NCBI RefSeq assembly: GCF_015864825.1
Contig: NZ_JADYWL010000002.1
Span: 248,001 to 312,000, forward strand
Reading direction: 5' to 3'
DNA: 64,000 nt
From: Psychrobacter sp. NZS113
GTDB taxonomy: Bacteria; Pseudomonadota; Gammaproteobacteria; Pseudomonadales; Moraxellaceae
Positions 1 to 64,000 of the stretch are shown piece after piece. Under the pieces are notes generated by a model. It did not search any database. It had not been told where the DNA came from and saw nothing but the letters and a program-made list of their open reading frames with translations. The position numbers and the translations under genes are program-made. The first letter of the stretch is position 1. Each line of letters begins with the position of its first letter.

Positions 1-12
1 AAAAGCGAGTTT

Positions 13-1065
13 TTACTCATGAACATGCCCGTGTTCAAGTTCAGGACTATGTTCAGGCCCACCCTCAGTCTCGCCTTCAAGACTGTTTTCATTTTCTTCC
101 TCTTCTATATAACCCTTTTCACCCATAAAGCAGCCAAAGATTTTATTTTCACCTGGTGCGGATGCATGGTAATGGTATCCGCGAATGGCGTCTGTTTCAC
201 CGCCACACTGATCAACACCTTCTGATGTGATAGTCGTTTTGTCTGATTTTGCGTAAATAGCATAACCATCTAACGCATATCCTATCATGGCAGGATGTCC
301 ATCCTTTTGAATACCAAGCTCAGTACAACCAGTTGCTGCATGATAATGATAGCCTTCGTGAGGATTGGCATGTGCGCCGCAGTCATCAAGGACTCCTAGC
401 GTATGAGAGCTTATGATTAAGTCTAACGGTGCTGGCGGACCAAATAACACACCATTTAACGCAACACCTGTATTGTCACGACCTTCAATAGCTATAGGCT
501 CGGCAACGGGAACTGGTGTTTTAGGTATCAATACGGTTTTTTTGACACCACCATCAAGCTCTTTGATCAAACAAGAGAGACAAAAATTATTAAACCCTGG
601 AATTGGACGAGGATCCCCTGCTACTTCACAACCTCTCGCGCCATCTACAACTGTTACTTTTCCCGTTTTCACATTATACATTTGCCATTCTTTATCTTTA
701 TATAATGTTGATAAATTCTGAATAAACGCCCCATCAACTTGATATAAAGTGCCTTTTCCATCAATCCACGTACCACCCTCTTTTGCACTCGACTCAATGG
801 TAGGTGGGCAATAAGGCCCTTCTGGCGACGTGTCTGGATCGGCAGGTGCACCAGCAATTGTTATACGATAACAACTGGTTTTAGTGCCACCGCTCAGCGT
901 GCAATCAACTGTTTCGATGTCACCGATAACAGCACCGTCAATAAATAATGCAGGATCAACTGGCATGCTAACAACTTTGCTAGCAGGTTCGACGTGTGTA
1001 GAAGCACAGCCATATAATAAAACCGAAAACAATAAAGCAGGAACGAACGTTAAGCTTTTATTCAT
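13..1065 (-). CDS. YHYH-domain lipoprotein, probably surface or periplasmic
   Basis: The 350-residue protein starts with a lipoprotein signal: a hydrophobic stretch ending in LLYGC, with the cysteine near residue 20. The second half has two YHYH motifs (GYHYHAATGC and GYHYHAS) of the YHYH domain family, whose function is not well known. The tail is rich in Glu and His and could bind metal, which is an inference. An in-frame start four codons upstream exists, but the ATG at 1065 directly precedes the charged n-region MNKS and fits a signal peptide better. The stop lies close to the left edge of the window. I see no operon partner; the next gene is on the same strand about 270 bases away. Confidence 0.75.
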   Translation of the reverse strand: MNKSLTFVPALLFSVLLYGCASTHVEPASKVVSMPVDPALFIDGAVIGDIETVDCTLSGGTKTSCYRITIAGAPADPDTSPEGPYCPPTIESSAKEGGTWIDGKGTLYQVDGAFIQNLSTLYKDKEWQMYNVKTGKVTVVDGARGCEVAGDPRPIPGFNNFCLSCLIKELDGGVKKTVLIPKTPVPVAEPIAIEGRDNTGVALNGVLFGPPAPLDLIISSHTLGVLDDCGAHANPHEGYHYHAATGCTELGIQKDGHPAMIGYALDGYAIYAKSDKTTITSEGVDQCGGETDAIRGYHYHASAPGENKIFGCFMGEKGYIEEEENENSLEGETEGGPEHSPELEHGHVHE

Positions 1066-1337
1066 TATGATTACCAAAATTTATGAAAATAAAACGCATG
1101 CTTTAACAGTGCCAATTATTATCTATTACAACACTGTATATTGCATCATAATACGATAAAGCTCGGTTTTTCTAAAGTATTTATTTCATATATCTACATA
1201 GTAAGATTCTATCTGTTTTTCTAATTATGATGAACCTGGTCTTTTGAATCTACCAACATGCAGCAGGACAAGCCATCTATAATTGCCTATTAAGGAAGGC
1301 TTACTGACCACTTTTATTTTGATAATAAAACTGTTCA

Positions 1338-2330
1338 TCAACCTTCTAATGACAACATATTCATAATCAGTTTAATCAAAGTCTCTTTTTGATTTGGATC
1401 AGATTCAGCGACCAATAAAGTTAATGCCGCAAGCCCGGTATTATTGATAACCATGTCACCTTTATCATTCAGCAGTCGGTTATTACGGTGTAAAAAATCC
1501 ACAAATAGAAACGCACCGCTGCGTTTATTGCCATCAGTAAAAGGATGGTTTTTTACCATAAAGTATAGTAGATGTGCCGCTTTACTCTCGATAGTTGGGT
1601 ACGCAGGCTCACCAAAGACCGTTTGTTGTAAGTTACCCAATACACTATCCAAACCATCACCACGAGGTTTAGCAAATAATTCAGTCGCCTCACCCCTATC
1701 TATCAGCTGCGATTTCAAATCAGTTAGCGCTGCCATCGCCTCAGCCGTACTAGGTAAGACACCACCATCTTGTCCTGCAGGACTATCCAGCAGACCTTCA
1801 TCATAGCGCTGTAACCATAAAAACGTCTGCGTATAACGACTTATAATCTCAACCAGTCCGCGACCTTCATCGGTTCTAAGCTCGGGACTTTGTGCCGTTT
1901 TTTTGATTAGTTTTAGCGCTTGTTGCAATTCAGTAGAGTTTTTATCGAAGCGCTGTTGATTGAGCGTATAGCCTTGTACCAAGTATTCACGTAAGCGCTG
2001 CGTTGCCCAACGTCTAAATTGCACACCTTGAGGAGATTTGATGCGATAACCGACTGATATAACCACATCTAAGTCATAAAAAGTCACCGGACGGTCTGAA
2101 TTTGCAATATGCATTTTTTGCATATTGCTTTTTTCATCGATTTCTTCGTCTTTTATGGCATTGGCGATATGACGAGAAACCACTGATTGGTCACGACCGA
2201 ATAACTCAGTCATTTGTGCTTGCGACAACCAGACTGTCTCTTGCTCAAAACGTACATCTACTTGTGCCTTTCCATCAGCACTTTCATAGATCTCTACTTT
2301 TGCTACATCGTCATTTATAACGTTAATCAT
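1338..2330 (-). CDS. RhuM-Fic fusion protein
   Basis: The 330-aa protein has two parts. Residues 1-125 resemble the RhuM family, with a DNA-binding-like region (SQAQMTELFGRDQSVVSRHI) and the FYDLDVVISVGYRIKSPQG block. Residues 150-330 form a Fic/Doc domain with the core motif HPFTDGNKRSG at 262-272. Fic enzymes transfer AMP or another phosphate-containing group to target proteins. The GNKR ending resembles Doc-type kinases more than the classical GNGR of AMPylators, so the chemistry is open. No antitoxin gene is adjacent. The ATG is preceded by GGGAAG. It may be a stand-alone toxin-like or regulatory protein; the family is clear but the target is unknown. Confidence 0.85.
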   Translation of the reverse strand: MINVINDDVAKVEIYESADGKAQVDVRFEQETVWLSQAQMTELFGRDQSVVSRHIANAIKDEEIDEKSNMQKMHIANSDRPVTFYDLDVVISVGYRIKSPQGVQFRRWATQRLREYLVQGYTLNQQRFDKNSTELQQALKLIKKTAQSPELRTDEGRGLVEIISRYTQTFLWLQRYDEGLLDSPAGQDGGVLPSTAEAMAALTDLKSQLIDRGEATELFAKPRGDGLDSVLGNLQQTVFGEPAYPTIESKAAHLLYFMVKNHPFTDGNKRSGAFLFVDFLHRNNRLLNDKGDMVINNTGLAALTLLVAESDPNQKETLIKLIMNMLSLEG

Positions 2331-2589
2331 CTCAGCTTCCCAATCCTAATAAATGCGCTTACGCTGTCTTTATTGTTTTCAGTGTATAAACCATACAGCT
2401 TCTAGAATCAATCCTACTCATCTTGACTCGAGGATTTTGCTATCAAAATAACCGCACATACCACCGTGCGACTTTTGATATTGGTTGTCCATATCTCTTA
2501 ATATTAGCTGAGTTTTACTACCAAAATTAGAACCTCAAATCTTCAATTGATTAGCCCGTATTGAAGGCTTTAGGTCCTATACTTTTTCT

Positions 2590-3333
2590 TCATAGTGGTG
2601 TTTGCTTAAAGAACTTGATCATAATCTCATAAATATCCGGATAAGCATCAATGAGCTTTTGCGGCGTTTCAAAAAACACTTCACTCAGAACCGCAAAAAA
2701 CTCCGCAGGATTGGTCGAACCATAACGATCAAGCCCTGACTTGCGATGCGTTTGAAAATCTTCAAAATCGCGACTCATGACCTGTGTCCACCGAGCAGGA
2801 TCCATATCAGGTTGCAGTGGAGGAAAGCCATTGGCACGGCCATTCATCATATCTAGCTTATGCACAAACTCATGAATGACAACATTATGCCCGTCACGCT
2901 CACCTGAATGTTTGGCGTCCTTCCACGATAGAATAACAGGTCCTCGCAGCCACGCTTCCCCGCTACGGTGCTGACTTCCCTCATGGACGATACCGAACTC
3001 ATCTACGGTGGTGCTGTCGCTCTTGTACGAGCCCGGATAAATGATAATGGATGACCAGCCAGCGTACCAATCGAGACTTAGATTTAATATTGGCAGACAA
3101 GCTTGCAAGGCAATAGATTGTTTGACTGCATCGGTAATCTCAAACCCTTGCGCGCCTGTGATGGACTTATCAGCCAGAAATAACGTTGCTAGCTCAAATA
3201 AATGTGTCATCTCGTCAATACTTAATCTATCGAGTATCACAATACGCTCAGCCGCCTGCATCCAGTCAGCCTGAGTAAATTCGCTGTTGTCTAATATGCG
3301 CTGCTCACGCCAATCCTTTATGATGCCAAACAT
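2590..3333 (-). CDS. mtfA: MtfA-type zinc metallopeptidase (M90 family)
   Basis: This cytoplasmic peptidase of about 247 aa has the zinc motif HEFVHKLDMMNG near residue 150 and the family-typical end ETPQKLIDAYPDIYE. In E. coli MtfA binds the glucose repressor Mlc and has aminopeptidase activity; whether that applies here is unknown. The ATG at 3333 is preferred over one three codons upstream, because AGGG lies nine bases before it while the upstream ATG directly abuts that site. It appears to be a single gene, with non-coding sequence on both sides. Confidence 0.85.
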   Translation of the reverse strand: MFGIIKDWREQRILDNSEFTQADWMQAAERIVILDRLSIDEMTHLFELATLFLADKSITGAQGFEITDAVKQSIALQACLPILNLSLDWYAGWSSIIIYPGSYKSDSTTVDEFGIVHEGSQHRSGEAWLRGPVILSWKDAKHSGERDGHNVVIHEFVHKLDMMNGRANGFPPLQPDMDPARWTQVMSRDFEDFQTHRKSGLDRYGSTNPAEFFAVLSEVFFETPQKLIDAYPDIYEIMIKFFKQTPL

Positions 3334-3445
3334 ACACGCCATCCCTATTCTTTTAATATTTCGAACACGTTGGTATTACTGAATATAAGTATTGTAGCGG
3401 TAATCAGTAATACGCATTTATAATTAATATATTGACATGCATAAG

Positions 3446-3482
3446 CAAAAAACGCTGCTCATAAATGAATTATTGAGCAGCG
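3446..3482 (-). terminator. Intrinsic terminator of the autotransporter peptidase gene
   Basis: A 9-bp perfect stem (CGCTGCTCA/TGAGCAGCG) with a 12-base loop is followed on the minus strand by a run of six T. It lies about 25 bases downstream of the peptidase-autotransporter stop. Confidence 0.85.
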
Positions 3483-3507
3483 CAGGCGTACATCTACACA
3501 TTAATAT

Positions 3508-5562
3508 TTAAAATTGATATTGCAAACCCAGCTGTACCGAGCTGTCTTTATCATCACGTGCAAAGGTAGTATCGCCATTTAGATACGCGTATACATTGTT
3601 ATGAACCTTGTTGCTAACACTCAGCTCAAAACGTCCATAGTCGTCGTCTTTATCTGCTTGAGTGATGCTAACCTCTCTTGTTTGACCGTCAGCTAAAGAC
3701 GTTGTCGATAAACTATCTATTGAACCATCCTCGATCACATGCACATAAGCGATTTTGCCTTGAAGCTTGGCAGGCGTGCCCATCAAATCAAAACCGTATT
3801 GTAACTGGTAACCAAGCTCTGAATCCCATGCTTCGCTAGACGTGCTATCAACCTTAAGCGCAGTACGAGAGTTGTCATTGCCACTAGTATAGCCATCTAT
3901 GTCTATATCACTGTAATTGAGACCCAAAAAGACACCATGCGCGACGTTTTTCTTGATAAGGAAATTGTAGCCAAGCTCATTGTATGCGCTGAACACATCG
4001 GCATCCGTATCACCGCGTTCGCTATTATTGATAATATTTATACCATCATTACCATCCAGTTTTACAGTTCTATTAACGTCCAAGTCATGTTTAGATAAGC
4101 TCAGAGATGTCGTGTTCCACCAAGCCGTGTCTTTGCCGCCCAGTAACGAGTAGGCTTGAATGCCATAGCTCCTATCTTTTTCAATGCCATTTTCTACGCT
4201 TTTATTGTTTTGATTGCCGGCTTGCACACCTGCGCCAACGCGCCAGCTAGGCTGCACAATATACTCACCATATAGACCAATATTGGCGAGAGTGCCTTCT
4301 TGTGCATTATCAGCATTTACATAGCTTTGAGAGCCATCTACCCAAACCTGAGTACGCGACTCGGAATCAAAAGGCTCCGCATCATCGATAGCATTTAATG
4401 CCAAAGCATTGGCGCGTTCTAGCACTGCTGAGTGTGAGTCGGTGGCATTGATTTTTAACGCGGCGCCCATCGTGTTTTGCAGATTAAGCGCGCTTTTGGT
4501 TGATGCGATGATATCAGCATTGGTTTGCTCCACAATCAACCTGCTGATGATACGAGAATAGTCACGCATTCTTTGCGCTATGCGTTCTTCACCAAACGCA
4601 GCAGTAAGTACTTCCTCATTGTCTAATGCAGGGTTATGCCACGTATAGCCGCCCGGAATATCTGGGTTTTCAGTTTGCGTGTAACCATCATAATCAGGCC
4701 CAAGGCCCCAGTTGGTTGCCTCAAATCCAACGACCTGCATGACACTATCAAAAGATTCCTGATCGCTGCAACACCCAACGCCATAAGGCTCGTAGGGTTC
4801 GGTCTCGCCTGGTGCAATAATGGCTGTATTGACCTCTAATGTAATACCAAGCTCTTTTGCAATGCTCAGCGCATTTTCACGCAAACTTACATTGGCAGCT
4901 ACTTCATTGCCATCATCGTCGTAAGCATTTCGCCCTGCATTGGCGTACATTTTGTCGCCTGTAATCAGACTGTCTAAGTTAATCATGCCCAACGCTGTTG
5001 ATTTTTCTGCGTCCGTTAGCTGATCAACAAACGCCTTTGAACCATTGAGACCACCCTCCTCTGCACCAAATGCCACAAACTGAATGTCGTGCTCTGTTTC
5101 AATGCCCGTCAGGTTTTTGGTCAACTCAGTTAAGACGCCAGACCCAGAAGCATTATCGTCTAATGCTTCTAGATTTTCGTAATTTGGATAGGCGACTGCA
5201 GAATCATAATGTGCGCCGACAAATAGCGTTCTGTTAGTATCAGCACTGCCTTTTTGGGTCACGACAACGTTATTACTCGTTAACGTCTGACCTCTGAATA
5301 GACCACGAGGCGCTACAAAATCAAAAGTTTGACGATTGACTTGGTTGTTACTGCCATCGATAGTCATGCGCTGCTGCATATAATCAGCAGCTTGGACTTC
5401 TTTATCGGAACCTGTATAACGACCAGCATAGTCACGGGCAAGCGTCAGCGCCGTTTCTGTACCATAATCACCGTAGTTGGCCTCTGCAAATACTTGCGAG
5501 CCTGTAAGCAATGTCAGCGCCGCAACCACTGAAATCTTAAGCGGTGATAACTTAGTATCCAA
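3508..5562 (-). CDS. M28 aminopeptidase fused to an autotransporter beta-barrel
   Basis: This 684-aa protein has a Sec signal peptide ending near residue 26 (QVFA). An M28 zinc peptidase passenger follows (about 30-350), with predicted metal ligands H118 and D136, the E168/E169 pair, D197 and a later His in GYTWHN. From about 405 to 684 it becomes a Gly/aromatic alternating beta-barrel that ends in LGLQYQF, with a terminal Phe as in outer-membrane proteins. It probably exposes a peptidase on the cell surface or releases it. The start codon is TTG: AAGGAG lies 7-8 bases upstream and there is no ATG before the signal peptide. It is monocistronic with its own terminator. Confidence 0.88.
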   Translation of the reverse strand: MDTKLSPLKISVVAALTLLTGSQVFAEANYGDYGTETALTLARDYAGRYTGSDKEVQAADYMQQRMTIDGSNNQVNRQTFDFVAPRGLFRGQTLTSNNVVVTQKGSADTNRTLFVGAHYDSAVAYPNYENLEALDDNASGSGVLTELTKNLTGIETEHDIQFVAFGAEEGGLNGSKAFVDQLTDAEKSTALGMINLDSLITGDKMYANAGRNAYDDDGNEVAANVSLRENALSIAKELGITLEVNTAIIAPGETEPYEPYGVGCCSDQESFDSVMQVVGFEATNWGLGPDYDGYTQTENPDIPGGYTWHNPALDNEEVLTAAFGEERIAQRMRDYSRIISRLIVEQTNADIIASTKSALNLQNTMGAALKINATDSHSAVLERANALALNAIDDAEPFDSESRTQVWVDGSQSYVNADNAQEGTLANIGLYGEYIVQPSWRVGAGVQAGNQNNKSVENGIEKDRSYGIQAYSLLGGKDTAWWNTTSLSLSKHDLDVNRTVKLDGNDGINIINNSERGDTDADVFSAYNELGYNFLIKKNVAHGVFLGLNYSDIDIDGYTSGNDNSRTALKVDSTSSEAWDSELGYQLQYGFDLMGTPAKLQGKIAYVHVIEDGSIDSLSTTSLADGQTREVSITQADKDDDYGRFELSVSNKVHNNVYAYLNGDTTFARDDKDSSVQLGLQYQF

Positions 5563-5754
5563 ACTGCTTCTCCTTGGTTAAAGAACTGTAATCAACAGTA
5601 AAAAATAACCTAAAATAATGCAGTTTACAAGATAAAAGACATATGTCTGCTTATTTAATTTTTAAGTAAAATCATTATTTAGACGCTATGTACCTACCTG
5701 TGATCAATACTTACGAACTGCTGATTTATCAAGCCGTTTAGGAAGGCTTTACTA

Positions 5755-6351
5755 CTACTGATGCTTAACATTAGTTATTTCAGTTATATCAATGGCATCC
5801 AACTGTACTGCTACCACTCGCAGCGCCATTGATTTCCAATCCAATTTTATGTCATCGGTAAACACCATGTGGTGGCTAATACTGACGTACCCATGCACGA
5901 TGGCCCATATATCTAGCGCTATTTGTCGACGTTCCGTTGCGCTAGCATCCTCTGACAAATAAGAACCCGCCACTCGTACCAATTTTGCAAAGGCGCTATC
6001 TCTGGCAGCAATGGCCTCGATTGAGGGCTGATAGCCTGCATCAGACTCCCCAAAAATCAGTCGATAATGCGCCTCATATTTCTCACCGACATTGAGATAC
6101 CCTAGGCACGCCTCTAGCACTTGTTCTTTATTTGCCTTACCATCCGGAATGATATTCATGGCTTCACGAACGAGATTGAATCCCTCTATGTACAGTGCAT
6201 CTAGTATGCCTTGCTTACCTTGGAAGTGACTGTATATACCAATAGTGGACAATCCTGCACGTTTGGAGATGGCTCGCACGCTTAAGGCATCCCCGCCACC
6301 TTCTAGAAAAATCTCAGATGCGGCATTTAGTATTTTGGTTCTGGCATCCAT
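5755..6351 (-). CDS. TetR-family transcriptional regulator
   Basis: The 198-aa protein has an N-terminal helix-turn-helix (about 10-55, ending GLSTIGIYSHFQGKQGILDAL), typical of TetR proteins, followed by a ligand-binding domain resembling the TetR C-terminal WHG class. A TTG eight codons upstream is in frame, but the ATG at 6351 with upstream TGAG is the better start. It is divergent from the flavoprotein gene at 6471 and almost certainly controls it, because two identical half-overlapping palindromic operators lie between them. The inducer is unknown. Confidence 0.88.
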   Translation of the reverse strand: MDARTKILNAASEIFLEGGGDALSVRAISKRAGLSTIGIYSHFQGKQGILDALYIEGFNLVREAMNIIPDGKANKEQVLEACLGYLNVGEKYEAHYRLIFGESDAGYQPSIEAIAARDSAFAKLVRVAGSYLSEDASATERRQIALDIWAIVHGYVSISHHMVFTDDIKLDWKSMALRVVAVQLDAIDITEITNVKHQ

Positions 6352-6368
6352 TAGGTTCTCACTATGTC

Positions 6369-6398
6369 TTGACAATTATAACAGTGTTATTCTAGTAT
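6369..6398 (+). promoter_or_regulatory. Promoter of the flavoprotein-DUF2855 operon
   Basis: A consensus -35 TTGACA (6369-6374) and a -10 TAGTAT (6393-6398, four of six matches) are spaced by 18 bases. The first TetR palindrome fills the spacer and the second directly follows the -10, so bound repressor would block RNA polymerase. On the minus strand a perfect TATAAT (6380-6375) could serve the regulator gene. Confidence 0.6.
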
Positions 6399-6411
6399 AT
6401 AACACTGTTAT
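6378..6411. promoter_or_regulatory. Twin TetR operator
   Basis: Two 13-bp palindromes, ATAACAGTGTTAT (6378-6390) and ATAACACTGTTAT (6399-6411), differ only in the central base. Their centres are 21 bp apart, about two helical turns. Together they also form a perfect inverted repeat with an 8-base spacer. The position, between the divergent tetR and oxidoreductase genes and overlapping both promoters, suggests two TetR dimers on one DNA face. Confidence 0.8.
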
Positions 6412-6470
6412 GTACAAACAATTATGGATTGATTGTATTGGTAAAAATTTAACTTAAGAGTAAGGACGCT

Positions 6471-7910
6471 ATGAGTATTCAACAGCTAGAAACAGACTAT
6501 TTAATCATTGGTAGTGGCGCGGTGGGCATGGCTTTTGCCGACGTACTACTTACAGAGACAGATGCTAATATTATTATCGTCGATAAGCATCATAAGCCAG
6601 GTGGCCATTGGAATGACGCCTATTCATTTGTCACATTGCATCAGCCATCGTCTTTTTATGGCGTTAGCTCACGTGAGCTTTGCGGCGGTATGATTGATAA
6701 GATTGGTTTAAACAAAGGCTTGTCCGAGCTGGCATCAGGCGCAGAAGTCATGTCGTACTTTGATAAAGTCATGAAGCATACGTTTTTACCGAGTGGCCGT
6801 GTGACATACTTCCCGATGTGTGAATACAAGGGCGAAGGGAAATTTTCATCGTTACTATCTGATACCAGCTATGAGGTCAAGGTCAACAAAAAAATCATTG
6901 ATGGCACTTACTTTAAAACATCAGTGCCTGCGACTCATACCCCCAATTTTGAGATTGCTGAAGGCGTGAAGTTTGAGCCATTGAATAATTTACCAAATTT
7001 AAATAAGCCACGTGATGGTTACGTGATCATTGGCGGCGGAAAAACAGGTATTGACGCGGTTTTATGGCTACTAGAGAATCAAATTGACCCAGACCACATT
7101 ACATGGATTATGCCAAGAGACGCTTGGCTGATCGATCGTCAGAACACCCAGCCTTCTCGTGATTTTTTTGTGAACACTATAGGGGCGCAGGCTACTCAGG
7201 CAGAAGCGATTGCTGAAGCTGAAAACATCGAAGACCTTTTTAATCGTTTAGAAAAAGGTGGCGTACTAATGCGTATTGATCCAAATGTACGCCCGCAAAT
7301 GTTCCATGGCGCCACCATTAGTAGTGAAGAGCTTAAGCAGTTGCGCCGTGTTAAAAACATTGTGCGTAAAGGACGCGTGACCCGTTTGGATACTGACAAG
7401 ATTTATTTTGGTGATGACAGTATTGCTACCACGCCCAACACGATGCATATTGATTGCTCTGCACGGGCAGTACCAGTGACAGAGACGTACGATGTATTCA
7501 AAGGTGATACTGTGGTGGTACAAACCGTGCGTACCTATCAACCTGTATTCAGTGCGGCGTTCATCGCTCATATCGAAGCCAATTATGATGATGAAACTGT
7601 CAAAAATGAGTTGTGCCAAGTCGTGCCAATCCCAAATCATGATACAGACTTTTTGGTTGGGCTTGTTAAACAAATGCAGAATCAAATGCGTTGGTCAAAA
7701 GAGCCTGCGCTACGTGAATGGATGATCAACAATCGCTTAGATGGCTTCACTAAATTGGTACGTGCCAGCGAAGATACGCCACCTGAAGAGCTGGCTATCC
7801 TTAAACGTTTAAAAGCAGCAGGACCAAAAGCCGCTGCTAATATGCCTAAACTGATGGGTGAAATCATGCAAATAACGGCAGCGCGTCAAGCCAAGACCTC
7901 TAATGCCTAA
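6471..7910 (+). CDS. FAD/NAD(P)-dependent oxidoreductase (monooxygenase-like)
   Basis: The 479-aa protein has an N-terminal FAD-binding Rossmann motif (IIGSGAVGMAFADV, about 12-25). A second nucleotide-binding motif (YVIIGGGKTGIDAVLWLLE) lies near residue 190, as in NAD(P)H-dependent flavoprotein monooxygenases. The region after the first motif (PGGHWNDAYSFV) resembles flavin monooxygenase-like enzymes. The substrate cannot be read. The start has AAGGA six bases upstream. It is the first gene of a two-gene operon with the DUF2855 gene 37 bases downstream and is under the divergent TetR protein, so it is likely induced by some small molecule. Confidence 0.85.
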   Translation: MSIQQLETDYLIIGSGAVGMAFADVLLTETDANIIIVDKHHKPGGHWNDAYSFVTLHQPSSFYGVSSRELCGGMIDKIGLNKGLSELASGAEVMSYFDKVMKHTFLPSGRVTYFPMCEYKGEGKFSSLLSDTSYEVKVNKKIIDGTYFKTSVPATHTPNFEIAEGVKFEPLNNLPNLNKPRDGYVIIGGGKTGIDAVLWLLENQIDPDHITWIMPRDAWLIDRQNTQPSRDFFVNTIGAQATQAEAIAEAENIEDLFNRLEKGGVLMRIDPNVRPQMFHGATISSEELKQLRRVKNIVRKGRVTRLDTDKIYFGDDSIATTPNTMHIDCSARAVPVTETYDVFKGDTVVVQTVRTYQPVFSAAFIAHIEANYDDETVKNELCQVVPIPNHDTDFLVGLVKQMQNQMRWSKEPALREWMINNRLDGFTKLVRASEDTPPEELAILKRLKAAGPKAAANMPKLMGEIMQITAARQAKTSNA

Positions 7911-7947
7911 AAAGTAACTAGTAAGAACAACTGTCAAGGAAGCTACT

Positions 7948-9042
7948 ATGCCAGAATTTCAAACCAACAAAGCAAACCTAACCCAAGCCCGCCTACAAGA
8001 AACACCTATACACACTCTCGGCGATGGCGAAGTACGTGTAAAAGTTGATCGCTTTGCTTTTACTGCAAATAATATTACTTATGCAGTCATGGGCGACCAA
8101 TTACGATACTGGCAGTTTTTTCCGCCAAATGGTGACGAGCCTGAGAAATGGGGTATTATTCCAGTCTGGGGCTTTGGTGATGTTGTTGAGTCCGATAGTG
8201 ACACACTGCCAGTTGGTGAGCGCCTGTTTGGTTACTTCCCGCCTGCCAGCGAATTAATTATTACCCCTAAGCGAGTCACGAAAACCAGCCTGCTCGATGG
8301 TAGTACCCATCGTGCCGAGCTGCCGCCTGGCTACAATATGTATCAGCGTGTCAATCATGAACCTGGTTATGACCGTGCCAATGACAATCAGCGCATGCTA
8401 TTGTTTGTATTACATTTGACCTCATTTTGCCTGCATGATTTATTGAAGCGCAATGATTGGTTTGGTGCAGAACAAGTGGTGATTATCAGTGCCTCTAGTA
8501 AAACCAGTATTGGCCTAGCTTATGGCCTCACTGATGATAAAGATGCGCCGCACGTTATCGGCCTAACTTCAAACCGTCATATAGATTTTGTTAAGTCAAT
8601 TGACGCTTATGATAGTGTGCTTAGCTATGACACCCTTGAGCAGATTGACGCCAGCAAACCAACAGTCATTGTCGATATGTCGGCCAATACCGATGTACTC
8701 AGCAGGCTGTATAGACACTTAGGTGATAACATGCGCTACACCAGCAATGTCGGTCTTACGCACTGGGACGAGCCACGTCATACCGAAGGTATCATCCAAG
8801 CGCGTAGCCAACACTTTTTTGCGCCCAGTCATGTACAGCAATGCATGAAAGAATGGGGCCCTGAAGAGTTCAATAAGCGCTCTATGCGTTACATCATGAA
8901 TAGCACTGCAAAAACTAGTGTGTGGTTAAAGATTCAGGAGCTTGATGGGATCAATGGCTTGCTAGAGGTTTATAAAGATATCTGCGAAGGTAAAATAGCT
9001 GCTGATGAAGGTTTGGTAGTAGTCATGGGTGACGATGATTAG
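7948..9042 (+). CDS. DUF2855 family protein
   Basis: The 364-aa protein matches the DUF2855 family, which is distantly related to medium-chain dehydrogenases but lacks clear zinc ligands. Recognisable parts are the N-terminal GDGEVRVKVDRFAFTANNITYAVMGD, the WGIIPVWGFGDVVES segment and a nucleotide-binding-like region around ISASSKTSIGLAYGL. The start has AAGGAAG upstream. It is co-transcribed with the preceding flavoprotein. The pairing of a flavoprotein monooxygenase with DUF2855 under TetR control suggests a small oxidative pathway, but the reaction is unknown. Confidence 0.8.
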   Translation: MPEFQTNKANLTQARLQETPIHTLGDGEVRVKVDRFAFTANNITYAVMGDQLRYWQFFPPNGDEPEKWGIIPVWGFGDVVESDSDTLPVGERLFGYFPPASELIITPKRVTKTSLLDGSTHRAELPPGYNMYQRVNHEPGYDRANDNQRMLLFVLHLTSFCLHDLLKRNDWFGAEQVVIISASSKTSIGLAYGLTDDKDAPHVIGLTSNRHIDFVKSIDAYDSVLSYDTLEQIDASKPTVIVDMSANTDVLSRLYRHLGDNMRYTSNVGLTHWDEPRHTEGIIQARSQHFFAPSHVQQCMKEWGPEEFNKRSMRYIMNSTAKTSVWLKIQELDGINGLLEVYKDICEGKIAADEGLVVVMGDDD

Positions 9043-9095
9043 ACGGTTTATATAAAGGCCTGACTATAAAATTCATCGACTATTTGTCATTAGTA

Positions 9096-9136
9096 AAAAA
9101 AGCAGAGAGCCTAGTCAACAAGCTCTCTGCTTTTTT
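9096..9136. terminator. Bidirectional terminator
   Basis: A perfect 15-bp stem (AAAAAAGCAGAGAGC and its complement) with an 11-base loop has T-runs on both strands. It sits between the convergent DUF2855 and esterase genes and can end both. Confidence 0.9.
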
Positions 9137-9212
9137 GTGCTTTATACACTGACTACAGACATACGCCCTACTCATGATTTTTAAACTTAAAAACTGTGGT
9201 TTAAATTTCGGT

Positions 9213-9851
9213 TTAACGTACCCACCCTTCGTCTTTTAGATAACCATGTAGTCCTTCGGCGAACTGTCTGTAGCCTGCCGCATTGGCATGAATTCTATCC
9301 GATTTTAATGCGTCATCTGACAAAATAGTCGACCAGCCATCAGAGTATAGTGGGATGTCTTCAGCTTCCGCAATATCTTCATACAATGGATTATCACTGG
9401 CTTTGCCAAACAAGGCACTAGTACTCAGATGCGGCTCAGCGATTAGAACAACGTCGATATTTTTGGACTGCAAGGTATCGATAGTCGCGATGATATTAGC
9501 TCGCGTGGTATCAGGAGCAATGCGCTGCAATACATCATTACCACCCACACCCAGCAGTACCAAATCAGGATTTTGCTCAGTGATCTCATGCACGCGAGTA
9601 AGCACGTCTGCAGAAGTATCACCATTGACACCCGCATTGATAACTTGCCATTTGCTTAGCTCTGCTAGTACCGTAGGATACGCTGTTTCAGTACTTGCTC
9701 CATAGCCATACGTAAGCGAATCTCCCAAAGCTATTACCGTACTGCCCACTGGTAAAGCCGTTTGCGTTGGCTCATTACCGCAGCCTGTCATACTAATGGC
9801 AGCAGCAAACCCGATACTCGCTAGCCCTAAAACCTGCTTACGAAATGTCAT
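9213..9851 (-). CDS. GDSL/SGNH hydrolase lipoprotein (arylesterase/TesA-like)
   Basis: The 212-aa lipoprotein has a signal peptide with lipobox ISMTGC. All SGNH blocks are visible: the serine in ALGDSLTYGYG, block II Gly in NAGVNGDTS, block III Asn in GVGGNDVL, and the Asp/His pair in DRIHANAAGY. It should be an envelope esterase, thioesterase or lysophospholipase of the TesA type; the lipobox argues for membrane anchoring rather than a free periplasmic enzyme. The ATG at 9851 has AGAAGG upstream; a GTG two codons earlier is less likely. It is a single gene. Confidence 0.87.
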   Translation of the reverse strand: MTFRKQVLGLASIGFAAAISMTGCGNEPTQTALPVGSTVIALGDSLTYGYGASTETAYPTVLAELSKWQVINAGVNGDTSADVLTRVHEITEQNPDLVLLGVGGNDVLQRIAPDTTRANIIATIDTLQSKNIDVVLIAEPHLSTSALFGKASDNPLYEDIAEAEDIPLYSDGWSTILSDDALKSDRIHANAAGYRQFAEGLHGYLKDEGWVR

Positions 9852-9980
9852 GCACACCTTCTCACTTTATTTTTACATCAGTGTTGTTTATCTCAATGGT
9901 TTTATACCAATTGGCTAATCGTTGAATTAAATTTATTACAATTGATTTAAGTTTATTTAAAATCTACTGCCTAACGCTTG

Positions 9981-10010
9981 TTGTATATCAATCAATATAC
10001 GTTGTATAGT
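9981..10010 (+). promoter_or_regulatory. Possible promoter of the Anbu cluster
   Basis: TTGTAT (9981-9986) and TATAGT (10005-10010, five of six matches to the -10) are spaced 18 bases, about 110 bases upstream of the ATP-grasp start. The -35 is weak, so this is tentative. Confidence 0.4.
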
Positions 10011-10120
10011 TAATACCGGAGATAGATTACCTGTTGGGCGCAATACCATTGCTACGCGGCTTAGCATAGACAGTGTATTCATCATAAAGTATAACTTTAC
10101 CAAGGATACGTGAGGTATTT

Positions 10121-12472
10121 ATGAATAAAACAGCATCTCAAAGTCAGTCTACCAATAAAACCCAGAATAAAGAAGACTCTGAAAATCAAATCCAGAGTCA
10201 GTCCATAAAATCACCCAATACCAAAAATCCTGCCTCAACAACGGTAAAAGACACTTTAGAAAAACCCGAGAAAAACACACAAAGTTTCGACGAGCTGCAG
10301 ATAAGTAAGGGCAAGTATCGCCCAGTAGCACAATCCGTTGGCAACTGGCTTGATAATATCAACATGGATGCCCTTAACTATCTAAACGAACAAGCCGAAA
10401 ATATCTTTTATCGTAAAGGTGTCACCTTTACCGTCTACAGCGATGCCAAAAACATCGAGCGAATGATACCGTTTGACATTATCCCCCGAATTATCGCTGC
10501 CAGTGAGTGGCGACAGATAGAAGCTGGTTGTAAGCAGCGCATCACCGCCCTCAATGCATTCTTGCATGACATCTATCATGACCAAGCCATTATGAAAGCC
10601 GACATCGTGCCTGCCAGCTATGTCTATGCCAGTGGCTGCTATGAGCCTTGGATGATGGGTATTAAGTTGGACAAACCAATCTACTCACATATCAGCGGTA
10701 TCGATCTGATCCGTGACGAGTCTGGCAAGTTCTGTGTATTAGAGGATAATCTACGTACCCCGTCTGGTGTCTCATACATGCTTGAGAGCCGTAACATATC
10801 AGAGACACTATTGTCTGATATGTTTTCTGACACGCCTATTATGGGCATCAGTGATTACCCCAATCGCCTCAAAGCCTGTCTTGCCAGCTCAACGTCTAAA
10901 TATGATCCACAAATCGTTATTTTGACGCCTGGCCGCTTCAATAGCGCCTACTATGAACATGCATTTTTAGCACACGAAATGAGCGTGCCACTCGTACATG
11001 GTTATGATTTGGTGGTTGAGGACAGTAAGGTCTACATGCAGGGTATCCGTGGCAAGGTGCAGGTCGATGTGATCTACCGACGCATTGATGACCCCTATAT
11101 CGACCCTTTAGCCTTTCAATCTGACTCGATATTGGGCGTCTCAGGGCTGATGAGTGCTTACCGTGCTGGTAATGTCGTGATTGTGAATGCGCCAGGTACA
11201 GGTGTGGCTGATGATAAGAGCCTATATCCTTTTGTACCAGATATGATTAAATTCTATTTAAATGAAGAGCCTATTCTACCCAATATAGAAACCTATCAAT
11301 GCCGTAAGCCTGATGAGCTCAAATACGTGCTTGATAATTTAGATAAGCTGGTCGTAAAAGAAACCCAAGGCTCAGGTGGCTACGGCATGCTCATCGGTCC
11401 AACCTCCACCAAACAAGAGATTGAAGACTACCGTCTGCGCCTACTTGAAAACCCAGCCGGCTTTATTGCCCAGCCGACTATCTCGCTATCTACCAATCCG
11501 ACTGCTGTCAGCGATGGCATCGCACCGCGCCACATTGATTTGCGTCCCTTTATCTTAAGTCACGGCGATGGTTCTGTAGATATTGTGCCAGGGGGGTTGA
11601 CTCGTGTGGCCATGGTGGAAGGCTCCTTAGTCGTCAACTCATCTCAGGGCGGCGGTATCAAGGACACGTGGGTCGTCGATGACAGTCACCTGCAGTCTAC
11701 GACCAAAAAACCAAACGGCAATGGTGAATCGGGTAAATGCTCGCCTTTATCATCAGAGACCAATACCTCGGATCACGCCAACTATTATGATCGTGTACAG
11801 CCTAAAGAAGCCGGTTATGAGATGCTAGATGATGCACCGATGATCCTGCTACTTTCCACCGCCAGCCACCTCATATGGCTAGGCCGATACAGCGAGCGCC
11901 TGTATTACTATGATGATGTCATGAAAAAATTGGTCAAAGACGATCTCAAAAAATCACAGCTTAAGCATTTGATTAGCCACTTAGGTTTTGATGTAGATGC
12001 AGATGAATCGTTTAAGGCCATAAAAGCGCAGATGATGTCTGATTTGGAACAAAACATCATACCAAACATCGTTCAATCGATAGAAGACAATGTGCAGGAG
12101 GCAAAAGGCGTCATTGGTAAAGACACCGCTGAGTTATATAACTTGATTAAGCGGCTCTCAAGTGCTGGTACTTATCGTGCTGCGACCTTGCAGCTACACG
12201 CATGTAATGCCGCTATGAAACAAGAGCACCCAACCGTGACTTGTTTTTGGCAATTAGGGCGTCATTTTGAGCAGCTTGAGCGGGCTGTGCTACTCGAAGA
12301 GGACTCAATAGAAGTCAGTCTTGAATTCAAATACTGGATCAATGAATTACCAGAGAACACGCGCTGGCGTGAGCTGACACGTCTGGCCAATCAGATGATT
12401 AGATCGAAGAAATTTAGTGATTTTGAGCTGATTAGCAAAGAGTTTAATATCATTTTGCGTCAAGGTGTCTAG
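10121..12472 (+). CDS. Circularly permuted ATP-grasp / alpha-E fusion protein
   Basis: The 783-aa protein joins two families usually encoded by separate genes. Residues 1-65 are a polar linker. Residues about 70-520 are a circularly permuted ATP-grasp ligase (DUF404/DUF407 type), with SGCYEPWMMGIKLD, CVLEDNLRTPSGVSYMLE and VVKETQGSGGYGM. Residues about 565-783 are an all-helical alpha-E domain (DUF403 type), with LLLSTASHLIWLGRYSERLYY. Such enzymes are predicted to form amide bonds, and in many bacteria they cluster with a transglutaminase-like protein and the Anbu protease, as here. The gene starts with GAGG upstream and leads a three-gene cluster. The linker between domains (around 520-560) is low-complexity. 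Confidence 0.88.
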   Translation: MNKTASQSQSTNKTQNKEDSENQIQSQSIKSPNTKNPASTTVKDTLEKPEKNTQSFDELQISKGKYRPVAQSVGNWLDNINMDALNYLNEQAENIFYRKGVTFTVYSDAKNIERMIPFDIIPRIIAASEWRQIEAGCKQRITALNAFLHDIYHDQAIMKADIVPASYVYASGCYEPWMMGIKLDKPIYSHISGIDLIRDESGKFCVLEDNLRTPSGVSYMLESRNISETLLSDMFSDTPIMGISDYPNRLKACLASSTSKYDPQIVILTPGRFNSAYYEHAFLAHEMSVPLVHGYDLVVEDSKVYMQGIRGKVQVDVIYRRIDDPYIDPLAFQSDSILGVSGLMSAYRAGNVVIVNAPGTGVADDKSLYPFVPDMIKFYLNEEPILPNIETYQCRKPDELKYVLDNLDKLVVKETQGSGGYGMLIGPTSTKQEIEDYRLRLLENPAGFIAQPTISLSTNPTAVSDGIAPRHIDLRPFILSHGDGSVDIVPGGLTRVAMVEGSLVVNSSQGGGIKDTWVVDDSHLQSTTKKPNGNGESGKCSPLSSETNTSDHANYYDRVQPKEAGYEMLDDAPMILLLSTASHLIWLGRYSERLYYYDDVMKKLVKDDLKKSQLKHLISHLGFDVDADESFKAIKAQMMSDLEQNIIPNIVQSIEDNVQEAKGVIGKDTAELYNLIKRLSSAGTYRAATLQLHACNAAMKQEHPTVTCFWQLGRHFEQLERAVLLEEDSIEVSLEFKYWINELPENTRWRELTRLANQMIRSKKFSDFELISKEFNIILRQGV

Positions 12473-12536
12473 CCGAAAAATGATGATACATGCTAAGGCG
12501 TGACCTCTCTCCAAAACAGAAAAATAGGAAGCTATT

Positions 12537-13322
12537 ATGAAACTTCAAATCAGCCATCAAACCAACTATTATTATGGCGAGCTTGCACAGCGCAGTGTCC
12601 AGTATATACGTATGACCCCAATGCAAATGCCGCATCAAATTATTCACAAATGGGAGGTAATGCTTCCCAAAGTGGCGACCAATCAAAAGGACGGCTTTGG
12701 CAATGACTGGCTCACGCTAAGCCGTAATGAGGCACATAATAACTTGCAGATGCAAGCGTCAGGTATCGTAGAGATTGATACAGAGACCAAACGTTTAGAG
12801 GATATGGCACATGTCCCCTATCTGCTCTTTACGGTACAAACGCCATTGACCAAATGTTCACAAGAGATGCGTGAATTTGCGGCGCCCTATCTAAAAAAAC
12901 CAACCCATGACAGCCTAAAATCGATGGCTAATGCCCTCATCATGAAGATGCCGTTTGTGAAAGATGTGACCCATGTAGGTACGACAGCGACTGAGTCTTT
13001 TGCGACAAGCGCTGGCGTGTGCCAAGATCACACCCATGTATTTTTGGGCTGCTTACGTGATCAACAGATTCCAGCCCGCTATGTGTCAGGCTATCTGTAT
13101 GACGATACCGAAAACCATATGGCCAGTCACGCATGGGCAGAGGTGTGGCTGGACGGCTATTGGTATACCTTTGATATCTCAAATCAGCTGTTCCAACCAA
13201 GCTCTCATGTCTACGTTGCCATTGGTCGAGACTATTTAGACACAGCTCCTGTCCGCGGTGTTAGAATGGGCGGCGGCTATGAAAATCTTTACAGTCAAGT
13301 ACTGGTTTCGAGACTATCATAG
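12537..13322 (+). CDS. Transglutaminase-like cysteine peptidase of the Anbu cluster
   Basis: The 261-aa protein has an N-terminal beta-sandwich typical of bacterial transglutaminase-like proteins (KLQISHQTNYYYGEL). The catalytic triad is visible: C162 in SAGVCQDHTHVFLG, H198 in SHAWAEVW and D213 in TFDISN. The start has GGAAG upstream, 64 bases after the ATP-grasp/alpha-E stop, and the protease gene follows after 34 bases. The family is predicted to cleave or form isopeptide bonds, which fits a partner ATP-grasp ligase and protease. No signal peptide is seen, so it is probably cytoplasmic. Confidence 0.88.
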   Translation: MKLQISHQTNYYYGELAQRSVQYIRMTPMQMPHQIIHKWEVMLPKVATNQKDGFGNDWLTLSRNEAHNNLQMQASGIVEIDTETKRLEDMAHVPYLLFTVQTPLTKCSQEMREFAAPYLKKPTHDSLKSMANALIMKMPFVKDVTHVGTTATESFATSAGVCQDHTHVFLGCLRDQQIPARYVSGYLYDDTENHMASHAWAEVWLDGYWYTFDISNQLFQPSSHVYVAIGRDYLDTAPVRGVRMGGGYENLYSQVLVSRLS

Positions 13323-13356
13323 GCTATTTTTAAGCCTATTCCACTAAGGATAAGTT

Positions 13357-14097
13357 ATGACTTACTGTGCCGCTATACGCCTGAAAGAAGGGATGGTTTT
13401 TGCTAGCGACACGCGTACCAATGCTGGGGTTGATCACATATCAACCTTCAGAAAGCTCTATCAGTATGGCATTGAAGGTGAGCGCTTTATAGTATTGCAA
13501 ACAGCTGGCAGCTTAGCGACATCGCAGGCGGTGTTTAACAAACTGCAAAACGATATTGATCAGCGCCTTGAGAGTAATCTTAATACAGTAGCCACTTTAT
13601 TTGATGCCGCCCAAATGGTTGGTGAATGTATGCGTGACATTATGAATCATGCAAAAGCAGTCGCTAATGCTAGTGTCGATGGCGCGTTTACCAGCTCTTT
13701 TATGCTCGGTGGTCAAATCAAAGGGCAGCCGCCTGAGCTTTACATGATTTATCCTGCAGGTAATTGTATCAAAGCCACTGAAGACACACCGTTTTTTCAA
13801 TTGGGTGAAAGCAAGTACGGCAAACCAATTCTAGATCGTTCTGTCAGCTACAATACGGATGTGAGGCATGCCGCACGTGCGTTGATGTTATCATTTGATT
13901 CAACCATTCAATCCAACTTGTCAGTAGGCATGCCCATAGATTTTGTACTTTATGACAATGACAGCCTAACCCTGCCTAATGGCCGACGTATTGATGAGAA
14001 TGATGAATATTTCAATAGCATTCGTCGTCAATGGTCAGAGGAGCTCCGCCGTATTTTGGTTGAATTGCCTAAATGTCCTGATGGCTATTGGGGATAA
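13357..14097 (+). CDS. anbu: Anbu, proteasome-related protease
   Basis: The 246-aa protein is of the predicted proteasome-type protease group called Anbu (ancestral beta subunit). It starts MTYCAAIRLKEGMVFASDTR, so removal of Met exposes the catalytic Thr2 as in HslV and proteasome beta subunits. The FASDTRTNAG stretch and a Gly-rich strand (SSFMLGGQIKG) fit the Ntn-hydrolase fold. Length matches Anbu (about 240-250) rather than HslV (about 175). AAGGA precedes the ATG. It closes the cluster with ATP-grasp/alpha-E and transglutaminase and is followed by a terminator. The substrates of the Anbu system are not established. Confidence 0.88.
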   Translation: MTYCAAIRLKEGMVFASDTRTNAGVDHISTFRKLYQYGIEGERFIVLQTAGSLATSQAVFNKLQNDIDQRLESNLNTVATLFDAAQMVGECMRDIMNHAKAVANASVDGAFTSSFMLGGQIKGQPPELYMIYPAGNCIKATEDTPFFQLGESKYGKPILDRSVSYNTDVRHAARALMLSFDSTIQSNLSVGMPIDFVLYDNDSLTLPNGRRIDENDEYFNSIRRQWSEELRRILVELPKCPDGYWG

Positions 14098-14128
14098 AAG
14101 TTCCGTATAAAATCATATTTTCTGCACT

Positions 14129-14161
14129 AAAAAGCCCTTTGTGATAGACAAAGGGCTTTTT
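14129..14161. terminator. Terminator after the Anbu gene
   Basis: A 13-bp perfect stem (AAAAAGCCCTTTG and its complement) with a 7-base loop has T-runs on both strands, 31 bases after the protease stop. Confidence 0.9.
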
Positions 14162-14187
14162 ATTATCAACTAATAATTAGGCAATAA

Positions 14188-14229
14188 AAAACCGGAGTAG
14201 CGCTGAATAAACAACCCGACTCCGGTTTT
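14188..14229 (-). terminator. Intrinsic terminator of the retron RNA
   Basis: The 11-bp stem AAAACCGGAGT/ACTCCGGTTTT is followed on the minus strand by six T, while the plus strand has only four T then GC. It comes 35 bases after the a2 arm and supports transcription of the retron RNA leftwards. The Anbu gene already has its own terminator at 14129-14161. Confidence 0.7.
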
Positions 14230-14305
14230 GCTTTAAAGACCTTGAATGCCATCATAGTGATGTCACACTCAATTGTTGTGTAATCTACCTCATGACCTGG
14301 TACAT

Positions 14306-14436
14306 GGAAGACTCACTGGACTGCACCTAGATAAAGGCCCTAGTGCATTAGCTCAATCACGATTGCGTGATTGCGCCAGCGAGCTAATGACACTAGGGCC
14401 TTTATCTAGGTATTAGCAGGACTGAAACAGTCTTCC
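14306..14436 (-). repeat. msd long hairpin
   Basis: A basal stem GGAAGACT/AGTCTTCC (14306-14313 with 14429-14436) encloses a 29-bp stem, with arms at 14326-14354 and 14381-14410 and a single extra A as the only defect. This is capped by a hairpin with 7-bp stem AATCACG/CGTGATT and loop ATTG (14355-14372). There is no T-run after it, so it is not a terminator. It is the segment a retron RT would copy, giving msDNA with the plus-strand sequence. Confidence 0.8.
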
Positions 14437-14607
14437 TTGGGTAAAATGTAATGGCTTGACTCGTGGACGACGCAACGTCGCCCCTCACCGTAAACGGTGA
14501 AACGCTAAATCTCACAACCCGTTAAGTGTGCCTCATAACAGTTAGTACTGTCAATACATAATTAGCAAGTCTCTTTGCTTGCGACATCTGCTGTCGTTAG
14601 CTATTTA

Positions 14608-14641
14608 TTTTGTGACAAAAGTTCTTGATGTTTGTTACAAA
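14608..14641. promoter_or_regulatory. Twin TTTGTNACAAA palindromes in the divergent retron promoter region
   Basis: TTTTGTGACAAAA (14608-14620) and TTTGTTACAAA (14631-14641) are palindromes sharing the core TTTGTNACAAA, with centres 22 bp apart. They lie between the retron RNA and the first operon gene (14707). This looks like a paired operator for a dimeric regulator. The winged-helix SWIM protein of the operon is one candidate, but nothing in the sequence proves it. No convincing -35/-10 pair could be picked on either strand. Confidence 0.5.
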
Positions 14642-14706
14642 ACACGGTTACATAGGGCATACAAATACATCGTAAGCTGACAAAATAAAAATTAAGGCAA
14701 ATTTCT

Positions 14707-17700
14707 ATGAGTCTGTCCTTCGCACAAATTCAGCAAGCTTGGCAAGTTCAAGACCCTAGCTTGGTTGATAAGTTATGTTTATTAGCAACACAAGTTGATG
14801 ATATTCCTGAGTCGCCCATCCCTGAGCACGAACTGACATTTGAGCGATTTTTAGATAAGATTCTAAGTCATCAGTTTCGGGAGCAAAACCCCGAAGTACA
14901 GTTTGCAGAGCGTGTGGCAATGATTGCCAAGCTTGAGGCAGACGAAGGCATCTACCCTCTCCCTGATCGCTACAAAATCCATTTAATATTGACTGCACTT
15001 TGGGAAGATGGCAGCGCGTACTCCAGAACTATTCTAAAACAAGCCATTACGGCTTTGCCAGTCAGCTATGGTGTGTGGAAAGGTTTGAAGCGCATTTATA
15101 AGCAAGCTGAATTTTCTCAAGATTATGAGATATTTGGACAAATTGCCGCCAAGATTGATTTACAACGCTTTAATCAAACCGCCAACTCTGCGGTCAGCCT
15201 CGCCACCAAAACCTATATGAGTCTCAGAGCATGGCGTTATCTGCGCCAGTTGGGTCAGCAAATGCCAATTGGCTACATTGATGCCGCCGTCTCTGTACTC
15301 GCCAGCTATGAAGAAACCATGACGGCAGGCAGCCTTGAACAAACGAACAGCTGGGTACTTAATCATATCTGTTTCCATAACAGCCTTGATTATGGCGTCA
15401 ATCGATTCAGCAGTCGCTCACCTCGCAAGCTCTTTGATGCAAAAGGTCGCGCTTTCGCTGAGGCATGGCAACGAGACCCTGAACCACTTATTGAGTTACT
15501 GGCCATCGCCAAAAATGAGGCTATCAGACAGTTCGCAACCGATAGCCTAAAGCATGACTTTAAGACCCAACTACGTGATGTGAGTGGTGCGACGCTACAA
15601 TATTTATCTGCCGGACAAGCGCACAGCAAAGCGCGTGATGAGATGATTGTTTGGCTATTAGAAAACGCACCACATTTTGAAAAGTCTAAATTTCAAACAT
15701 TGGGCTTGCATCAAGTGGTGCTACAACTACTCCATTCACACTATCCTGCCGCTTATCAGTATGCGATTGGCTATGCCAAAAGCTACGCTCAAAACTTATC
15801 ACTCACTGAGCTGATGCTACTGGCCATGTCAGATTATGAGCCTGTTAGAGTATTTGCCATCAACAGTATCTTGAGTCGTGATCCTGTTGCTGATATCGGT
15901 GTCAATGGCTGGGGTCAGCTATTAGACACAGAGCATCACTATCAAACCGCGAGCAAACAACTTAGCAAACATTTTACGAGGCGCGATTTAACCCCTGAGT
16001 GGTTTTTTGAACGACTGACTAGTGGCAGAACACACAGCGTAAAATTTGCCATAAAAAAACTGCCTGAGCTTTATAGTGCCAAAGAGCTAGGGACTGAATA
16101 TTTTATACGCGTTGCCCAGCAGCTAGATATACCAGAGCAACAGGACTTCTCTGCTTATAACGACAGCGACTGCATGGATTTTGCGTTGGATCAGCTCAGA
16201 CGTTTGGATTTGAGCCAAGTAAACGCTGCCGTGTGGCAAATGCTGCTATTACATCCACTATCGCAAGCGACTATTACCGATTGGTTTGATGAAGATGTGC
16301 TGTCAGCAGCAACGCTTGATATGAGCTATTGGCATGCGCTTGCCTATGAGCCTGATTGGCAAGTGAGTGAATATATTGAACAATTAAAATCTGCTGACAC
16401 TCCTATTAAAAACTGGCAAAAGCACTTGGCCTTTGATGAGTACTTAGCAGAAAGCGTAAGGGATTGGCTGTCTGATGTACGTCGGTTTTCGCCGATAGAT
16501 TTAGGTTTCGATTGGCTTATGAATCTTGCGCATAGCGATCAGGCACTCTATCGTGAATTTGCTATTGAGCGCATTAACAAAGGGTTCTTGCCTGCCGACT
16601 TTATCGCATATCTCGACAGCAATGAAGGCGCCTCTATTGACACCGCTTCCAGTAATGGTACTGACAATAAAGACTCAAATAGCGACGCTGCTACTGAAGT
16701 AGATTTAACCGGCCAACGCTATCTATTCACAGGCAAGATGCAAAGCATGACTCGTGGTGAGGCCGAAAAAGTTGTGAAAGCAGCTAATGGTGCCATCAGC
16801 GGCGCTGTCAACGGCAAGTTAGATTACTTGGTCATCGGTGATGATGGCTCACCGTTATATGGAAATGGCCGTAAAGGTAGCAAGCAAGTTAAAGCCGAAA
16901 GCTTAATCGCTGATGGTGCGCCGCTAAAGATTATTTCCGAAACCGCCTTTTTACAGATGCTGACTGGTCAATCGAGAGAGGTATCTGAAAACGATACTTT
17001 TGCAGGTGCCAACGCACTGTGGCATATGGCAACAGATGACGCTACTGCACCTATCAGCGAGCTTGCGATTAGCTACCTCAGTCATCATCATGAACAGATC
17101 TGTATGGCACTGACAGACAGACCAGTCGATCCCGATGCGATTATCCCTTCTTCATTCTTTGATGCGGAGCGCGTCATTCCTTTACTGCAACACCGTAACA
17201 GCCAGCTGCGAGAATTTGGCTTATTACTGAGTGAGTATGAGATGGCGACGTGGCAACCAACGCCAGCCCTATGGCTGATGATGGCAGAATCTCCCTATAC
17301 GGATATCACTCAACTGCTAAAGCGTGCGCTATTGAACAAGCCATCCATTGCCAATAGACGTTATCACATCCAGTCAGAACAATTGAATGCTGGCATGCTG
17401 AACGCTTTGATTGAAAGCAAAGCGCGAGTCGCTCGCCAAATCGGCATCACCTTGCTGCAGCGTCATGCCAATTTCCAAGATGTGCAGTCTTTATATCGAT
17501 TGACCCAAAGCACAGACCGTGAAGTACGTTATGCCGCTGTGACCATGCTATGGAAACACTACAAGGCGCGTCACGTGTCTCCAAACTGGCAGCCAACCAG
17601 TAGCGATAGTAAAGATAAAGATGCTGCACGAGATAAAGACAGCAGCGCTCAACCAGTCATAACAGAGCAGTCAGATAAACGTTTGGCAAGCTTGCCTGCA

Positions 17701-18108
17701 GAAGTCGATCAACTACTAATGCTGCTACGCCGTGGTCTCTTTGAGCTACCGCCTGGCCGTTTAGGCGGTTCGCAAGAGCCTGCTGCTCATGACAGCAGTA
17801 AGCATAAACAACAACGTTATTCAGATAAAAACTCAGCATCACCACAATCATCAGAGGCAGATGAGTCAGATAGCAATATCACACTAAAACCCATATCTGC
17901 GAGTCGTGCCAAACTGGCATTGATTGAGACCTTTCGTGATGTGGCATTGGCTGACAGCACCTTTGCGGCGCTCGTTATGCCCACACTGTTCACCTTTACG
18001 CACTCGGCAGGCAAGATGGAGCGTCATGCGTGTTTGGTTGCCGTCACACGGTTATTGCATCGCTATCCTGAGCTATCTAAAAGTCTGCAGCCAGTGGCAT
18101 CGGCTTAA
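14707..18108 (+). CDS. HEAT/ARM-repeat protein with internal BRCT domain (retron-associated)
   Basis: The 1133-aa protein is made mostly of alpha-helical HEAT/ARM-like repeats, for example LLAMSDYEPVRVFAINSIL and LTQSTDREVRYAAVTMLW. A BRCT domain is inserted at about 666-752 (DLTGQRYLFTGKMQSM then GKLDYLVIGDD), flanked by a Ser/Asp/Asn-rich linker. A second low-complexity linker lies around 960-1060. BRCT domains of this ligase/RFC1 type bind DNA ends or phosphates. It is the first gene of the operon that ends with the retron reverse transcriptase; a 71-base gap separates it from the giant second gene. I infer a scaffold or sensor role in the retron system. No catalytic motif was recognised. 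Confidence 0.75.
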   Translation: MSLSFAQIQQAWQVQDPSLVDKLCLLATQVDDIPESPIPEHELTFERFLDKILSHQFREQNPEVQFAERVAMIAKLEADEGIYPLPDRYKIHLILTALWEDGSAYSRTILKQAITALPVSYGVWKGLKRIYKQAEFSQDYEIFGQIAAKIDLQRFNQTANSAVSLATKTYMSLRAWRYLRQLGQQMPIGYIDAAVSVLASYEETMTAGSLEQTNSWVLNHICFHNSLDYGVNRFSSRSPRKLFDAKGRAFAEAWQRDPEPLIELLAIAKNEAIRQFATDSLKHDFKTQLRDVSGATLQYLSAGQAHSKARDEMIVWLLENAPHFEKSKFQTLGLHQVVLQLLHSHYPAAYQYAIGYAKSYAQNLSLTELMLLAMSDYEPVRVFAINSILSRDPVADIGVNGWGQLLDTEHHYQTASKQLSKHFTRRDLTPEWFFERLTSGRTHSVKFAIKKLPELYSAKELGTEYFIRVAQQLDIPEQQDFSAYNDSDCMDFALDQLRRLDLSQVNAAVWQMLLLHPLSQATITDWFDEDVLSAATLDMSYWHALAYEPDWQVSEYIEQLKSADTPIKNWQKHLAFDEYLAESVRDWLSDVRRFSPIDLGFDWLMNLAHSDQALYREFAIERINKGFLPADFIAYLDSNEGASIDTASSNGTDNKDSNSDAATEVDLTGQRYLFTGKMQSMTRGEAEKVVKAANGAISGAVNGKLDYLVIGDDGSPLYGNGRKGSKQVKAESLIADGAPLKIISETAFLQMLTGQSREVSENDTFAGANALWHMATDDATAPISELAISYLSHHHEQICMALTDRPVDPDAIIPSSFFDAERVIPLLQHRNSQLREFGLLLSEYEMATWQPTPALWLMMAESPYTDITQLLKRALLNKPSIANRRYHIQSEQLNAGMLNALIESKARVARQIGITLLQRHANFQDVQSLYRLTQSTDREVRYAAVTMLWKHYKARHVSPNWQPTSSDSKDKDAARDKDSSAQPVITEQSDKRLASLPAEVDQLLMLLRRGLFELPPGRLGGSQEPAAHDSSKHKQQRYSDKNSASPQSSEADESDSNITLKPISASRAKLALIETFRDVALADSTFAALVMPTLFTFTHSAGKMERHACLVAVTRLLHRYPELSKSLQPVASA

Positions 18109-18179
18109 CGGCTTTAGCAAACAGATATAGATAAAAGATACTTAAAAAAATATGACGTCACCTCAACTGAGATAACACC

Positions 18180-21100
18180 ATGAAAACAATAACACTCCCC
18201 TATTGGGGTCAAATTATTGGCTTAGTCAGTAAGGCCAACAGCACCCAAGCGGCAACTCAAAAGACAACCAAGCAAGATGGGCGCAGTCTTTTTATTACTC
18301 GCCAGCAGCAAGCATCTGCCACGGTCTTATATGTCCTCGATCAACAAGGTGAGCAATTTAGCTTATCGACAACTGCACTGCCTTGTGTGATGCAAGCCAT
18401 CACTAAAATAGATGATAGTACGGTGGTAATGATTGGTGACGATGGTCATCTTTATCAAACGGATTGGCAAGCCAAGAAAGTTAAGAAGACCAGTGCCAAA
18501 TCCTTACTCGATGCACCTGAAAATAATAACAGTACTATAGGCCGTGCCGTAGCAATGGCACCACTACAAGATGCACTGGCTATTTTATATCCGAAACACA
18601 TCGTGGTATGGCCTTATCAAGACAGCCAAGCCAGCAGTACTGTCATCATTGAGACTTATTCGTCTTCTATAGCAACATCAAGTAAGGAGTCTGCATTAAC
18701 AGCGCTAGCAACGTCAAGTGATGGCTCGTGGCTCGTGGTGGCAGATAAAACAGGAGCTGTTAGTAGCTATCAATGGGTATCAGATGATGCACAGCTCAAT
18801 CTGAGTAGCCGAAAACAGCTCCACCAAGGTAAAGTAAACGCGCTTTGTTTTGAGCCGGTCGGTCAATACTTCTTCTCCGCAGGCGCAGATAAGTGCTTGT
18901 ATCGTACTCATGTCCAAGGCGATCTACACCCAGTTGATAGAGCCAAGTCTAGCCAACACAGCGAAATGATCACGGCGCTTTGTGTCTCAGACACTCGGCT
19001 ATTCACTACCGCCGATGACAAGAGCGTCAAATCATGGGCATTTGACAAGGGTCAACCAAATAGCTGCAAAGAGGATCTGACCAAGGCTCGACAGATCGTC
19101 TTATCTTCTTACGCTGAACAACCAACACTCATCGTAGTCAGTGCTGATCAGAGCCTACGTTTCATACCTATTGACCATACTAAAAATGCGTCACAGAGTA
19201 GTACGGCACAAAACAGTAAGCTGCTGCCAGTTACTTATATCATCAAAGACGGCTATCAGAGAATCAGCCAGTTACTGACAGATGCCTCAAACAATAACGA
19301 TGTGTCGTTTAAAGAAGGCCTAGCGCTGCTACAGGCGCAAGCAGATAACCAAACGTTAGAGCTGGTCAAAAAATTACTTGCTGATAGCGATACGCTCACG
19401 GCCAATCAAGCATTGCAATTGGTGCAGTGGATTGCGACAACAAAACTGGATAAAACTGCACAGGTTTTAGAGCAGCAACTAAGCTCGGCGCACAGTGCAA
19501 AAGTACGTCTTGCTGCTTTTCATGCCTTGGCCGACCGCGCAAGTACGGCAAAGCGCCCGCTGCATTATCTAGAAGAAGCCTTTAAAAACCGTTACTACGA
19601 AGAAGTGGTAGCTTCTGCATTACAAGGTTACCTAAAGGTCGCGATGAAGGATGCTACCAGCCAGCGCCGCATCTTACCTATTTTAAGAGACGCGTTGTCA
19701 CACAGTTTTGCGAATATTCGTAAGCAAGCATTGGCCTCACTTGAGACCTTATTGCCAGACAACAGCCCGCAAGCAGATTTGATGGCACTAGACTGTAATC
19801 AGTCAGACATTGTCCAGTCAGGGTTGATTCGTCTGTATCAGCGCGGCATGCTAAACCACCTTGAAGTCTCGCGTCAGCTGATGCTGCTACAGAATCATCG
19901 TAATACAGAGATTAGGCAAACGGCGTTTTACGTCTCATTACTGTCTCAGCCTAAATTGATAGAGGCGTTAAAACAGCAAGGCGACACGCAAACATTACGT
20001 ACCCTAACTGATTTCGATGACTTTCGCTTACTACGCGGCACGCTACTAGATAACGCTAGTAACACAGCGGCGAATGATAATAAGGTTAAACAATCCGATG
20101 AGGCGATCCGTTTAACCTTATCCACGCAAGACTTTATCTCGCAAGCAGATAATACCCAAGCATCTAAGAGTAAGGCTAAAACGGCAAAATCCAAGAAGCT
20201 TGCTACTGAATCTATAAACCTAAGCAATGACACGTTAGAGCCCTTATTACAAAGCTTAAGCAATAGTCACGAAGATATCAGTTTCCGAGCGGCTTATGCG
20301 CTGGCTTGCCTACAAGACAAACGTGCGTTTGGCACCCTGATTAGCCTAATGAGCCATGATGACAGCGCCATCATCCGTGCTGGTGTCGCCACCGCGCTTG
20401 GTCATTTAAATATAGAAGACGCCAAAGCAGTCCTACCGACATTACTGGACGATAAGGACGCTGGCGTGCGCCAAGTCGCTATGCAAGCCTATGGTAAGTT
20501 GTCAGACAATGTCTTGTCTTGGGCAGCGACAGGTTTTGCTTCTAAACATCAAGACATTCATGAGCAGTCTTTAGCACTGTTTTTAAAGCATGTAACACCA
20601 GATGGCCTAAATAGTGGTGATAGCAGTGATAAAAGCGCACAGATGTCGTCAGAGATGACAGATATATTGCTACAAGCGTTAAACAACCCTTTTACCAGTA
20701 TTCGGTTAGAAGTGGTTAAAGTTCTATTAAACCGCCAATTTAAGCAGTCATCTGACAATATTTCTAAAAACGTTTCTGACAGTGCTATCGTTGACATTAT
20801 TGAGCTATTGCAGCAAAGCCTCTTTGAAGATGTGCATCAAGTGGCGATAGAAGAATGGCAACGACTGTTGCTATCGATGACATCGAAGCATAAAACAAAT
20901 AAAGTTGAAGAAACTGATAGTCAAAAGACCAATCAAGCCGTTTTAACCTTGTTTTTTGCAGATATGTTTGCCGCTATCCGTAAACAAGCCTTTGATATTG
21001 CACTTAAGCAAAGCAAGCATTTAGGGTTTGCTGACGTCATGTTAAGCGCGCTTGCCAGCCCTTATGCGGATACCAAGCAACTGGCCCTTACGACGGTGCA

Positions 21101-24100
21101 AGCCAGAGCGAATACGACTCAGCTGACACAGTTGATGCCAGCTCTCGTGGCTATGTTCGCTGATGACAGTATTGAGCTGCGTAAACAAGCTTTGACGGTT
21201 GCTTTGGCGCTGACAGAATTACAACCTACTATTTTAGCGGATTACAGTAGCCTAGATGATAGTAGCACCGATGATCAACCGAATCATCACGAAGCATTGA
21301 TTACCGCAGCCTTAAACAGCCCTTATCCTGATATTCAGCTAACAGTCGCTCAACTACTGGCCAGCCAATCACGCCTCTATGCTGACGAAGAACAGGCACA
21401 GCGGAGTGATGAACAAGCGTACGAAGTCTTTAAACACTATCTAGAACTGCCTATGCCCCCTCAAGGCAAGAAAAGTGACAGCTATACCCAGTGGCACAAT
21501 CATGTAAGCCAAGCGCTGTCTGGCTTGTCTAAACTGGCATACCCATCAAAGCATGATGCACTAGGTTGGTATGCTAAATATCTACACCACCCTGATGCTG
21601 ATTTTAAACTTCTTGCACCAAAGATTACTCAGATAGTCTCGCTTGAGGACATTGATCTACTGGTGAAATGGCAGAAAGATGAGCACGCCATTATCAGTCA
21701 ATCAGCCAGTTTATGTTTGGCTATTTTAGGTGACGCTCGCGGGCAGTACTTCCTTACTCATGACATTAAAGACGAGACAGACAATCTTAGTACGCTTGTT
21801 GCACCGATGACCCCTACGCATTGGCTTCAAGCACAGCATGGCTTGACCATCACTCATGCCAGTCAACTACAGCCTTTGTTTGAGTCAGAGTCCTATGCAA
21901 TAGCGGCCAGACTGTTATTAATATTTAATGATTTAAAAGATCACTGGCAAAATGGCTTGCAAGCTCCTGAAAAGAACGTTACCAGCACTGGTCGACCTAA
22001 TCAGCTGATAGGAGCATTAAGCTTTGCGGATAATGACACGGCAGTAGTCTATGCCAACATACTCGCTCGTTACACGAATGACGTACAACACCCTAATAAC
22101 CAGCCAGCACTATCGTCAGCATGGCAGTATTTGAGTGATTACTTGTCACGTCAATTAGGCAGTGTTTTATCTTCTCACTCTGAAGTCATCACAATGATGA
22201 TGGATGCCATGCCAAACACGGCAGATAAAGGTGGTATTAAAGGACAGTCGCATAATACGGTCTCTATCCGAGCAAGTATTCTAACGACGGTGAGTACCGA
22301 AAACTTACAACAGCTCGCCAACCTCAGTCGACACCAGCAGCCATTGGTACGCGCCCAAACTATCGATGTTATCTGCAACTTATCTGAATTATTCGCTCAT
22401 GACTACTATGACGATGAGAACGATGTTTTTGAGACACTACAAAAATGGCAACGCAGTTTGCAGGCATTGTTAAGTGCTCACCCTGTATCAGCCTCTATTC
22501 AGGATGTTTCAAACGACGATGCGCAAACAATAGGTAGCTCTCCTACTGACAAACAAGACAGTTCTGAGGCGCATTACCCATACCAGTCCCTTGCTTTTGG
22601 TGCTTGGATTGGCGTCATACGCGCAGGCGATGATTATTATGCTAATAGCAGCACCACAGACCAAGCCATTCGAGGGCTAATGTGGCTTGCTACTCAATCA
22701 TCAGAGCTTAACACCAATAACAACACTAATAGCAATGAGGATTGGCGAGACAGTACCAGTCGCGTGTTGTTGCCACTACTCAACCACAGTAGTTTTGACA
22801 CTCGTGAGCTGGCTTGGTCATGCTTGTATAAGCTAAACATGCCTGCCAAAAAGCTGGCTGACTATGCCATGAGCACGCCCTACCGCGATATTGTCAAACG
22901 CGGCTTGGACTTATTGCTAGATACCGCAAATAACAATGCCGTACAGCAGCAAAGTAAACCATCGAATACAGCTACTGTCAGTAGTAGCGCTGATCAACAA
23001 ATCATTGATTTGTTAAAAACCAATAATCACACCTTAGCAGAAGAGACCTATCAGCTGCTAAAAGGCCGACTAGGCCATCTGCCAGCCAGCTTGCTTGGGC
23101 TACAGACTTATTGTCAGTCGTTACTGCCTCAGATCGTTGCGGAATGGAAACAAGTCATTGTCACGCCTTTTGCAAACAGTCAATCGCCGTCAGTGCAGCG
23201 TCAAGACAAACTGACGTTTTTGCTGCACGCTGTGAAGAGTGATGACTGGAATGCAAAGTATCAAGCACTGAGTCAATTGGTCGAGTTTTATGACGTACTC
23301 TTTGCAGACAGCACGCTATTTGATAGCTTATTTGATTTTGCTGAAGACGCTCAAGCCAGTAATGAGAAATACCGTAGCTGGCAGCTGCTTGTCGATGCAC
23401 TCACGTCGTACCAACTCATCAATAAGAACACTTTAGAGGGTCGTTTAAATAGCAGCTTTGATATTGCTATGGCTGAACAGGTTGCCAATGAGGCGCACTT
23501 ACGATTACTAGCCTTACTTGATGATCCACATATCAACAAACCTAAACAGGTCATCTACTCGGATATCGCTGACCTGCGTAACACAAATCTCGTGGCGCCA
23601 TTACTACAGCGTTTAGAGAATTTGTTTGAGCATACGCCGCAAAAAAATAAAGAGGAGCGTAAATATTTATTTGATACCTTAGTAAAAATCAGTGGTTACG
23701 ATCAAAAAATTGAGGATTATTTGGAGGAGCGTGAAGATACGCGCTGGTTACAACGTCAGCACCTTAGAGACTCGCAAGTCTTGCTGTCACTGTTTGCTAC
23801 GCTTATGAATCATAGTGATTATGCGCTTGCCGCACAGCTATTACCGTCACTGGCATGGGTACAATCGGACGACAGTGATTTATCCTCGCGCATTGATACT
23901 GCTTTAGCGCTAGCCTACGAGCAGATGCCAGCTAACCATACCTTTAAATTGGTCGAGGCACTGGCATATCGAGCCAAAAGACGACACGGCAGCATTGCCT
24001 CATTACAAAACGCCCTGCGTAATAAAGACGCTGATGTGCAATTTGCCGCGGCTGAAGGACTGGCTAAGTGCGGTCACGCTGATGGAGTCAACATCTTGAT

Positions 24101-25895
24101 GGCCACGATAGATTACAACCCTGATGCTGAATTCCGCAGCTGCAGTGTGTTAGCCATTGGCGAGTTGCTAGGCAACAGTAACAACCAAAATGCCAACTCG
24201 CCTGTGGACAATGCTGATAAGAACTTACAGGTTCACACCTTATACAAAGCCTATGATAAGTTAATCAAACTAGCAGAAGATGACGAGCACTACTTGCAAG
24301 ACGTGGCCAGTGAAGCCTTAGGTCGCCTTGCACAAGGTGGTGACTTTGAGCACAGTTCGCATATTTTTGAGCTATTAAAATCGCACTTGTCAGACCCCGC
24401 AGTCCATTTCACCAATCCCGCCATTGTCCATTGGTTAAATGGACTGCGCTGGCTCAACACAACGCCTGCTTGGGAACAAATCCGCAGCTATATACGCACT
24501 CACCTTGATAAAGTCATATTTTTCCGTCCGCAAAGGCATGCGGTATGGCTATTGCAGATGAATAATAACGATGCCAATAAAGAATTAATATTAGATATTT
24601 TAAAGCAAAACAATTTAGACCGTGCTGTGCTTATGGCGGCTTATACGGCGGCACAGAAAACGTGGGGCAGTCTTGCGACGCAGGTTTACCCTTATGATTG
24701 GGCAGCCATTCAAAGCCATAATACTGACTTTATAGAAGAGACTGAGCGTTTGAGCCTAAAGCGTATTATTGATAATAGCAGCATCGATGAGCTGGCAACA
24801 TTCATCACGCAGCATGGTGCGCAATTGCCAGCCGATACCCTGATGGCACTGCAAAATGCCATTATGGCCAAGCAAGACATGCCAACATCGCAGCTTACCG
24901 CGTTGATTACGAGTAGTAACACACTGACACAGCATATTGGACTGTGTTATCTGACCCAGTATCCAACTAACTATTTAGACAAAGAAATGGTTGCGACGTT
25001 GCAGCAGCGTTTTGACACTGCAAGCGAGCAATGGCATACGCTTATCAACACCATCAACCGCAGTCCAACGACCATCAATAATAGTCAGTGGATTAGCATG
25101 GTTGAGCAAGTGGGTGGCACCATCAGACAACTGGTTTGGCTAATCATGCGTCATGTTTCTATCACAACTGCTAAAGGTGCTGTCGATAAAGTGGCAGCCA
25201 AGCAGATCGCGGCAATGCTTGAGTGGCTCAATGATGCTCGTCAACCATTGACCATCACTTCCGTCCCACTGCTCTCTACGACTGTTAGCGGTTGGTGGCA
25301 GCAAGCGCTGTTAGGACTACTGGCCAGACCAGTCGCTGAAGATAAGATGCTATCAAGTATCGTGCCAACGTTGAGCGTTGTCTCGACAGCAACTCAATCG
25401 CAGCTCACTTATGACAACCAAACCTTACTGTCAACGCTACTAACTCGTATTGAACAAAGCGGCACATCTACCCAAAAATCCATAATAACTGTAGTAAAGA
25501 ATGCGCTAAAACATAAGGGCTCGTCTACCGAGATACCAATCAATCAACAACTGCTACAGTGGATCAGAGCAAAAGACGCTGATGCACTCTATCATTGTGC
25601 GAGTAATGACAACATGGAGATGACGGTTCGCATCCGTGCTATCGAAGCGCTTGGGCAGCTACATGATCCAAATATTGAACAATGGCTGACGATGCTCATG
25701 GCACATGAAAACTCAGACATTCAGAAGCTTGCTTATAAAGTACTACGCCGCTGGCAACGTGCCATGATACGAGCACAGCAAAAGCGTCCGTTGGTATCTG
25801 GCAATATGGAATCGCAATCTAGCTCGACCATCGCAGCACAAAATAGTCAGGACAGCAGTCAAAAAAGCAATCAGGGTGAAGGAGACAGTCAATGA
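18180..25895 (+). CDS. Giant WD40-HEAT/ARM-repeat protein (retron-associated)
   Basis: This is the largest gene of the window, 2571 aa. The first 330 residues carry WD40-like beta-propeller repeats (TALATSSDGSWLVVADKTG, NALCFEPVGQYFFSAGADK, TALCVSDTRLFTTADDKSV). The rest, about 360-2540, is a long array of HEAT/ARM repeats, for example SFRAAYALACLQDKRAFGTL and FAAAEGLAKCGHADGVNIL. The C-terminal 35 residues are Ser/Gln-rich. No transmembrane or enzyme motif was seen. The stop overlaps the next start by four bases (ATGA), so translation is probably coupled to the SWIM gene. It probably forms the structural core of a complex with the SWIM protein and RT, which is inferred from gene order only. 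Confidence 0.75.
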   Translation: MKTITLPYWGQIIGLVSKANSTQAATQKTTKQDGRSLFITRQQQASATVLYVLDQQGEQFSLSTTALPCVMQAITKIDDSTVVMIGDDGHLYQTDWQAKKVKKTSAKSLLDAPENNNSTIGRAVAMAPLQDALAILYPKHIVVWPYQDSQASSTVIIETYSSSIATSSKESALTALATSSDGSWLVVADKTGAVSSYQWVSDDAQLNLSSRKQLHQGKVNALCFEPVGQYFFSAGADKCLYRTHVQGDLHPVDRAKSSQHSEMITALCVSDTRLFTTADDKSVKSWAFDKGQPNSCKEDLTKARQIVLSSYAEQPTLIVVSADQSLRFIPIDHTKNASQSSTAQNSKLLPVTYIIKDGYQRISQLLTDASNNNDVSFKEGLALLQAQADNQTLELVKKLLADSDTLTANQALQLVQWIATTKLDKTAQVLEQQLSSAHSAKVRLAAFHALADRASTAKRPLHYLEEAFKNRYYEEVVASALQGYLKVAMKDATSQRRILPILRDALSHSFANIRKQALASLETLLPDNSPQADLMALDCNQSDIVQSGLIRLYQRGMLNHLEVSRQLMLLQNHRNTEIRQTAFYVSLLSQPKLIEALKQQGDTQTLRTLTDFDDFRLLRGTLLDNASNTAANDNKVKQSDEAIRLTLSTQDFISQADNTQASKSKAKTAKSKKLATESINLSNDTLEPLLQSLSNSHEDISFRAAYALACLQDKRAFGTLISLMSHDDSAIIRAGVATALGHLNIEDAKAVLPTLLDDKDAGVRQVAMQAYGKLSDNVLSWAATGFASKHQDIHEQSLALFLKHVTPDGLNSGDSSDKSAQMSSEMTDILLQALNNPFTSIRLEVVKVLLNRQFKQSSDNISKNVSDSAIVDIIELLQQSLFEDVHQVAIEEWQRLLLSMTSKHKTNKVEETDSQKTNQAVLTLFFADMFAAIRKQAFDIALKQSKHLGFADVMLSALASPYADTKQLALTTVQARANTTQLTQLMPALVAMFADDSIELRKQALTVALALTELQPTILADYSSLDDSSTDDQPNHHEALITAALNSPYPDIQLTVAQLLASQSRLYADEEQAQRSDEQAYEVFKHYLELPMPPQGKKSDSYTQWHNHVSQALSGLSKLAYPSKHDALGWYAKYLHHPDADFKLLAPKITQIVSLEDIDLLVKWQKDEHAIISQSASLCLAILGDARGQYFLTHDIKDETDNLSTLVAPMTPTHWLQAQHGLTITHASQLQPLFESESYAIAARLLLIFNDLKDHWQNGLQAPEKNVTSTGRPNQLIGALSFADNDTAVVYANILARYTNDVQHPNNQPALSSAWQYLSDYLSRQLGSVLSSHSEVITMMMDAMPNTADKGGIKGQSHNTVSIRASILTTVSTENLQQLANLSRHQQPLVRAQTIDVICNLSELFAHDYYDDENDVFETLQKWQRSLQALLSAHPVSASIQDVSNDDAQTIGSSPTDKQDSSEAHYPYQSLAFGAWIGVIRAGDDYYANSSTTDQAIRGLMWLATQSSELNTNNNTNSNEDWRDSTSRVLLPLLNHSSFDTRELAWSCLYKLNMPAKKLADYAMSTPYRDIVKRGLDLLLDTANNNAVQQQSKPSNTATVSSSADQQIIDLLKTNNHTLAEETYQLLKGRLGHLPASLLGLQTYCQSLLPQIVAEWKQVIVTPFANSQSPSVQRQDKLTFLLHAVKSDDWNAKYQALSQLVEFYDVLFADSTLFDSLFDFAEDAQASNEKYRSWQLLVDALTSYQLINKNTLEGRLNSSFDIAMAEQVANEAHLRLLALLDDPHINKPKQVIYSDIADLRNTNLVAPLLQRLENLFEHTPQKNKEERKYLFDTLVKISGYDQKIEDYLEEREDTRWLQRQHLRDSQVLLSLFATLMNHSDYALAAQLLPSLAWVQSDDSDLSSRIDTALALAYEQMPANHTFKLVEALAYRAKRRHGSIASLQNALRNKDADVQFAAAEGLAKCGHADGVNILMATIDYNPDAEFRSCSVLAIGELLGNSNNQNANSPVDNADKNLQVHTLYKAYDKLIKLAEDDEHYLQDVASEALGRLAQGGDFEHSSHIFELLKSHLSDPAVHFTNPAIVHWLNGLRWLNTTPAWEQIRSYIRTHLDKVIFFRPQRHAVWLLQMNNNDANKELILDILKQNNLDRAVLMAAYTAAQKTWGSLATQVYPYDWAAIQSHNTDFIEETERLSLKRIIDNSSIDELATFITQHGAQLPADTLMALQNAIMAKQDMPTSQLTALITSSNTLTQHIGLCYLTQYPTNYLDKEMVATLQQRFDTASEQWHTLINTINRSPTTINNSQWISMVEQVGGTIRQLVWLIMRHVSITTAKGAVDKVAAKQIAAMLEWLNDARQPLTITSVPLLSTTVSGWWQQALLGLLARPVAEDKMLSSIVPTLSVVSTATQSQLTYDNQTLLSTLLTRIEQSGTSTQKSIITVVKNALKHKGSSTEIPINQQLLQWIRAKDADALYHCASNDNMEMTVRIRAIEALGQLHDPNIEQWLTMLMAHENSDIQKLAYKVLRRWQRAMIRAQQKRPLVSGNMESQSSSTIAAQNSQDSSQKSNQGEGDSQ

Positions 25896-28168
25896 CTATA
25901 GATAATCAATTAGACCAAGCATCAGAAACAGAGTCAGAAGTAGTAAACACTGATGGCCTGGTGATGCAGTTGGACTACGCCGCACCCAGCCAAATCAGTC
26001 AAGTTAACGAATCGTCAGATTCACTGGCGGAGGCGCAAACGACCGAACACACTCAGCATGTGGCACTATTTGCTCAGCTGAATCGGTCGGAGGTTAACTT
26101 CCACGGTAAGGTCAAGTCTTCCCTTGTCTTTCGTGACAGTTTGCTAGCTCTATTTGATGTGGTCAGTAGTGACTACCGTTATGTGCCAAAAGACCGCTCA
26201 GCGTACACGGTATTTATGCAGATGCGCCGTGCCAGCAGCAATAAGAACCTATTTACTGCGCAGCGTGATTATTTCACGTGGCTATTCGATAACGACCCAC
26301 TCGCCTTTTGTATTTTGGATCCGATTATTCAGGTGCACGAGCAAGGTGTTAGCTTTGAGGTATTTAGTCGTGATGAAGGCTGCTATGCTCAATTGACATT
26401 GACCAATGAGATTTTTGAGCAAAGTGTCGAAGCTACGCTCGGCACCACCAGCATTGATTATAGTGCGGCGTTGTTTAACGGTATTGAGAAAATTCGCGAT
26501 CATCAACAAACGATATTAGACATTGGTCATGAAGCAGTCGGCTTACAGTTACTCGAAACCATGCCAGAGACGGATAATGGCGAGGTAAACAGTACAGATG
26601 CTGCGGCCAGTACTAATAGTGCTGTAGCCACGCCCACCGTAAAAAAACAGATCATAGAAAAGCGCATCAATGTGCCCAAAAGCTGGATCAGAGCGCTGCT
26701 ACAGGTACAGTCTGCAGGTCAATTGCCACAAGACACCATCCATCTTGATCCAATCGCACTGTATAACGTGCTGTTTGAGCTACGCATGCATGCTGATATC
26801 AAAGGCAAACGGCGTGGATTGTTGATTGAACTCAGACCTCAGCAGCTGCCAGTGATTATATTAGAGCCATTTGACATCACTGTTACTAGCCAAGTCAGCC
26901 AACAGCAAAAGCCTTATCAAGGTCAACAAGCAAAGCTGATTCGCTTATGGGGTCGCCGTCGTCTCAGCCTATTAAAACGTCTGTTGCCACATACTGACAG
27001 CGTTTCGGTATCGCTACTGGGTCAAGGCATGCCAAGCTATTGGACACTAAAAGGCAAAGGCTTTCATTTCACCTTTGCTATGACTGGCTTTAGCCAAGCC
27101 AATTGGTCACAGTCATTGAACTTTGACTTATTACTGCCTAAGCGTCCACAGCAAAACACAATTAGTGCGGATAGAAAGCAAGCATCTGCACAAGTAAGTG
27201 AGCAAGTATTAGAAAGTACTGATAGTGGTTTAGTAAAGGTCGTTGATAGCCTTACTCACCGCCCAAGTACTGTAGACGCATTAACCCAGCAGCTAACAAC
27301 GCAAGAGTCAGAATTACAGTCAGCACCTATCACGGAAGCACAAGTGCGACAGTGGCTGCTAGCGGGAACGCAGCAAGGTTTGATTCGTTATGATATTGCG
27401 CAAGGGAGCTATTACTATCGTCCATTGACGCAGACACCGCTTGATATGGCGCAGTTTGCTTACCATAATGAGGCAGAAAAACATGCCTTTGATTTGATTG
27501 GCCGTGCGGATGCCGTGCAGAAGTTCTCTGTCGAGACTGTCGCTACCAAAGGCGTGAGCATCAGTGCTGATGTCTATGTTGAAGAGGATCGACGTACTTA
27601 CCACAGTCAGCTGCAATTAGGCGATGAAGCACTGGTCAGCCGAGCAGAATGTAGCTGTCCGCAGTATTTACAGCACCGACTCACACAAGGTGTGTGCGCG
27701 CATCTTATTGCATTACGTCTGAGTTACAACAATTACGATAGTACTACTGCCAAAAACGACAGCTGGCATGACACCCGAATATTGAGTCAGCGTGTACCTG
27801 TTCGTCACTCTATTCGCCATTCCACTAAAGCTACCACTCAGTATAAAAACGAGGCTATCACAGCACCTTCAGATTTGGTGATGGACTTATCTGCATTGTC
27901 ACAGCCCTCAGAACCATCATTAGATAATAAGACAGACAATATAAAAGAGAGTATCAAAGACAAAGCGATTGCTACAACAGACGAGACTTGTATCACTTAT
28001 ATCTATCTGACTATCGCACATAAAAAAATAACGATTGAGCAGACCACGGGTGATGACAGCACGCATCAGCACTTTGTGTTTAACCAACCTGCTCAAGCCA
28101 AAGCAGCTTATTTACAACATATTGCCAGATTTGAAGCCAAAGGCTTTATCGAAAACCAAGGGGTGTAA
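25892..28168 (+). CDS. Winged-helix SWIM zinc-finger protein (WHSWIM, retron-associated)
   Basis: The 758-aa protein has a SWIM zinc finger at C587, C589, C602 and H604 (CxCx12CxH), a fold that binds nucleic acid or protein. Just upstream, about 480-515, is a winged-helix-like segment (EAQVRQWLLAGTQQGLIRYD followed by YYYRP). The first 470 residues are mixed alpha/beta without a recognised domain. It overlaps the giant repeat gene by 4 bases and stops 3 bases before the RT start. This WH-SWIM plus ARM plus RT set is what I recall for type XIII retrons, where this protein may be the effector or nucleic-acid sensor. A role as regulator of the TTTGTNACAAA boxes is a guess. Confidence 0.8.
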   Translation: MTIDNQLDQASETESEVVNTDGLVMQLDYAAPSQISQVNESSDSLAEAQTTEHTQHVALFAQLNRSEVNFHGKVKSSLVFRDSLLALFDVVSSDYRYVPKDRSAYTVFMQMRRASSNKNLFTAQRDYFTWLFDNDPLAFCILDPIIQVHEQGVSFEVFSRDEGCYAQLTLTNEIFEQSVEATLGTTSIDYSAALFNGIEKIRDHQQTILDIGHEAVGLQLLETMPETDNGEVNSTDAAASTNSAVATPTVKKQIIEKRINVPKSWIRALLQVQSAGQLPQDTIHLDPIALYNVLFELRMHADIKGKRRGLLIELRPQQLPVIILEPFDITVTSQVSQQQKPYQGQQAKLIRLWGRRRLSLLKRLLPHTDSVSVSLLGQGMPSYWTLKGKGFHFTFAMTGFSQANWSQSLNFDLLLPKRPQQNTISADRKQASAQVSEQVLESTDSGLVKVVDSLTHRPSTVDALTQQLTTQESELQSAPITEAQVRQWLLAGTQQGLIRYDIAQGSYYYRPLTQTPLDMAQFAYHNEAEKHAFDLIGRADAVQKFSVETVATKGVSISADVYVEEDRRTYHSQLQLGDEALVSRAECSCPQYLQHRLTQGVCAHLIALRLSYNNYDSTTAKNDSWHDTRILSQRVPVRHSIRHSTKATTQYKNEAITAPSDLVMDLSALSQPSEPSLDNKTDNIKESIKDKAIATTDETCITYIYLTIAHKKITIEQTTGDDSTHQHFVFNQPAQAKAAYLQHIARFEAKGFIENQGV

Positions 28169-28171
28169 GGT

Positions 28172-29611
28172 ATGACGATGCAGACAGAGCAGCAGAATGA
28201 TTATATAACCCCTGTGCCTAATGCCACGCCCTTTGAGCGAGAGTGGCAGCAACTATGGCAAGACATCGAGTCAGCAGGTGGGCGCTATCAATACGTTCAG
28301 CAGCAGCTGGTCAAAAACGGCTTTATGGTAGATCGCCAACCTGTCGATAACATGAGCCCAAAAGAACGGGATCGCTATAAAAAAGCCTTGAAAAAAGAGG
28401 CAGCAGAAGAAAAAATCCTCAAAAAATCAGCGTGGCAAGCGTATAAAGCCCACCATATTGTCCATCTTGGTCACCAAGTCTACTGGTCAGATGACACCAG
28501 TGCCGATAAATGGGATATCAAAAATGCGTCCAATCGCCTTATTGAAAATAAATTGCCACTACTCAACAAGCATACTGAGCTGGCAGACGCAGTTAACCTA
28601 ACCGTGCCCCAGTTGAAAGGACTCTGCTACCAAAGGGACGTCGCAACCAATCTCGCCTATTCGCATTTCACTATTGCCAAACGCAATGGCACAGCGCGTC
28701 AAATATGGTCGCCCATTCCACGTTTGAAGTTTGTACAGCGTTGGATTTTGAATCAAGTCTTAAACAATTTAACGACGCATGATGCCGCACATGGCTTTGT
28801 ACGTGGCAAATCTATCGTGACCAATGCTGCTGTACACAGCAACAGTGAGCTACTTATTAAGCTGGATATTAAAGATTTTTTCCCTAGTGTCAGCTGGCGC
28901 CGCGTCAAAGGCGTATTCCGTCATGCCGGTTATCAAGAACAAATATCCACGCTACTGGCGCTATTGTGCACCGAAGCACCCAGACAAGTCATCAAACAAG
29001 ATGGCGTTACCTACTATGTGGCATTAGGTGATAGAGCTTTGCCACAAGGTGCACCCACTAGCCCTGCATTAACGAACATCGTATGCTTAAATTTGGATCG
29101 CCGCTTATCAGGGTTGGCAGAAAAGTTAGGCCTACGTTATAGCCGTTATGCCGATGACTTGACCTTCAGTTTTACCGCTATTGAAAGCGCCAAACCAAAA
29201 TCGAAGGCTAAAACAACGATTAAAGCAACGACTAGCACCGCAAAGAAACAAGCCGATACGCAGCACAATAAGCTAATTGGACAACTGCTTGGCTCAGTCC
29301 ATAAGATATTACGTGAAGAAGGTTTTGCGCTGAATAATGATAAAACGCGTGTGATTCGTAAAGGCAATCAGCATAACGTTACTGGTATGGTGGTCAATGG
29401 TAGCGGTGTGCCAAGGGTCTCACGCCAAATCAAGCGCATGTTACGAGCAGCCGTTCATAACTTAGAGTCAGGCGGTACATTACGCGCTGATGAAACTTTA
29501 AATACACTGTCAGGATATGCTGCTTGGATAGCCTCTGCAGAGCCAGAGCTAGGACACAGTTATCTAGCTAGAATCGAGCGTTTACAAGTGCAGCAAGAAA
29601 CACCTGCATAA
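28172..29611 (+). CDS. Retron-type reverse transcriptase
   Basis: The 479-aa protein shows the RT core: RQIWSPIPRLKFVQRWIL, LIKLDIKDFFPSVSW, LPQGAPTSPALTN and the catalytic YADD at 326-329. Retron-specific marks are present: NAAVH at 218-222 (region X, NAxxH) and VTG at 403-405 (region Y). No maturase, integrase or endonuclease domain follows, which argues against a group II intron or diversity-generating element. The N-terminal 130 residues are a charged helical extension. A Lys/Thr/Ala-rich insert lies just after the YADD strand (about 336-360). The gene follows the SWIM gene after 3 bases; an in-frame ATG two codons downstream could also be used. It should prime msDNA synthesis from the RNA at 14188-14530. 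Confidence 0.92.
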   Translation: MTMQTEQQNDYITPVPNATPFEREWQQLWQDIESAGGRYQYVQQQLVKNGFMVDRQPVDNMSPKERDRYKKALKKEAAEEKILKKSAWQAYKAHHIVHLGHQVYWSDDTSADKWDIKNASNRLIENKLPLLNKHTELADAVNLTVPQLKGLCYQRDVATNLAYSHFTIAKRNGTARQIWSPIPRLKFVQRWILNQVLNNLTTHDAAHGFVRGKSIVTNAAVHSNSELLIKLDIKDFFPSVSWRRVKGVFRHAGYQEQISTLLALLCTEAPRQVIKQDGVTYYVALGDRALPQGAPTSPALTNIVCLNLDRRLSGLAEKLGLRYSRYADDLTFSFTAIESAKPKSKAKTTIKATTSTAKKQADTQHNKLIGQLLGSVHKILREEGFALNNDKTRVIRKGNQHNVTGMVVNGSGVPRVSRQIKRMLRAAVHNLESGGTLRADETLNTLSGYAAWIASAEPELGHSYLARIERLQVQQETPA

Positions 29612-29637
29612 ATATTTATTTATATTTGCACAAAAAT

Positions 29638-29667
29638 GAGTATTAGAAAATCCTATTTCTAATACTC
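29638..29667. terminator. Terminator between the RT and UvrA-like genes
   Basis: A 12-bp perfect stem (GAGTATTAGAAA and its complement) with a 6-base loop has five T downstream on the minus strand, so it best terminates the UvrA-like gene. It may also slow plus-strand transcription after the RT gene. Confidence 0.75.
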
Positions 29668-29705
29668 ATTCAAATGAAGCATGTTAGTGCAGAATTATAT
29701 TTTCA

Positions 29706-32291
29706 TTAGACTAATAAGAACGGTGCAGTACTGCTGTCTTTTGATTGAGCAACGTCATATGGCGTACCTTGAGCAACAATCAATCCACCTTCTACGCCAG
29801 CCCCCGGCCCAATATCTATAATCCAGTCACTATTGCTCGCCACTTGCATATCGTGTTCAACCATAATGACGGTATTGCCCGCATCGACGAGGCCATTTAA
29901 CTGTGTCATGAGCATAGACACGTCAGCAGGATGTAGACCTGTGGTTGGCTCATCCAATATGTATAATGTGTCGCCTCGTTGCACACGCTGCAGCTCAGTG
30001 GCAAGCTTAATCCGTTGCGCTTCGCCGCCTGATAATTCGGTAGCAGGCTGACCCAGACGTAAGTAGCCAAGTCCAACTTGTAACAATGCCTCTAATGCAC
30101 GCAAAATAGGTGCTTCATCAACAAAAAACTCATGAGCCGCTTCAACCGTTAAGTTTAATACTTCAGCGATGTTTTTGTCTCGATAAGTGATTGCCAGTGT
30201 TTCATCATCATAGCGTTGACCATGACAAACCTGACAAGGTGCATAAACGCTTGGCAAAAACAACAGCTCAACACTGACAAACCCTAAGCCTTCGCAATTT
30301 GGGCAGCGGCCTTTGGTAGTATTAAACGAAAACCTGCCAGCATCATAGCCTTTTTCTTTTGCTTGTTTGGTGGCCGCAAACAGCTTACGTACATTGTCAA
30401 ACAGGCCCGTATAGGTTGCCAAATTAGATCGCGGTGTACGCCCAATCGCTTTTTGATTGATATTAATAAGGCGACGGGCGTGCTCCATGCCAGCGACAAT
30501 TTCACCGCCGGTTACCGACTCAAGCTCCTGCTCAAGTAAATCCGCCTCACCGACAGGCGCTTCTGTAACTGTCTTTTGACCCAATGCTTCACTGATAAGC
30601 TCTACCAACGCTTGGCTGACGAGGCTTGACTTACCTGAGCCTGATACCCCTGTGACACTGGTCATGACCCCAAGTGGAAACTCAACGTCTAATCCTGTGA
30701 TATTGTTTCGCTCAACGTTGGCAAGCTTAAGCCAGGCTGCTGGCTGCCTTGTACGAGATTTAGACTGAGCGTTAGACGTAGTATTGGCAAAGAGATATTG
30801 ACCAGTATGCGACTGCTTAACCTCACGAAGGCCCTCTATAGGCCCACTATAAACAATCTGGCCGCCATGCGTGCCTGCCTTTGGCCCGACATCGACTATC
30901 CAATCGGCATGTCTAATAACGCTAACGTCATGCTCAACGATAAACACTGAATTGCCAGCCGCGATTAGCTCATCCAACGCGCCTAGCAATGCTTGAGTAT
31001 CAGCGGGATGCAGACCTGCCGATGGCTCATCAAGGACATAGACTACGCCAAACAGCTGCGAGCGAATTTGAGTGGCTAAGCGCAATCGCTGTAACTCACC
31101 AGGAGAGAGTGTCGGGGTGGTACGCTCAAGCGAGAGATAGCCTAACCCTAACTTTGTTAGCGCTTCAACACGAGAGAGAATATCACTGGCGATACGCTGG
31201 GCGACGATGGCTTTTTCACGGTTTGGTGTCTCATCAGCTACCTTAGTACGCGCTGTTTTTTCCAGTTTTTGTGCCATTTCAGTTAGCGTTAGCTGTGATA
31301 GCTCTCCGATATCGAGTCCTGCAAACTTAACCGATAGCGATTCTTTCTTTAGTTTTTTGCCGTGACATTCTGGGCACTCAGATATCTGCATAAACTGCGA
31401 GACACGTTTTTTGGTACGTGGGCTTTGAGTGGTGGCAAAAGAGTGCAAAATGAAGTTTTTGGCACTGGTAAAAGTACCCATATAGTTTGGCTTTTCGCCG
31501 TTTTCTATCGCGTCACGCGTTTGCTCAATGTTGTATTCAGGATAGACAGGCACTGCCGGCGTATCATCCGTAAATAAAATCCAGTCGCGTGTTTTTTTCG
31601 GTAATGTACGCCATGGTTTATCAATATCGTAACCCAATGTGGTCAATATACGACTGAGGTTTTGTCCTTGCCACGCTGGTGGCCATGCTGCAATCGCACG
31701 CTCACGGATGGTCTTGGTGTTATCTGGCACCAGCAGCTCTTCAGTGACCTCAAACACGCGGCCAATACCTGAACAAGTCGGGCAAGCACCATCTGGCGTA
31801 TTGGGAGAGAACGCATCGGCATATAGTATCCCTTGATCTGCAGGATATTCTCCTGCTCGTGAGTACAGCATACGCAGACTATTGGATATCGTTGTCACGC
31901 TACCCACGGACGAGCGCACCGATGGCGTGCCTCGTTTTTGCTGTAAGGCGACGGCTGGTGGCAATCCTTCTATACTATCGACATCTGGCTCATCAACCTG
32001 ATCAATGAGTCGTCTAGCATAAGGAGATACCGAATCAAGATAGCGGCGCTGTGACTCGGCAAATAACGTGCCAAATGCCAGTGACGACTTTCCTGAGCCT
32101 GATATACCGGTGAAGACTACCAGTGCATTACGCGGCAAATCAACATCAACGTTCTTTAGGTTGTGAACGCGTGCACCTCTTACTTGAATGTTTTCTTGTT
32201 CAGGGTTATAAAGAGTGTTTCTCACTGCGCTTGTTTTACTTGTTTTACTTGTTTTACTTGTTTTTTCTTCTAATTTTTTTGGGTTCGCCAT
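29706..32291 (-). CDS. Short UvrA paralogue (UvrA-like ABC ATPase)
   Basis: The 861-aa protein has two ABC ATPase halves: Walker [16 protein letters not shown] and [14 protein letters not shown], and signatures [12 protein letters not shown] and [12 protein letters not shown]. It has UvrA zinc motifs ([29 protein letters not shown] followed by CQVCHG). It is clearly shorter than housekeeping UvrA (about 940 aa), so it belongs to the UvrA-like/UvrA2 group linked to damage or drug tolerance. Near the N-terminus a TSK repeat is encoded by four 9-bp direct repeats. It is convergent with the retron operon and has its own terminator, so a functional tie to the retron is not evident. Confidence 0.85.
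32230..32265 (-). repeat. 9-bp tandem repeat in the UvrA-like gene
   Basis: Four consecutive copies of CTTGTTTTA (the last ends in T) encode the Thr-Ser-Lys repeat near residues 9-20 of the UvrA-like protein. The unit keeps the reading frame, so copy-number change by slippage would only lengthen or shorten the tail. Confidence 0.85.
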
Positions 32292-32476
32292 AACGTTATT
32301 GTTCCTATAAAATCGTTGTTTATTCTTAATGTGTTTAGTTCTCTTTATTTAATTAGTTGTATTTATTCAATTAACAGAAAGGTTAACATGTACTTATACA
32401 TGCCTATGGTGAGGCTTACGTATCAATAGCATAGATAGACAAAACGATAACTCAAGTCACCCAATCATTAATAATA

Positions 32477-32504
32477 AAAAACCCGCATTAATGCGGGTTT
32501 TGTT
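32477..32504. terminator. Terminator downstream of the DUF819 gene
   Basis: AAAACCCGCAT directly followed by its complement ATGCGGGTTTT forms a GC-rich hairpin flanked by A and T runs on both sides. It lies about 50 bases after the DUF819 stop and also precedes the UvrA-like gene. Confidence 0.8.
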
Positions 32505-32553
32505 TAGCAAAAAATGCTATTAAGGTGCTATTAAGATAATGACAACTTGTACA

Positions 32554-33798
32554 TTAAGACACGACTAATCGCATCAACTGAGTGCTGATATAACCGCCAA
32601 ACGTCCCTACTGCATAACCTAAAATACCCAAAAATACCCCGACAGGAGCCAGTGACGGATGAAAAGCCGTTGCTACAATTGGTGCAGAGGATGCACCGCC
32701 AGTATTTGCATTGGAACCGACTGCTAAAAAGAAGAATGGTGCTCGAATGAGTCGAGCGACAGCAAAGATAATCACGACGTGAATACTCATCCATAACAGA
32801 CCGATTAGTAACAGTCGCCACTGTGAGACGATACCAGCCAGATTAATTTGCATACCAATAGCAGCAATCAATATAAAGATAAATACGGTGCCGATTTTTG
32901 ATGCACCCACATGATCAAGCCGACGAATTTTAGTAAAAGAAAAGATGACACCTATTAAGGTGATAATCACCACCATCCAAAAGAACGAGCTGGCAAAGCT
33001 ATACTGGACTGCCCATCGGTATGGTGCGAAAAACCCTGCAATTTGACCACCGATAAAGTGCGCTACTCCTACCATAGCAAAGCATAAACCAAACATCACC
33101 ATCAAATCATTTAAGGTTGCTGGTCGTTCATTATCACGCTCATAATTTTCAACAGCTTTAACCACTTTATCAATACTGCTGGTATCCGCCCGCAAAAATC
33201 GATCTATTTTCTCGCTGTGTTTAGCCATGACTAAGATAGCCAATAACCATAATGAAGCATTGGTGGTATCGACCAAAATCATCATGCCAAACAAATCATC
33301 ACTAACCCCAAACAGCTCTTTCATCGCGGCTTGATTGGCCGCCCCGCCTATCCAACTACCCGCCACCGCTGAAAATCCGCGCCATAGCGTGTCATCTGTG
33401 AACATGCCAGGCGATATCCATTTAGCAATTCCTAAACTGATCGGACCACTAATGATAATAGCGATACTAGCCGCGAAAAACATCGCAATCGCTTTCCAAC
33501 CCAGGCCCAATATTTTGGGCACATCCATCGATAGGGTCATCAGCAGCAAACTTGCTGGCAGCAGATAAGTAGCAGTAAATCCGTAAATCTGTGAGCCAAT
33601 ACCATCAGCGAAGACGCCTAAGCTATTCAGCGTCGCAGGTATAAAGCAGCACAGTACAATACCTGGCAATACAGCATAAAACCGTCGCCAAAACCTACCG
33701 GGTAAACTTTGTGTATAAAACACTAAGCCGATAATGGCCATAATGATGCCAAAGGCCAATGGCAGACTATCAATGGTTAAATGAGAAGTGTCGGGCAT
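32554..33798 (-). CDS. DUF819 family integral membrane protein
   Basis: The 414-aa protein has about ten hydrophobic segments and the conserved SWIGGAANQAAMKELFG and NANTGGASSAPIVATAF motifs of DUF819. These proteins resemble transporters of the glutamate/CPA-like fold, and the substrate is unknown. The ATG at 33798 is chosen because GGAG lies seven bases upstream; a TTG 21 codons earlier has no clear binding site. It is a single gene placed between two minus-strand genes with terminators on either side. Confidence 0.82.
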   Translation of the reverse strand: MPDTSHLTIDSLPLAFGIIMAIIGLVFYTQSLPGRFWRRFYAVLPGIVLCCFIPATLNSLGVFADGIGSQIYGFTATYLLPASLLLMTLSMDVPKILGLGWKAIAMFFAASIAIIISGPISLGIAKWISPGMFTDDTLWRGFSAVAGSWIGGAANQAAMKELFGVSDDLFGMMILVDTTNASLWLLAILVMAKHSEKIDRFLRADTSSIDKVVKAVENYERDNERPATLNDLMVMFGLCFAMVGVAHFIGGQIAGFFAPYRWAVQYSFASSFFWMVVIITLIGVIFSFTKIRRLDHVGASKIGTVFIFILIAAIGMQINLAGIVSQWRLLLIGLLWMSIHVVIIFAVARLIRAPFFFLAVGSNANTGGASSAPIVATAFHPSLAPVGVFLGILGYAVGTFGGYISTQLMRLVVS

Positions 33799-33965
33799 CC
33801 AATGGCTCCATTGCGCACGATAAAAACTTGTCAGTATAGAGAAGGCAAAAAAAACGTGCAAGCCACTATCGAATACAAAGCTAACTTTTACTCTGTTAGC
33901 TAAGTTAATCCTATTAATTATGCTCGAAGAGTATTAAGGCGGACAAAAACAAAGTTAGCAGACAC

Positions 33966-33996
33966 AAAAAAGCCAGATAACAAGTATCTGGCTTTT
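33966..33996. terminator. Terminator of the DEAD-box helicase gene
   Basis: The stem AGCCAGATA/TATCTGGCT with a 4-base loop is followed on the minus strand by six T. It lies about 70 bases after the helicase stop. Confidence 0.85.
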
Positions 33997-34066
33997 CAAT
34001 GCTGGGTTATACGATTAAATTAAGTGATTTTATTAAAATCATTATTAACCGTTAACGATAGCGTTA

Positions 34067-35725
34067 TTACGAGTTATTACCACGGTTGCCGCCGTTTGGA
34101 CGACCTTGGCCACGGCTGTCAGAACGACCAGCTGGACGACCTTGGCTGCCGCTTGGACGACCGCGACCCGTTGCAGCACGCTCACCACGTGGAACGCCAG
34201 TGCTATCACCGCGGCTAGGGCCACCAGTGCGCTTGCCTTGATAAGGCTTGCCACCTGAACGCTCATTTGGTTTGCCTGACGTGTCACGTGGCTTACCTTG
34301 ATAACCGCTGTCATTGCTAGCGCGTTGACCAGTTGATGAGCTGTCGCTTGAACGACCACGAGCATTAGCAGGATTACCTTGATAGCCACCGCTTGAACGA
34401 CCACGGCCTTGACCATTACCACCGCCGTTAGAGCGACCACGACCACGGCCACGACCATTACCTTTGTTTTCGCTAGGTACGTATGTTTTCTTAGGTTCCA
34501 TACCTTCGATGATGCATACTTCCATTTTGCGATCTAAATAACGGTTGATAGCGTTTAGCTGTGGACGGTCATCCATGCTACATAAGCTGATAGCAATACC
34601 AGTACGACCAGCACGACCACAACGACCGATACGATGGACGTAATCTTCAGTTTGGCGTGGAAGATCATAGTTGATAACGTGCGAGATTGCTGGGATGTCT
34701 AGACCACGAGCAGCAACGTCAGTCGCTACTAGGATTTTAACTTTACCATTACGCAAATCTTGAACGATACGGTTACGCTTGCTTTGTGGCAAGTCACCAT
34801 GTAGGAAGCTTGCTTTATGACCAGCTTCTTGTAACTGTTTTGCTAGTTTTTCAGTACTACGTTTGGTAGCAGCAAAGATAATGATCTGTTCCATATCTTG
34901 CTGGCAAACGATTTTGTCAAGTAAACGGTTTTTGTGATCGAAATCATCACAGTAGTACACTTTTTCTTCGATGTGTGCAGATTCTACTTTGATTGATACA
35001 CGCTCAGGGTTCTTAGTGAAGCTGGCAGCGATTTTACCTACTGGGCCATCCCAAGTTGCAGAACACATGATGGTTTGACGATCAGTAGGAGCAGCGCGCA
35101 AGATGTCACTGATGTCATCAGCAAAACCCATGTCTAGCATGCGGTCAGCTTCATCAAGTACCAATACCTCTAGGCTTGATAGATCAACACGACCAGCATT
35201 GATATGGTCAAGTAAACGACCAGGAGTTGCAACGATAACTTGAACGCCTTTTTTCAAAGCAGTGATCTGACCATTGTACGGTGCGCCGCCAACTAGTGGT
35301 ACACAGAACAGACCGCGCATATCTTTAGAATATGTACGAACGCTGTCATGTACTTGCTGAGCAAGTTCACGCGTTGGGGTTAGGATAAGTGCTTTAGTTA
35401 GTTTGTCAAAGCTAGTCGCACGGCTCAAACGATCAAGTACTGGGATAACGAAAGCGGCAGTTTTACCACTACCTGTTTGCGCTGACAATAACAAGTCACG
35501 ACCCGCTAGAGCAAAAGGAATAGCTTGTGCTTGGATAGGCGTTGGGTTGGTGTAGCCACTGCGATCAAGTGCCGTTAGAATAGGCTTAGCGATGCCAAGA
35601 TCCGTAAAAGTAACTTGGTTTTCGTCAACAGCGTCATTAGTAGCCGCTTGAGTGTCAGTGTTTGGGGTGTCAGTGCTTTCGATGATACCGTTTTCAGCGG
35701 CGATTGCAGATAAGATGTCAGTCAT
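34067..35725 (-). CDS. DEAD-box RNA helicase with RG-rich tail (RhlE/DeaD-like)
   Basis: This 552-aa ATP-dependent RNA helicase has a Q motif (FTDLGIAKPIL with PTPIQAQAIP, about 40-70), motif I SAQTGSGKT (81-89), motif II DEAD near 190, motif III SAT, and motif VI HRIGRCGRAGRTG. From about 425 to the end the protein is Gly/Arg/Ser/Asn-rich with RGRG repeats, an RNA-binding tail common in cold-adapted helicases. It likely helps ribosome assembly or mRNA turnover at low temperature. Upstream is an unusually long 583-base non-coding region, which may hold a regulatory leader. RhlE or DeaD orthology cannot be settled from the sequence alone. Confidence 0.88.
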   Translation of the reverse strand: MTDILSAIAAENGIIESTDTPNTDTQAATNDAVDENQVTFTDLGIAKPILTALDRSGYTNPTPIQAQAIPFALAGRDLLLSAQTGSGKTAAFVIPVLDRLSRATSFDKLTKALILTPTRELAQQVHDSVRTYSKDMRGLFCVPLVGGAPYNGQITALKKGVQVIVATPGRLLDHINAGRVDLSSLEVLVLDEADRMLDMGFADDISDILRAAPTDRQTIMCSATWDGPVGKIAASFTKNPERVSIKVESAHIEEKVYYCDDFDHKNRLLDKIVCQQDMEQIIIFAATKRSTEKLAKQLQEAGHKASFLHGDLPQSKRNRIVQDLRNGKVKILVATDVAARGLDIPAISHVINYDLPRQTEDYVHRIGRCGRAGRTGIAISLCSMDDRPQLNAINRYLDRKMEVCIIEGMEPKKTYVPSENKGNGRGRGRGRSNGGGNGQGRGRSSGGYQGNPANARGRSSDSSSTGQRASNDSGYQGKPRDTSGKPNERSGGKPYQGKRTGGPSRGDSTGVPRGERAATGRGRPSGSQGRPAGRSDSRGQGRPNGGNRGNNS

Positions 35726-36308
35726 AGTAATCCTTGGTAAGTATAAGCTGCTGTAAATTCAGCAAACTTGATGCATACCACTGATAACCGTTCACCACGC
35801 TGCCTTTATTAAAGAATTACCGGACCACTGTAGGAGTGTCGATAATCAGAAACCCAGCCAATAGAGCTGACGTTTCTACAATAAATGCGTTCGTGCTGTC
35901 TGACGTATTTTGGTGGTAGTGCCGAGTGTCTTATCCTTGCTTGATATACGCGCATTATCGATGCTTTGTCTAAAGCAGATAAAGGCAAACAGCAACCAAT
36001 CTAATCCATACTCATGGAACAGTAGATAAGATATGAGTCAAAAATAACTGATATTTTAAAAGGTTATTTAAGTACACAAAATCATCGGCAACAATTACTT
36101 ATGGTCATCCTAGACCCAAAATCGCAGGCGATGTTATCAATCTCATAATTCACGCAAGCTATAAGCTAACGTGGCGACGTAGTATATCATAATAAAAGTA
36201 CAGTTGTACCTTTTATTTGATAATGATAGAAATAATCTTGGCTTAGCCTGCAAGGTTAACTTTTAACCACGTATGTTAGCCATGTTTAATATATGCTAAA
36301 TGTATGAC
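35726..36308. other. Long intergenic region upstream of the helicase gene
   Basis: These 583 bases hold no supported gene. The helicase mRNA (minus strand) must start here, and a long leader as in cold-induced genes is possible. The DUF1176 gene ends at the right border. I could not define promoter, riboswitch or stable hairpin with confidence. Confidence 0.5.
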
Positions 36309-37391
36309 TTATTGTGCTGTTTTAACGTCAGTGACATAGGTCGGTAGTTGCCATGCCCCACCAACTTCAATCATGCGGCACAGCCCAGTACTGCTCTGAT
36401 TGCTTTTTTCAAACGATTTTCCTGTCCATATCCAATCAGTCTTAGTTAAGCAGTCACCAATACCACGACCTTTTTGTACTGAGGTGACTATACCTTTATC
36501 GTAGTCAGTAGCGTTGGTTGTTACCAGTGTGGGATTGTAAGGTTTGGTGTCATTGATGACCCAGGCACCCGCCCCTGTATTATAAGCACTCGTCCAGCAG
36601 TCATGCTGTGCTATCAATTTCGAGCTGTTCAGGCGACTAACTCGCCATGGTGATTTATCTGACAAATTTGGGCAGTCACCATCGACATCTTTGATAGTGC
36701 CTTTCATGAGTGCAGCCAATTGCGACGATTTCATGATAAACTTTTTCTTATCATTCACGGCGGCATTTGGTTTAGGCGCGACAAAACGTAGGATAGGTGC
36801 CGCTTTAGGTGCTAATACTCCGCTATTAGGTTTAACTGCACTGGCATGATCAATAAAAGCGCTCGATGTCCCTACTCGCCCCTGTGCTTCGTCCGCTTTG
36901 AGCATAACGGCACTAGCGCCTTTATCAGATAGCTGCCAACGTGAATTGCGCAGTACCAGTTCGATATTGCTTGATTTGGGCAGCGCCTCTAACAGTGCGG
37001 TCACTTGCGCTTTCGTCAATTCGGCACTACCGGCTGTGGCCGAAAACGGCTGAGTTTCACCATAGTCTTTATCATTAATAAACAATGATATACGGTGACG
37101 GTTACCCAATTTCATCAAGGCTTTAGAAGAGCTTTCTTTGGCCCCGCCAATTTTTACTTTGCCATCTACACTCGCATTCGCACCTGCACGGCGTGTGAGT
37201 AATACAGATATAGGGAATTCGCTATTGTTTTCTGCTTGATAGCCTGCCAGCCGGCACGTACGAGTATTGTCACAAGCAACCTGCCAATCTTGGCTGGTTA
37301 ACTCAACGCCTGAATGCGCCATACTTGCCGTACTGAATAAAGTAGTGCTGATAGCAGCAAATACAGATAATCGTATTTTGTTTTTTATCAT
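36309..37391 (-). CDS. DUF1176 periplasmic protein
   Basis: The 360-aa protein starts with a Sec signal peptide (MIKNKIRLSVFAAISTTLFS, cleaved after SMA) and then DUF1176 features: QDWQVACDNTRTCRLAGYQ, TRRAGANASVDGKV and paired cysteines near the C-terminus (DCW, GDCLTKTDWIW, CRMIEVGG). Its function is unknown. An in-frame extension of 65 codons upstream lacks a signal-like character and would hide the signal peptide, so the ATG at 37391 is chosen even though no strong ribosome site precedes it. It is a single gene. Confidence 0.8.
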   Translation of the reverse strand: MIKNKIRLSVFAAISTTLFSTASMAHSGVELTSQDWQVACDNTRTCRLAGYQAENNSEFPISVLLTRRAGANASVDGKVKIGGAKESSSKALMKLGNRHRISLFINDKDYGETQPFSATAGSAELTKAQVTALLEALPKSSNIELVLRNSRWQLSDKGASAVMLKADEAQGRVGTSSAFIDHASAVKPNSGVLAPKAAPILRFVAPKPNAAVNDKKKFIMKSSQLAALMKGTIKDVDGDCPNLSDKSPWRVSRLNSSKLIAQHDCWTSAYNTGAGAWVINDTKPYNPTLVTTNATDYDKGIVTSVQKGRGIGDCLTKTDWIWTGKSFEKSNQSSTGLCRMIEVGGAWQLPTYVTDVKTAQ

Positions 37392-37931
37392 TAATAAGGA
37401 TGTCTTTTTTGTTTTTTTAGAATGAAGTCTTAGACGAGTGGTATCGTTCGGGCGTGAGTATGGAGAGACATCTATATGTCGATAGTTCTGAGCAGCCTTG
37501 ATCTGAGAATAGCAAACAGCAAAATGATTATTGCTTGTCTGTAGTGATATATCCATCAGCTTACGGTTGTCGTCATTCATAGTCATTACTCATCAATAGA
37601 AGCAGTACAAGTACCTACCCATCAAGGCAGTGTCTGCTATCTTAACGTATCAATGTTTCTATCTGTTATACTAATGTACTATTATGTAAACGGGCAAGTA
37701 TATGATTATTTTAATATAACTATATATAAATACAGAATAACTGCGAGTTGGATGGTTATAAATGTCTATAAAATAAGGCTGATAAGCAATCCGCTTATCA
37801 GCCTTTTGGTTATTAATATCTGTATTGCTCAGCTGTAGTCAAACTCTAAAAAAAGGTACAAGGCAGCCGACTTTAGATTGTACATATAGGAAGGCTAACG
37901 CCGTAGCAGTTTAGTCGTTCTCTAATTATAG
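37392..37931. other. AT-rich intergenic region
   Basis: This 540-base stretch has no supported gene. It contains the DUF1176 promoter region (minus strand) and the hairpin at 37775-37807. A 61-codon plus-strand frame at 37653 is AT-rich, with no ribosome site and no family likeness, so it is not called. Confidence 0.5.
37775..37807. terminator. Intrinsic terminator, probably of the yghU gene
   Basis: A 13-bp perfect stem AAGGCTGATAAGC/GCTTATCAGCCTT with a 5-base loop is followed by T-rich sequence on both strands. It sits 125 bases downstream of the glutathione transferase stop on the minus strand. Confidence 0.75.
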
Positions 37932-38756
37932 CTAACCCATTGATTGCAGAGGCAACTCTACAGCACGCTTAATCGCTGGTCGCTCAGCAATAGCCTTTGC
38001 CCAACGTTTTACGTGAGTATAATCATCTACTTGTAAAAACTCTGCTGCATCATAAAGCTTACCAAGCACCAGCTGACCATACCATGACCAAATGAGCATA
38101 TCTGCGATATTGTAATCCGCCTCATCGTTACCACACATATACTTGTTGTCTTTTAGATGAATATTAAGTACATCAAGCTGACGTTTGGCTTCCATCGTAT
38201 AGCGGTTGATTGGGTACTCTAATGGTTCGGGCGCATAAGCATAGAAATGTCCAAAGCCGCCGCCGAGAAACGGTGCACTACCCATCTGCCACATCACCCA
38301 AGACAGACAGTCTGCCCGCGCTTTGCCAGCTGACAAAGGGATAAATTTACCAAACTTTTCTGCTAAGTACATCAAAATGGCACCAGACTCAAAGATAGCA
38401 ATAGGCTCACCGTCGTTTCTGTTAGAATGATCGACCAAAGCTGGGATTTTTGAGTTGGGGTTTATGGTCACAAAGCCAGAGCCAAATTGCTCACCCTTAG
38501 AGATATCGACTTTATACGCATCGTACTCAGCGCCTTTGACACCAATTTCAGCCAGCTCTTCTAATAGCATGTTTACCTTGACACCATTCGGTGTATTCAG
38601 CGAATACAACTGTAGTGGTGCATTACCTACTGGTAGCTCTTTATTAAAACGTGCGCCGGCTGTCGGGCTATTGATATTAGCGAACTTACCACCGCTTTCT
38701 TTATCTTGTGTCCAAATTTTTGGTGGGACATATTTATTGTTATCCTGACTCATCAT
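37932..38756 (-). CDS. yghU: YghU-type glutathione S-transferase / disulfide-bond oxidoreductase
   Basis: The protein of about 274 aa has an N-terminal thioredoxin-like domain starting near residue 45 (LQLYSLNTPNGVKVNMLLEE) and a helical GST C-domain (about 130-270; MGSAPFLGGGFGHFYAYAP). The VTINPNSKIPALVDH segment and the long N-terminal arm are typical of YghU/YfcG-like proteins, which bind two glutathiones and reduce disulfides. Two adjacent ATG codons follow GAGGA; the second (38753) has the better spacing. It is divergent from the MFS gene and is a likely redox-defence enzyme. Confidence 0.87.
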   Translation of the reverse strand: MMSQDNNKYVPPKIWTQDKESGGKFANINSPTAGARFNKELPVGNAPLQLYSLNTPNGVKVNMLLEELAEIGVKGAEYDAYKVDISKGEQFGSGFVTINPNSKIPALVDHSNRNDGEPIAIFESGAILMYLAEKFGKFIPLSAGKARADCLSWVMWQMGSAPFLGGGFGHFYAYAPEPLEYPINRYTMEAKRQLDVLNIHLKDNKYMCGNDEADYNIADMLIWSWYGQLVLGKLYDAAEFLQVDDYTHVKRWAKAIAERPAIKRAVELPLQSMG

Positions 38757-38975
38757 TTATCCTCAGTTTATTTTTATGGATATAGCGAGTGTTTACTATA
38801 ACGAGAACCACTCCCTACATTAAAGTCCTCTCTTGTAATCAATGTAAGTGCAGTTAGGTTTTTTATTTTGCCGCTTTGACAGCGCACCGTTACCTTGAGT
38901 CACTTTTATTATAACGCTCTAGTCGTTAATATACTTTTTTGCTTGTTTTATAATCAGATATCCAATGAGATTTAC

Positions 38976-40352
38976 ATGGTAACGCTAACCCCAACGCAAG
39001 ATAAATACTTACCCTATGTGCTAGCGGTCGCACTGTTCATGCAGATTTTGGACGCCACTATTTTAAACACCTCCTTACCGCAAATGGCACAGGCGTTGGG
39101 TGAGTCACCACTGAAGATGCAATGGGCAGTGATCAGTTATGCCTTAACCTTGGCTATATTCATTCCTATCAGTGGGTTTCTGGCGGATAAATATGGCACA
39201 CGTCGGGTATTTCTATCGGCCATCGTCATTTTTTGTATTGGCTCGTTGCTGTGTGCTGCCTCACCTACGCTAGATTTTTTGATTGGCTCACGCATCGTGC
39301 AGGGTATTGGCGGTGCGATGATGACGCCTGTGGCTCGTTTGATACTGGTTAAGTCTTATCCTCGCAACAAGCTCCTCACTGTGATGAACTTTGCGGTGAT
39401 ACCGGCATTAGTTGCACCTCTAGTCGGCCCAGTATTGGGTGGTTATATCGTACAATATGCCAGCTGGCATTGGATATTTTTGATTAATATTCCGATGGGC
39501 ATCGTCGGTTTTATCATGGGCAAAAAACTGGTTCCTGCATTATTTGAGGATACCAAGCGTCTAGATTGGACTGGGTTTTTATTATTTGCAGCAGCGGCTT
39601 GTGGGTTTACGCTGGCGGTAGAGTTTGGCTCACAGGCAGGACGAGAGCTTTATGGATTATTCTGTGGTCTGGGTGCGGGCCTGCTGATAGGCGCTTATAT
39701 CTGGCATGCCAAAAAGCGTGATTCGCCACTATTTCCTTTGAGCCTATTTGACATTCGCACATTCCGTATCGGTATTACGGGTAACTTGTTTACGCGACTC
39801 GGCATCAGTGCGGTTCCGTTCTTACTACCGCTACTATTACAGGTGGTGTTTGAGTACTCACCTTCACAGGCAGGCTGGTTACTGGCCCCTATTGCTGTAG
39901 GTGCTATCGGTATCAAGCCATGGGTGAGCAAAATTATTCAGCGTTACAGCTATCGCACCGTATTGGTTTATAACACCTTTTTTATGGGTTCTCTTATCAT
40001 TGTGTTGGCACAGTTCAATGACGCATCACAATGGCTGTGGTTCATACCCATCTTGACTGTCATGGGTGCTTGTAATTCTATGCAGTTCAGCGCGATGAAT
40101 ACCATTACCATTGGTGACCTTCATGGTACACAGACCAGTAGTGGCAACAGCTTAATGGCAGTCAATCAGCAATTGGCAATTAGCTTCGGTATTGCCTTTG
40201 GTGCAGCAGTACTTAACTTGCTGCGTGAGAGGTTTGAGCTAGATACCTTGGCCGCATTCCAAACCACCTATTGGATACTTGGTATTCTAACCATACTCTC
40301 AGGATTGTACTTTTTACGTCTAAAGCCTGAAGATGGTCGTGGTCTATACTAG
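38976..40352 (+). CDS. MFS drug exporter, DHA2 family
   Basis: This 458-aa membrane protein has many hydrophobic helices. It has the DHA2 start (LFMQILDATILNTSLPQMAQ), motif A (GFLADKYGTRRVF) and the motif-C-like VIPALVAPLVGPVLGGYI. It should pump drugs or metabolites out by proton antiport; the substrate is unknown. The ATG at 38976 follows a GAGA and directly precedes the first typical helix; an upstream in-frame ATG at 38895 would add a hydrophobic tail without family likeness. It is divergent from yghU. Confidence 0.85.
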   Translation: MVTLTPTQDKYLPYVLAVALFMQILDATILNTSLPQMAQALGESPLKMQWAVISYALTLAIFIPISGFLADKYGTRRVFLSAIVIFCIGSLLCAASPTLDFLIGSRIVQGIGGAMMTPVARLILVKSYPRNKLLTVMNFAVIPALVAPLVGPVLGGYIVQYASWHWIFLINIPMGIVGFIMGKKLVPALFEDTKRLDWTGFLLFAAAACGFTLAVEFGSQAGRELYGLFCGLGAGLLIGAYIWHAKKRDSPLFPLSLFDIRTFRIGITGNLFTRLGISAVPFLLPLLLQVVFEYSPSQAGWLLAPIAVGAIGIKPWVSKIIQRYSYRTVLVYNTFFMGSLIIVLAQFNDASQWLWFIPILTVMGACNSMQFSAMNTITIGDLHGTQTSSGNSLMAVNQQLAISFGIAFGAAVLNLLRERFELDTLAAFQTTYWILGILTILSGLYFLRLKPEDGRGLY

Positions 40353-40393
40353 AGTGTGCCGAATAGAGTCTGTCGAATTTCAGACATAAAAAT

Positions 40394-40433
40394 GCCAGCC
40401 TATGTTTTGGTTTATGACCAATCATAGGCTGGC
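40394..40433. terminator. Bidirectional terminator between MFS and bacterioferritin genes
   Basis: An 11-bp perfect stem (GCCAGCCTATG/CATAGGCTGGC) with an 18-base loop lies between the two convergent genes. T-runs are short, so the strength is moderate. Confidence 0.65.
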
Positions 40434-40472
40434 AAGCTTAGACAATATGATCTATTTATCTATCACATCATC

Positions 40473-40955
40473 TTATGGCGCGTCATCATCACTCATTTGT
40501 GATTGGATGTATCGTTCTAGCCCAACAGTCTTAATCAAATCTTCTTGTGTGTCTAACCAGTCTTCATACTCTTCATTGCCATCTTTTAAGATGACCAATA
40601 ACTGGCGAGATACGTAGTCAGATTTTGTTTCACATAACGTGATGGCGTCTGTGATAATTGCAAATTTTTGCTTTTCTAAACGCAAATTGCAGTCAATCAT
40701 TTCCGGCACATCTTCAGCGATGAACATCTTGCCATAATCTTGCAAATTCGGTAAACCGCCTAGCAATAAAATCCGTGCAATCAAATCATCAGACCATTTC
40801 ATCTCGGCAATAGACTGCTTATAAAAGCTTTCATTAAGGGCTTCTAATCCCCAATGACGTGCAATGCGAGCATGTAAAAAGTACTGATTAATAGCAATCA
40901 GCGACTGTCCAAGTACTTTATTTAAAGCACGAATGACCTCTTTATCCCCTTTCAT
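40473..40955 (-). CDS. bfr: Bacterioferritin, haem-type subunit lacking a ferroxidase centre
   Basis: The 160-aa protein aligns along its length with E. coli Bfr (MKGDKEVIRALNKVLGQ). The haem ligand M52 is kept, but the di-iron site is broken: E18 is Ser, H54 is Trp, E127 is Asn and H130 is Tyr, with only E51 and E94 left. It cannot oxidise iron itself and should work in mixed 24-mers with the ferroxidase-type subunit encoded 77 bases upstream, supplying haem for electron transfer during iron release. Paired Bfr subunits of this kind are known in other Proteobacteria. Confidence 0.9.
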   Translation of the reverse strand: MKGDKEVIRALNKVLGQSLIAINQYFLHARIARHWGLEALNESFYKQSIAEMKWSDDLIARILLLGGLPNLQDYGKMFIAEDVPEMIDCNLRLEKQKFAIITDAITLCETKSDYVSRQLLVILKDGNEEYEDWLDTQEDLIKTVGLERYIQSQMSDDDAP

Positions 40956-41032
40956 TATCTCTCTCCTTATTCATTTATTATTTAAGCTAAATATTATTCA
41001 TCTAATTATCTAGGACACACCCTAGCATAATG

Positions 41033-41521
41033 TTAGATGAGATTAGGAGTGACTTCAGCCATTTGGCTTTGTAGATAATTTGGCAGACCAATCATATCAA
41101 TTAGACGCAGTTGTTGCTCAAGCCAATGAGCATGGTCTTCTTCAGTGTCTTTTAATTGCTCAACCAACATCTCACGTGTGACATAGTCGTGTTCTGCTTC
41201 ACAGATAGCAATGCCATCTTTTAAGTGCTGCTGTACTTGATACTCTAGGTTAAGGTCAAGCTGAAGCATTTCGGGAACGGTAGCACCGATGTTGATAGCA
41301 TCAACCGTCATTTTAGGTGTGCCACTTAACATTAAGATACGGCGAATGATGGCTTGGGCATGCAATGTTTCATCAGCCATCTCATGATGGATACGGTCAT
41401 ACAACTTGCCATAATGCCACTCAGCATACATTTCTGAATGAATAAAATACTGATCACGAGCGGCAAGCTCACCACCTAACAAAAAATTCAAATAATCAAT
41501 GACTTTTGGGCTACCTATCAT
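41033..41521 (-). CDS. bfr: Bacterioferritin, ferroxidase-type subunit lacking the haem ligand
   Basis: The 162-aa protein keeps the full ferroxidase set: E18, E51, H54, E93 (E94 in E. coli numbering), E127 and H130. Position 52, the haem-binding Met, is Thr. It therefore can oxidise and store iron but should not bind haem at the usual site, complementing its neighbour. It is transcribed first, 77 bases before the haem-type gene, so the two are likely co-expressed. Confidence 0.9.
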
Positions 41522-41903
41522 AACTTATACTCCCCTATTTATACTTCACTGCTCACAGTGCATTCATAATTACCCATATAAGGATAGTGTTATTAGCAAA
41601 CTGAGTAGTAGATATCAAAACCAACAAAATGCCTTACAGCGTCAGACATATATAGTAGCATACCGGCTCTGATATCGCTTGTAACGTTAGGAACTAAGAA
41701 TAAGATGCTAATTGAGAATAATAATTAGCTAGCGTCCATTCTGACTATCAAAGGCGGCTGAGGTCAATAAAATAGGTGTATTGGTGAAGTTATACGGACG
41801 CTTGCAACTTACTCTTTATATATAATGGTTAAAGAGTAAGTGAAGTATGTTGGACATTTTGTGTGAGGCTAAAGCTCATTGTTGTTTCAAAGATTGACGG
41901 TGC
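41522..41903. other. Intergenic region upstream of the bacterioferritin pair
   Basis: This 382-base stretch has no gene. It contains a weak Fur-like palindrome TGAGAATAATAATTA (41713-41727, about 12 of 15 matches) roughly 190 bases before the bfr start. This is low confidence because the area is AT-rich. Confidence 0.4.
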
Positions 41904-42095
41904 TTAAACGGCGTAAGCTAAGACATCAAGTTTAGCATGGTGCTCTTCTAGGTAATCATTGACCATAGGTTCGCAGCAACCACAGCAAGTCGCTACATCA
42001 AGCGTGTCTTTCAAACCATCAAGCGTATCAATGCCTGAGGCAATAGCTGCCTTAATTTGCTTTTCTTTTACGTCATTGCAGATGCATACGTACAT
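41904..42095 (-). CDS. bfd: Bacterioferritin-associated ferredoxin (Bfd)
   Basis: This 63-aa [2Fe-2S] protein has cysteines C4, C6 and the CCGCC cluster around 37-41, a Bfd-like pattern. It delivers electrons to bacterioferritin haem to release iron. The ATG at 42095 has AGGAG seven bases upstream; a frame extending ten codons upstream has no such site. It fits with the adjacent bfr pair and carries its own Fur-controlled promoter, so release is switched on when iron is scarce. Confidence 0.9.
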   Translation of the reverse strand: MYVCICNDVKEKQIKAAIASGIDTLDGLKDTLDVATCCGCCEPMVNDYLEEHHAKLDVLAYAV

Positions 42096-42419
42096 GAACT
42101 GGCTCCTATGAATATTACTATTCAATAACTACTGACTGATCATTTTATTGCTTGACCTATAATAACGATAACTATTATCATTTTCAATAGTATTTGGCAT
42201 ATTTTAATCACAAAGATGTTTTTTTAAGGGTCGGCGTGACTTGGCAAGAATATTGCATATATTAATCTATGTAAGCGAATATAAATATTTATGTTATGAT
42301 ATAGATGAATGGTAGTAAATTTACGATAAACTGTAATTTAGTTTACTTTTTAATCGATTTTTTAGATAACTACTGCTATATTGACCATCTATCAACAATA
42401 ACCCCATAGGGATTATTTT
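42096..42419. other. Divergent promoter region between bfd and the ArsR-type regulator
   Basis: These 324 bases contain the bfd promoter with its Fur box (42159-42187). Near the ArsR-type gene there is an AT-only palindrome ATAAATATTTAT (42281-42292), a candidate ArsR-family operator with low confidence. No other gene was seen. Confidence 0.45.
42159..42187 (-). promoter_or_regulatory. bfd promoter with embedded Fur box
   Basis: On the minus strand TTGAAA (42187-42182) and TATTAT (42164-42159) are each five of six matches, spaced 17 bases. The spacer and -35 overlap a 19-base Fur box (42167-42185) that matches the classical consensus at 16 of 19 positions. Iron-loaded Fur would block this promoter, derepressing bfd in iron starvation. 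Confidence 0.75.
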
Positions 42420-42743
42420 ATGTCTGATAATAATTTTACGATAAGACCGATTGAATTGTTTAAAGTTCTATCTGATCCAACGCGTTTAAAAATATTTCAA
42501 ATTTTATTTAACAAAGAATCACGTTGTGTCGGAGAGCTAGTAGAAATATTAGATCAACCTCAACCAACAATATCGCGTCATTTAAATCATTTGAAAAAAT
42601 TAGGTATTTTAAACTGTGTACGTGATGGTACCTGGATGTGGTATGAAGTTGCCGATGATTTGCCAGAATGGTGCCAAGAGGTTCTAGAGATTACTTATAA
42701 GCAAATATCTACCAATGATATTGCTCTGCCAAAAGCAGGATAG
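42420..42743 (+). CDS. ArsR/SmtB-family transcriptional regulator
   Basis: The 107-aa winged-helix protein has the ArsR pattern FKVLSDPTRLKIFQILF, with a recognition helix in QPQPTISRHLNHLKKLGIL and a wing in VRDGTWMWYEV. Cys residues at about 38 and 61 and one near the C-terminus could bind a metal or metalloid, but the classical ELCVCDL box is replaced by CVGELVEIL, so the ligand is unclear. GGGA lies upstream of the ATG. It is divergent from bfd and monocistronic, ending in a terminator. Confidence 0.82.
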   Translation: MSDNNFTIRPIELFKVLSDPTRLKIFQILFNKESRCVGELVEILDQPQPTISRHLNHLKKLGILNCVRDGTWMWYEVADDLPEWCQEVLEITYKQISTNDIALPKAG

Positions 42744-42784
42744 ATATAAGTGATATCGAGAAAAACTAAGGTATCGACTAACGC

Positions 42785-42815
42785 AAAAAAGACCTATTTA
42801 TCATAGGTCTTTTTT
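42785..42815. terminator. Terminator after the ArsR-type gene
   Basis: A 13-bp perfect stem AAAAAAGACCTAT/ATAGGTCTTTTTT with a 5-base loop has six T at its end. It also faces the end of cysA. Confidence 0.9.
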
Positions 42816-42905
42816 ATGTCTGCTAACAATATGACTATGAGAATGTGGCGGTAATAATATAACTCTAGCAATATGACTTTAGTAACGTGGCTATGCCATA
42901 TTCAA

Positions 42906-43628
42906 TTATGTTAGATCTAAAAATTCACTGATAAAGGCACTGGCTGGCTGGTGTATCAGCTCTTCTGATGTCCCTACCTGCTCTACTCGACCTTGATTCA
43001 TGACTACAATTTCATCAGATACTGCGCGTGCTTCTTCTTGATCATGCGTGACCATAATACTGGTAATACCCAGCTCATGATGGATATTTTTCAACCAAGT
43101 GCGTAGCTCTTTTCGCACCTTGGCATCCAGTGCGCCGAACGGCTCATCAAGTAATAATAATTTCGGCTTTACTGCAAGCGCTCGTGCGAGTGCAATGCGC
43201 TGACGCTGACCACCTGATAGTTGGTGTGGATAGGCATTGGCAATTTGAGGTAACTGTACGAGGTCTAACAGCTCGGCCACACGCTTATTGATGTCAGCTT
43301 TGCTTGGTCGCTCATGCTTTGGCAACAACGTTAGACCAAACGCGACATTGTCAGCGATGTTTTTGTGACGAAATAAGGCATAGTGCTGAAACATGAAGCC
43401 AATATGACGTTTTTGCACAGGCGTATTGGTCACATCCAGTTCATCAAACAATATTTGCCCTGAGTCAGCATATTCAAGACCAGCGATGATACGCAATAGC
43501 GTCGTCTTACCACAGCCTGAAGGCCCTAGTAATGTCGTCAGCTTGCCGGTAGGTACCGTGATATTGATATTGTCTAATGCGGTAAAATTACCGAATTTTT
43601 TATTAACGCTGCGAATCTCGATGCTCAT
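42906..43628 (-). CDS. cysA: Sulfate/thiosulfate ABC transporter ATPase, short form
   Basis: The 240-aa nucleotide-binding subunit has Walker [10 protein letters not shown], the signature [15 protein letters not shown], Walker [13 protein letters not shown] and the switch His in [10 protein letters not shown]. coli CysA is about 365 aa; this one ends soon after the ATPase core and lacks the C-terminal TOBE-type regulatory part. The ATG at 43628 has AGAG upstream; 13 upstream in-frame codons are unlikely to be translated. It follows cysW by about 160 bases and completes the sulfate uptake operon. Confidence 0.88.
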
Positions 43629-43789
43629 AATAGTATCTCTTATTATATCTTTTGTCGTGTGGTCCATACTCTATAAATTGGATACAGTGTCAGTCTCGCT
43701 TAGTCCACTATTTGTAGTACTGTCACTCGGCTTCTTCATACCTAAATTACATTGAACCAACTATATCGTGGCAGATGGTCTAGACGACA

Positions 43790-44734
43790 TTACTGCTTAT
43801 TATTGCCTGCGTTATGCTTATCAGTGCTTATCTCATCAGTACTCAATGATAGCTCAGGTATATTGGCTAATCGCTCAGATTTAGCAAATTTACGCTCTTG
43901 TAGCTTCGTCATGACTTGCTGAATGAGTAGCGTCACAAGAGCCAATGCAGCAAGTAAGCTAGATAAGGCAAAAGCGGCGGTAAAGTTATAATCGTTATAA
44001 GCAATCTCGACTAATAGCGGCATGGTATTGGTCTCACCGCGAATGTGACCTGATACCACACTAACAGCACCAAACTCACCCATCGCCCGCGCATTGGTCA
44101 AAATCAAGCCATATAACAGTGCCCATTTTATATTTGGCAACGTCACGTGCCAGAAAGTCTGCCAACCAGTCGCGCCCAACGTTAAGGCTGCTTGCTCTTC
44201 ACTGTCGCCTTGAGTCTGCATCAGCGGTATTAGCTCACGTGCGACAAAAGGAAAAGTGACAAATAACGTCGCCAAGACAATACCAGGAACCGCGTAAATC
44301 ACTTGGAAGCCCATGCTCTCAAGCCAGCCACCAATGGTAGAGTTAAGCCCAAATAGCAATATGAACATCAAGCCTGCGACCACTGGCGACACTGAAAATG
44401 GCAAATCAAGTAACGTAGTGACCAACTGCTTCCCTTTAAATTGATAGCGAGTGACCAACCATGCAATCGCGATGCCCATCACCATATTAATCGGCAAAAC
44501 GATGGCAGCAGTAATTAGTGTCAGCTTAATGGCTTGTAGTGCTTCTGGATCGACCAGTGAAGCAACATATAACTGCCAGCCACCCTTGAAGGCTTCATAG
44601 AACACCGCTAGCAACGGTATCACTAGCATTACCACCATGAACAGCACAGCGATACCGATAAAGGTACGGCGTATCCATGGCGTATCTTTGGTTGCCGCGT
44701 TACTTTGGTAGTCGTAGCTATTGGATATTTGCAT
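43790..44734 (-). CDS. cysW: Sulfate ABC transporter permease CysW
   Basis: The 314-aa inner-membrane protein has about six helices and the EAA loop EEQAALTLGATGWQTFWHVTLP that contacts the ATPase, followed by the CysW-like RAMGEFGAVSVVSGHIRG. The start lies one base after the cysT stop, so the two are translationally linked. It forms the channel with CysT. The N-terminal 20 and C-terminal 40 residues are polar. Confidence 0.92.
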   Translation of the reverse strand: MQISNSYDYQSNAATKDTPWIRRTFIGIAVLFMVVMLVIPLLAVFYEAFKGGWQLYVASLVDPEALQAIKLTLITAAIVLPINMVMGIAIAWLVTRYQFKGKQLVTTLLDLPFSVSPVVAGLMFILLFGLNSTIGGWLESMGFQVIYAVPGIVLATLFVTFPFVARELIPLMQTQGDSEEQAALTLGATGWQTFWHVTLPNIKWALLYGLILTNARAMGEFGAVSVVSGHIRGETNTMPLLVEIAYNDYNFTAAFALSSLLAALALVTLLIQQVMTKLQERKFAKSERLANIPELSLSTDEISTDKHNAGNNKQ

Positions 44735-44735
44735 G

Positions 44736-45620
44736 TTAGCGAGCTCCTACACGGCGCGACAGCTTCCACTGCACAATATTAATGGTTAATAAAATCACAA
44801 ATGAGATGAGTAGCATAAATAGTGCGACCGCAGAGGCGCCTTGAATGTCAAACTGCTCAAGCTTACTGATAATAATCAGCGGTAAAATCTCAGACTGCAT
44901 CGGGATATTGCCCGCGATAAAAATAACTGAGCCATACTCACCCGTCGCACGGGCGAACATCATACCCGCACCCATTAATAGTGCTGGTAGCAACTCTGGC
45001 AAGATTACTTTACGAAAGGTGGTTAACCGATTGGCACCCAATACGGCTGCAGCCTCTTCAAACTCAACTGATAGCTCAGCGAGTACTGGCTGCACGGCAC
45101 GGACGATAAAGGGGAAGCTGACCACGACCAGCGCCAACCAAATACCTATCGGTGTAAAGGCCACCTGGATATCAAATTTGGCAAACCACTGCCCCATTAG
45201 ACCGTTAGGCGCATACAGAGTGGCAAGCGAGATGCCAGTGACAGCCGTTGGTAAGGCAAATGGTAAATCAACCAAGGCATTGATCAAGGACTTGCCCCAA
45301 AACTCATAACGTACCAATACCCAAGCGACCAATGTACCAAACACCATATTGGTGAGCATGGCCAAAAATGACATCCATAAGCTCAGCTTGATAGCAGCAG
45401 TCACTTGCGGCTGGCTAATGGTTTCCCAAAATCCCGTCCAGCCCATCTGCGTTGTCGTATAGGCCATCATGGCAAACGGCAGCACCACCAATAGCGATAA
45501 GCTAAAAACAGTAATGCCCATGCTTAGACCAAACCCGGGCAGCACATTGCGTTGACGCAAGCGTGTCAGCCAACCTTTCTTAGGAAGGGGTTTGCTGGTA
45601 GAAGATGTGGGTGCACTCAT
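44736..45620 (-). CDS. cysT: Sulfate ABC transporter permease CysT (CysU)
   Basis: This 294-aa membrane permease has an EAA loop (FEEAAAVLGANRLTTFRKVILPE) and the conserved ARATGEYGSVIFIAGNIP stretch of the CysT family. It pairs with CysW as the sulfate channel in the inner membrane and lies 210 bases downstream of the nearer sulfate-binding protein gene. Confidence 0.92.
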   Translation of the reverse strand: MSAPTSSTSKPLPKKGWLTRLRQRNVLPGFGLSMGITVFSLSLLVVLPFAMMAYTTTQMGWTGFWETISQPQVTAAIKLSLWMSFLAMLTNMVFGTLVAWVLVRYEFWGKSLINALVDLPFALPTAVTGISLATLYAPNGLMGQWFAKFDIQVAFTPIGIWLALVVVSFPFIVRAVQPVLAELSVEFEEAAAVLGANRLTTFRKVILPELLPALLMGAGMMFARATGEYGSVIFIAGNIPMQSEILPLIIISKLEQFDIQGASAVALFMLLISFVILLTINIVQWKLSRRVGAR

Positions 45621-45830
45621 AGTGATATCCTGTTGCCCAACTGATGGTACTTATCGTAAGACCATGTTATATCGAACTTATTATTAGTATGCTTACGGTA
45701 TAAAGGACATAGTGCGTACGACCATGTCCTTTATGGAGTTTCTTATGAATGACTACATCACCTGATTTACAGCAAAGCAATCACCTTTACTAAATGGCTA
45801 ATCAGTGATCATTCTTATCTTATTCATTTT

Positions 45831-46916
45831 CTATTGCGGTGCATTGATGGCCAGTTGGTCAAATACGCCACCATCGCTGAAGTAGGTACCCATGATGTCA
45901 TCCCATGACCCAAAGGCATCATTCGGACGGAACGTTTCAACTGGTGGTAATTTATCACCGTTTTTATCAAGCACGCTTTGCACGCTAGGACGTAGATATA
46001 GATTAGCGGCTAACTGCTGTGCCGGCTCGCTCCATAAGTAGTCCAAATAAGCTTTTGCTGCGTCCGTTGTGCCTTTCTTATCCGTTACTGATTTGACAAT
46101 CGCCACTGGGCTTTCTGATTTGATAGAGTATTTTGGATAAACGATATCGACTTGACCAGCACCAAAATCAGCTGCTGCAAGGTTGGCTTCGTTTTCAAAA
46201 GTAACCAAAACGTCACCGATACCACGCTGAACGAATGTAGTCGTTGCAGCACGTCCGCCATTTTCATAAACTTTGACATTTTTTAGCATGTCTTTGACGT
46301 AGCCTTTAGCCTTGGTTTCATCCTGATTGAAAGCATGTAGACCATAGCCATAAGCACCTAAGAATGCATAACGACCATTACCCGTGACTTTCGGGTTTGC
46401 CATCACAATCTCAAGACCGTCTTTGGTCAAATCTTCCCAATCATTAATGCCTTTTGGATTGCCTTTACGTACCAAAAATACGATGGTGCTGGTAAAAGGC
46501 ACAGCGTTGTCAGGGAACTTACTTTCCCAATCTGATTCAACCAAGCCTTTTTTCTCAAGCAGCTCAATATCAGACCCTTGATTCATGGTGGCAACATCTG
46601 CTTGTAAACCGTTAGCCACAGACAATGCCTGTTTGCTTGAGCCACCATGTGACTGTTTGATTAGGATATTACTGTTTGGGTTTTCAGCTTTGTAATGCTC
46701 AACGAATAATGGGTTGTAGTCTTTATAAAAATCACGTGCCACATCATAAGAGACATTTAGCAACTCGATATCTTGAGATTCTGCTGCTGCGCTACCACTT
46801 GCATCTGTCTGCTCGTTGTTGCTACAGCCGACCAGACCAAGTGTCAAAGCAACACTGGCAATACTGAAGGCGTTCAGTGTTTTACTTTTTTGTTGATAGC
46901 GCACAGCGTATGTCAT
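45831..46916 (-). CDS. sbp: Sulfate-binding lipoprotein (Sbp), copy 1
   Basis: The 361-aa lipoprotein has a lipobox LVGCSN and the Sbp hallmark LLNVSYDVARDFYKDYNPLF, plus QSHGGSSKQALSVANGLQADV, which forms the sulfate pocket. It delivers sulfate or thiosulfate to CysTWA. The ATG at 46916 is preferred because GAGGGA lies six bases upstream and the signal peptide starts here; a 35-codon upstream frame has none. It is closely similar to the neighbouring copy 2, an evident duplication. Confidence 0.92.
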   Translation of the reverse strand: MTYAVRYQQKSKTLNAFSIASVALTLGLVGCSNNEQTDASGSAAAESQDIELLNVSYDVARDFYKDYNPLFVEHYKAENPNSNILIKQSHGGSSKQALSVANGLQADVATMNQGSDIELLEKKGLVESDWESKFPDNAVPFTSTIVFLVRKGNPKGINDWEDLTKDGLEIVMANPKVTGNGRYAFLGAYGYGLHAFNQDETKAKGYVKDMLKNVKVYENGGRAATTTFVQRGIGDVLVTFENEANLAAADFGAGQVDIVYPKYSIKSESPVAIVKSVTDKKGTTDAAKAYLDYLWSEPAQQLAANLYLRPSVQSVLDKNGDKLPPVETFRPNDAFGSWDDIMGTYFSDGGVFDQLAINAPQ

Positions 46917-47169
46917 AAATCCCTCAAAGATATCTGTTAAGTAATGCAAGTATGCTAACAGCGTCATCTTATTATGTTTAATGATGAATATGCGTATGTT
47001 ATTGCCAAAACGGAATAACAAGAGCGTAACGTTAAACTTATCAATCAGTTGACAAAATCCTACTAGAAGAGCCTCGTTGTTTATAGAGACTCAAAAGCGG
47101 ATACGATTGACGGTATTTTTTATCTGACAGCTGGTAAATTAAGTATGACTTTGTAGATTGCTTTATAGA

Positions 47170-48255
47170 CTACTTTTTCACACTTGCCAGCTGATCGAAT
47201 CGTCCGCCATCGACAAAGAACGTATCCATAATCTGCGTCCAATCACCAAAGACAGCCACTGGCTCGAAAGTTGCAATTTCAGGCAATGTATCTCTATGAG
47301 CAGCCAGCACTTCTGCATTACTAGGGCGCATGTACATCTCTGCCATGAGCTGCTGAGCAGGCACATCCCACAGACCTTGTAAGTAAGCACTTGCGGCATC
47401 TGTCTTACCGCTCTTATCCGTAACAGCTGTGACGACCGCCACTGGATTAGCAATCACAATAGAGTAGCTTGGATAAACGATATCGACTTTTCCTTTAGCA
47501 AATTCCTTGGCAGCCAAATGTGCTTCATTTTCAGTGGTAATGAGCACATCACCTAGCCCGCGCTGGGTAAAGCTGGTCGTCGCCGCACGCGCACCATTGT
47601 CATAAGTGACCACGTTTGCGAGTAGCTTTTTGATAAAGTCATCCGTTTTGGTAGAAGTGTCTACACTTTCTTTGAATTGATGCAGACCGTAGCCATAAGC
47701 ACCCAAAAAGGCATAGCGCGCTGTGCCACTGGTTTTTGGGTTTGGTATGACCACATCGATATCATTGCGTGCCAAGTCTGACCAGTCTTTGATATTCTTT
47801 GGGTTACCATTGCGTACCAATAGCACCATGGTACTGGTATAAGGCACTGCATTATTAGGGAATGCCTGCTTCCAATCAGTGGCTACTAGTCCTTTTTCTA
47901 CCAGCAGATTCATATCGCTTTCTTGGTTTAAGGTTGCCACATCTGCTTGCAAACCATTGGCAATAGACAGCGCTTGCTTACTTGAGCCACCATGTGACTG
48001 ATTGACCTTGACCTTACTACCTGGATGCTCTTTTTCATAACTTGCACTAAATAAGGTGTTGTAGTCTTTATAGAAATCACGTGATACATCATAGGAGACA
48101 TTCAATAAGCTAATATCTTGCAAGTCTCCCGCTGTCGATGTGTCTTGCGATGTAGATTCATTAGAGTTACAACCTGCTATGAGCACCGTAACGGCCAGTA
48201 CGCTACCCACTTTTAAGGTGATATTAGACAATTTTGATTGTATGGCTGATTGCAT
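47170..48255 (-). CDS. sbp: Sulfate-binding lipoprotein (Sbp), copy 2
   Basis: The 361-aa lipoprotein (lipobox LIAGCN) has the same LLNVSYDVSRDFYKDYN and QSHGGSSKQALSIANGLQADV motifs as copy 1. It is first in the series of minus-strand transport genes; about 250 bases separate it from copy 1. Two copies may differ in affinity or in specificity (sulfate versus thiosulfate), which the sequence does not tell. Confidence 0.92.
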   Translation of the reverse strand: MQSAIQSKLSNITLKVGSVLAVTVLIAGCNSNESTSQDTSTAGDLQDISLLNVSYDVSRDFYKDYNTLFSASYEKEHPGSKVKVNQSHGGSSKQALSIANGLQADVATLNQESDMNLLVEKGLVATDWKQAFPNNAVPYTSTMVLLVRNGNPKNIKDWSDLARNDIDVVIPNPKTSGTARYAFLGAYGYGLHQFKESVDTSTKTDDFIKKLLANVVTYDNGARAATTSFTQRGLGDVLITTENEAHLAAKEFAKGKVDIVYPSYSIVIANPVAVVTAVTDKSGKTDAASAYLQGLWDVPAQQLMAEMYMRPSNAEVLAAHRDTLPEIATFEPVAVFGDWTQIMDTFFVDGGRFDQLASVKK

Positions 48256-48712
48256 GATTTTCTTCTTAATAGATGGTTGGGCGTTGGCAAAATAGTGGGC
48301 ACTTTATTATTAATATTGCAGCCCAACGTATTTCGAAAATCACCCTATGGATAATAAAAGATATGCTAGCAGCTTGTGTGCTGGACTCTTAGTGACGAAT
48401 TCGCTTATCGAGTGGTGAACTTGGCATAAGCAATTTTTTTGACTATCTTTAACTAACTGTTTTTACTTCTATTTATGAGATATTGTAATAGTGTGAGTTT
48501 CTGGATAAGCTTTCATAGAAAAAGGGACCAAGCGATAATCGCCTGATCCCTTCCTTTAAATACAGCTTTTTGGATATCGTTAAATACCGTAGTCAGTCAG
48601 ATGCTGTTATATAGTCGGTTCAATATAATTTGGATACAAGGAAGGCGAGTGAAAGTACTACAAGTCGTAGACTAAGCGAGCCTGACACCGTATCCAATTT
48701 ATAGAAGATTGA
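48256..48712. other. Intergenic region between sbp copy 2 and sat
   Basis: The 457 bases hold the sbp promoter side, the sat terminator (48520-48552) and a palindromic repeat (48610-48717) that reaches into the sat stop codon. No gene was seen. Confidence 0.55.
48520..48552 (-). terminator. Intrinsic terminator of sat
   Basis: Nested stems AGGGA/TCCCT and GCGAT/ATCGC form a hairpin followed on the minus strand by five T. It lies about 160 bases downstream of the sat stop, on the far side of the palindromic repeat. Confidence 0.7.
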
Positions 48713-48717
48713 CTATA
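48610..48717. repeat. Palindromic intergenic repeat overlapping the sat stop
   Basis: Imperfect inverted arms of about 27 bases, starting TATAGTC and ending with TTGGATAC on the inner side, lie at 48610-48636 and 48690-48717. The interior carries a second small inverted repeat around CTACAAGTCGTAG. The right arm contains the sat stop codon (48713-48715). It looks like a non-autonomous palindromic unit; its copy number elsewhere was not testable. Confidence 0.6.
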
Positions 48718-49966
48718 CCGCAGAAGCACCGGTCAATTTAACTTCAGCACGCTCTTCTTTTGCGATACCTGCATAGTAATCACGCAATATTTGTAGCACT
48801 TCTGGGCGACTAAAGTTCTCTGGTACCACTTCATCTTCTGATAGCGCTTTACGTAGCTTTGTTCCAGATACTTTGACATGCTCAGAAGCGTCATGCGGGC
48901 AAGTTTTGTCTGAAGCCATCGCATTACAAGCGTTACACCAGAACGTCCAGCCAATTTTCAATGGTTGAGTAATGAGATCATCTTTACCCACGTGATCAAA
49001 GATGGTCTGTGCATCAAAAGCACCATAATAATCACCAACACCTGCATGGTCACGGCCCACAATCAGATGGCTACAGCCATAGTTTTGACGGAATAGCGCA
49101 TGTAACAACGCTTCACGTGGGCCTGCATAGCGCATGTCTAGCGGATAACCGGCTTGAATCACAGTGTCTTGTCTAAAGTAGTTATCAATCAAAGTTTTGA
49201 TCGCTTCTTGACGGACGTCTGCTGGGATATCACCGGGCTTCAATGCGCCCAATAATGAGTGAATCAATACGCCATCACAAATCTCGATAGCAATCTTGGC
49301 AAGATATTCATGTGAGCGGTGCATTGGGTTACGTGTTTGGAATGCCGCAACTGTTTTCCAGCCTTTGGCATCCAATATTTCACGCGTTTCAGCTGGCGTT
49401 TTATAAATCTCTGGATATAGTGTTGGGAACTCACCTTCGCTCAATACTTCTACGCTACCTGCGATATTGACGTCATCTTGACTCAATACTTGCTGTACAC
49501 CTGGATGCTCGCTATCAGTCGTCGTAAAGACTTGCTGGCACTCATGGTTTTTATCGATGGTATAGGTTTCTTCTACCGTTAAGATGCCCATGACTTCACC
49601 GTCTTCGGCGACCAATGCGACTTTGTCACCTTGACTCAAGCTATCAGCAGTGGCTTTAGGTGCTGACAGCGTAATAGGAATTGGCCAAAACAAGCCTGCG
49701 TTGTCACCGCTTTGCAAGCGCATGTTGTCTACCACACCTTGCCAATCCGCTTGGTTCATGAAGCCGTTCAGTGGTGTAAAGCCGCCAATACCGAACATAA
49801 TCAAATCGCCGCGCTCACGAGAGCTTAAGGTAATGGTCGGTAATGTGCTGGCAAGTTGCAATGCTTGATCGCGTGCTTCACCGTTTAACAATAGTGGTTT
49901 GAGTACATCGCTGCCATGTGGAGGAACGAGTTGTGATGGCTTTTGATTAGAGATAGTAGATGTCAT
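48713..49966 (-). CDS. sat: Sulfate adenylyltransferase (ATP sulfurylase, single-subunit type)
   Basis: The 417-aa enzyme makes adenylylsulfate from ATP and sulfate. It has the Sat/MET3-type core: [15 protein letters not shown] (sulfate/ATP-binding QxRN and HxxH), [15 protein letters not shown], and a C-terminal zinc-like [15 protein letters not shown]. It is not the CysD/CysN heterodimer of enteric bacteria. It is divergent from cysI, with a 351-base shared promoter region. The last codons lie in a palindromic repeat. Confidence 0.92.
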
Positions 49967-50317
49967 AGTAATTTTAAAACCTCAATGTATAGAAAAAAGA
50001 GTTGAATAACAGCAAGTGAATGGCTTAAAAGGTAACTTTATGAATAAGACGCTAACGATCGTCAGTTAAAATCGTGCATTACCAGATATTAAATTTTAGG
50101 GGTTAAATTTGATAAGCATAGGCTACCTAACTTTCGTTATGAAAATTTATGCTGTGTTTGGATATGTATATGTCTTAAAGGAATTTATGTTTTGAAGCAC
50201 AAGCTTATATGATGTAAAGCTGAACGGTACACATTGCGATCGACAACAAAATATATTACACACGCAAATCATTTTCGTCGCTGCTTTTAAGTCTAAAAAC
50301 AAATTTGAGATTACGTC
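49967..50317. other. Divergent promoter region between sat and cysI
   Basis: These 351 bases separate divergent sulfur genes and probably hold both promoters and a CysB-type site, which I could not pinpoint. AT-rich; no gene seen. Confidence 0.45.
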
Positions 50318-52003
50318 ATGTATCAATATAACTACGCTGACCAAAACTTAGTAGAGGAACGAGTCGCCCAGTTTCGCGACCAAACCGAACGGTTTTTGGC
50401 GGGTGAGCTGCCAGAAGAACAGTTTTTGCCACTGCGTTTGCAGAATGGCCTTTATATTCAGCGTTATGCGCCGATGTTACGTATTGCTATTCCTTACGGC
50501 CTACTAGCCAGCTATCAACTGCGTAAATTAGCAGAGATTACCCGTAAGTACGATAAGGGTTACGGACACTTCACGACCCGTACCAATATCCAGTTGAATT
50601 GGCCAAAACTTGAAGAAGTGCCAGACATATTGGCGGAGCTGGCATCGGTACAGATGCATGCCATTCAAACCTCGGGCAACTGTATTCGTAACACGACTAC
50701 CGACCCTTATGCCGGTATTCATCAAGAAGAGATTGCGGATCCACGCCCTTATTGCGAAATTATCCGTCAGTGGTCTACCTTTCATCCTGAATTTGCTTTT
50801 TTACCGCGTAAATTTAAGATTGCTGTCGTTGGTACTGCCAATGACCGCGCGGCGACGCAAGTACATGATGTTGGATTGCATGTAAAAACCAATGATGCAG
50901 GTGAGATTGGTTTTGAAGTATTGGTGGGTGGCGGTCTTGGCCGTACACCAGTGATTGGTAAGGTGATTAACGAATTCTTGCCACGTCAGCATCTACTTAG
51001 CTATCTAGACGCTATTTTGCGCGTTTATAACCTGCATGGTCGCCGTGATAATAAGTACAAAGCGCGTATCAAAATATTGGTCGAGAGTATGGGCGGTCCT
51101 GCCTTTGCTAAATTGGTCGATGCTGAGTGGGAAGCCCATACCAAAGATGGTCCACTGACACTGACCGATGCAAACTTTGACACGGCCATCAGTTTCTTTA
51201 CCGAACCTGACTATGTTGGTTTTGATGCCCTACAAGTACAATCTGACTTGCAACAGCAGCTCAATGCGAATAAAGATTTTGCCGATTGGTATAACCAAAA
51301 TACAGTCGCGCATAAAATAGCAGGCTATCGCGCCGTCGTGATTTCTCTAAAAGCAGGCTTGGTCAACGGAACCTACGTACCATCTGGTGATCTCAGTGAA
51401 TCACAAATGGACGCTCTCGCTGATCTATCAGATAAATATAGCTTTGGTGAATTGCGCGGTACTTATCAGCAGAACCTCGTATTCTCTGATGTGCAAACCA
51501 ATCAGCTATATGAGCTATGGCAACAGCTGTCTGAACTGCATTTAGCACGTGCCAATATAAACACGCTAACCGATATGATTGTTTGCCCAGGTTGGGACTA
51601 TTGCTCACTCGCCAATGCCACAACTCACAACATCGCTGAGCAAATCGAAAAGCAATTTGATGATCTCGATTACCTTTATGACTTGGGTGAAATTCGCCTA
51701 AATATGTCTGGCTGCATGAATGCCTGTGCTCATCACCATACCGGTGATATCGGTATCCTTGGTGTTGATAAAAAGGGTGAGCATTGGTATCAAATCAGCC
51801 TAGGCGGTAATTCTAGCAACGATGCCAAAGTCGGTAAAATATTGGGTAAAGCAGTACCAGCCGAAGATGTGGCGATTACCCTACAAAAAATACTAGACGT
51901 CTATTTAGAGCAGCGCGTGAGTAATGAGAACGACGTAGAAGCCTTTAGTGACTTGGTCAATCGCGTTGGCGTGGCACCTTTTAAGGAGAAGGTCTATGGG
52001 TAA
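50318..52003 (+). CDS. cysI: Sulfite reductase haemoprotein (CysI-type)
   Basis: The 561-aa protein has two nitrite/sulfite reductase repeats and the [4Fe-4S]-sirohaem ligands: Cys in CPGWDYCSLANAT and in LNMSGCMNACAHHHTGDIG. It reduces sulfite to sulfide. The RTNIQLNWPKLEEVPDIL and QTSGNCIRNTTTDPYAG stretches bind sirohaem and substrate. No cysJ flavoprotein is nearby, so the electron donor is uncertain. It heads an operon with a DUF934 gene and cysH; the sirohaem cofactor is made by CysG encoded nearby. Confidence 0.9.
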   Translation: MYQYNYADQNLVEERVAQFRDQTERFLAGELPEEQFLPLRLQNGLYIQRYAPMLRIAIPYGLLASYQLRKLAEITRKYDKGYGHFTTRTNIQLNWPKLEEVPDILAELASVQMHAIQTSGNCIRNTTTDPYAGIHQEEIADPRPYCEIIRQWSTFHPEFAFLPRKFKIAVVGTANDRAATQVHDVGLHVKTNDAGEIGFEVLVGGGLGRTPVIGKVINEFLPRQHLLSYLDAILRVYNLHGRRDNKYKARIKILVESMGGPAFAKLVDAEWEAHTKDGPLTLTDANFDTAISFFTEPDYVGFDALQVQSDLQQQLNANKDFADWYNQNTVAHKIAGYRAVVISLKAGLVNGTYVPSGDLSESQMDALADLSDKYSFGELRGTYQQNLVFSDVQTNQLYELWQQLSELHLARANINTLTDMIVCPGWDYCSLANATTHNIAEQIEKQFDDLDYLYDLGEIRLNMSGCMNACAHHHTGDIGILGVDKKGEHWYQISLGGNSSNDAKVGKILGKAVPAEDVAITLQKILDVYLEQRVSNENDVEAFSDLVNRVGVAPFKEKVYG

Positions 52004-52592
52004 TCATCACGTATTAAATAACAATGGTATCGATATCAGTCAGACCGATACCTGGCTAGCACTCACCACTAATGAGCTACCAGAAGGTATTGCCCTAACC
52101 CACACATCATTACTTGAGCTATTGCATAAGTCAGAAAAAACAGATGTGCTATTGCCACTTGATGATTTGTTAGACGCTACAGGCAAGATTGCTGGCGGAC
52201 TATTACAGCAAGTACGTGAGTTGCTGTCCCAGCATACTAGCCGTACTGGCGTTTGGGTGACATCGGATAGCGATACGGATGTATTGGTTGGCTTATCAGA
52301 ATTTTTATTACAGCAAGACTTAATCGTCATTCATGTGCCGTTGTTTGTCGATGGTCGCGGCTTCAGTTTTGCACAGACGTTACGCCAAATGGGTTACGAA
52401 GGCGAGATTCGTATGGCTGGCAAGTTTGGCCGTGATCAAATCGCTTATCTGCTACGTTCTGGTGCAGATAGCTTTGTGCTCAGTGAGCATGACATGCAAT
52501 CGATTTCTGATATTGGTCAAGCATTTAATGCGCTTGCCAGTAGCTATGATGGTCGAAACGCTGCTGCATTGCCGATGTTTGCTAACGCTTAA
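51996..52592 (+). CDS. DUF934 family protein of the sulfite reduction operon
   Basis: The 198-aa protein matches DUF934 (VWVTSDSDTDVLVGL, VHVPLFVDGRGFSFAQTLRQ, GEIRMAGKFGRDQIAYLLRSGADSF). Such genes almost always sit next to a sulfite reductase and cysH, and the protein is thought to support electron transfer to the reductase. The ATG at 51996 overlaps the cysI stop by 8 bases and has AAGGAG upstream, indicating coupled translation. Confidence 0.88.
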   Translation: MGNHHVLNNNGIDISQTDTWLALTTNELPEGIALTHTSLLELLHKSEKTDVLLPLDDLLDATGKIAGGLLQQVRELLSQHTSRTGVWVTSDSDTDVLVGLSEFLLQQDLIVIHVPLFVDGRGFSFAQTLRQMGYEGEIRMAGKFGRDQIAYLLRSGADSFVLSEHDMQSISDIGQAFNALASSYDGRNAAALPMFANA

Positions 52593-52663
52593 TTTACCAC
52601 CCGTTATTTATTGAACTTTTACCAAATTTATTGTTAAACCAATCCCATTGTAAGGAATGTATC

Positions 52664-53302
52664 ATGAGTCAATTACACCCAAACCTAGATATCGAACAAG
52701 CCAACCAAGAGCTAAACGGTAAGTCGCCAGAAGAGATCGTTTCATGGGCACTAAGCCAAGCTAAAAACCCAATCATTACTACTAACTTTCGTCCTTACGA
52801 ATCAGCGATTTTACATCTAGTTGCCAAGCAGCGTCCAGATATCACTGTATTGTGGGTAGATTCAGGCTATAACACGGATGCGACGTATCAATTCGCTAAT
52901 AAAGTCATTCGTGACCTCAATCTAAATGTCGTTACTTATATCCCTAAGCAAACTGCTGCACATCGTGACGCGACCATGAATGGTATTCCTGGTATTGATA
53001 ATCCACAGCATGATGAATTTACTGACCAAGTAAAACTTGAGCCATTCCGCCGTGCGTTAGATGAATTGAAGCCTGACGTGTGGTTCAATGCGATTCGTAA
53101 AGATCAAACAGAATTCCGTCAAGGCCTTGACGTGCTTAGTCTATCAAAAGATGGCGTGTTAAAAGTAGCACCTTTATTTGAAAAAACAGATGCTGATCTA
53201 GACGTGTATCTTGAAGAGCATAACCTACCAAATGAGTTTGACTACTTTGATCCAACGAAAGTAGAAGAAAGCCGTGAGTGTGGTTTGCATACTCAGCTGT
53301 AG
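52664..53302 (+). CDS. cysH: PAPS/APS reductase (CysH)
   Basis: The 212-aa enzyme reduces activated sulfate to sulfite with thioredoxin. It has the PP-loop region (TTNFRPYESAILHLV) and the catalytic C-terminal Cys in ECGLHTQL. The cysteine pairs (CC...CxxC) that bind an iron-sulfur cluster in APS reductases are missing, so it is of the PAPS type. The ATG at 52664 has AAGGA upstream. It is the last gene of the cysI operon; no APS kinase gene is found in this window. Confidence 0.88.
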   Translation: MSQLHPNLDIEQANQELNGKSPEEIVSWALSQAKNPIITTNFRPYESAILHLVAKQRPDITVLWVDSGYNTDATYQFANKVIRDLNLNVVTYIPKQTAAHRDATMNGIPGIDNPQHDEFTDQVKLEPFRRALDELKPDVWFNAIRKDQTEFRQGLDVLSLSKDGVLKVAPLFEKTDADLDVYLEEHNLPNEFDYFDPTKVEESRECGLHTQL

Positions 53303-53318
53303 ATAACGACTAAGGTAT

Positions 53319-53492
53319 TAGGGCGCGTCTTCAATTCACTCGATAGTCATCTCAATGGGCTAAAAATGGCTAAATCTTGCCAAACATCGTCAAATAACTA
53401 GTTAATATCCCGATATTATCTGCGCTATTTTCCTTGTTTGACGGCAATTTATCTCATTTTTATCACCATTTTTGAAATGAAGACACGCCCTA
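53319..53492. mobile_element. MITE-like element with TA flanks
   Basis: A 170-base element (53321-53490) has terminal inverted repeats GGGCGCGTCTTCAATTCA and TGAAATGAAGACACGCCC, with two mismatches, flanked by TA on both sides, the target duplication of IS630/mariner-type elements. The interior carries further imperfect inverted pairing and no coding frame. It lies between the cysH stop and its terminator. Confidence 0.72.
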
Positions 53493-53502
53493 GTAGTATC
53501 AA

Positions 53503-53546
53503 GCAAAAAAGAAGCGGTGATTTCAATATCATCGCTTCTTTTTTGC
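53503..53546. terminator. Terminator of the cysI-DUF934-cysH operon
   Basis: A 14-bp perfect outer stem GCAAAAAAGAAGCG and its complement, continued inside by TGAT/ATCA, with A- and T-runs for use on either strand. The MITE-like element separates it from cysH. Confidence 0.85.
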
Positions 53547-53830
53547 GTTTAATATAGTCATTCATTAAAGGGTCTTCTCATCAGACGATAGCGCATTGTG
53601 CAGATGTTAAAAGACTCATTTGATATTTTTATACAACGTTTTAACGTTTTTTGGTATAACATTACGTTATTCTATGAATTACCTTTGAAGGCTGTGCGCC
53701 ATCACTCCATTGAGCCAACCCTTTAAAACCCAATTATGAACGAAATTGCCGTCTTTGCAGATAATCACGCGCACCGTGTCACTCAAGGTTGGTAATAGTT
53801 TTACCGCTCTCATCAATATGGATATTTGTT

Positions 53831-54781
53831 ATGCCCTCTATACAAAAAAATGACTCACTCTACGAAAAGCTCCATGATAAACTGCCTCCTGTCGGTAAAG
53901 CGGCGTCTTTTCTCACTGGTGCTAGCGTCCTCACTGCCAATAGCATCTTCGTTGGTCTACCCATCTGGACTTTGGGTGCTGCGAAAGTATTAACCAAGTC
54001 AAAATACGCTGACGATGCACTCATTGCGATTACCAAGTACTGGATTAATAGTAATAACGCTGTGATTAATCATGCATTACCTCATAAAGACTGGCGTATT
54101 AATATGCCTGATGATCTGAGCGAGGACAAACAATACCTACTCGTGAGCAACCATCAGTCTTGGGTTGATACCAGTATCGTCCAATACATTAGTCAAGATA
54201 GATTACCTTTGACGCGGTTCTTTACTAAGTTTAATTTGATTTACATTCCTGTTATCGGTCAGGCGTTTTATTTCTTGGACTTTCCGATGATGAAGCGCTT
54301 TTCTTCTAAAGCGATGGCAAAAAATCCAGAACTTAAAAAACAAAATTTAATCGAAGCCAAGCGTGCGTGTCGCCAATTAAAAGACAAACCCTTTGCGCTA
54401 CTTAACTATCTAGAAGGTACGCGCTTCACCAAAGAAAAACATGACAAGCAAGACTCACCCTATCAGCATTTATTAAAACCACGGGCTGGTGGTCTGTCAT
54501 TGGCAATCAATGCGTTAGGTGATCAGTTAGATTCGATTTTAGATGTCACTATCGTGTACCCAGATGGCACCCCTGACTATGATGACTTATGGAAAGGTAA
54601 TATCCGTCGTTTGGGCGTCGATGTGACTCGCCTAAAGATACCTGATGAGCTGTTTGCCGCGATTATGGATGGTGGTTACGACCGTGATGAAGCCACGAAA
54701 AAAATGATGTTTGATTGGTTAGAGGATATCTGGCAACAAAAAGATGCACGTATGACTAAAATGCTCAGTGAGTTTGAGTAG
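53831..54781 (+). CDS. 1-acyl-glycerol-3-phosphate-type acyltransferase (YihG-like)
   Basis: This 316-aa membrane-associated acyltransferase has an N-terminal hydrophobic segment (about 20-50). It carries the HX4D motif in SNHQSWVDTSI and the EGTR motif in YLEGTRF, with a proline-containing PRAGGLSLAINAL block after it. It probably adds fatty acyl chains to phospholipid precursors. The ATG at 53831 is chosen because upstream in-frame codons lack family likeness; the ribosome site is weak. It is a single gene. Confidence 0.85.
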   Translation: MPSIQKNDSLYEKLHDKLPPVGKAASFLTGASVLTANSIFVGLPIWTLGAAKVLTKSKYADDALIAITKYWINSNNAVINHALPHKDWRINMPDDLSEDKQYLLVSNHQSWVDTSIVQYISQDRLPLTRFFTKFNLIYIPVIGQAFYFLDFPMMKRFSSKAMAKNPELKKQNLIEAKRACRQLKDKPFALLNYLEGTRFTKEKHDKQDSPYQHLLKPRAGGLSLAINALGDQLDSILDVTIVYPDGTPDYDDLWKGNIRRLGVDVTRLKIPDELFAAIMDGGYDRDEATKKMMFDWLEDIWQQKDARMTKMLSEFE

Positions 54782-54813
54782 GCTTTGGAATATACTAAAA
54801 ATAGTTAATAGAC

Positions 54814-54889
54814 CTCTTGCATAAGTAAGTTATCGCTAGCCTTCGTGACTCCGTCAGTGGGAGCCAATAAACTGCTACTTTTGCAAGAG
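54814..54889. repeat. Short palindromic element
   Basis: Inverted 14-base arms CTCTTGCATAAGTA (54814-54827) and TACTTTTGCAAGAG (54876-54889) have one mismatch and enclose 48 bases with a small GACTCC...GGGAGCC pairing. It lies between the acyltransferase and the putative immunity gene and resembles a MITE or insertion-sequence end pair. Confidence 0.6.
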
Positions 54890-54953
54890 AGCTAATATAT
54901 ATCCGTTATATAGGATTCCGGGTAGTCTCTCAATTTATTCTAGATATGTCTGA

Positions 54954-55445
54954 TTATTTAGCGACATAAGGGTAGTTAAAATCATGAGAAAAATATACGT
55001 ATTCCTCTTCCTTGTCATCTATACCACTAATTGAAACTATTGAAAATTTTTGCTCTAGAGGTTTATAAATATTTTGCTTTAATTTTGGATCGTCAGTATT
55101 TAAACAGATTTTTTCTCCTTTTTCTATAATATGATATTCATCATCTACAGGATCTATTGTTAACATTGTACGACTTTCGTCCTTAGGAACATATAAATTA
55201 AATATCTCTAAGTTGCTCATTTTTATATATTCTATTTGTATAGGTTGATCATTTAGAGCTGTTGTTGCAAACAAGGGTTCAAAACACAAATCACCCTCAT
55301 CATTGGTTGATATTTCAATATCGCCTTCTATTGCAGAAGAATGATGAGGATTTTTATGGCAGCCAGAGGTGCTAATTATCAGTGCTAAACAAGTAGTTAA
55401 CATAAGACAAAATGTAAATGGCTTCGACAGATTACCTATAAACAT
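54954..55445 (-). CDS. Lipoprotein, possible type VI immunity protein
   Basis: The 163-aa lipoprotein (lipobox STSGCH) has an acidic body with beta-strand-like segments (VYFSHDFNYPYVAK at the end). It is encoded 57 bases downstream of the PAAR-metallopeptidase gene on the same strand, the usual place for an immunity gene. It resembles, weakly and from memory, the family of putative T6SS immunity periplasmic lipoproteins. AAGGA precedes the ATG. The role is inferred from context. Confidence 0.6.
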   Translation of the reverse strand: MFIGNLSKPFTFCLMLTTCLALIISTSGCHKNPHHSSAIEGDIEISTNDEGDLCFEPLFATTALNDQPIQIEYIKMSNLEIFNLYVPKDESRTMLTIDPVDDEYHIIEKGEKICLNTDDPKLKQNIYKPLEQKFSIVSISGIDDKEEEYVYFSHDFNYPYVAK

Positions 55446-55502
55446 TTAAAATCCTTTTGATGATATCGATAGAAGATTCAATACAGTAAAAATTACTTGT
55501 TT

Positions 55503-56444
55503 CTACCATACTTTGGGACTAGGTTTTTTAAAGTTACCACCTATAACGGTTTCATAGTCTTGTAGAGTAAGTGTTTTGCTATTAGTAGCATAAGGTTTCA
55601 GATTAAGGTACTCACGTAGCGCATAATAATCTCCGACAATAGCAGCTTGTTGCTCTAATCCGTAATCACTTAAGTCTTTGAAATTAGTGTCGTCTCCTGA
55701 AGTATAGAGTTTATAGAGATAAGGATCTCCTAAAGTAGCTAATGCTCCTAAAGTAATTCCACGAGTTTTCACAGCCTTACCGTGTTGATGTTGCCAAACA
55801 TGGGTCATCTCATGTATAAAAGTGCGTCTGTCTCTATCGCTTACACTTTTTGAATTTAAATTTGAAAAATCTTCCTCATAAGCAGTACCAGGAAAATATA
55901 TATTTCCATCAGGTGACATAGCTCTGTTATCTTGTTGAACCGGCTTCCACTTCCCATTATAAATACCTACCCCATTTTCTTCCCCCTTTTTACCAAAGTT
56001 AATAGCATCTCCAAACACACTTTTAGCGGTTATTAATTCACTTGACGTCATATCACGCCTTACAGGCTTTGGTTGATATTGATCTATTTGACCTCCAGGC
56101 CCCGCCAAGTTATTAAACAAAGTGTCTGGATCAGACTTTGGGAATATCAAAGGCTCTTGCTTCTCAACCCCTATCACCTCAAAACCACTTTCGCAGAATG
56201 ACTGCTGAACCGCAATTAACTTCGCACCACAACTGGTGATATCGCCTACACGGGCAATCGGTGCGCCATCAATAATAAATGAGAAGTCCCCCGTAAGAAT
56301 AGTTGTTAGTTTTTTACACTTTTTGCAGATGACTTTATCACCCTTACGAGAAACTGGTATTCCATTATGAGTCGTATTTGGTGATCCAGTGAGGACCTGA
56401 CCACCATGAGTTGTTGTAGCACCTACGGTGATATAAGCCGCCAT
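55503..56444 (-). CDS. PAAR-domain protein with C-terminal metallopeptidase-like domain (T6SS effector candidate)
   Basis: The 313-aa protein starts with a PAAR domain (about 1-95; ATTTHGGQVLTGSPNTTHNG, IDGAPIARVGDITSCG) that caps the type VI secretion spike. The remaining 200 residues contain HEMTHVWQHQHG near 218-229, an HExxH zinc site preceded by SDRDRRTF. This suggests a peptidase or other zinc-dependent toxin delivered by T6SS. No hcp, vgrG or other type VI structural gene lies in the window, so it is an orphan effector. The next gene may be its immunity protein. Confidence 0.78.
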   Translation of the reverse strand: MAAYITVGATTTHGGQVLTGSPNTTHNGIPVSRKGDKVICKKCKKLTTILTGDFSFIIDGAPIARVGDITSCGAKLIAVQQSFCESGFEVIGVEKQEPLIFPKSDPDTLFNNLAGPGGQIDQYQPKPVRRDMTSSELITAKSVFGDAINFGKKGEENGVGIYNGKWKPVQQDNRAMSPDGNIYFPGTAYEEDFSNLNSKSVSDRDRRTFIHEMTHVWQHQHGKAVKTRGITLGALATLGDPYLYKLYTSGDDTNFKDLSDYGLEQQAAIVGDYYALREYLNLKPYATNSKTLTLQDYETVIGGNFKKPSPKVW

Positions 56445-56659
56445 AGCATTACCCTAAACTATATTTTTCAGATAGGCCGATATTATTACATATAGACAAA
56501 CAATTATCTACTTTTAGAAAACCTATTCCGTTTCCTATTGAAAATCACTCCTCTCATATCAAAAACGAATATACTAATGCCAATTCACCGCGTGAGACGT
56601 CGCGCACGATACCTCATAATAGTGGTATATTTTACATTGAATGAATTGCTGGTGATGCT

Positions 56660-58297
56660 ATGAACACTTTTCCATTATTTTTTAAATTAGAAGACCGCAA
56701 AGTGCTTATCGTTGGTGGCGGTGATGTAGCGCTACGCAAAGCGGATCTGCTTAGTCGTGCTGGGGCGGCAATCACTATCCTTGCCCCCGTTATTAGTGAT
56801 GAGATACAAGCCTTGCTCAATGATAGTAAGCATCAGCTCATCTATGAAAATTACAATAACACCTATATGTCAGGCGCACGCGTCATTATCGCAGCGACTG
56901 ATGACGAAACACTGAATCATCAGATTCATGCTGATGCTACTGCCCTAAACATTCCAGTCAATGTGGTTGATACACCGCATTTATGCGATTTTATATTTCC
57001 AGCCATTGTTGATCGCAACCCTATTGTGATTGGTATCTCATCTAATGGTAAAGCACCGGTACTAGCACGTTTACTACGTGCCCGCCTTGAGACGTTAATT
57101 CCACAAGGTTATGGCAAATTGGCCAAATTGGCAGGCGAGTTCCGTACTGAGGTAAAATCCAAAATTCCTACCTTAACAGGGCGTCGCCAGTTTTGGGAGC
57201 GAGCTTTTGAAGGCAAAGTCAGTGAGCTCATGTTTGCTGGTAATGAAATCCAAGCCACTGCACAGCTACAAGCCGACTTAGATAGCACTGCTGCGAATAT
57301 TGCCAGTGCTATTGAATCACCAACCCATACTACTGTGGTAGCCGCTCCTGTAGTCGACAACGAAACCTCTTTGGATACTACCATTCCAGTTGGCGAGGTT
57401 TATATTGTGGGCGCAGGCCCTGGTGATCCAGAACTGCTCACCTTTAAAGCACTACGCCTGATGCAGCAAGCAGACATTGTCTATTATGATGCCTTGGTTT
57501 CGCCGCAAGTCTTAGACTTGTGCCGTCGTGATGCGGACAAAGTGTTTGTAGGCAAAAAACGTAGCAACCATGCTGTTGCTCAGCTTGGTATCAATGAGCT
57601 GTTAGTCAATAGTGCCAAAGAAGGTCGCCGTGTGGTTCGTCTAAAAGGTGGCGATCCGTTTATCTTTGGACGCGGCGGTGAAGAGATTGAAAGCTTACGG
57701 GCACATGGCGTTCCTTATCAAGTCGTGCCAGGTATCACTGCTGCCAATGCAGCGGCCAGCTATGCAGGTATTCCGCTTACCCACCGTGATCACTCGCAAT
57801 CGGTACGCTTTGTCACTGGATTTTTAAAGGCTGGCGCACCAAACAGCAACTTTAAAAACTTTTTGAATACCGATGAGACGGTTGTGTTTTATATGGGTCT
57901 GTACTCTTTGCCTCGTTTGACTGAAGGCTTAATTGATGCTGGACGAGCTGATAGTACTCCTATTGCCATCGTATCCAATGCCAGTATGCCCAATCAGCAA
58001 GTATTAACCGGCACACTTGCCAATATCGTTGAGTTGCAAGAGCAACACCAACTACCAACGCCTGCGCTACTTATCATGGGAGATGTCGTCGCCCTGCATG
58101 ATAATTTGGCTTGGTACAACTTACAAAATCAGCAGCACAGTCAAAGTAGTGACGATCTAGCGAAGAACTGGTTGCGCGAAGGGTCAAGAGGTAAAGTAGA
58201 AAAACAACCAATAGACCAACAAGCACATGCGCTCTCTATGATATCCAGTTTGGCTACGCAGCAAGAGGAAGGTTTAGAGCAACTGATTATTGATTAA
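56660..58297 (+). CDS. cysG: Sirohaem synthase CysG (dehydrogenase/ferrochelatase plus methyltransferase)
   Basis: The 545-aa fusion makes sirohaem from uroporphyrinogen III. Residues 1-210 are the CysG-B dehydrogenase/ferrochelatase (VLIVGGGDVALRKADLL). Residues about 248-495 are the SUMT methyltransferase (VYIVGAGPGDPELLTFKALR, VVRLKGGDPFIFGRGGEE). The start has GGTGAT upstream. Sirohaem is the CysI cofactor, so the gene supports the sulfite reductase operon although it is about 3.4 kb away. Beyond about residue 495 there is an extension of roughly 50 residues (LARNWLREG-like) past the usual end of about 460. Confidence 0.92.
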   Translation: MNTFPLFFKLEDRKVLIVGGGDVALRKADLLSRAGAAITILAPVISDEIQALLNDSKHQLIYENYNNTYMSGARVIIAATDDETLNHQIHADATALNIPVNVVDTPHLCDFIFPAIVDRNPIVIGISSNGKAPVLARLLRARLETLIPQGYGKLAKLAGEFRTEVKSKIPTLTGRRQFWERAFEGKVSELMFAGNEIQATAQLQADLDSTAANIASAIESPTHTTVVAAPVVDNETSLDTTIPVGEVYIVGAGPGDPELLTFKALRLMQQADIVYYDALVSPQVLDLCRRDADKVFVGKKRSNHAVAQLGINELLVNSAKEGRRVVRLKGGDPFIFGRGGEEIESLRAHGVPYQVVPGITAANAAASYAGIPLTHRDHSQSVRFVTGFLKAGAPNSNFKNFLNTDETVVFYMGLYSLPRLTEGLIDAGRADSTPIAIVSNASMPNQQVLTGTLANIVELQEQHQLPTPALLIMGDVVALHDNLAWYNLQNQQHSQSSDDLAKNWLREGSRGKVEKQPIDQQAHALSMISSLATQQEEGLEQLIID

Positions 58298-58323
58298 TTT
58301 TTAGTATTAACTCTCAACAATAA

Positions 58324-58365
58324 AGAGCTCTATCGATAATAATATATTGGTAGGGCTCTCTTTTT
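58324..58365 (+). terminator. Terminator after cysG
   Basis: An AGAGC/GCTCT stem with an imperfect inner stem is followed by five T on the plus strand, 26 bases after the cysG stop. Confidence 0.7.
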
Positions 58366-58442
58366 AACGCATTCCAACAGCGCAAACCACAAAAAATCTT
58401 GCTAGAATGACAGCTTCCCATTAACTGTCTTTAAGTGCAATT

Positions 58443-60056
58443 ATGTCTACACCTGCCACTGCCACTGCCACTTCCAATTCAATGCCTACTCGACCATTAA
58501 CCATCCTACATACCTCCGACTGGCATCTGGGTCGTCGGCTCTATGGTCGCATGCGCTATGAGGAATTCGAGGCGTTTTTGAGCTGGCTTGAAGAGACAAT
58601 TAGCACGCAAAAAGTCGATGTATTAATCGTTGCTGGTGATATCTTTGATACCATGACGCCAAGTAACAGAGCCCAAGCGTTGTATTTTGAGTTTTTAGGT
58701 AGAGTGTCCAAGTCATGCTGTCAACACGTGGTGATAGTCGCGGGCAATCACGACTCCCCTACTTTTTTAGATGCCCCCAGTCAGGTGCTTAAGTTCTTAA
58801 ATGTTCATGTGATTGGCACTGCTTGTGACGATTTAAACAACGAAGTATTGGTTTTGGATGATGCAGAGGGAACGCCGCATTGTATTATCGCCGCTGTTCC
58901 TTACTTGCGTGACCGCGATGTGCGTAGTAGTAGCGCTGGCGAGTCAGCGGATAGCAAAGATGCCAATGTTATAAAAGGTATTCGTGCACACTATGATGAA
59001 GTAGCTAGCATTGCAAAATCCAAGCAATCTGAACTTATCGAAGCGCATAAGCGGCATATTCCTATCGTTGCGACAGGGCACCTATTTGCAGCTGGCGGTA
59101 CCACAACAGATGATGATGGTGTACGCGAGCTTTATGTTGGCTCACTGGGTAAAATCTCTGCTGATATGTTCGATGAAAGCTTTGATTATGTTGCGCTTGG
59201 TCATTTGCACGTGCCACAGCGGGTCGGTGGTCGTGAGCATATTCGCTATTCAGGCTCACCCATAGCTATGGGCTTTGGAGAAGCAAAGCAACAAAAACAA
59301 GTATTACTAGTAAAGTTTGGTGCTGCAGACAATGTCATATCAGATCTAGACGTTACCCCTGATAATTATATTCCTCAGCTTATCAATACAGACTCTCATA
59401 TTAAAACGACCAAGATTGAAAAGTCAGTAGAAAAAACCGTTAAAAAAGTGGCTATTCAGGCAGAGCCTTTGATGGATGACTTGTTTGGTTTTGATGAGCC
59501 ATCGGACAATGATAATAATGATGTAGCAGAAACTGGTGTCACAGAGAACCTTACTGCTCAGCAAGACCTAGATAATCAATCAGTGCCTACTCATGCTGCC
59601 ACTACCAATAAAATACTGCTTCGCGATAATTTAAGTCAGATGCAAGTAGTCTCCTTACCCATTCCAAAATTTCAGAAATTGGCACAAGTCTCAGGTAACT
59701 TAGCGTCTATTCATCAGGCTATTAATCAAACTACTCAACTACTTGAGTCAAAAGAGTCTGTTTGGCTAGAAGTTATTTATACCGGTGATGATATTGTTAG
59801 TGAATTACGTGAGCATATTCAGGCCATGGTAGAAGGCTTGCCATGTGAGGTATTAAAAATTAAGAATACTCAAACTTATAATAAAGTCCTTAACCAACAG
59901 CAAACCTCTGAGACGTTACAAGACCTAAATGAAGAAGAGGTATTTGAGCGTTGCTTGACCGCGCATAGTATTCCTGATGAGCAAAAGTTAACCTTGCGTG
60001 ATGCGTACGATCAAATCGTTTATAACCTGCGCCATGCAGATAGCCATGCCGAATAA
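58443..60056 (+). CDS. sbcD: Exonuclease subunit SbcD
   Basis: The 537-aa protein is the nuclease of the SbcCD hairpin-cleaving complex. The phosphoesterase motifs are present: LHTSDWHLGRRLYG, VAGDIFDT, VVIVAGNHDSPTF, VATGHLFAAGG and ALGHLHVPQ. It is longer than the roughly 400 residues usual for SbcD because of a poorly conserved, acidic insert of about 100 residues (about 325-405). sbcC follows after 83 bases. The N-terminus has an Ala/Thr repeat (TPATATATSN). Confidence 0.92.
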   Translation: MSTPATATATSNSMPTRPLTILHTSDWHLGRRLYGRMRYEEFEAFLSWLEETISTQKVDVLIVAGDIFDTMTPSNRAQALYFEFLGRVSKSCCQHVVIVAGNHDSPTFLDAPSQVLKFLNVHVIGTACDDLNNEVLVLDDAEGTPHCIIAAVPYLRDRDVRSSSAGESADSKDANVIKGIRAHYDEVASIAKSKQSELIEAHKRHIPIVATGHLFAAGGTTTDDDGVRELYVGSLGKISADMFDESFDYVALGHLHVPQRVGGREHIRYSGSPIAMGFGEAKQQKQVLLVKFGAADNVISDLDVTPDNYIPQLINTDSHIKTTKIEKSVEKTVKKVAIQAEPLMDDLFGFDEPSDNDNNDVAETGVTENLTAQQDLDNQSVPTHAATTNKILLRDNLSQMQVVSLPIPKFQKLAQVSGNLASIHQAINQTTQLLESKESVWLEVIYTGDDIVSELREHIQAMVEGLPCEVLKIKNTQTYNKVLNQQQTSETLQDLNEEEVFERCLTAHSIPDEQKLTLRDAYDQIVYNLRHADSHAE

Positions 60057-60139
60057 TAGTAAGTTATTCAATATCATTTCTAATCACTGATGTCTTTATC
60101 AGCTTTCAACACTGCCCCATATAAAAATAAGACCTGCCC

Positions 60140-63100
60140 ATGCGACTGATTGAACTGCGACTCAAAAATTTAAATTCCCTAAAAGGCGAATGGCACATTG
60201 ATTTTAGTGACCCCGCTTTTCTCAATGAGGGCATTTTTGCTATTACTGGGCAAACAGGTGCTGGCAAGACCACCATACTGGATGCCGTCTGCTTAGCGCT
60301 ATACAGTCAAACGCCAAGATTGGGTGATATTACGGGTTCAACGAATGAGATTATGACCCAAGGTACTGGTGAATGCTCAGCAGAAGTTATCATCGAGATA
60401 AATTCTAAACGTTATCAATGCTATTGGTACCAACATCGTGCCCACAAAAAAGCAAAAGGCAACTTATTACCGATTAAGCACGAGATTAGTGATGTTGAAA
60501 CAGGCGCTATTTTAGAAGAGAAAAAGTCTAAAACATCTGCCTATATCCAAGATCTAATCGGTATGGATTTTAATCAATTTACCCGTTCCATCATGTTGGC
60601 ACAAGGCAGTTTTGCGGCATTTTTGAAGTCTGATATTGGTGATAGAGCCGCCATTTTAGAAAAAATAACGGGTACGGCCATTTATGCCAAAATATCGTTA
60701 AACGTGCACGAGAAAAAACGCTCTGAGGAAGAAGTGCTTGGCAATCTACAAGCAGGCGTTAATAGCTTATCCCTATTAAATATTGAAGATGAAAAAAGAC
60801 TGGCTGCAGAATTAGACACTCTGAATCAGCAGCAAATCAAACAACGACAAACATTCAAAACCTTGAGTGAGCAACTACAGTGGCTAGATAGCGTCTATCA
60901 ACTACAACAGAACCTCTCGGTTTATCAGACTGAGTTCGCAACAGCGCAACAGATACAGAAAGACTTTATCCCAGAAGCACAACGCTTAGATATTGCGACT
61001 AAAGCTTTAGAAATTGATAGCCAGTTTCGCGCGATGTGCTATAGCCGAGAGATGCTCAGTAAGTTGGATGCTGAGCAACAGACATTGCTTAGTAAAATTC
61101 CGACACAGCAAGAAGCGCTTGGGCAAGCTTCAAGTCATCTAAATGAGGCGAGTACTTTTGAAAAGAACGCCACGGATAACTTACAAACTGCTTTACCCAT
61201 TATTAAAAAGGTGCGTGAATTAGATGCTGATATAAAACAGCAAGCTCATGCTTTATCAAATGACAATCAACGTAAAGGCGTACTGGTGAATAATACTCAA
61301 CAATTACGTCAAGAAATAGCTAGCCATAAACAAACAGAGCAGGATACTAAGACTCAGTTTGACAGTATTGAAAAGTACTTTAATGACTATCCAGAGGTAA
61401 ACGATCTCGATACAGATATGGCAACCTTTGATAGCAGTTGTAGCCGATTAAAGGCATTGCTAGAAGACAATGTGCGCTTAGCTACCGATAAACGAACATA
61501 TGGTCATCAAGCCAGCCAACTACAAGCAAGTTTCGATCAACTGTCTAAGCAGCAAGACGCCGATACCTCATTAATAATACAACATCGTGAGCAACTTGCC
61601 AGCTTACAGCACCAGCAAGCAACACTCATCCAAAAAAAATCGCTGGCTAGTATGCGTCGTGATCAAGAACATGTTGATCAAATTAATAACCAAACTAATC
61701 GGGCCAGCTTCAAGTTACAACGACTGTCCGAACTTACTAGCCAAATAAAAAGAACCACGCTTTCGCTACCAGTACTTAGCCAAGCGTTAACGACTTTAGA
61801 ACAACTAATTACCAGTCATCAATCAGACATTCAAAATGTTAAGCTCAAACGACAAGATAAACAAGAGCATCTGAATCTATTACAAAAGGTCGCTAAGCTT
61901 GAAGACTATATAACAGAACTACAAGACGGATTGCCCTGCCCGCTCTGTGGCGCACACGAACATCCTTACGGCAAAAATCATCCTTTATTAGACAATAATA
62001 TCGACGACAATGCCGACCAAAGCCAACTGTCTAGAACACAAAAGATTCAGCAGGAAATGGATGCACTAGAAACTGTTATAGTCAATCTTGAGCAGACGGT
62101 ATCAAAACACCGTCTTGAACATGCTACAAAGAAAGAAACGCTCAATAATCAACAACAGCAATTAGTGCCGTTACAGCAAGAGACAGAGACCTTATATAGT
62201 GATATTCGGGTTTATCTGGCCTCGTTATTCGATGATAAAAATAATTACTCTGAATCCATTGCAGCGCTCATTCATCCACTGACTCAAGTGACGGATAACG
62301 TCAATGATGCGATTGACGTGGACAACTCTTTATCTTTATTGGATGCCGCCAAACACAACCTGATTGATTACAAGCAGTCTCTACAAACCATGACGGGCCA
62401 ATACGATGTGCTGACACAACGTATGGCACATATTAGTACTGCAATCGAAACCGATGAAAAGCGGCAACAAGTACTTATTCGCGACGTCAGTAATTTGGCA
62501 ACTGATATTAAGCTTAATACACAGAAAATTGAGAGTATTGAAGAAAGTATCGCTGTCAACTTCTCTGAATTGGCACCTATTATGACCACTGTTTCGTCTC
62601 TAGCGTATAAACACCCTATAGAGAACCATAAAGAGTATTTATCTGTAGCTGTTAATGCAGCAGACATCAATGATGCACTCAAGCAACTGAATGATAGTGT
62701 TACTGAGCAGACCGTAATAGACAACTCAGACTATGACCCTCATATCGAAAGGCTACGTCAACAGCGTAGCGCCCTAAGTCAGTTAAAGCAATATTGCCAT
62801 GGCCAAAAAAACAAACAACAGCAGCTAACCAACACGATAAGCAGCTTAACAGCACAGATTGGAGCCAAACAAGCACAGCTTACCAATGACGAAAAATCGC
62901 TCGAAGAACTAGAGCGCTTAACTATTAATAAAACCAGTGCTATCGAGCAACTAAGGGAAAATAGAAAAGAGATTTTCGCAGATAAAGAGGTAGATGCTGA
63001 GGAGACTCAATTACGAAGTGCGGTCGATAAGGCTCAAGCTAGTAAGATCACGGTACAAAGGCAGCTAGATACCATTCAGCAGACATTAGAACAATTAAAG

Positions 63101-64000
63101 GTTAGACAGCAACAGCTAGCAACAGAGCTACAATCTGCAACTGGTACGCTCAATACGCAACAAAGTGAATTTACGGATTTACTATCAGAATCACAGTTCG
63201 CCGATGAAGCTGCCTTTGTCAGTTCACGCCTGCCTAAACAAGAGCGCGAAGCACTACACATACGTAAATCAGCTATCGATAATGCCTTGCAACAGGTGAA
63301 GTCACAGCTAGATAGTACTCAGCAATTATTAGCGCAAAAACTTGCTGCTCCTATGACAGATAAGGATAGAGAAACGCTTGCTGGCGAGTATCATCAAATA
63401 CAGACAGATATTGATCAACTAAGTCAGCAGATAGGTGCAATTGACCAAAAACTCAAAGACAACGACAATCAAAAAGGCAAACAAGTAGCACAACTTGTGG
63501 CTATCGATGCGCAAAAACAGAAGCTACAAGTTTGGCAGCAGCTACATACGCTAATTGGTTCAGCTGATGGTAAAAAATATCGTACCTTTGCCCAAGGATT
63601 AACGTTTGAAGTTATGATTAGTCATGCCAATACGCAACTGCAAAAGATGAGTGATCGTTACCTACTCATCCATGACGACCACAATCCGCTTGAGCTCAAT
63701 GTGATTGATAACTATCAAGGTGGCGATGTTCGTAGTACTAAAAACCTCTCTGGTGGCGAAGGCTTTATCATTAGTTTGGCACTCGCGTTAGGGTTATCAC
63801 AAATGGCCAGTCACAATATTCGTGTGGATTCGTTATTCTTGGATGAAGGCTTCGGCACACTGGATGAAGAGTCACTTGATATCGCCCTCGATACGTTAAC
63901 GAGCTTACAACAGGAAGGTAAGTTGATTGGTATTATCTCTCACGTGCAGGCACTAAAAGACCGTATCTTGACCCAAATTAAGGTCGAAAAACTCTCTGGC
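60140..64000 (+). CDS. sbcC: Exonuclease subunit SbcC, cut by the window end
   Basis: 1287 residues are visible and the gene continues beyond the window. It has Walker A GQTGAGKTT (37-45), long coiled coils rich in Gln and Lys on both sides of a zinc hook (C600-P-L-C603), then the signature LSGGEGFIISLALALG (from 1203) and Walker B LFLDEGFGTLDE (D1235/E1236). It is the ATPase of the SbcCD nuclease that removes hairpins and cross-links. The ATG at 60140 follows a weak ribosome site. Confidence 0.93.
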   Translation, partial: MRLIELRLKNLNSLKGEWHIDFSDPAFLNEGIFAITGQTGAGKTTILDAVCLALYSQTPRLGDITGSTNEIMTQGTGECSAEVIIEINSKRYQCYWYQHRAHKKAKGNLLPIKHEISDVETGAILEEKKSKTSAYIQDLIGMDFNQFTRSIMLAQGSFAAFLKSDIGDRAAILEKITGTAIYAKISLNVHEKKRSEEEVLGNLQAGVNSLSLLNIEDEKRLAAELDTLNQQQIKQRQTFKTLSEQLQWLDSVYQLQQNLSVYQTEFATAQQIQKDFIPEAQRLDIATKALEIDSQFRAMCYSREMLSKLDAEQQTLLSKIPTQQEALGQASSHLNEASTFEKNATDNLQTALPIIKKVRELDADIKQQAHALSNDNQRKGVLVNNTQQLRQEIASHKQTEQDTKTQFDSIEKYFNDYPEVNDLDTDMATFDSSCSRLKALLEDNVRLATDKRTYGHQASQLQASFDQLSKQQDADTSLIIQHREQLASLQHQQATLIQKKSLASMRRDQEHVDQINNQTNRASFKLQRLSELTSQIKRTTLSLPVLSQALTTLEQLITSHQSDIQNVKLKRQDKQEHLNLLQKVAKLEDYITELQDGLPCPLCGAHEHPYGKNHPLLDNNIDDNADQSQLSRTQKIQQEMDALETVIVNLEQTVSKHRLEHATKKETLNNQQQQLVPLQQETETLYSDIRVYLASLFDDKNNYSESIAALIHPLTQVTDNVNDAIDVDNSLSLLDAAKHNLIDYKQSLQTMTGQYDVLTQRMAHISTAIETDEKRQQVLIRDVSNLATDIKLNTQKIESIEESIAVNFSELAPIMTTVSSLAYKHPIENHKEYLSVAVNAADINDALKQLNDSVTEQTVIDNSDYDPHIERLRQQRSALSQLKQYCHGQKNKQQQLTNTISSLTAQIGAKQAQLTNDEKSLEELERLTINKTSAIEQLRENRKEIFADKEVDAEETQLRSAVDKAQASKITVQRQLDTIQQTLEQLKVRQQQLATELQSATGTLNTQQSEFTDLLSESQFADEAAFVSSRLPKQEREALHIRKSAIDNALQQVKSQLDSTQQLLAQKLAAPMTDKDRETLAGEYHQIQTDIDQLSQQIGAIDQKLKDNDNQKGKQVAQLVAIDAQKQKLQVWQQLHTLIGSADGKKYRTFAQGLTFEVMISHANTQLQKMSDRYLLIHDDHNPLELNVIDNYQGGDVRSTKNLSGGEGFIISLALALGLSQMASHNIRVDSLFLDEGFGTLDEESLDIALDTLTSLQQEGKLIGIISHVQALKDRILTQIKVEKLSG

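Follow-up and report, generated by a model that had tools for sequence, protein, structure and literature searches.

A locus in Psychrobacter sp. NZS113 is probably a type XIII retron whose template RNA forms a separate, divergently transcribed gene. The msDNA would be made by a distal reverse transcriptase (RT), and a defence that relies on scaffold and clamp proteins is possible. The window analysed is a stretch of 64,000 nucleotides of contig NZ_JADYWL010000002.1 (positions 248,001 to 312,000), to which all coordinates refer. The original prediction described a four-gene operon with a retron RT at its end, and the ORF coordinates and plus strand of the genes were confirmed:

14707-18108, plus strand: gene 1, ORF of 1133 aa, HEAT/ARM solenoid with an inserted BRCT domain
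18180-25895, plus strand: gene 2, ORF of 2571 aa, WD40 propeller followed by HEAT repeats
25892-28168, plus strand: gene 3, ORF of 758 aa, predicted PCNA-like clamp fold, winged helix and SWIM zinc finger
28172-29611, plus strand: gene 4, ORF of 479 aa, type XIII retron RT
about 14098-29697, no strand assigned: segment gained or lost as a whole (the four-gene operon and the RNA gene), delimited by empty sites

The last line, a unit of 15.6 kb, is a small correction to the predicted size of 15.4 kb, which holds for the span from the RNA terminator to the RT stop. In genome G024 (locus L169), matches to window positions 14096 and 29698 lie only 30 bp apart, marking an empty site. The genes on either side of the unit are proteasome-like and UvrA-like; these two lie next to each other in six of the seven loci checked, and L179 has a different neighbour. 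A PADLOC scan of 16 neighbouring ORFs, part of it at E up to 1e-10, matched two, one of them UvrA-like (mad3, 259 bits) and the other helicase-like, and gave nothing for the remaining 14.

Gene 4 carries the three predicted motifs (NAAVH, YADD and VTG), matches the PADLOC profile RT_XIII with 518 bits, and is homologous to the RTs of retrons Eco1, Eco2 and Eco8 in solved structures. Profile, motifs (NAxxH, YADD, VTG) and tree all place it in the RT_XIII group; the tree is a quick one with SH-aLRT support only, from which L067 was left out. The comparison with retron clades that the original prediction had called for gave no placement outside them. All four proteins match type XIII profiles, the accessory proteins being HEAT-ARM and SWIM proteins by PADLOC profile, and the RT tree agrees, so the type XIII assignment stands. 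Taken together, genes and RNA support a type XIII retron that is complete, with four genes. This class is named in PADLOC-DB and reportedly comes from Mestre et al. 2020; its description as little studied agrees with the one paper found, which names type XIII only within a list of PADLOC results.

Genes 1 and 2 were expected to be a BRCT-ARM protein and a 2571-aa WD40-ARM protein. They match HEAT-ARM_XIII with 1105 and 1839 bits, respectively, and the length of the latter was confirmed. The 50 rows listed from a fold search with gene 1 are all large helical-repeat proteins or complexes, such as CAND1 and importins, with low TM-scores. The solenoid of gene 1 is interrupted by one domain:

about 16696-16971, plus strand: BRCT inserted in the gene 1 solenoid (residues 664-755), from PHROGs, PDB and alignment-profile matches

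This region matches the NAD-ligase and DNA-ligase profiles of PHROGs and, weakly, the BRCTs of RFC1 and LigA in the PDB (E 0.0015 to 0.012). A Pfam search of the gene 1 protein of the window at E 0.01 gave no BRCT, and the Thiothrix homologue has a Pfam BRCT just under the cut-off. The BRCT profile made from alignment A5 matches partly by construction, its misses being the informative part. Scanning IMG/VR with gene 1 gave 40 stretches that fit a pattern and no relatives.

Gene 3 matches SWIM_XIII with 496 bits, as expected of the predicted WH-SWIM protein, to which a predicted clamp fold can be added:

about 26096-27112, plus strand: predicted PCNA-like clamp fold (gene 3 residues 69-407), from structure prediction
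about 27650-27703, plus strand: SWIM zinc finger (CSC...CAH)

The clamp comes from one structure model with a mean pLDDT of 66, and the predicted fold has the two-domain form of a PCNA/9-1-1 sliding clamp. No clamp profile of Pfam matched gene 3 (P0004), and none was among the 25 of 54 Pfam families listed for 47 gene 3 members (E up to 5). A PDB sequence search with the SWIM alignment and a PHROGs search with gene 3 likewise gave no match.

The candidate msr-msd RNA lies upstream of gene 1 and is read in the opposite direction:

14525-14554, minus strand: proposed RNA-gene promoter (TTGACA at 14554-14549, 18 nt, CACACT at 14530-14525)
14275-14518, minus strand: msr-msd RNA from a1 to a2, from the R1 match and covariation
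14506-14518, minus strand: a1 (GTTGTGAGATTTA), pairs with a2; the inner six pairs are helix 1, with 97.9% of cells paired
14504-14505, minus strand: predicted branching G (14505) in the TAGC after a1, from alignment conservation
14486-14499, minus strand: msr hairpin 1 (CACCG-TTTA-CGGTG), from sequence and fold
14465-14483, minus strand: msr hairpin 2 (GGGCGACG-TTG-CGTCGTCC), helix 2, both sides changed in five of eight pairs
14306-14436, minus strand: msd hairpin, helices 3-6 and inverted repeat I1
14436-14428 with 14313-14306, minus strand: conserved base of the msd hairpin
14411-14391 with 14345-14325, minus strand: long variable stem of the msd hairpin
14275-14287, minus strand: a2 (TAGATTACACAAC), pairs with a1, from covariation
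14182-14229, minus strand: terminator-like hairpin and U run (inverted repeat I3, imperfect, arms 83% complementary)

The elements of a retron RNA are thus all found: a1/a2, a priming G in TAGC, msr stem-loops and a long msd hairpin. TAGC is given as the priming context in the excerpt consulted of PMC6868368; in the 16 aligned RNAs its A, G and C are invariant and its T occurs in at least 90%. Hairpin 1 of the msr is absent from the consensus structure because its length varies. The predicted fold of the minus-strand RNA has an energy of -148 kcal/mol (z -11.4), which none of 100 shuffles equalled. Double changes occur in 46 of 61 pairs, amounting to 222 cells against a shuffle mean of 73, a value that none of 500 shuffles reached, and a strand test on five Psychrobacter rows counted 290 Watson-Crick, 15 G-U and no A-C cells. 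The covariance model R1, which was built from 16 RNAs including that of the window and then re-finds them, scores 244 bits at 14523-14265 on the minus strand. Its other window matches (E up to 5) are the plus strand of the same palindrome (21.9 bits) and 27871-27950, which at 8.6 bits is the next distinct match, so this RNA remains the only candidate in the window, as had been predicted. Its divergent orientation is borne out by covariation, strand evidence, a conserved TTGACA box and conservation, all in agreement. Comparison among relatives establishes the predicted RNA structure, its strand and its linkage to the operon. The hairpin might instead be an unrelated palindrome or a regulatory RNA at the head of the operon, given that it lies away from the RT, is highly palindromic and matches no Rfam family at the gathering threshold. 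We regard this as very improbable in view of the complete and covarying set of msr-msd parts, the related RNAs that other type XIII systems carry ahead of the RT, and the way the RNA accompanies the operon in two groups even where it is encoded elsewhere in the genome.

The locus differs from a classical single-transcript cassette in that the RNA is on the minus strand, 13.6 kb from the RT (13,654 bp from a1 to the RT start, close to the 14 kb predicted), and before the RT there is no room for it, as gene 3 ends at 28168 and the RT starts at 28172. We propose that the RNA gene has its own promoter and its own terminator. The TTGACA box is found in 19 of 21 Psychrobacter rows, with TTGCCA in the other two, and the CACACT box, about 7 nt before a1, shares three of six letters with TATAAT. 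At the terminator position, 13 of the 21 rows have a hairpin and T-run, four have none, and four, including the window, have a poor or different one. A promoter/terminator scan tool run on the window reported neither an RNA promoter nor an RNA terminator. This arrangement could also mean that the RNA, while being the msr-msd, comes from a divergent gene whose main task is to regulate the operon, by antisense, autoregulation or a promoter region common to both, and that the flip is an adaptation to this. The intergenic region 14519-14706 is short and contains the proposed RNA promoter, it must contain the operon promoter too, and each of the 23 Psychrobacter genomes with a readable orientation has the inversion. 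Co-directional and distantly encoded versions of the RNA, however, occur among relatives, so no single placement is needed, and regulation is unlikely to be the main role.

Gene 1 is present in 25 of 105 congeners, all 25 of which keep the RNA. In the loci examined, only Psychrobacter and a second genus of the same family show the inversion. An RNA with no detected gene 1 occurs in four Psychrobacter genomes. They were rejected as counterexamples to the linkage, because three (G830, G838 and G867) are deletion remnants that keep gene 1 residues 1-78, and G032 is a fragmented assembly in which an RNA piece ends one contig and the RT lies on another. In G857, gene 1 is interrupted by stops. A looser pattern and R1 recovered L079, L126 and, outside Psychrobacter and the Thiothrix relatives, further RNAs that a first motif search had not picked up; contig ends truncate L095 and L102, and L064, L065, L069, L138 and L038, with only a provisional RNA position, were excluded from the state count. 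Searches over more than 40 genomes used stricter filters, at which weak RNA matches are lost. Separately, a1/a2-like repeats were noticed by eye in L064 and L069. A system of this composition might serve host DNA replication or repair, as a checkpoint-like assembly of clamp, BRCT and HEAT proteins, more than defence against phages. The predicted clamp fold, the RFC1-like BRCT and the absence of a recognised toxin would suit such a role, but its patchy presence among congeners, the relatives lacking the whole unit at the same site and the defence role of other retrons in the excerpt consulted of PMC13158370 make it rather unlikely.

The original prediction had drawn attention to homologous loci that might keep the operon and lack the RNA. 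None was found in Psychrobacter; in Myxococcota, BRCT-type operons do occur without a neighbouring RNA, and a search of eight genomes with such operons gave a strong RNA match at another place in seven. These distant RNAs could be dead retrocopies instead of working templates. We think this improbable, since they cover all 255 positions of R1 at 158-185 bits, R1 finds no other RNA for these operons, and Nannocystis exedens and N. pusilla share a site beside a cation-efflux gene. Ten ORFs beside distant RNAs comprise two for cation efflux, an ABC transporter, a peptidase, one with an LTD domain and five without a match, with no effector candidate among them.

The N. exedens RNAs (L146, 8889-9476) form two tandem copies, with no type XIII genes found in the 20 kb around them. 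The RT of the three-gene type XIII locus of this species has 88% identity with Q8VRM1 of UniProt, which is also from N. exedens and presumably the RT of Ne144 (retron Nex2). Retron Nex1 (Ne160) has duplicated msr-msd repeats and no RT within a kilobase, according to the excerpt of PMC6868368; likened by description only, the N. exedens RNAs are also repeats without a nearby RT. A 160-nt product, counted back from their a2, would reach into the linker that follows the msr hairpins. This comparison suggests that a BRCT-type type XIII system may supply the missing RT of Ne160. Among the open-licence PMC titles and abstract openings listed, there is no description of a distantly encoded msr-msd, a type XIII RNA or a retron clamp.

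In the mechanism that we propose, the msr-msd RNA would be an independent gene, transcribed divergently from the operon between its own promoter and terminator. The RT from the end of the operon of about 15 kb would bind this RNA as a separate transcript, prime on G14505 and copy the msd, presumably yielding an msDNA of about 150-160 nt. The msDNA-RT complex may be held on the two HEAT/ARM scaffolds together with the clamp-fold SWIM protein, while the RFC1-like BRCT would read a DNA end, either of the msDNA or of the phage. The trigger could be a disturbance of the msDNA by nucleases or replication proteins of the phage, upon which the freed clamp/winged-helix/SWIM module would turn to DNA in replication and bring either the phage's replication or the cell to a halt. 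Such a phage-triggered release, suggested by other retrons and by domain content, is possible, though we would not call it probable. The msDNA has precedents as a trigger in other retrons in the excerpted text of PMC13158370, and no enzymatic effector domain was recognised in the four proteins.

We suggest, tentatively, that the four-gene type XIII retrons with a BRCT might be a modular form of immunity, in which a free-standing template RNA gene that flips, multiplies and moves by megabases (so that the RT of Ne160 would be found) is combined with a PCNA/9-1-1-like clamp and an RFC1-like BRCT scaffold reading the DNA product, in a checkpoint-style assembly. Retrons are usually pictured as a single cassette in which RNA and RT are neighbours; in this locus the RNA stands inverted at the operon's far end, and relatives have it megabases away, so that RT-adjacent searches would class such systems as RNA-less. 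For an msDNA that was reported with no RT close by, distant RNAs of this kind provide an explanation that can be tested. The gain of a BRCT in association with RNA relocation, and the clamp fold in a partner, suggest how a retron without a recognised toxin might act, and a separate RNA gene would suit genome-editing designs that keep template and RT apart.

Retrons Eco1, Eco2 and Eco8 are each one compact cassette. They have a homologous RT and the msr-msd plan in common with this locus, and unlike it they have recognised enzymatic effectors, as described in the excerpt of PMC13158370. PCNA and 9-1-1 sliding clamps share the fold predicted for gene 3, in which, unlike in these clamps, it goes without a Pfam sequence match and is fused to a winged helix and a SWIM finger. 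Nex2 (Ne144) of N. exedens likewise has a type XIII RT, but its RNA immediately precedes the RT and has the same orientation, and it has a WGR-HEAT gene and no BRCT. In the three-gene type XIII loci, an RNA is weakly matched before the RT in six of nine, whereas here it is at the far end on the opposite strand. With type XIII retrons in general the locus shares the RT_XIII, HEAT-ARM_XIII and SWIM_XIII profile matches, and it is set apart from the others by the BRCT in gene 1 and the giant WD40-HEAT protein.

The window's four ORFs form a tight operon on the plus strand, and the RNA gene lies upstream of it on the minus strand:

14707-18108, plus: gene 1, HEAT/ARM protein with BRCT, first of the operon
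18180-25895, plus: gene 2, WD40-HEAT protein
25892-28168, plus: gene 3, SWIM protein
28172-29611, plus: gene 4, the reverse transcriptase (RT), last of the operon
14518-14506, minus: a1 of the msr-msd RNA, followed by TAGC
after TAGC, minus: two msr hairpins
between msr hairpins and a2, minus: msd hairpin, its base conserved and its long stem variable
14287-14275, minus: a2
14229-14188, minus: terminator-like hairpin after a2

All four operon proteins match PADLOC profiles for type XIII retron parts. The RT carries NAAVH, YADD and VTG, and its closest PDB relatives by sequence search are retron RTs, with Ec86 at the top; the genome holds one other RVT_1 match, which is weak and under the cut-off. 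The original prediction, a four-gene retron operon with a divergent RNA, and the main reading both hold.

The minus-strand RNA folds much more strongly than its shuffles (z -11.4). The plus strand of the same palindrome likewise folds well (z -9.4), so a separate test of strand was made. An alignment of 16 RNAs, drawn from 15 loci in several phyla, shows compensatory changes at 46 of 61 pairs, and the bases pair in 92.3% of its cells, versus 72.2% for column shuffles and 37-44% for slid versions. Read on the minus strand, the five Psychrobacter rows give 290 Watson-Crick, 15 G-U and no A-C cells, and the 15 G-U cells would become A-C mismatches if read from the other strand. The other 11 rows, each on its own RNA strand, give 556 Watson-Crick, 31 G-U, 11 A-C and 63 other cells. 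Upstream of a1, a TTGACA box is present in 19 of 21 Psychrobacter rows (TTGCCA in the remaining two), and a simple scan found a hairpin and T-run 3' of a2 in 13 of the 21.

Relatives of gene 1 are encoded at 56 loci, 22 from Psychrobacter and 34 from elsewhere. All 20 Psychrobacter loci with enough upstream sequence carry the RNA on the minus strand. Of the loci from elsewhere, 15 carry a complete RNA immediately upstream, always on the plus strand, two have a partial plus-strand RNA at a contig end (L095 and, weakly, L102), and three are too short to judge; the remaining 14 show no upstream RNA. Of these 14, 13 bear titles naming Myxococcota or genera of that group, and L114 is titled Deltaproteobacteria. 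Of 105 Psychrobacter genomes, 29 carry the RNA and 25 carry gene 1, and every genome with gene 1 also has the RNA. The two share a contig in 23 of these 25, divergent in all 23, and are on separate contigs in G001 and G010; stops break gene 1 in G857. Four genomes have the RNA only: in three the locus is a deletion remnant, and the fourth is a fragmented assembly. The remnant is the same in G830, G838 and G867 (L159, L160, L161): an RNA with shortened msd and gene 1 residues 1-78, adjoining a proteasome-like gene whose match begins at residue 32. Among 249 genomes of the family, two from outside Psychrobacter have the RNA, divergent in G1012 and co-directional in G1021, and therefore the flip is not family-wide.

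At empty sites the flanking genes are adjacent in 6 of 7 loci checked, which places the RNA inside the unit. In the window these flanks are a proteasome-like gene (13357-14097), preceded upstream by ATP-grasp and transglutaminase genes, and a UvrA-like gene (29706-32291) with PADLOC matches to mads_3 and other ABC-type profiles. A helicase-like ORF (34067-35725) matches the DpdF, PsyrT and BREX-helicase profiles of PADLOC, probably generically.

Six Myxococcota genomes with a BRCT-type operon (four genes, BRCT in gene 1) but no adjoining RNA were searched whole, and all six have a full-length match elsewhere (158-185 bits). Nannocystis exedens has its operon at 3.66-3.68 Mb and a tandem pair of RNAs at 9.285 Mb; Minicystis rosea carries the RNA 1.87 Mb from the operon. 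The RNA is on another contig in G812, G820 and N. pusilla (G810), the last with two copies, and in G813 it is on the same contig, 15 kb past the RT. No type XIII genes were found in the 15-20 kb stretches fetched around the distant RNAs. G969, with two copies on a contig other than the operon's, is a seventh case, and G1005, a MAG whose gene 1 sits on a contig of 9.4 kb, gave no RNA match, making 7 of 8 such genomes. RNA and gene 1 occur together in 13 of 116 genomes of that class; 100 have neither, two have gene 1 without RNA (G1005, and G935, whose operon is cut off before the RT) and one has RNA without gene 1 (G985, where it precedes an RT). RNA and gene 1 are on different contigs, through distance or assembly, in G904, G921, G981, G990 and G1002.

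RT-adjacent RNAs occur in relatives. Of nine loci fetched for the three-gene type, six gave weak matches (21-32 bits) to the covariance model built from the 16 RNAs, directly before the RT and on its strand (L063, with a putative SWIM gene, L070, L071, L130, L144 and L145); L064, L065 and L069 gave none there. In a second four-gene clade, the RNA precedes the RT in L152, L153, L156 and L162 (short contig), lies on both sides of it in L155, and only follows it in L154. In the RT tree the three-gene RTs form one clade (SH-aLRT 98) and all four-gene RTs a second (98), within which the RT-adjacent clade (96) is separate from the BRCT clade (97), the latter containing head, flipped and distant RNAs. 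A BRCT profile matches 16/16 BRCT-clade loci and 0/6 and 0/8 in the other two groups, and RT_XIII matches all 27 searched genomes having gene 1 relatives. At clade level, departure of the RNA from the RT coincides with BRCT gain, and in type XIII retrons of the BRCT type the RNA behaves like a gene of its own, free-standing and variable in place and strand.

Some loci have more than one msr-msd copy per RT: a tandem pair heads the operon of Thiolinea disciformis (L096, 3278-3531 and 3631-3884), and there are three around one RT in G976 (L155, 12690, 14443 and 14748) and two after the RT in G955 (L154, 14892 and 15200). L139 (89-260; the same as L106) is a natural RNA whose msd stem has shrunk to a few pairs, with msr and priming region retained; it is predicted to yield very short msDNA. 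Compared with close relatives, L087 (3558-3820) has its msd apex in inverted orientation, as though the tip of the hairpin had flipped. By hydropathy, three-gene-type RTs of L064, L065, L067 (starting near a contig end, its gene set putative), L069, L070 and L071 have C-terminal transmembrane-like helices, possibly a built-in membrane effector.

On the N. exedens msDNA Ne160 (Nex1), the review PMC6868368, citing work of 1997, states that the msr-msd repeats are duplicated and that no RT lies within a kilobase of them. The tandem N. exedens RNAs, without a nearby RT, fit this description. A 160-nt product counted backwards from their a2 would end in the linker that follows the msr hairpins. The three-gene RT of this species is 88% identical to UniProt Q8VRM1, which we take to be the RT of its msDNA Ne144 (Nex2). 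Because the tandem RNAs fit Ne160 and the three-gene RT resembles Q8VRM1, we propose, from the description of Ne160, that the four-gene RT makes it. The three-gene RNA (L130, 9690-9960) lies between SWIM gene and RT with a1/a2 of GTCATGACAACGGCGAAG / CTTCGCCGTTGTCATGAC, and 144 nt counted backwards from its a2 reach a linker, as expected if it is Ne144.
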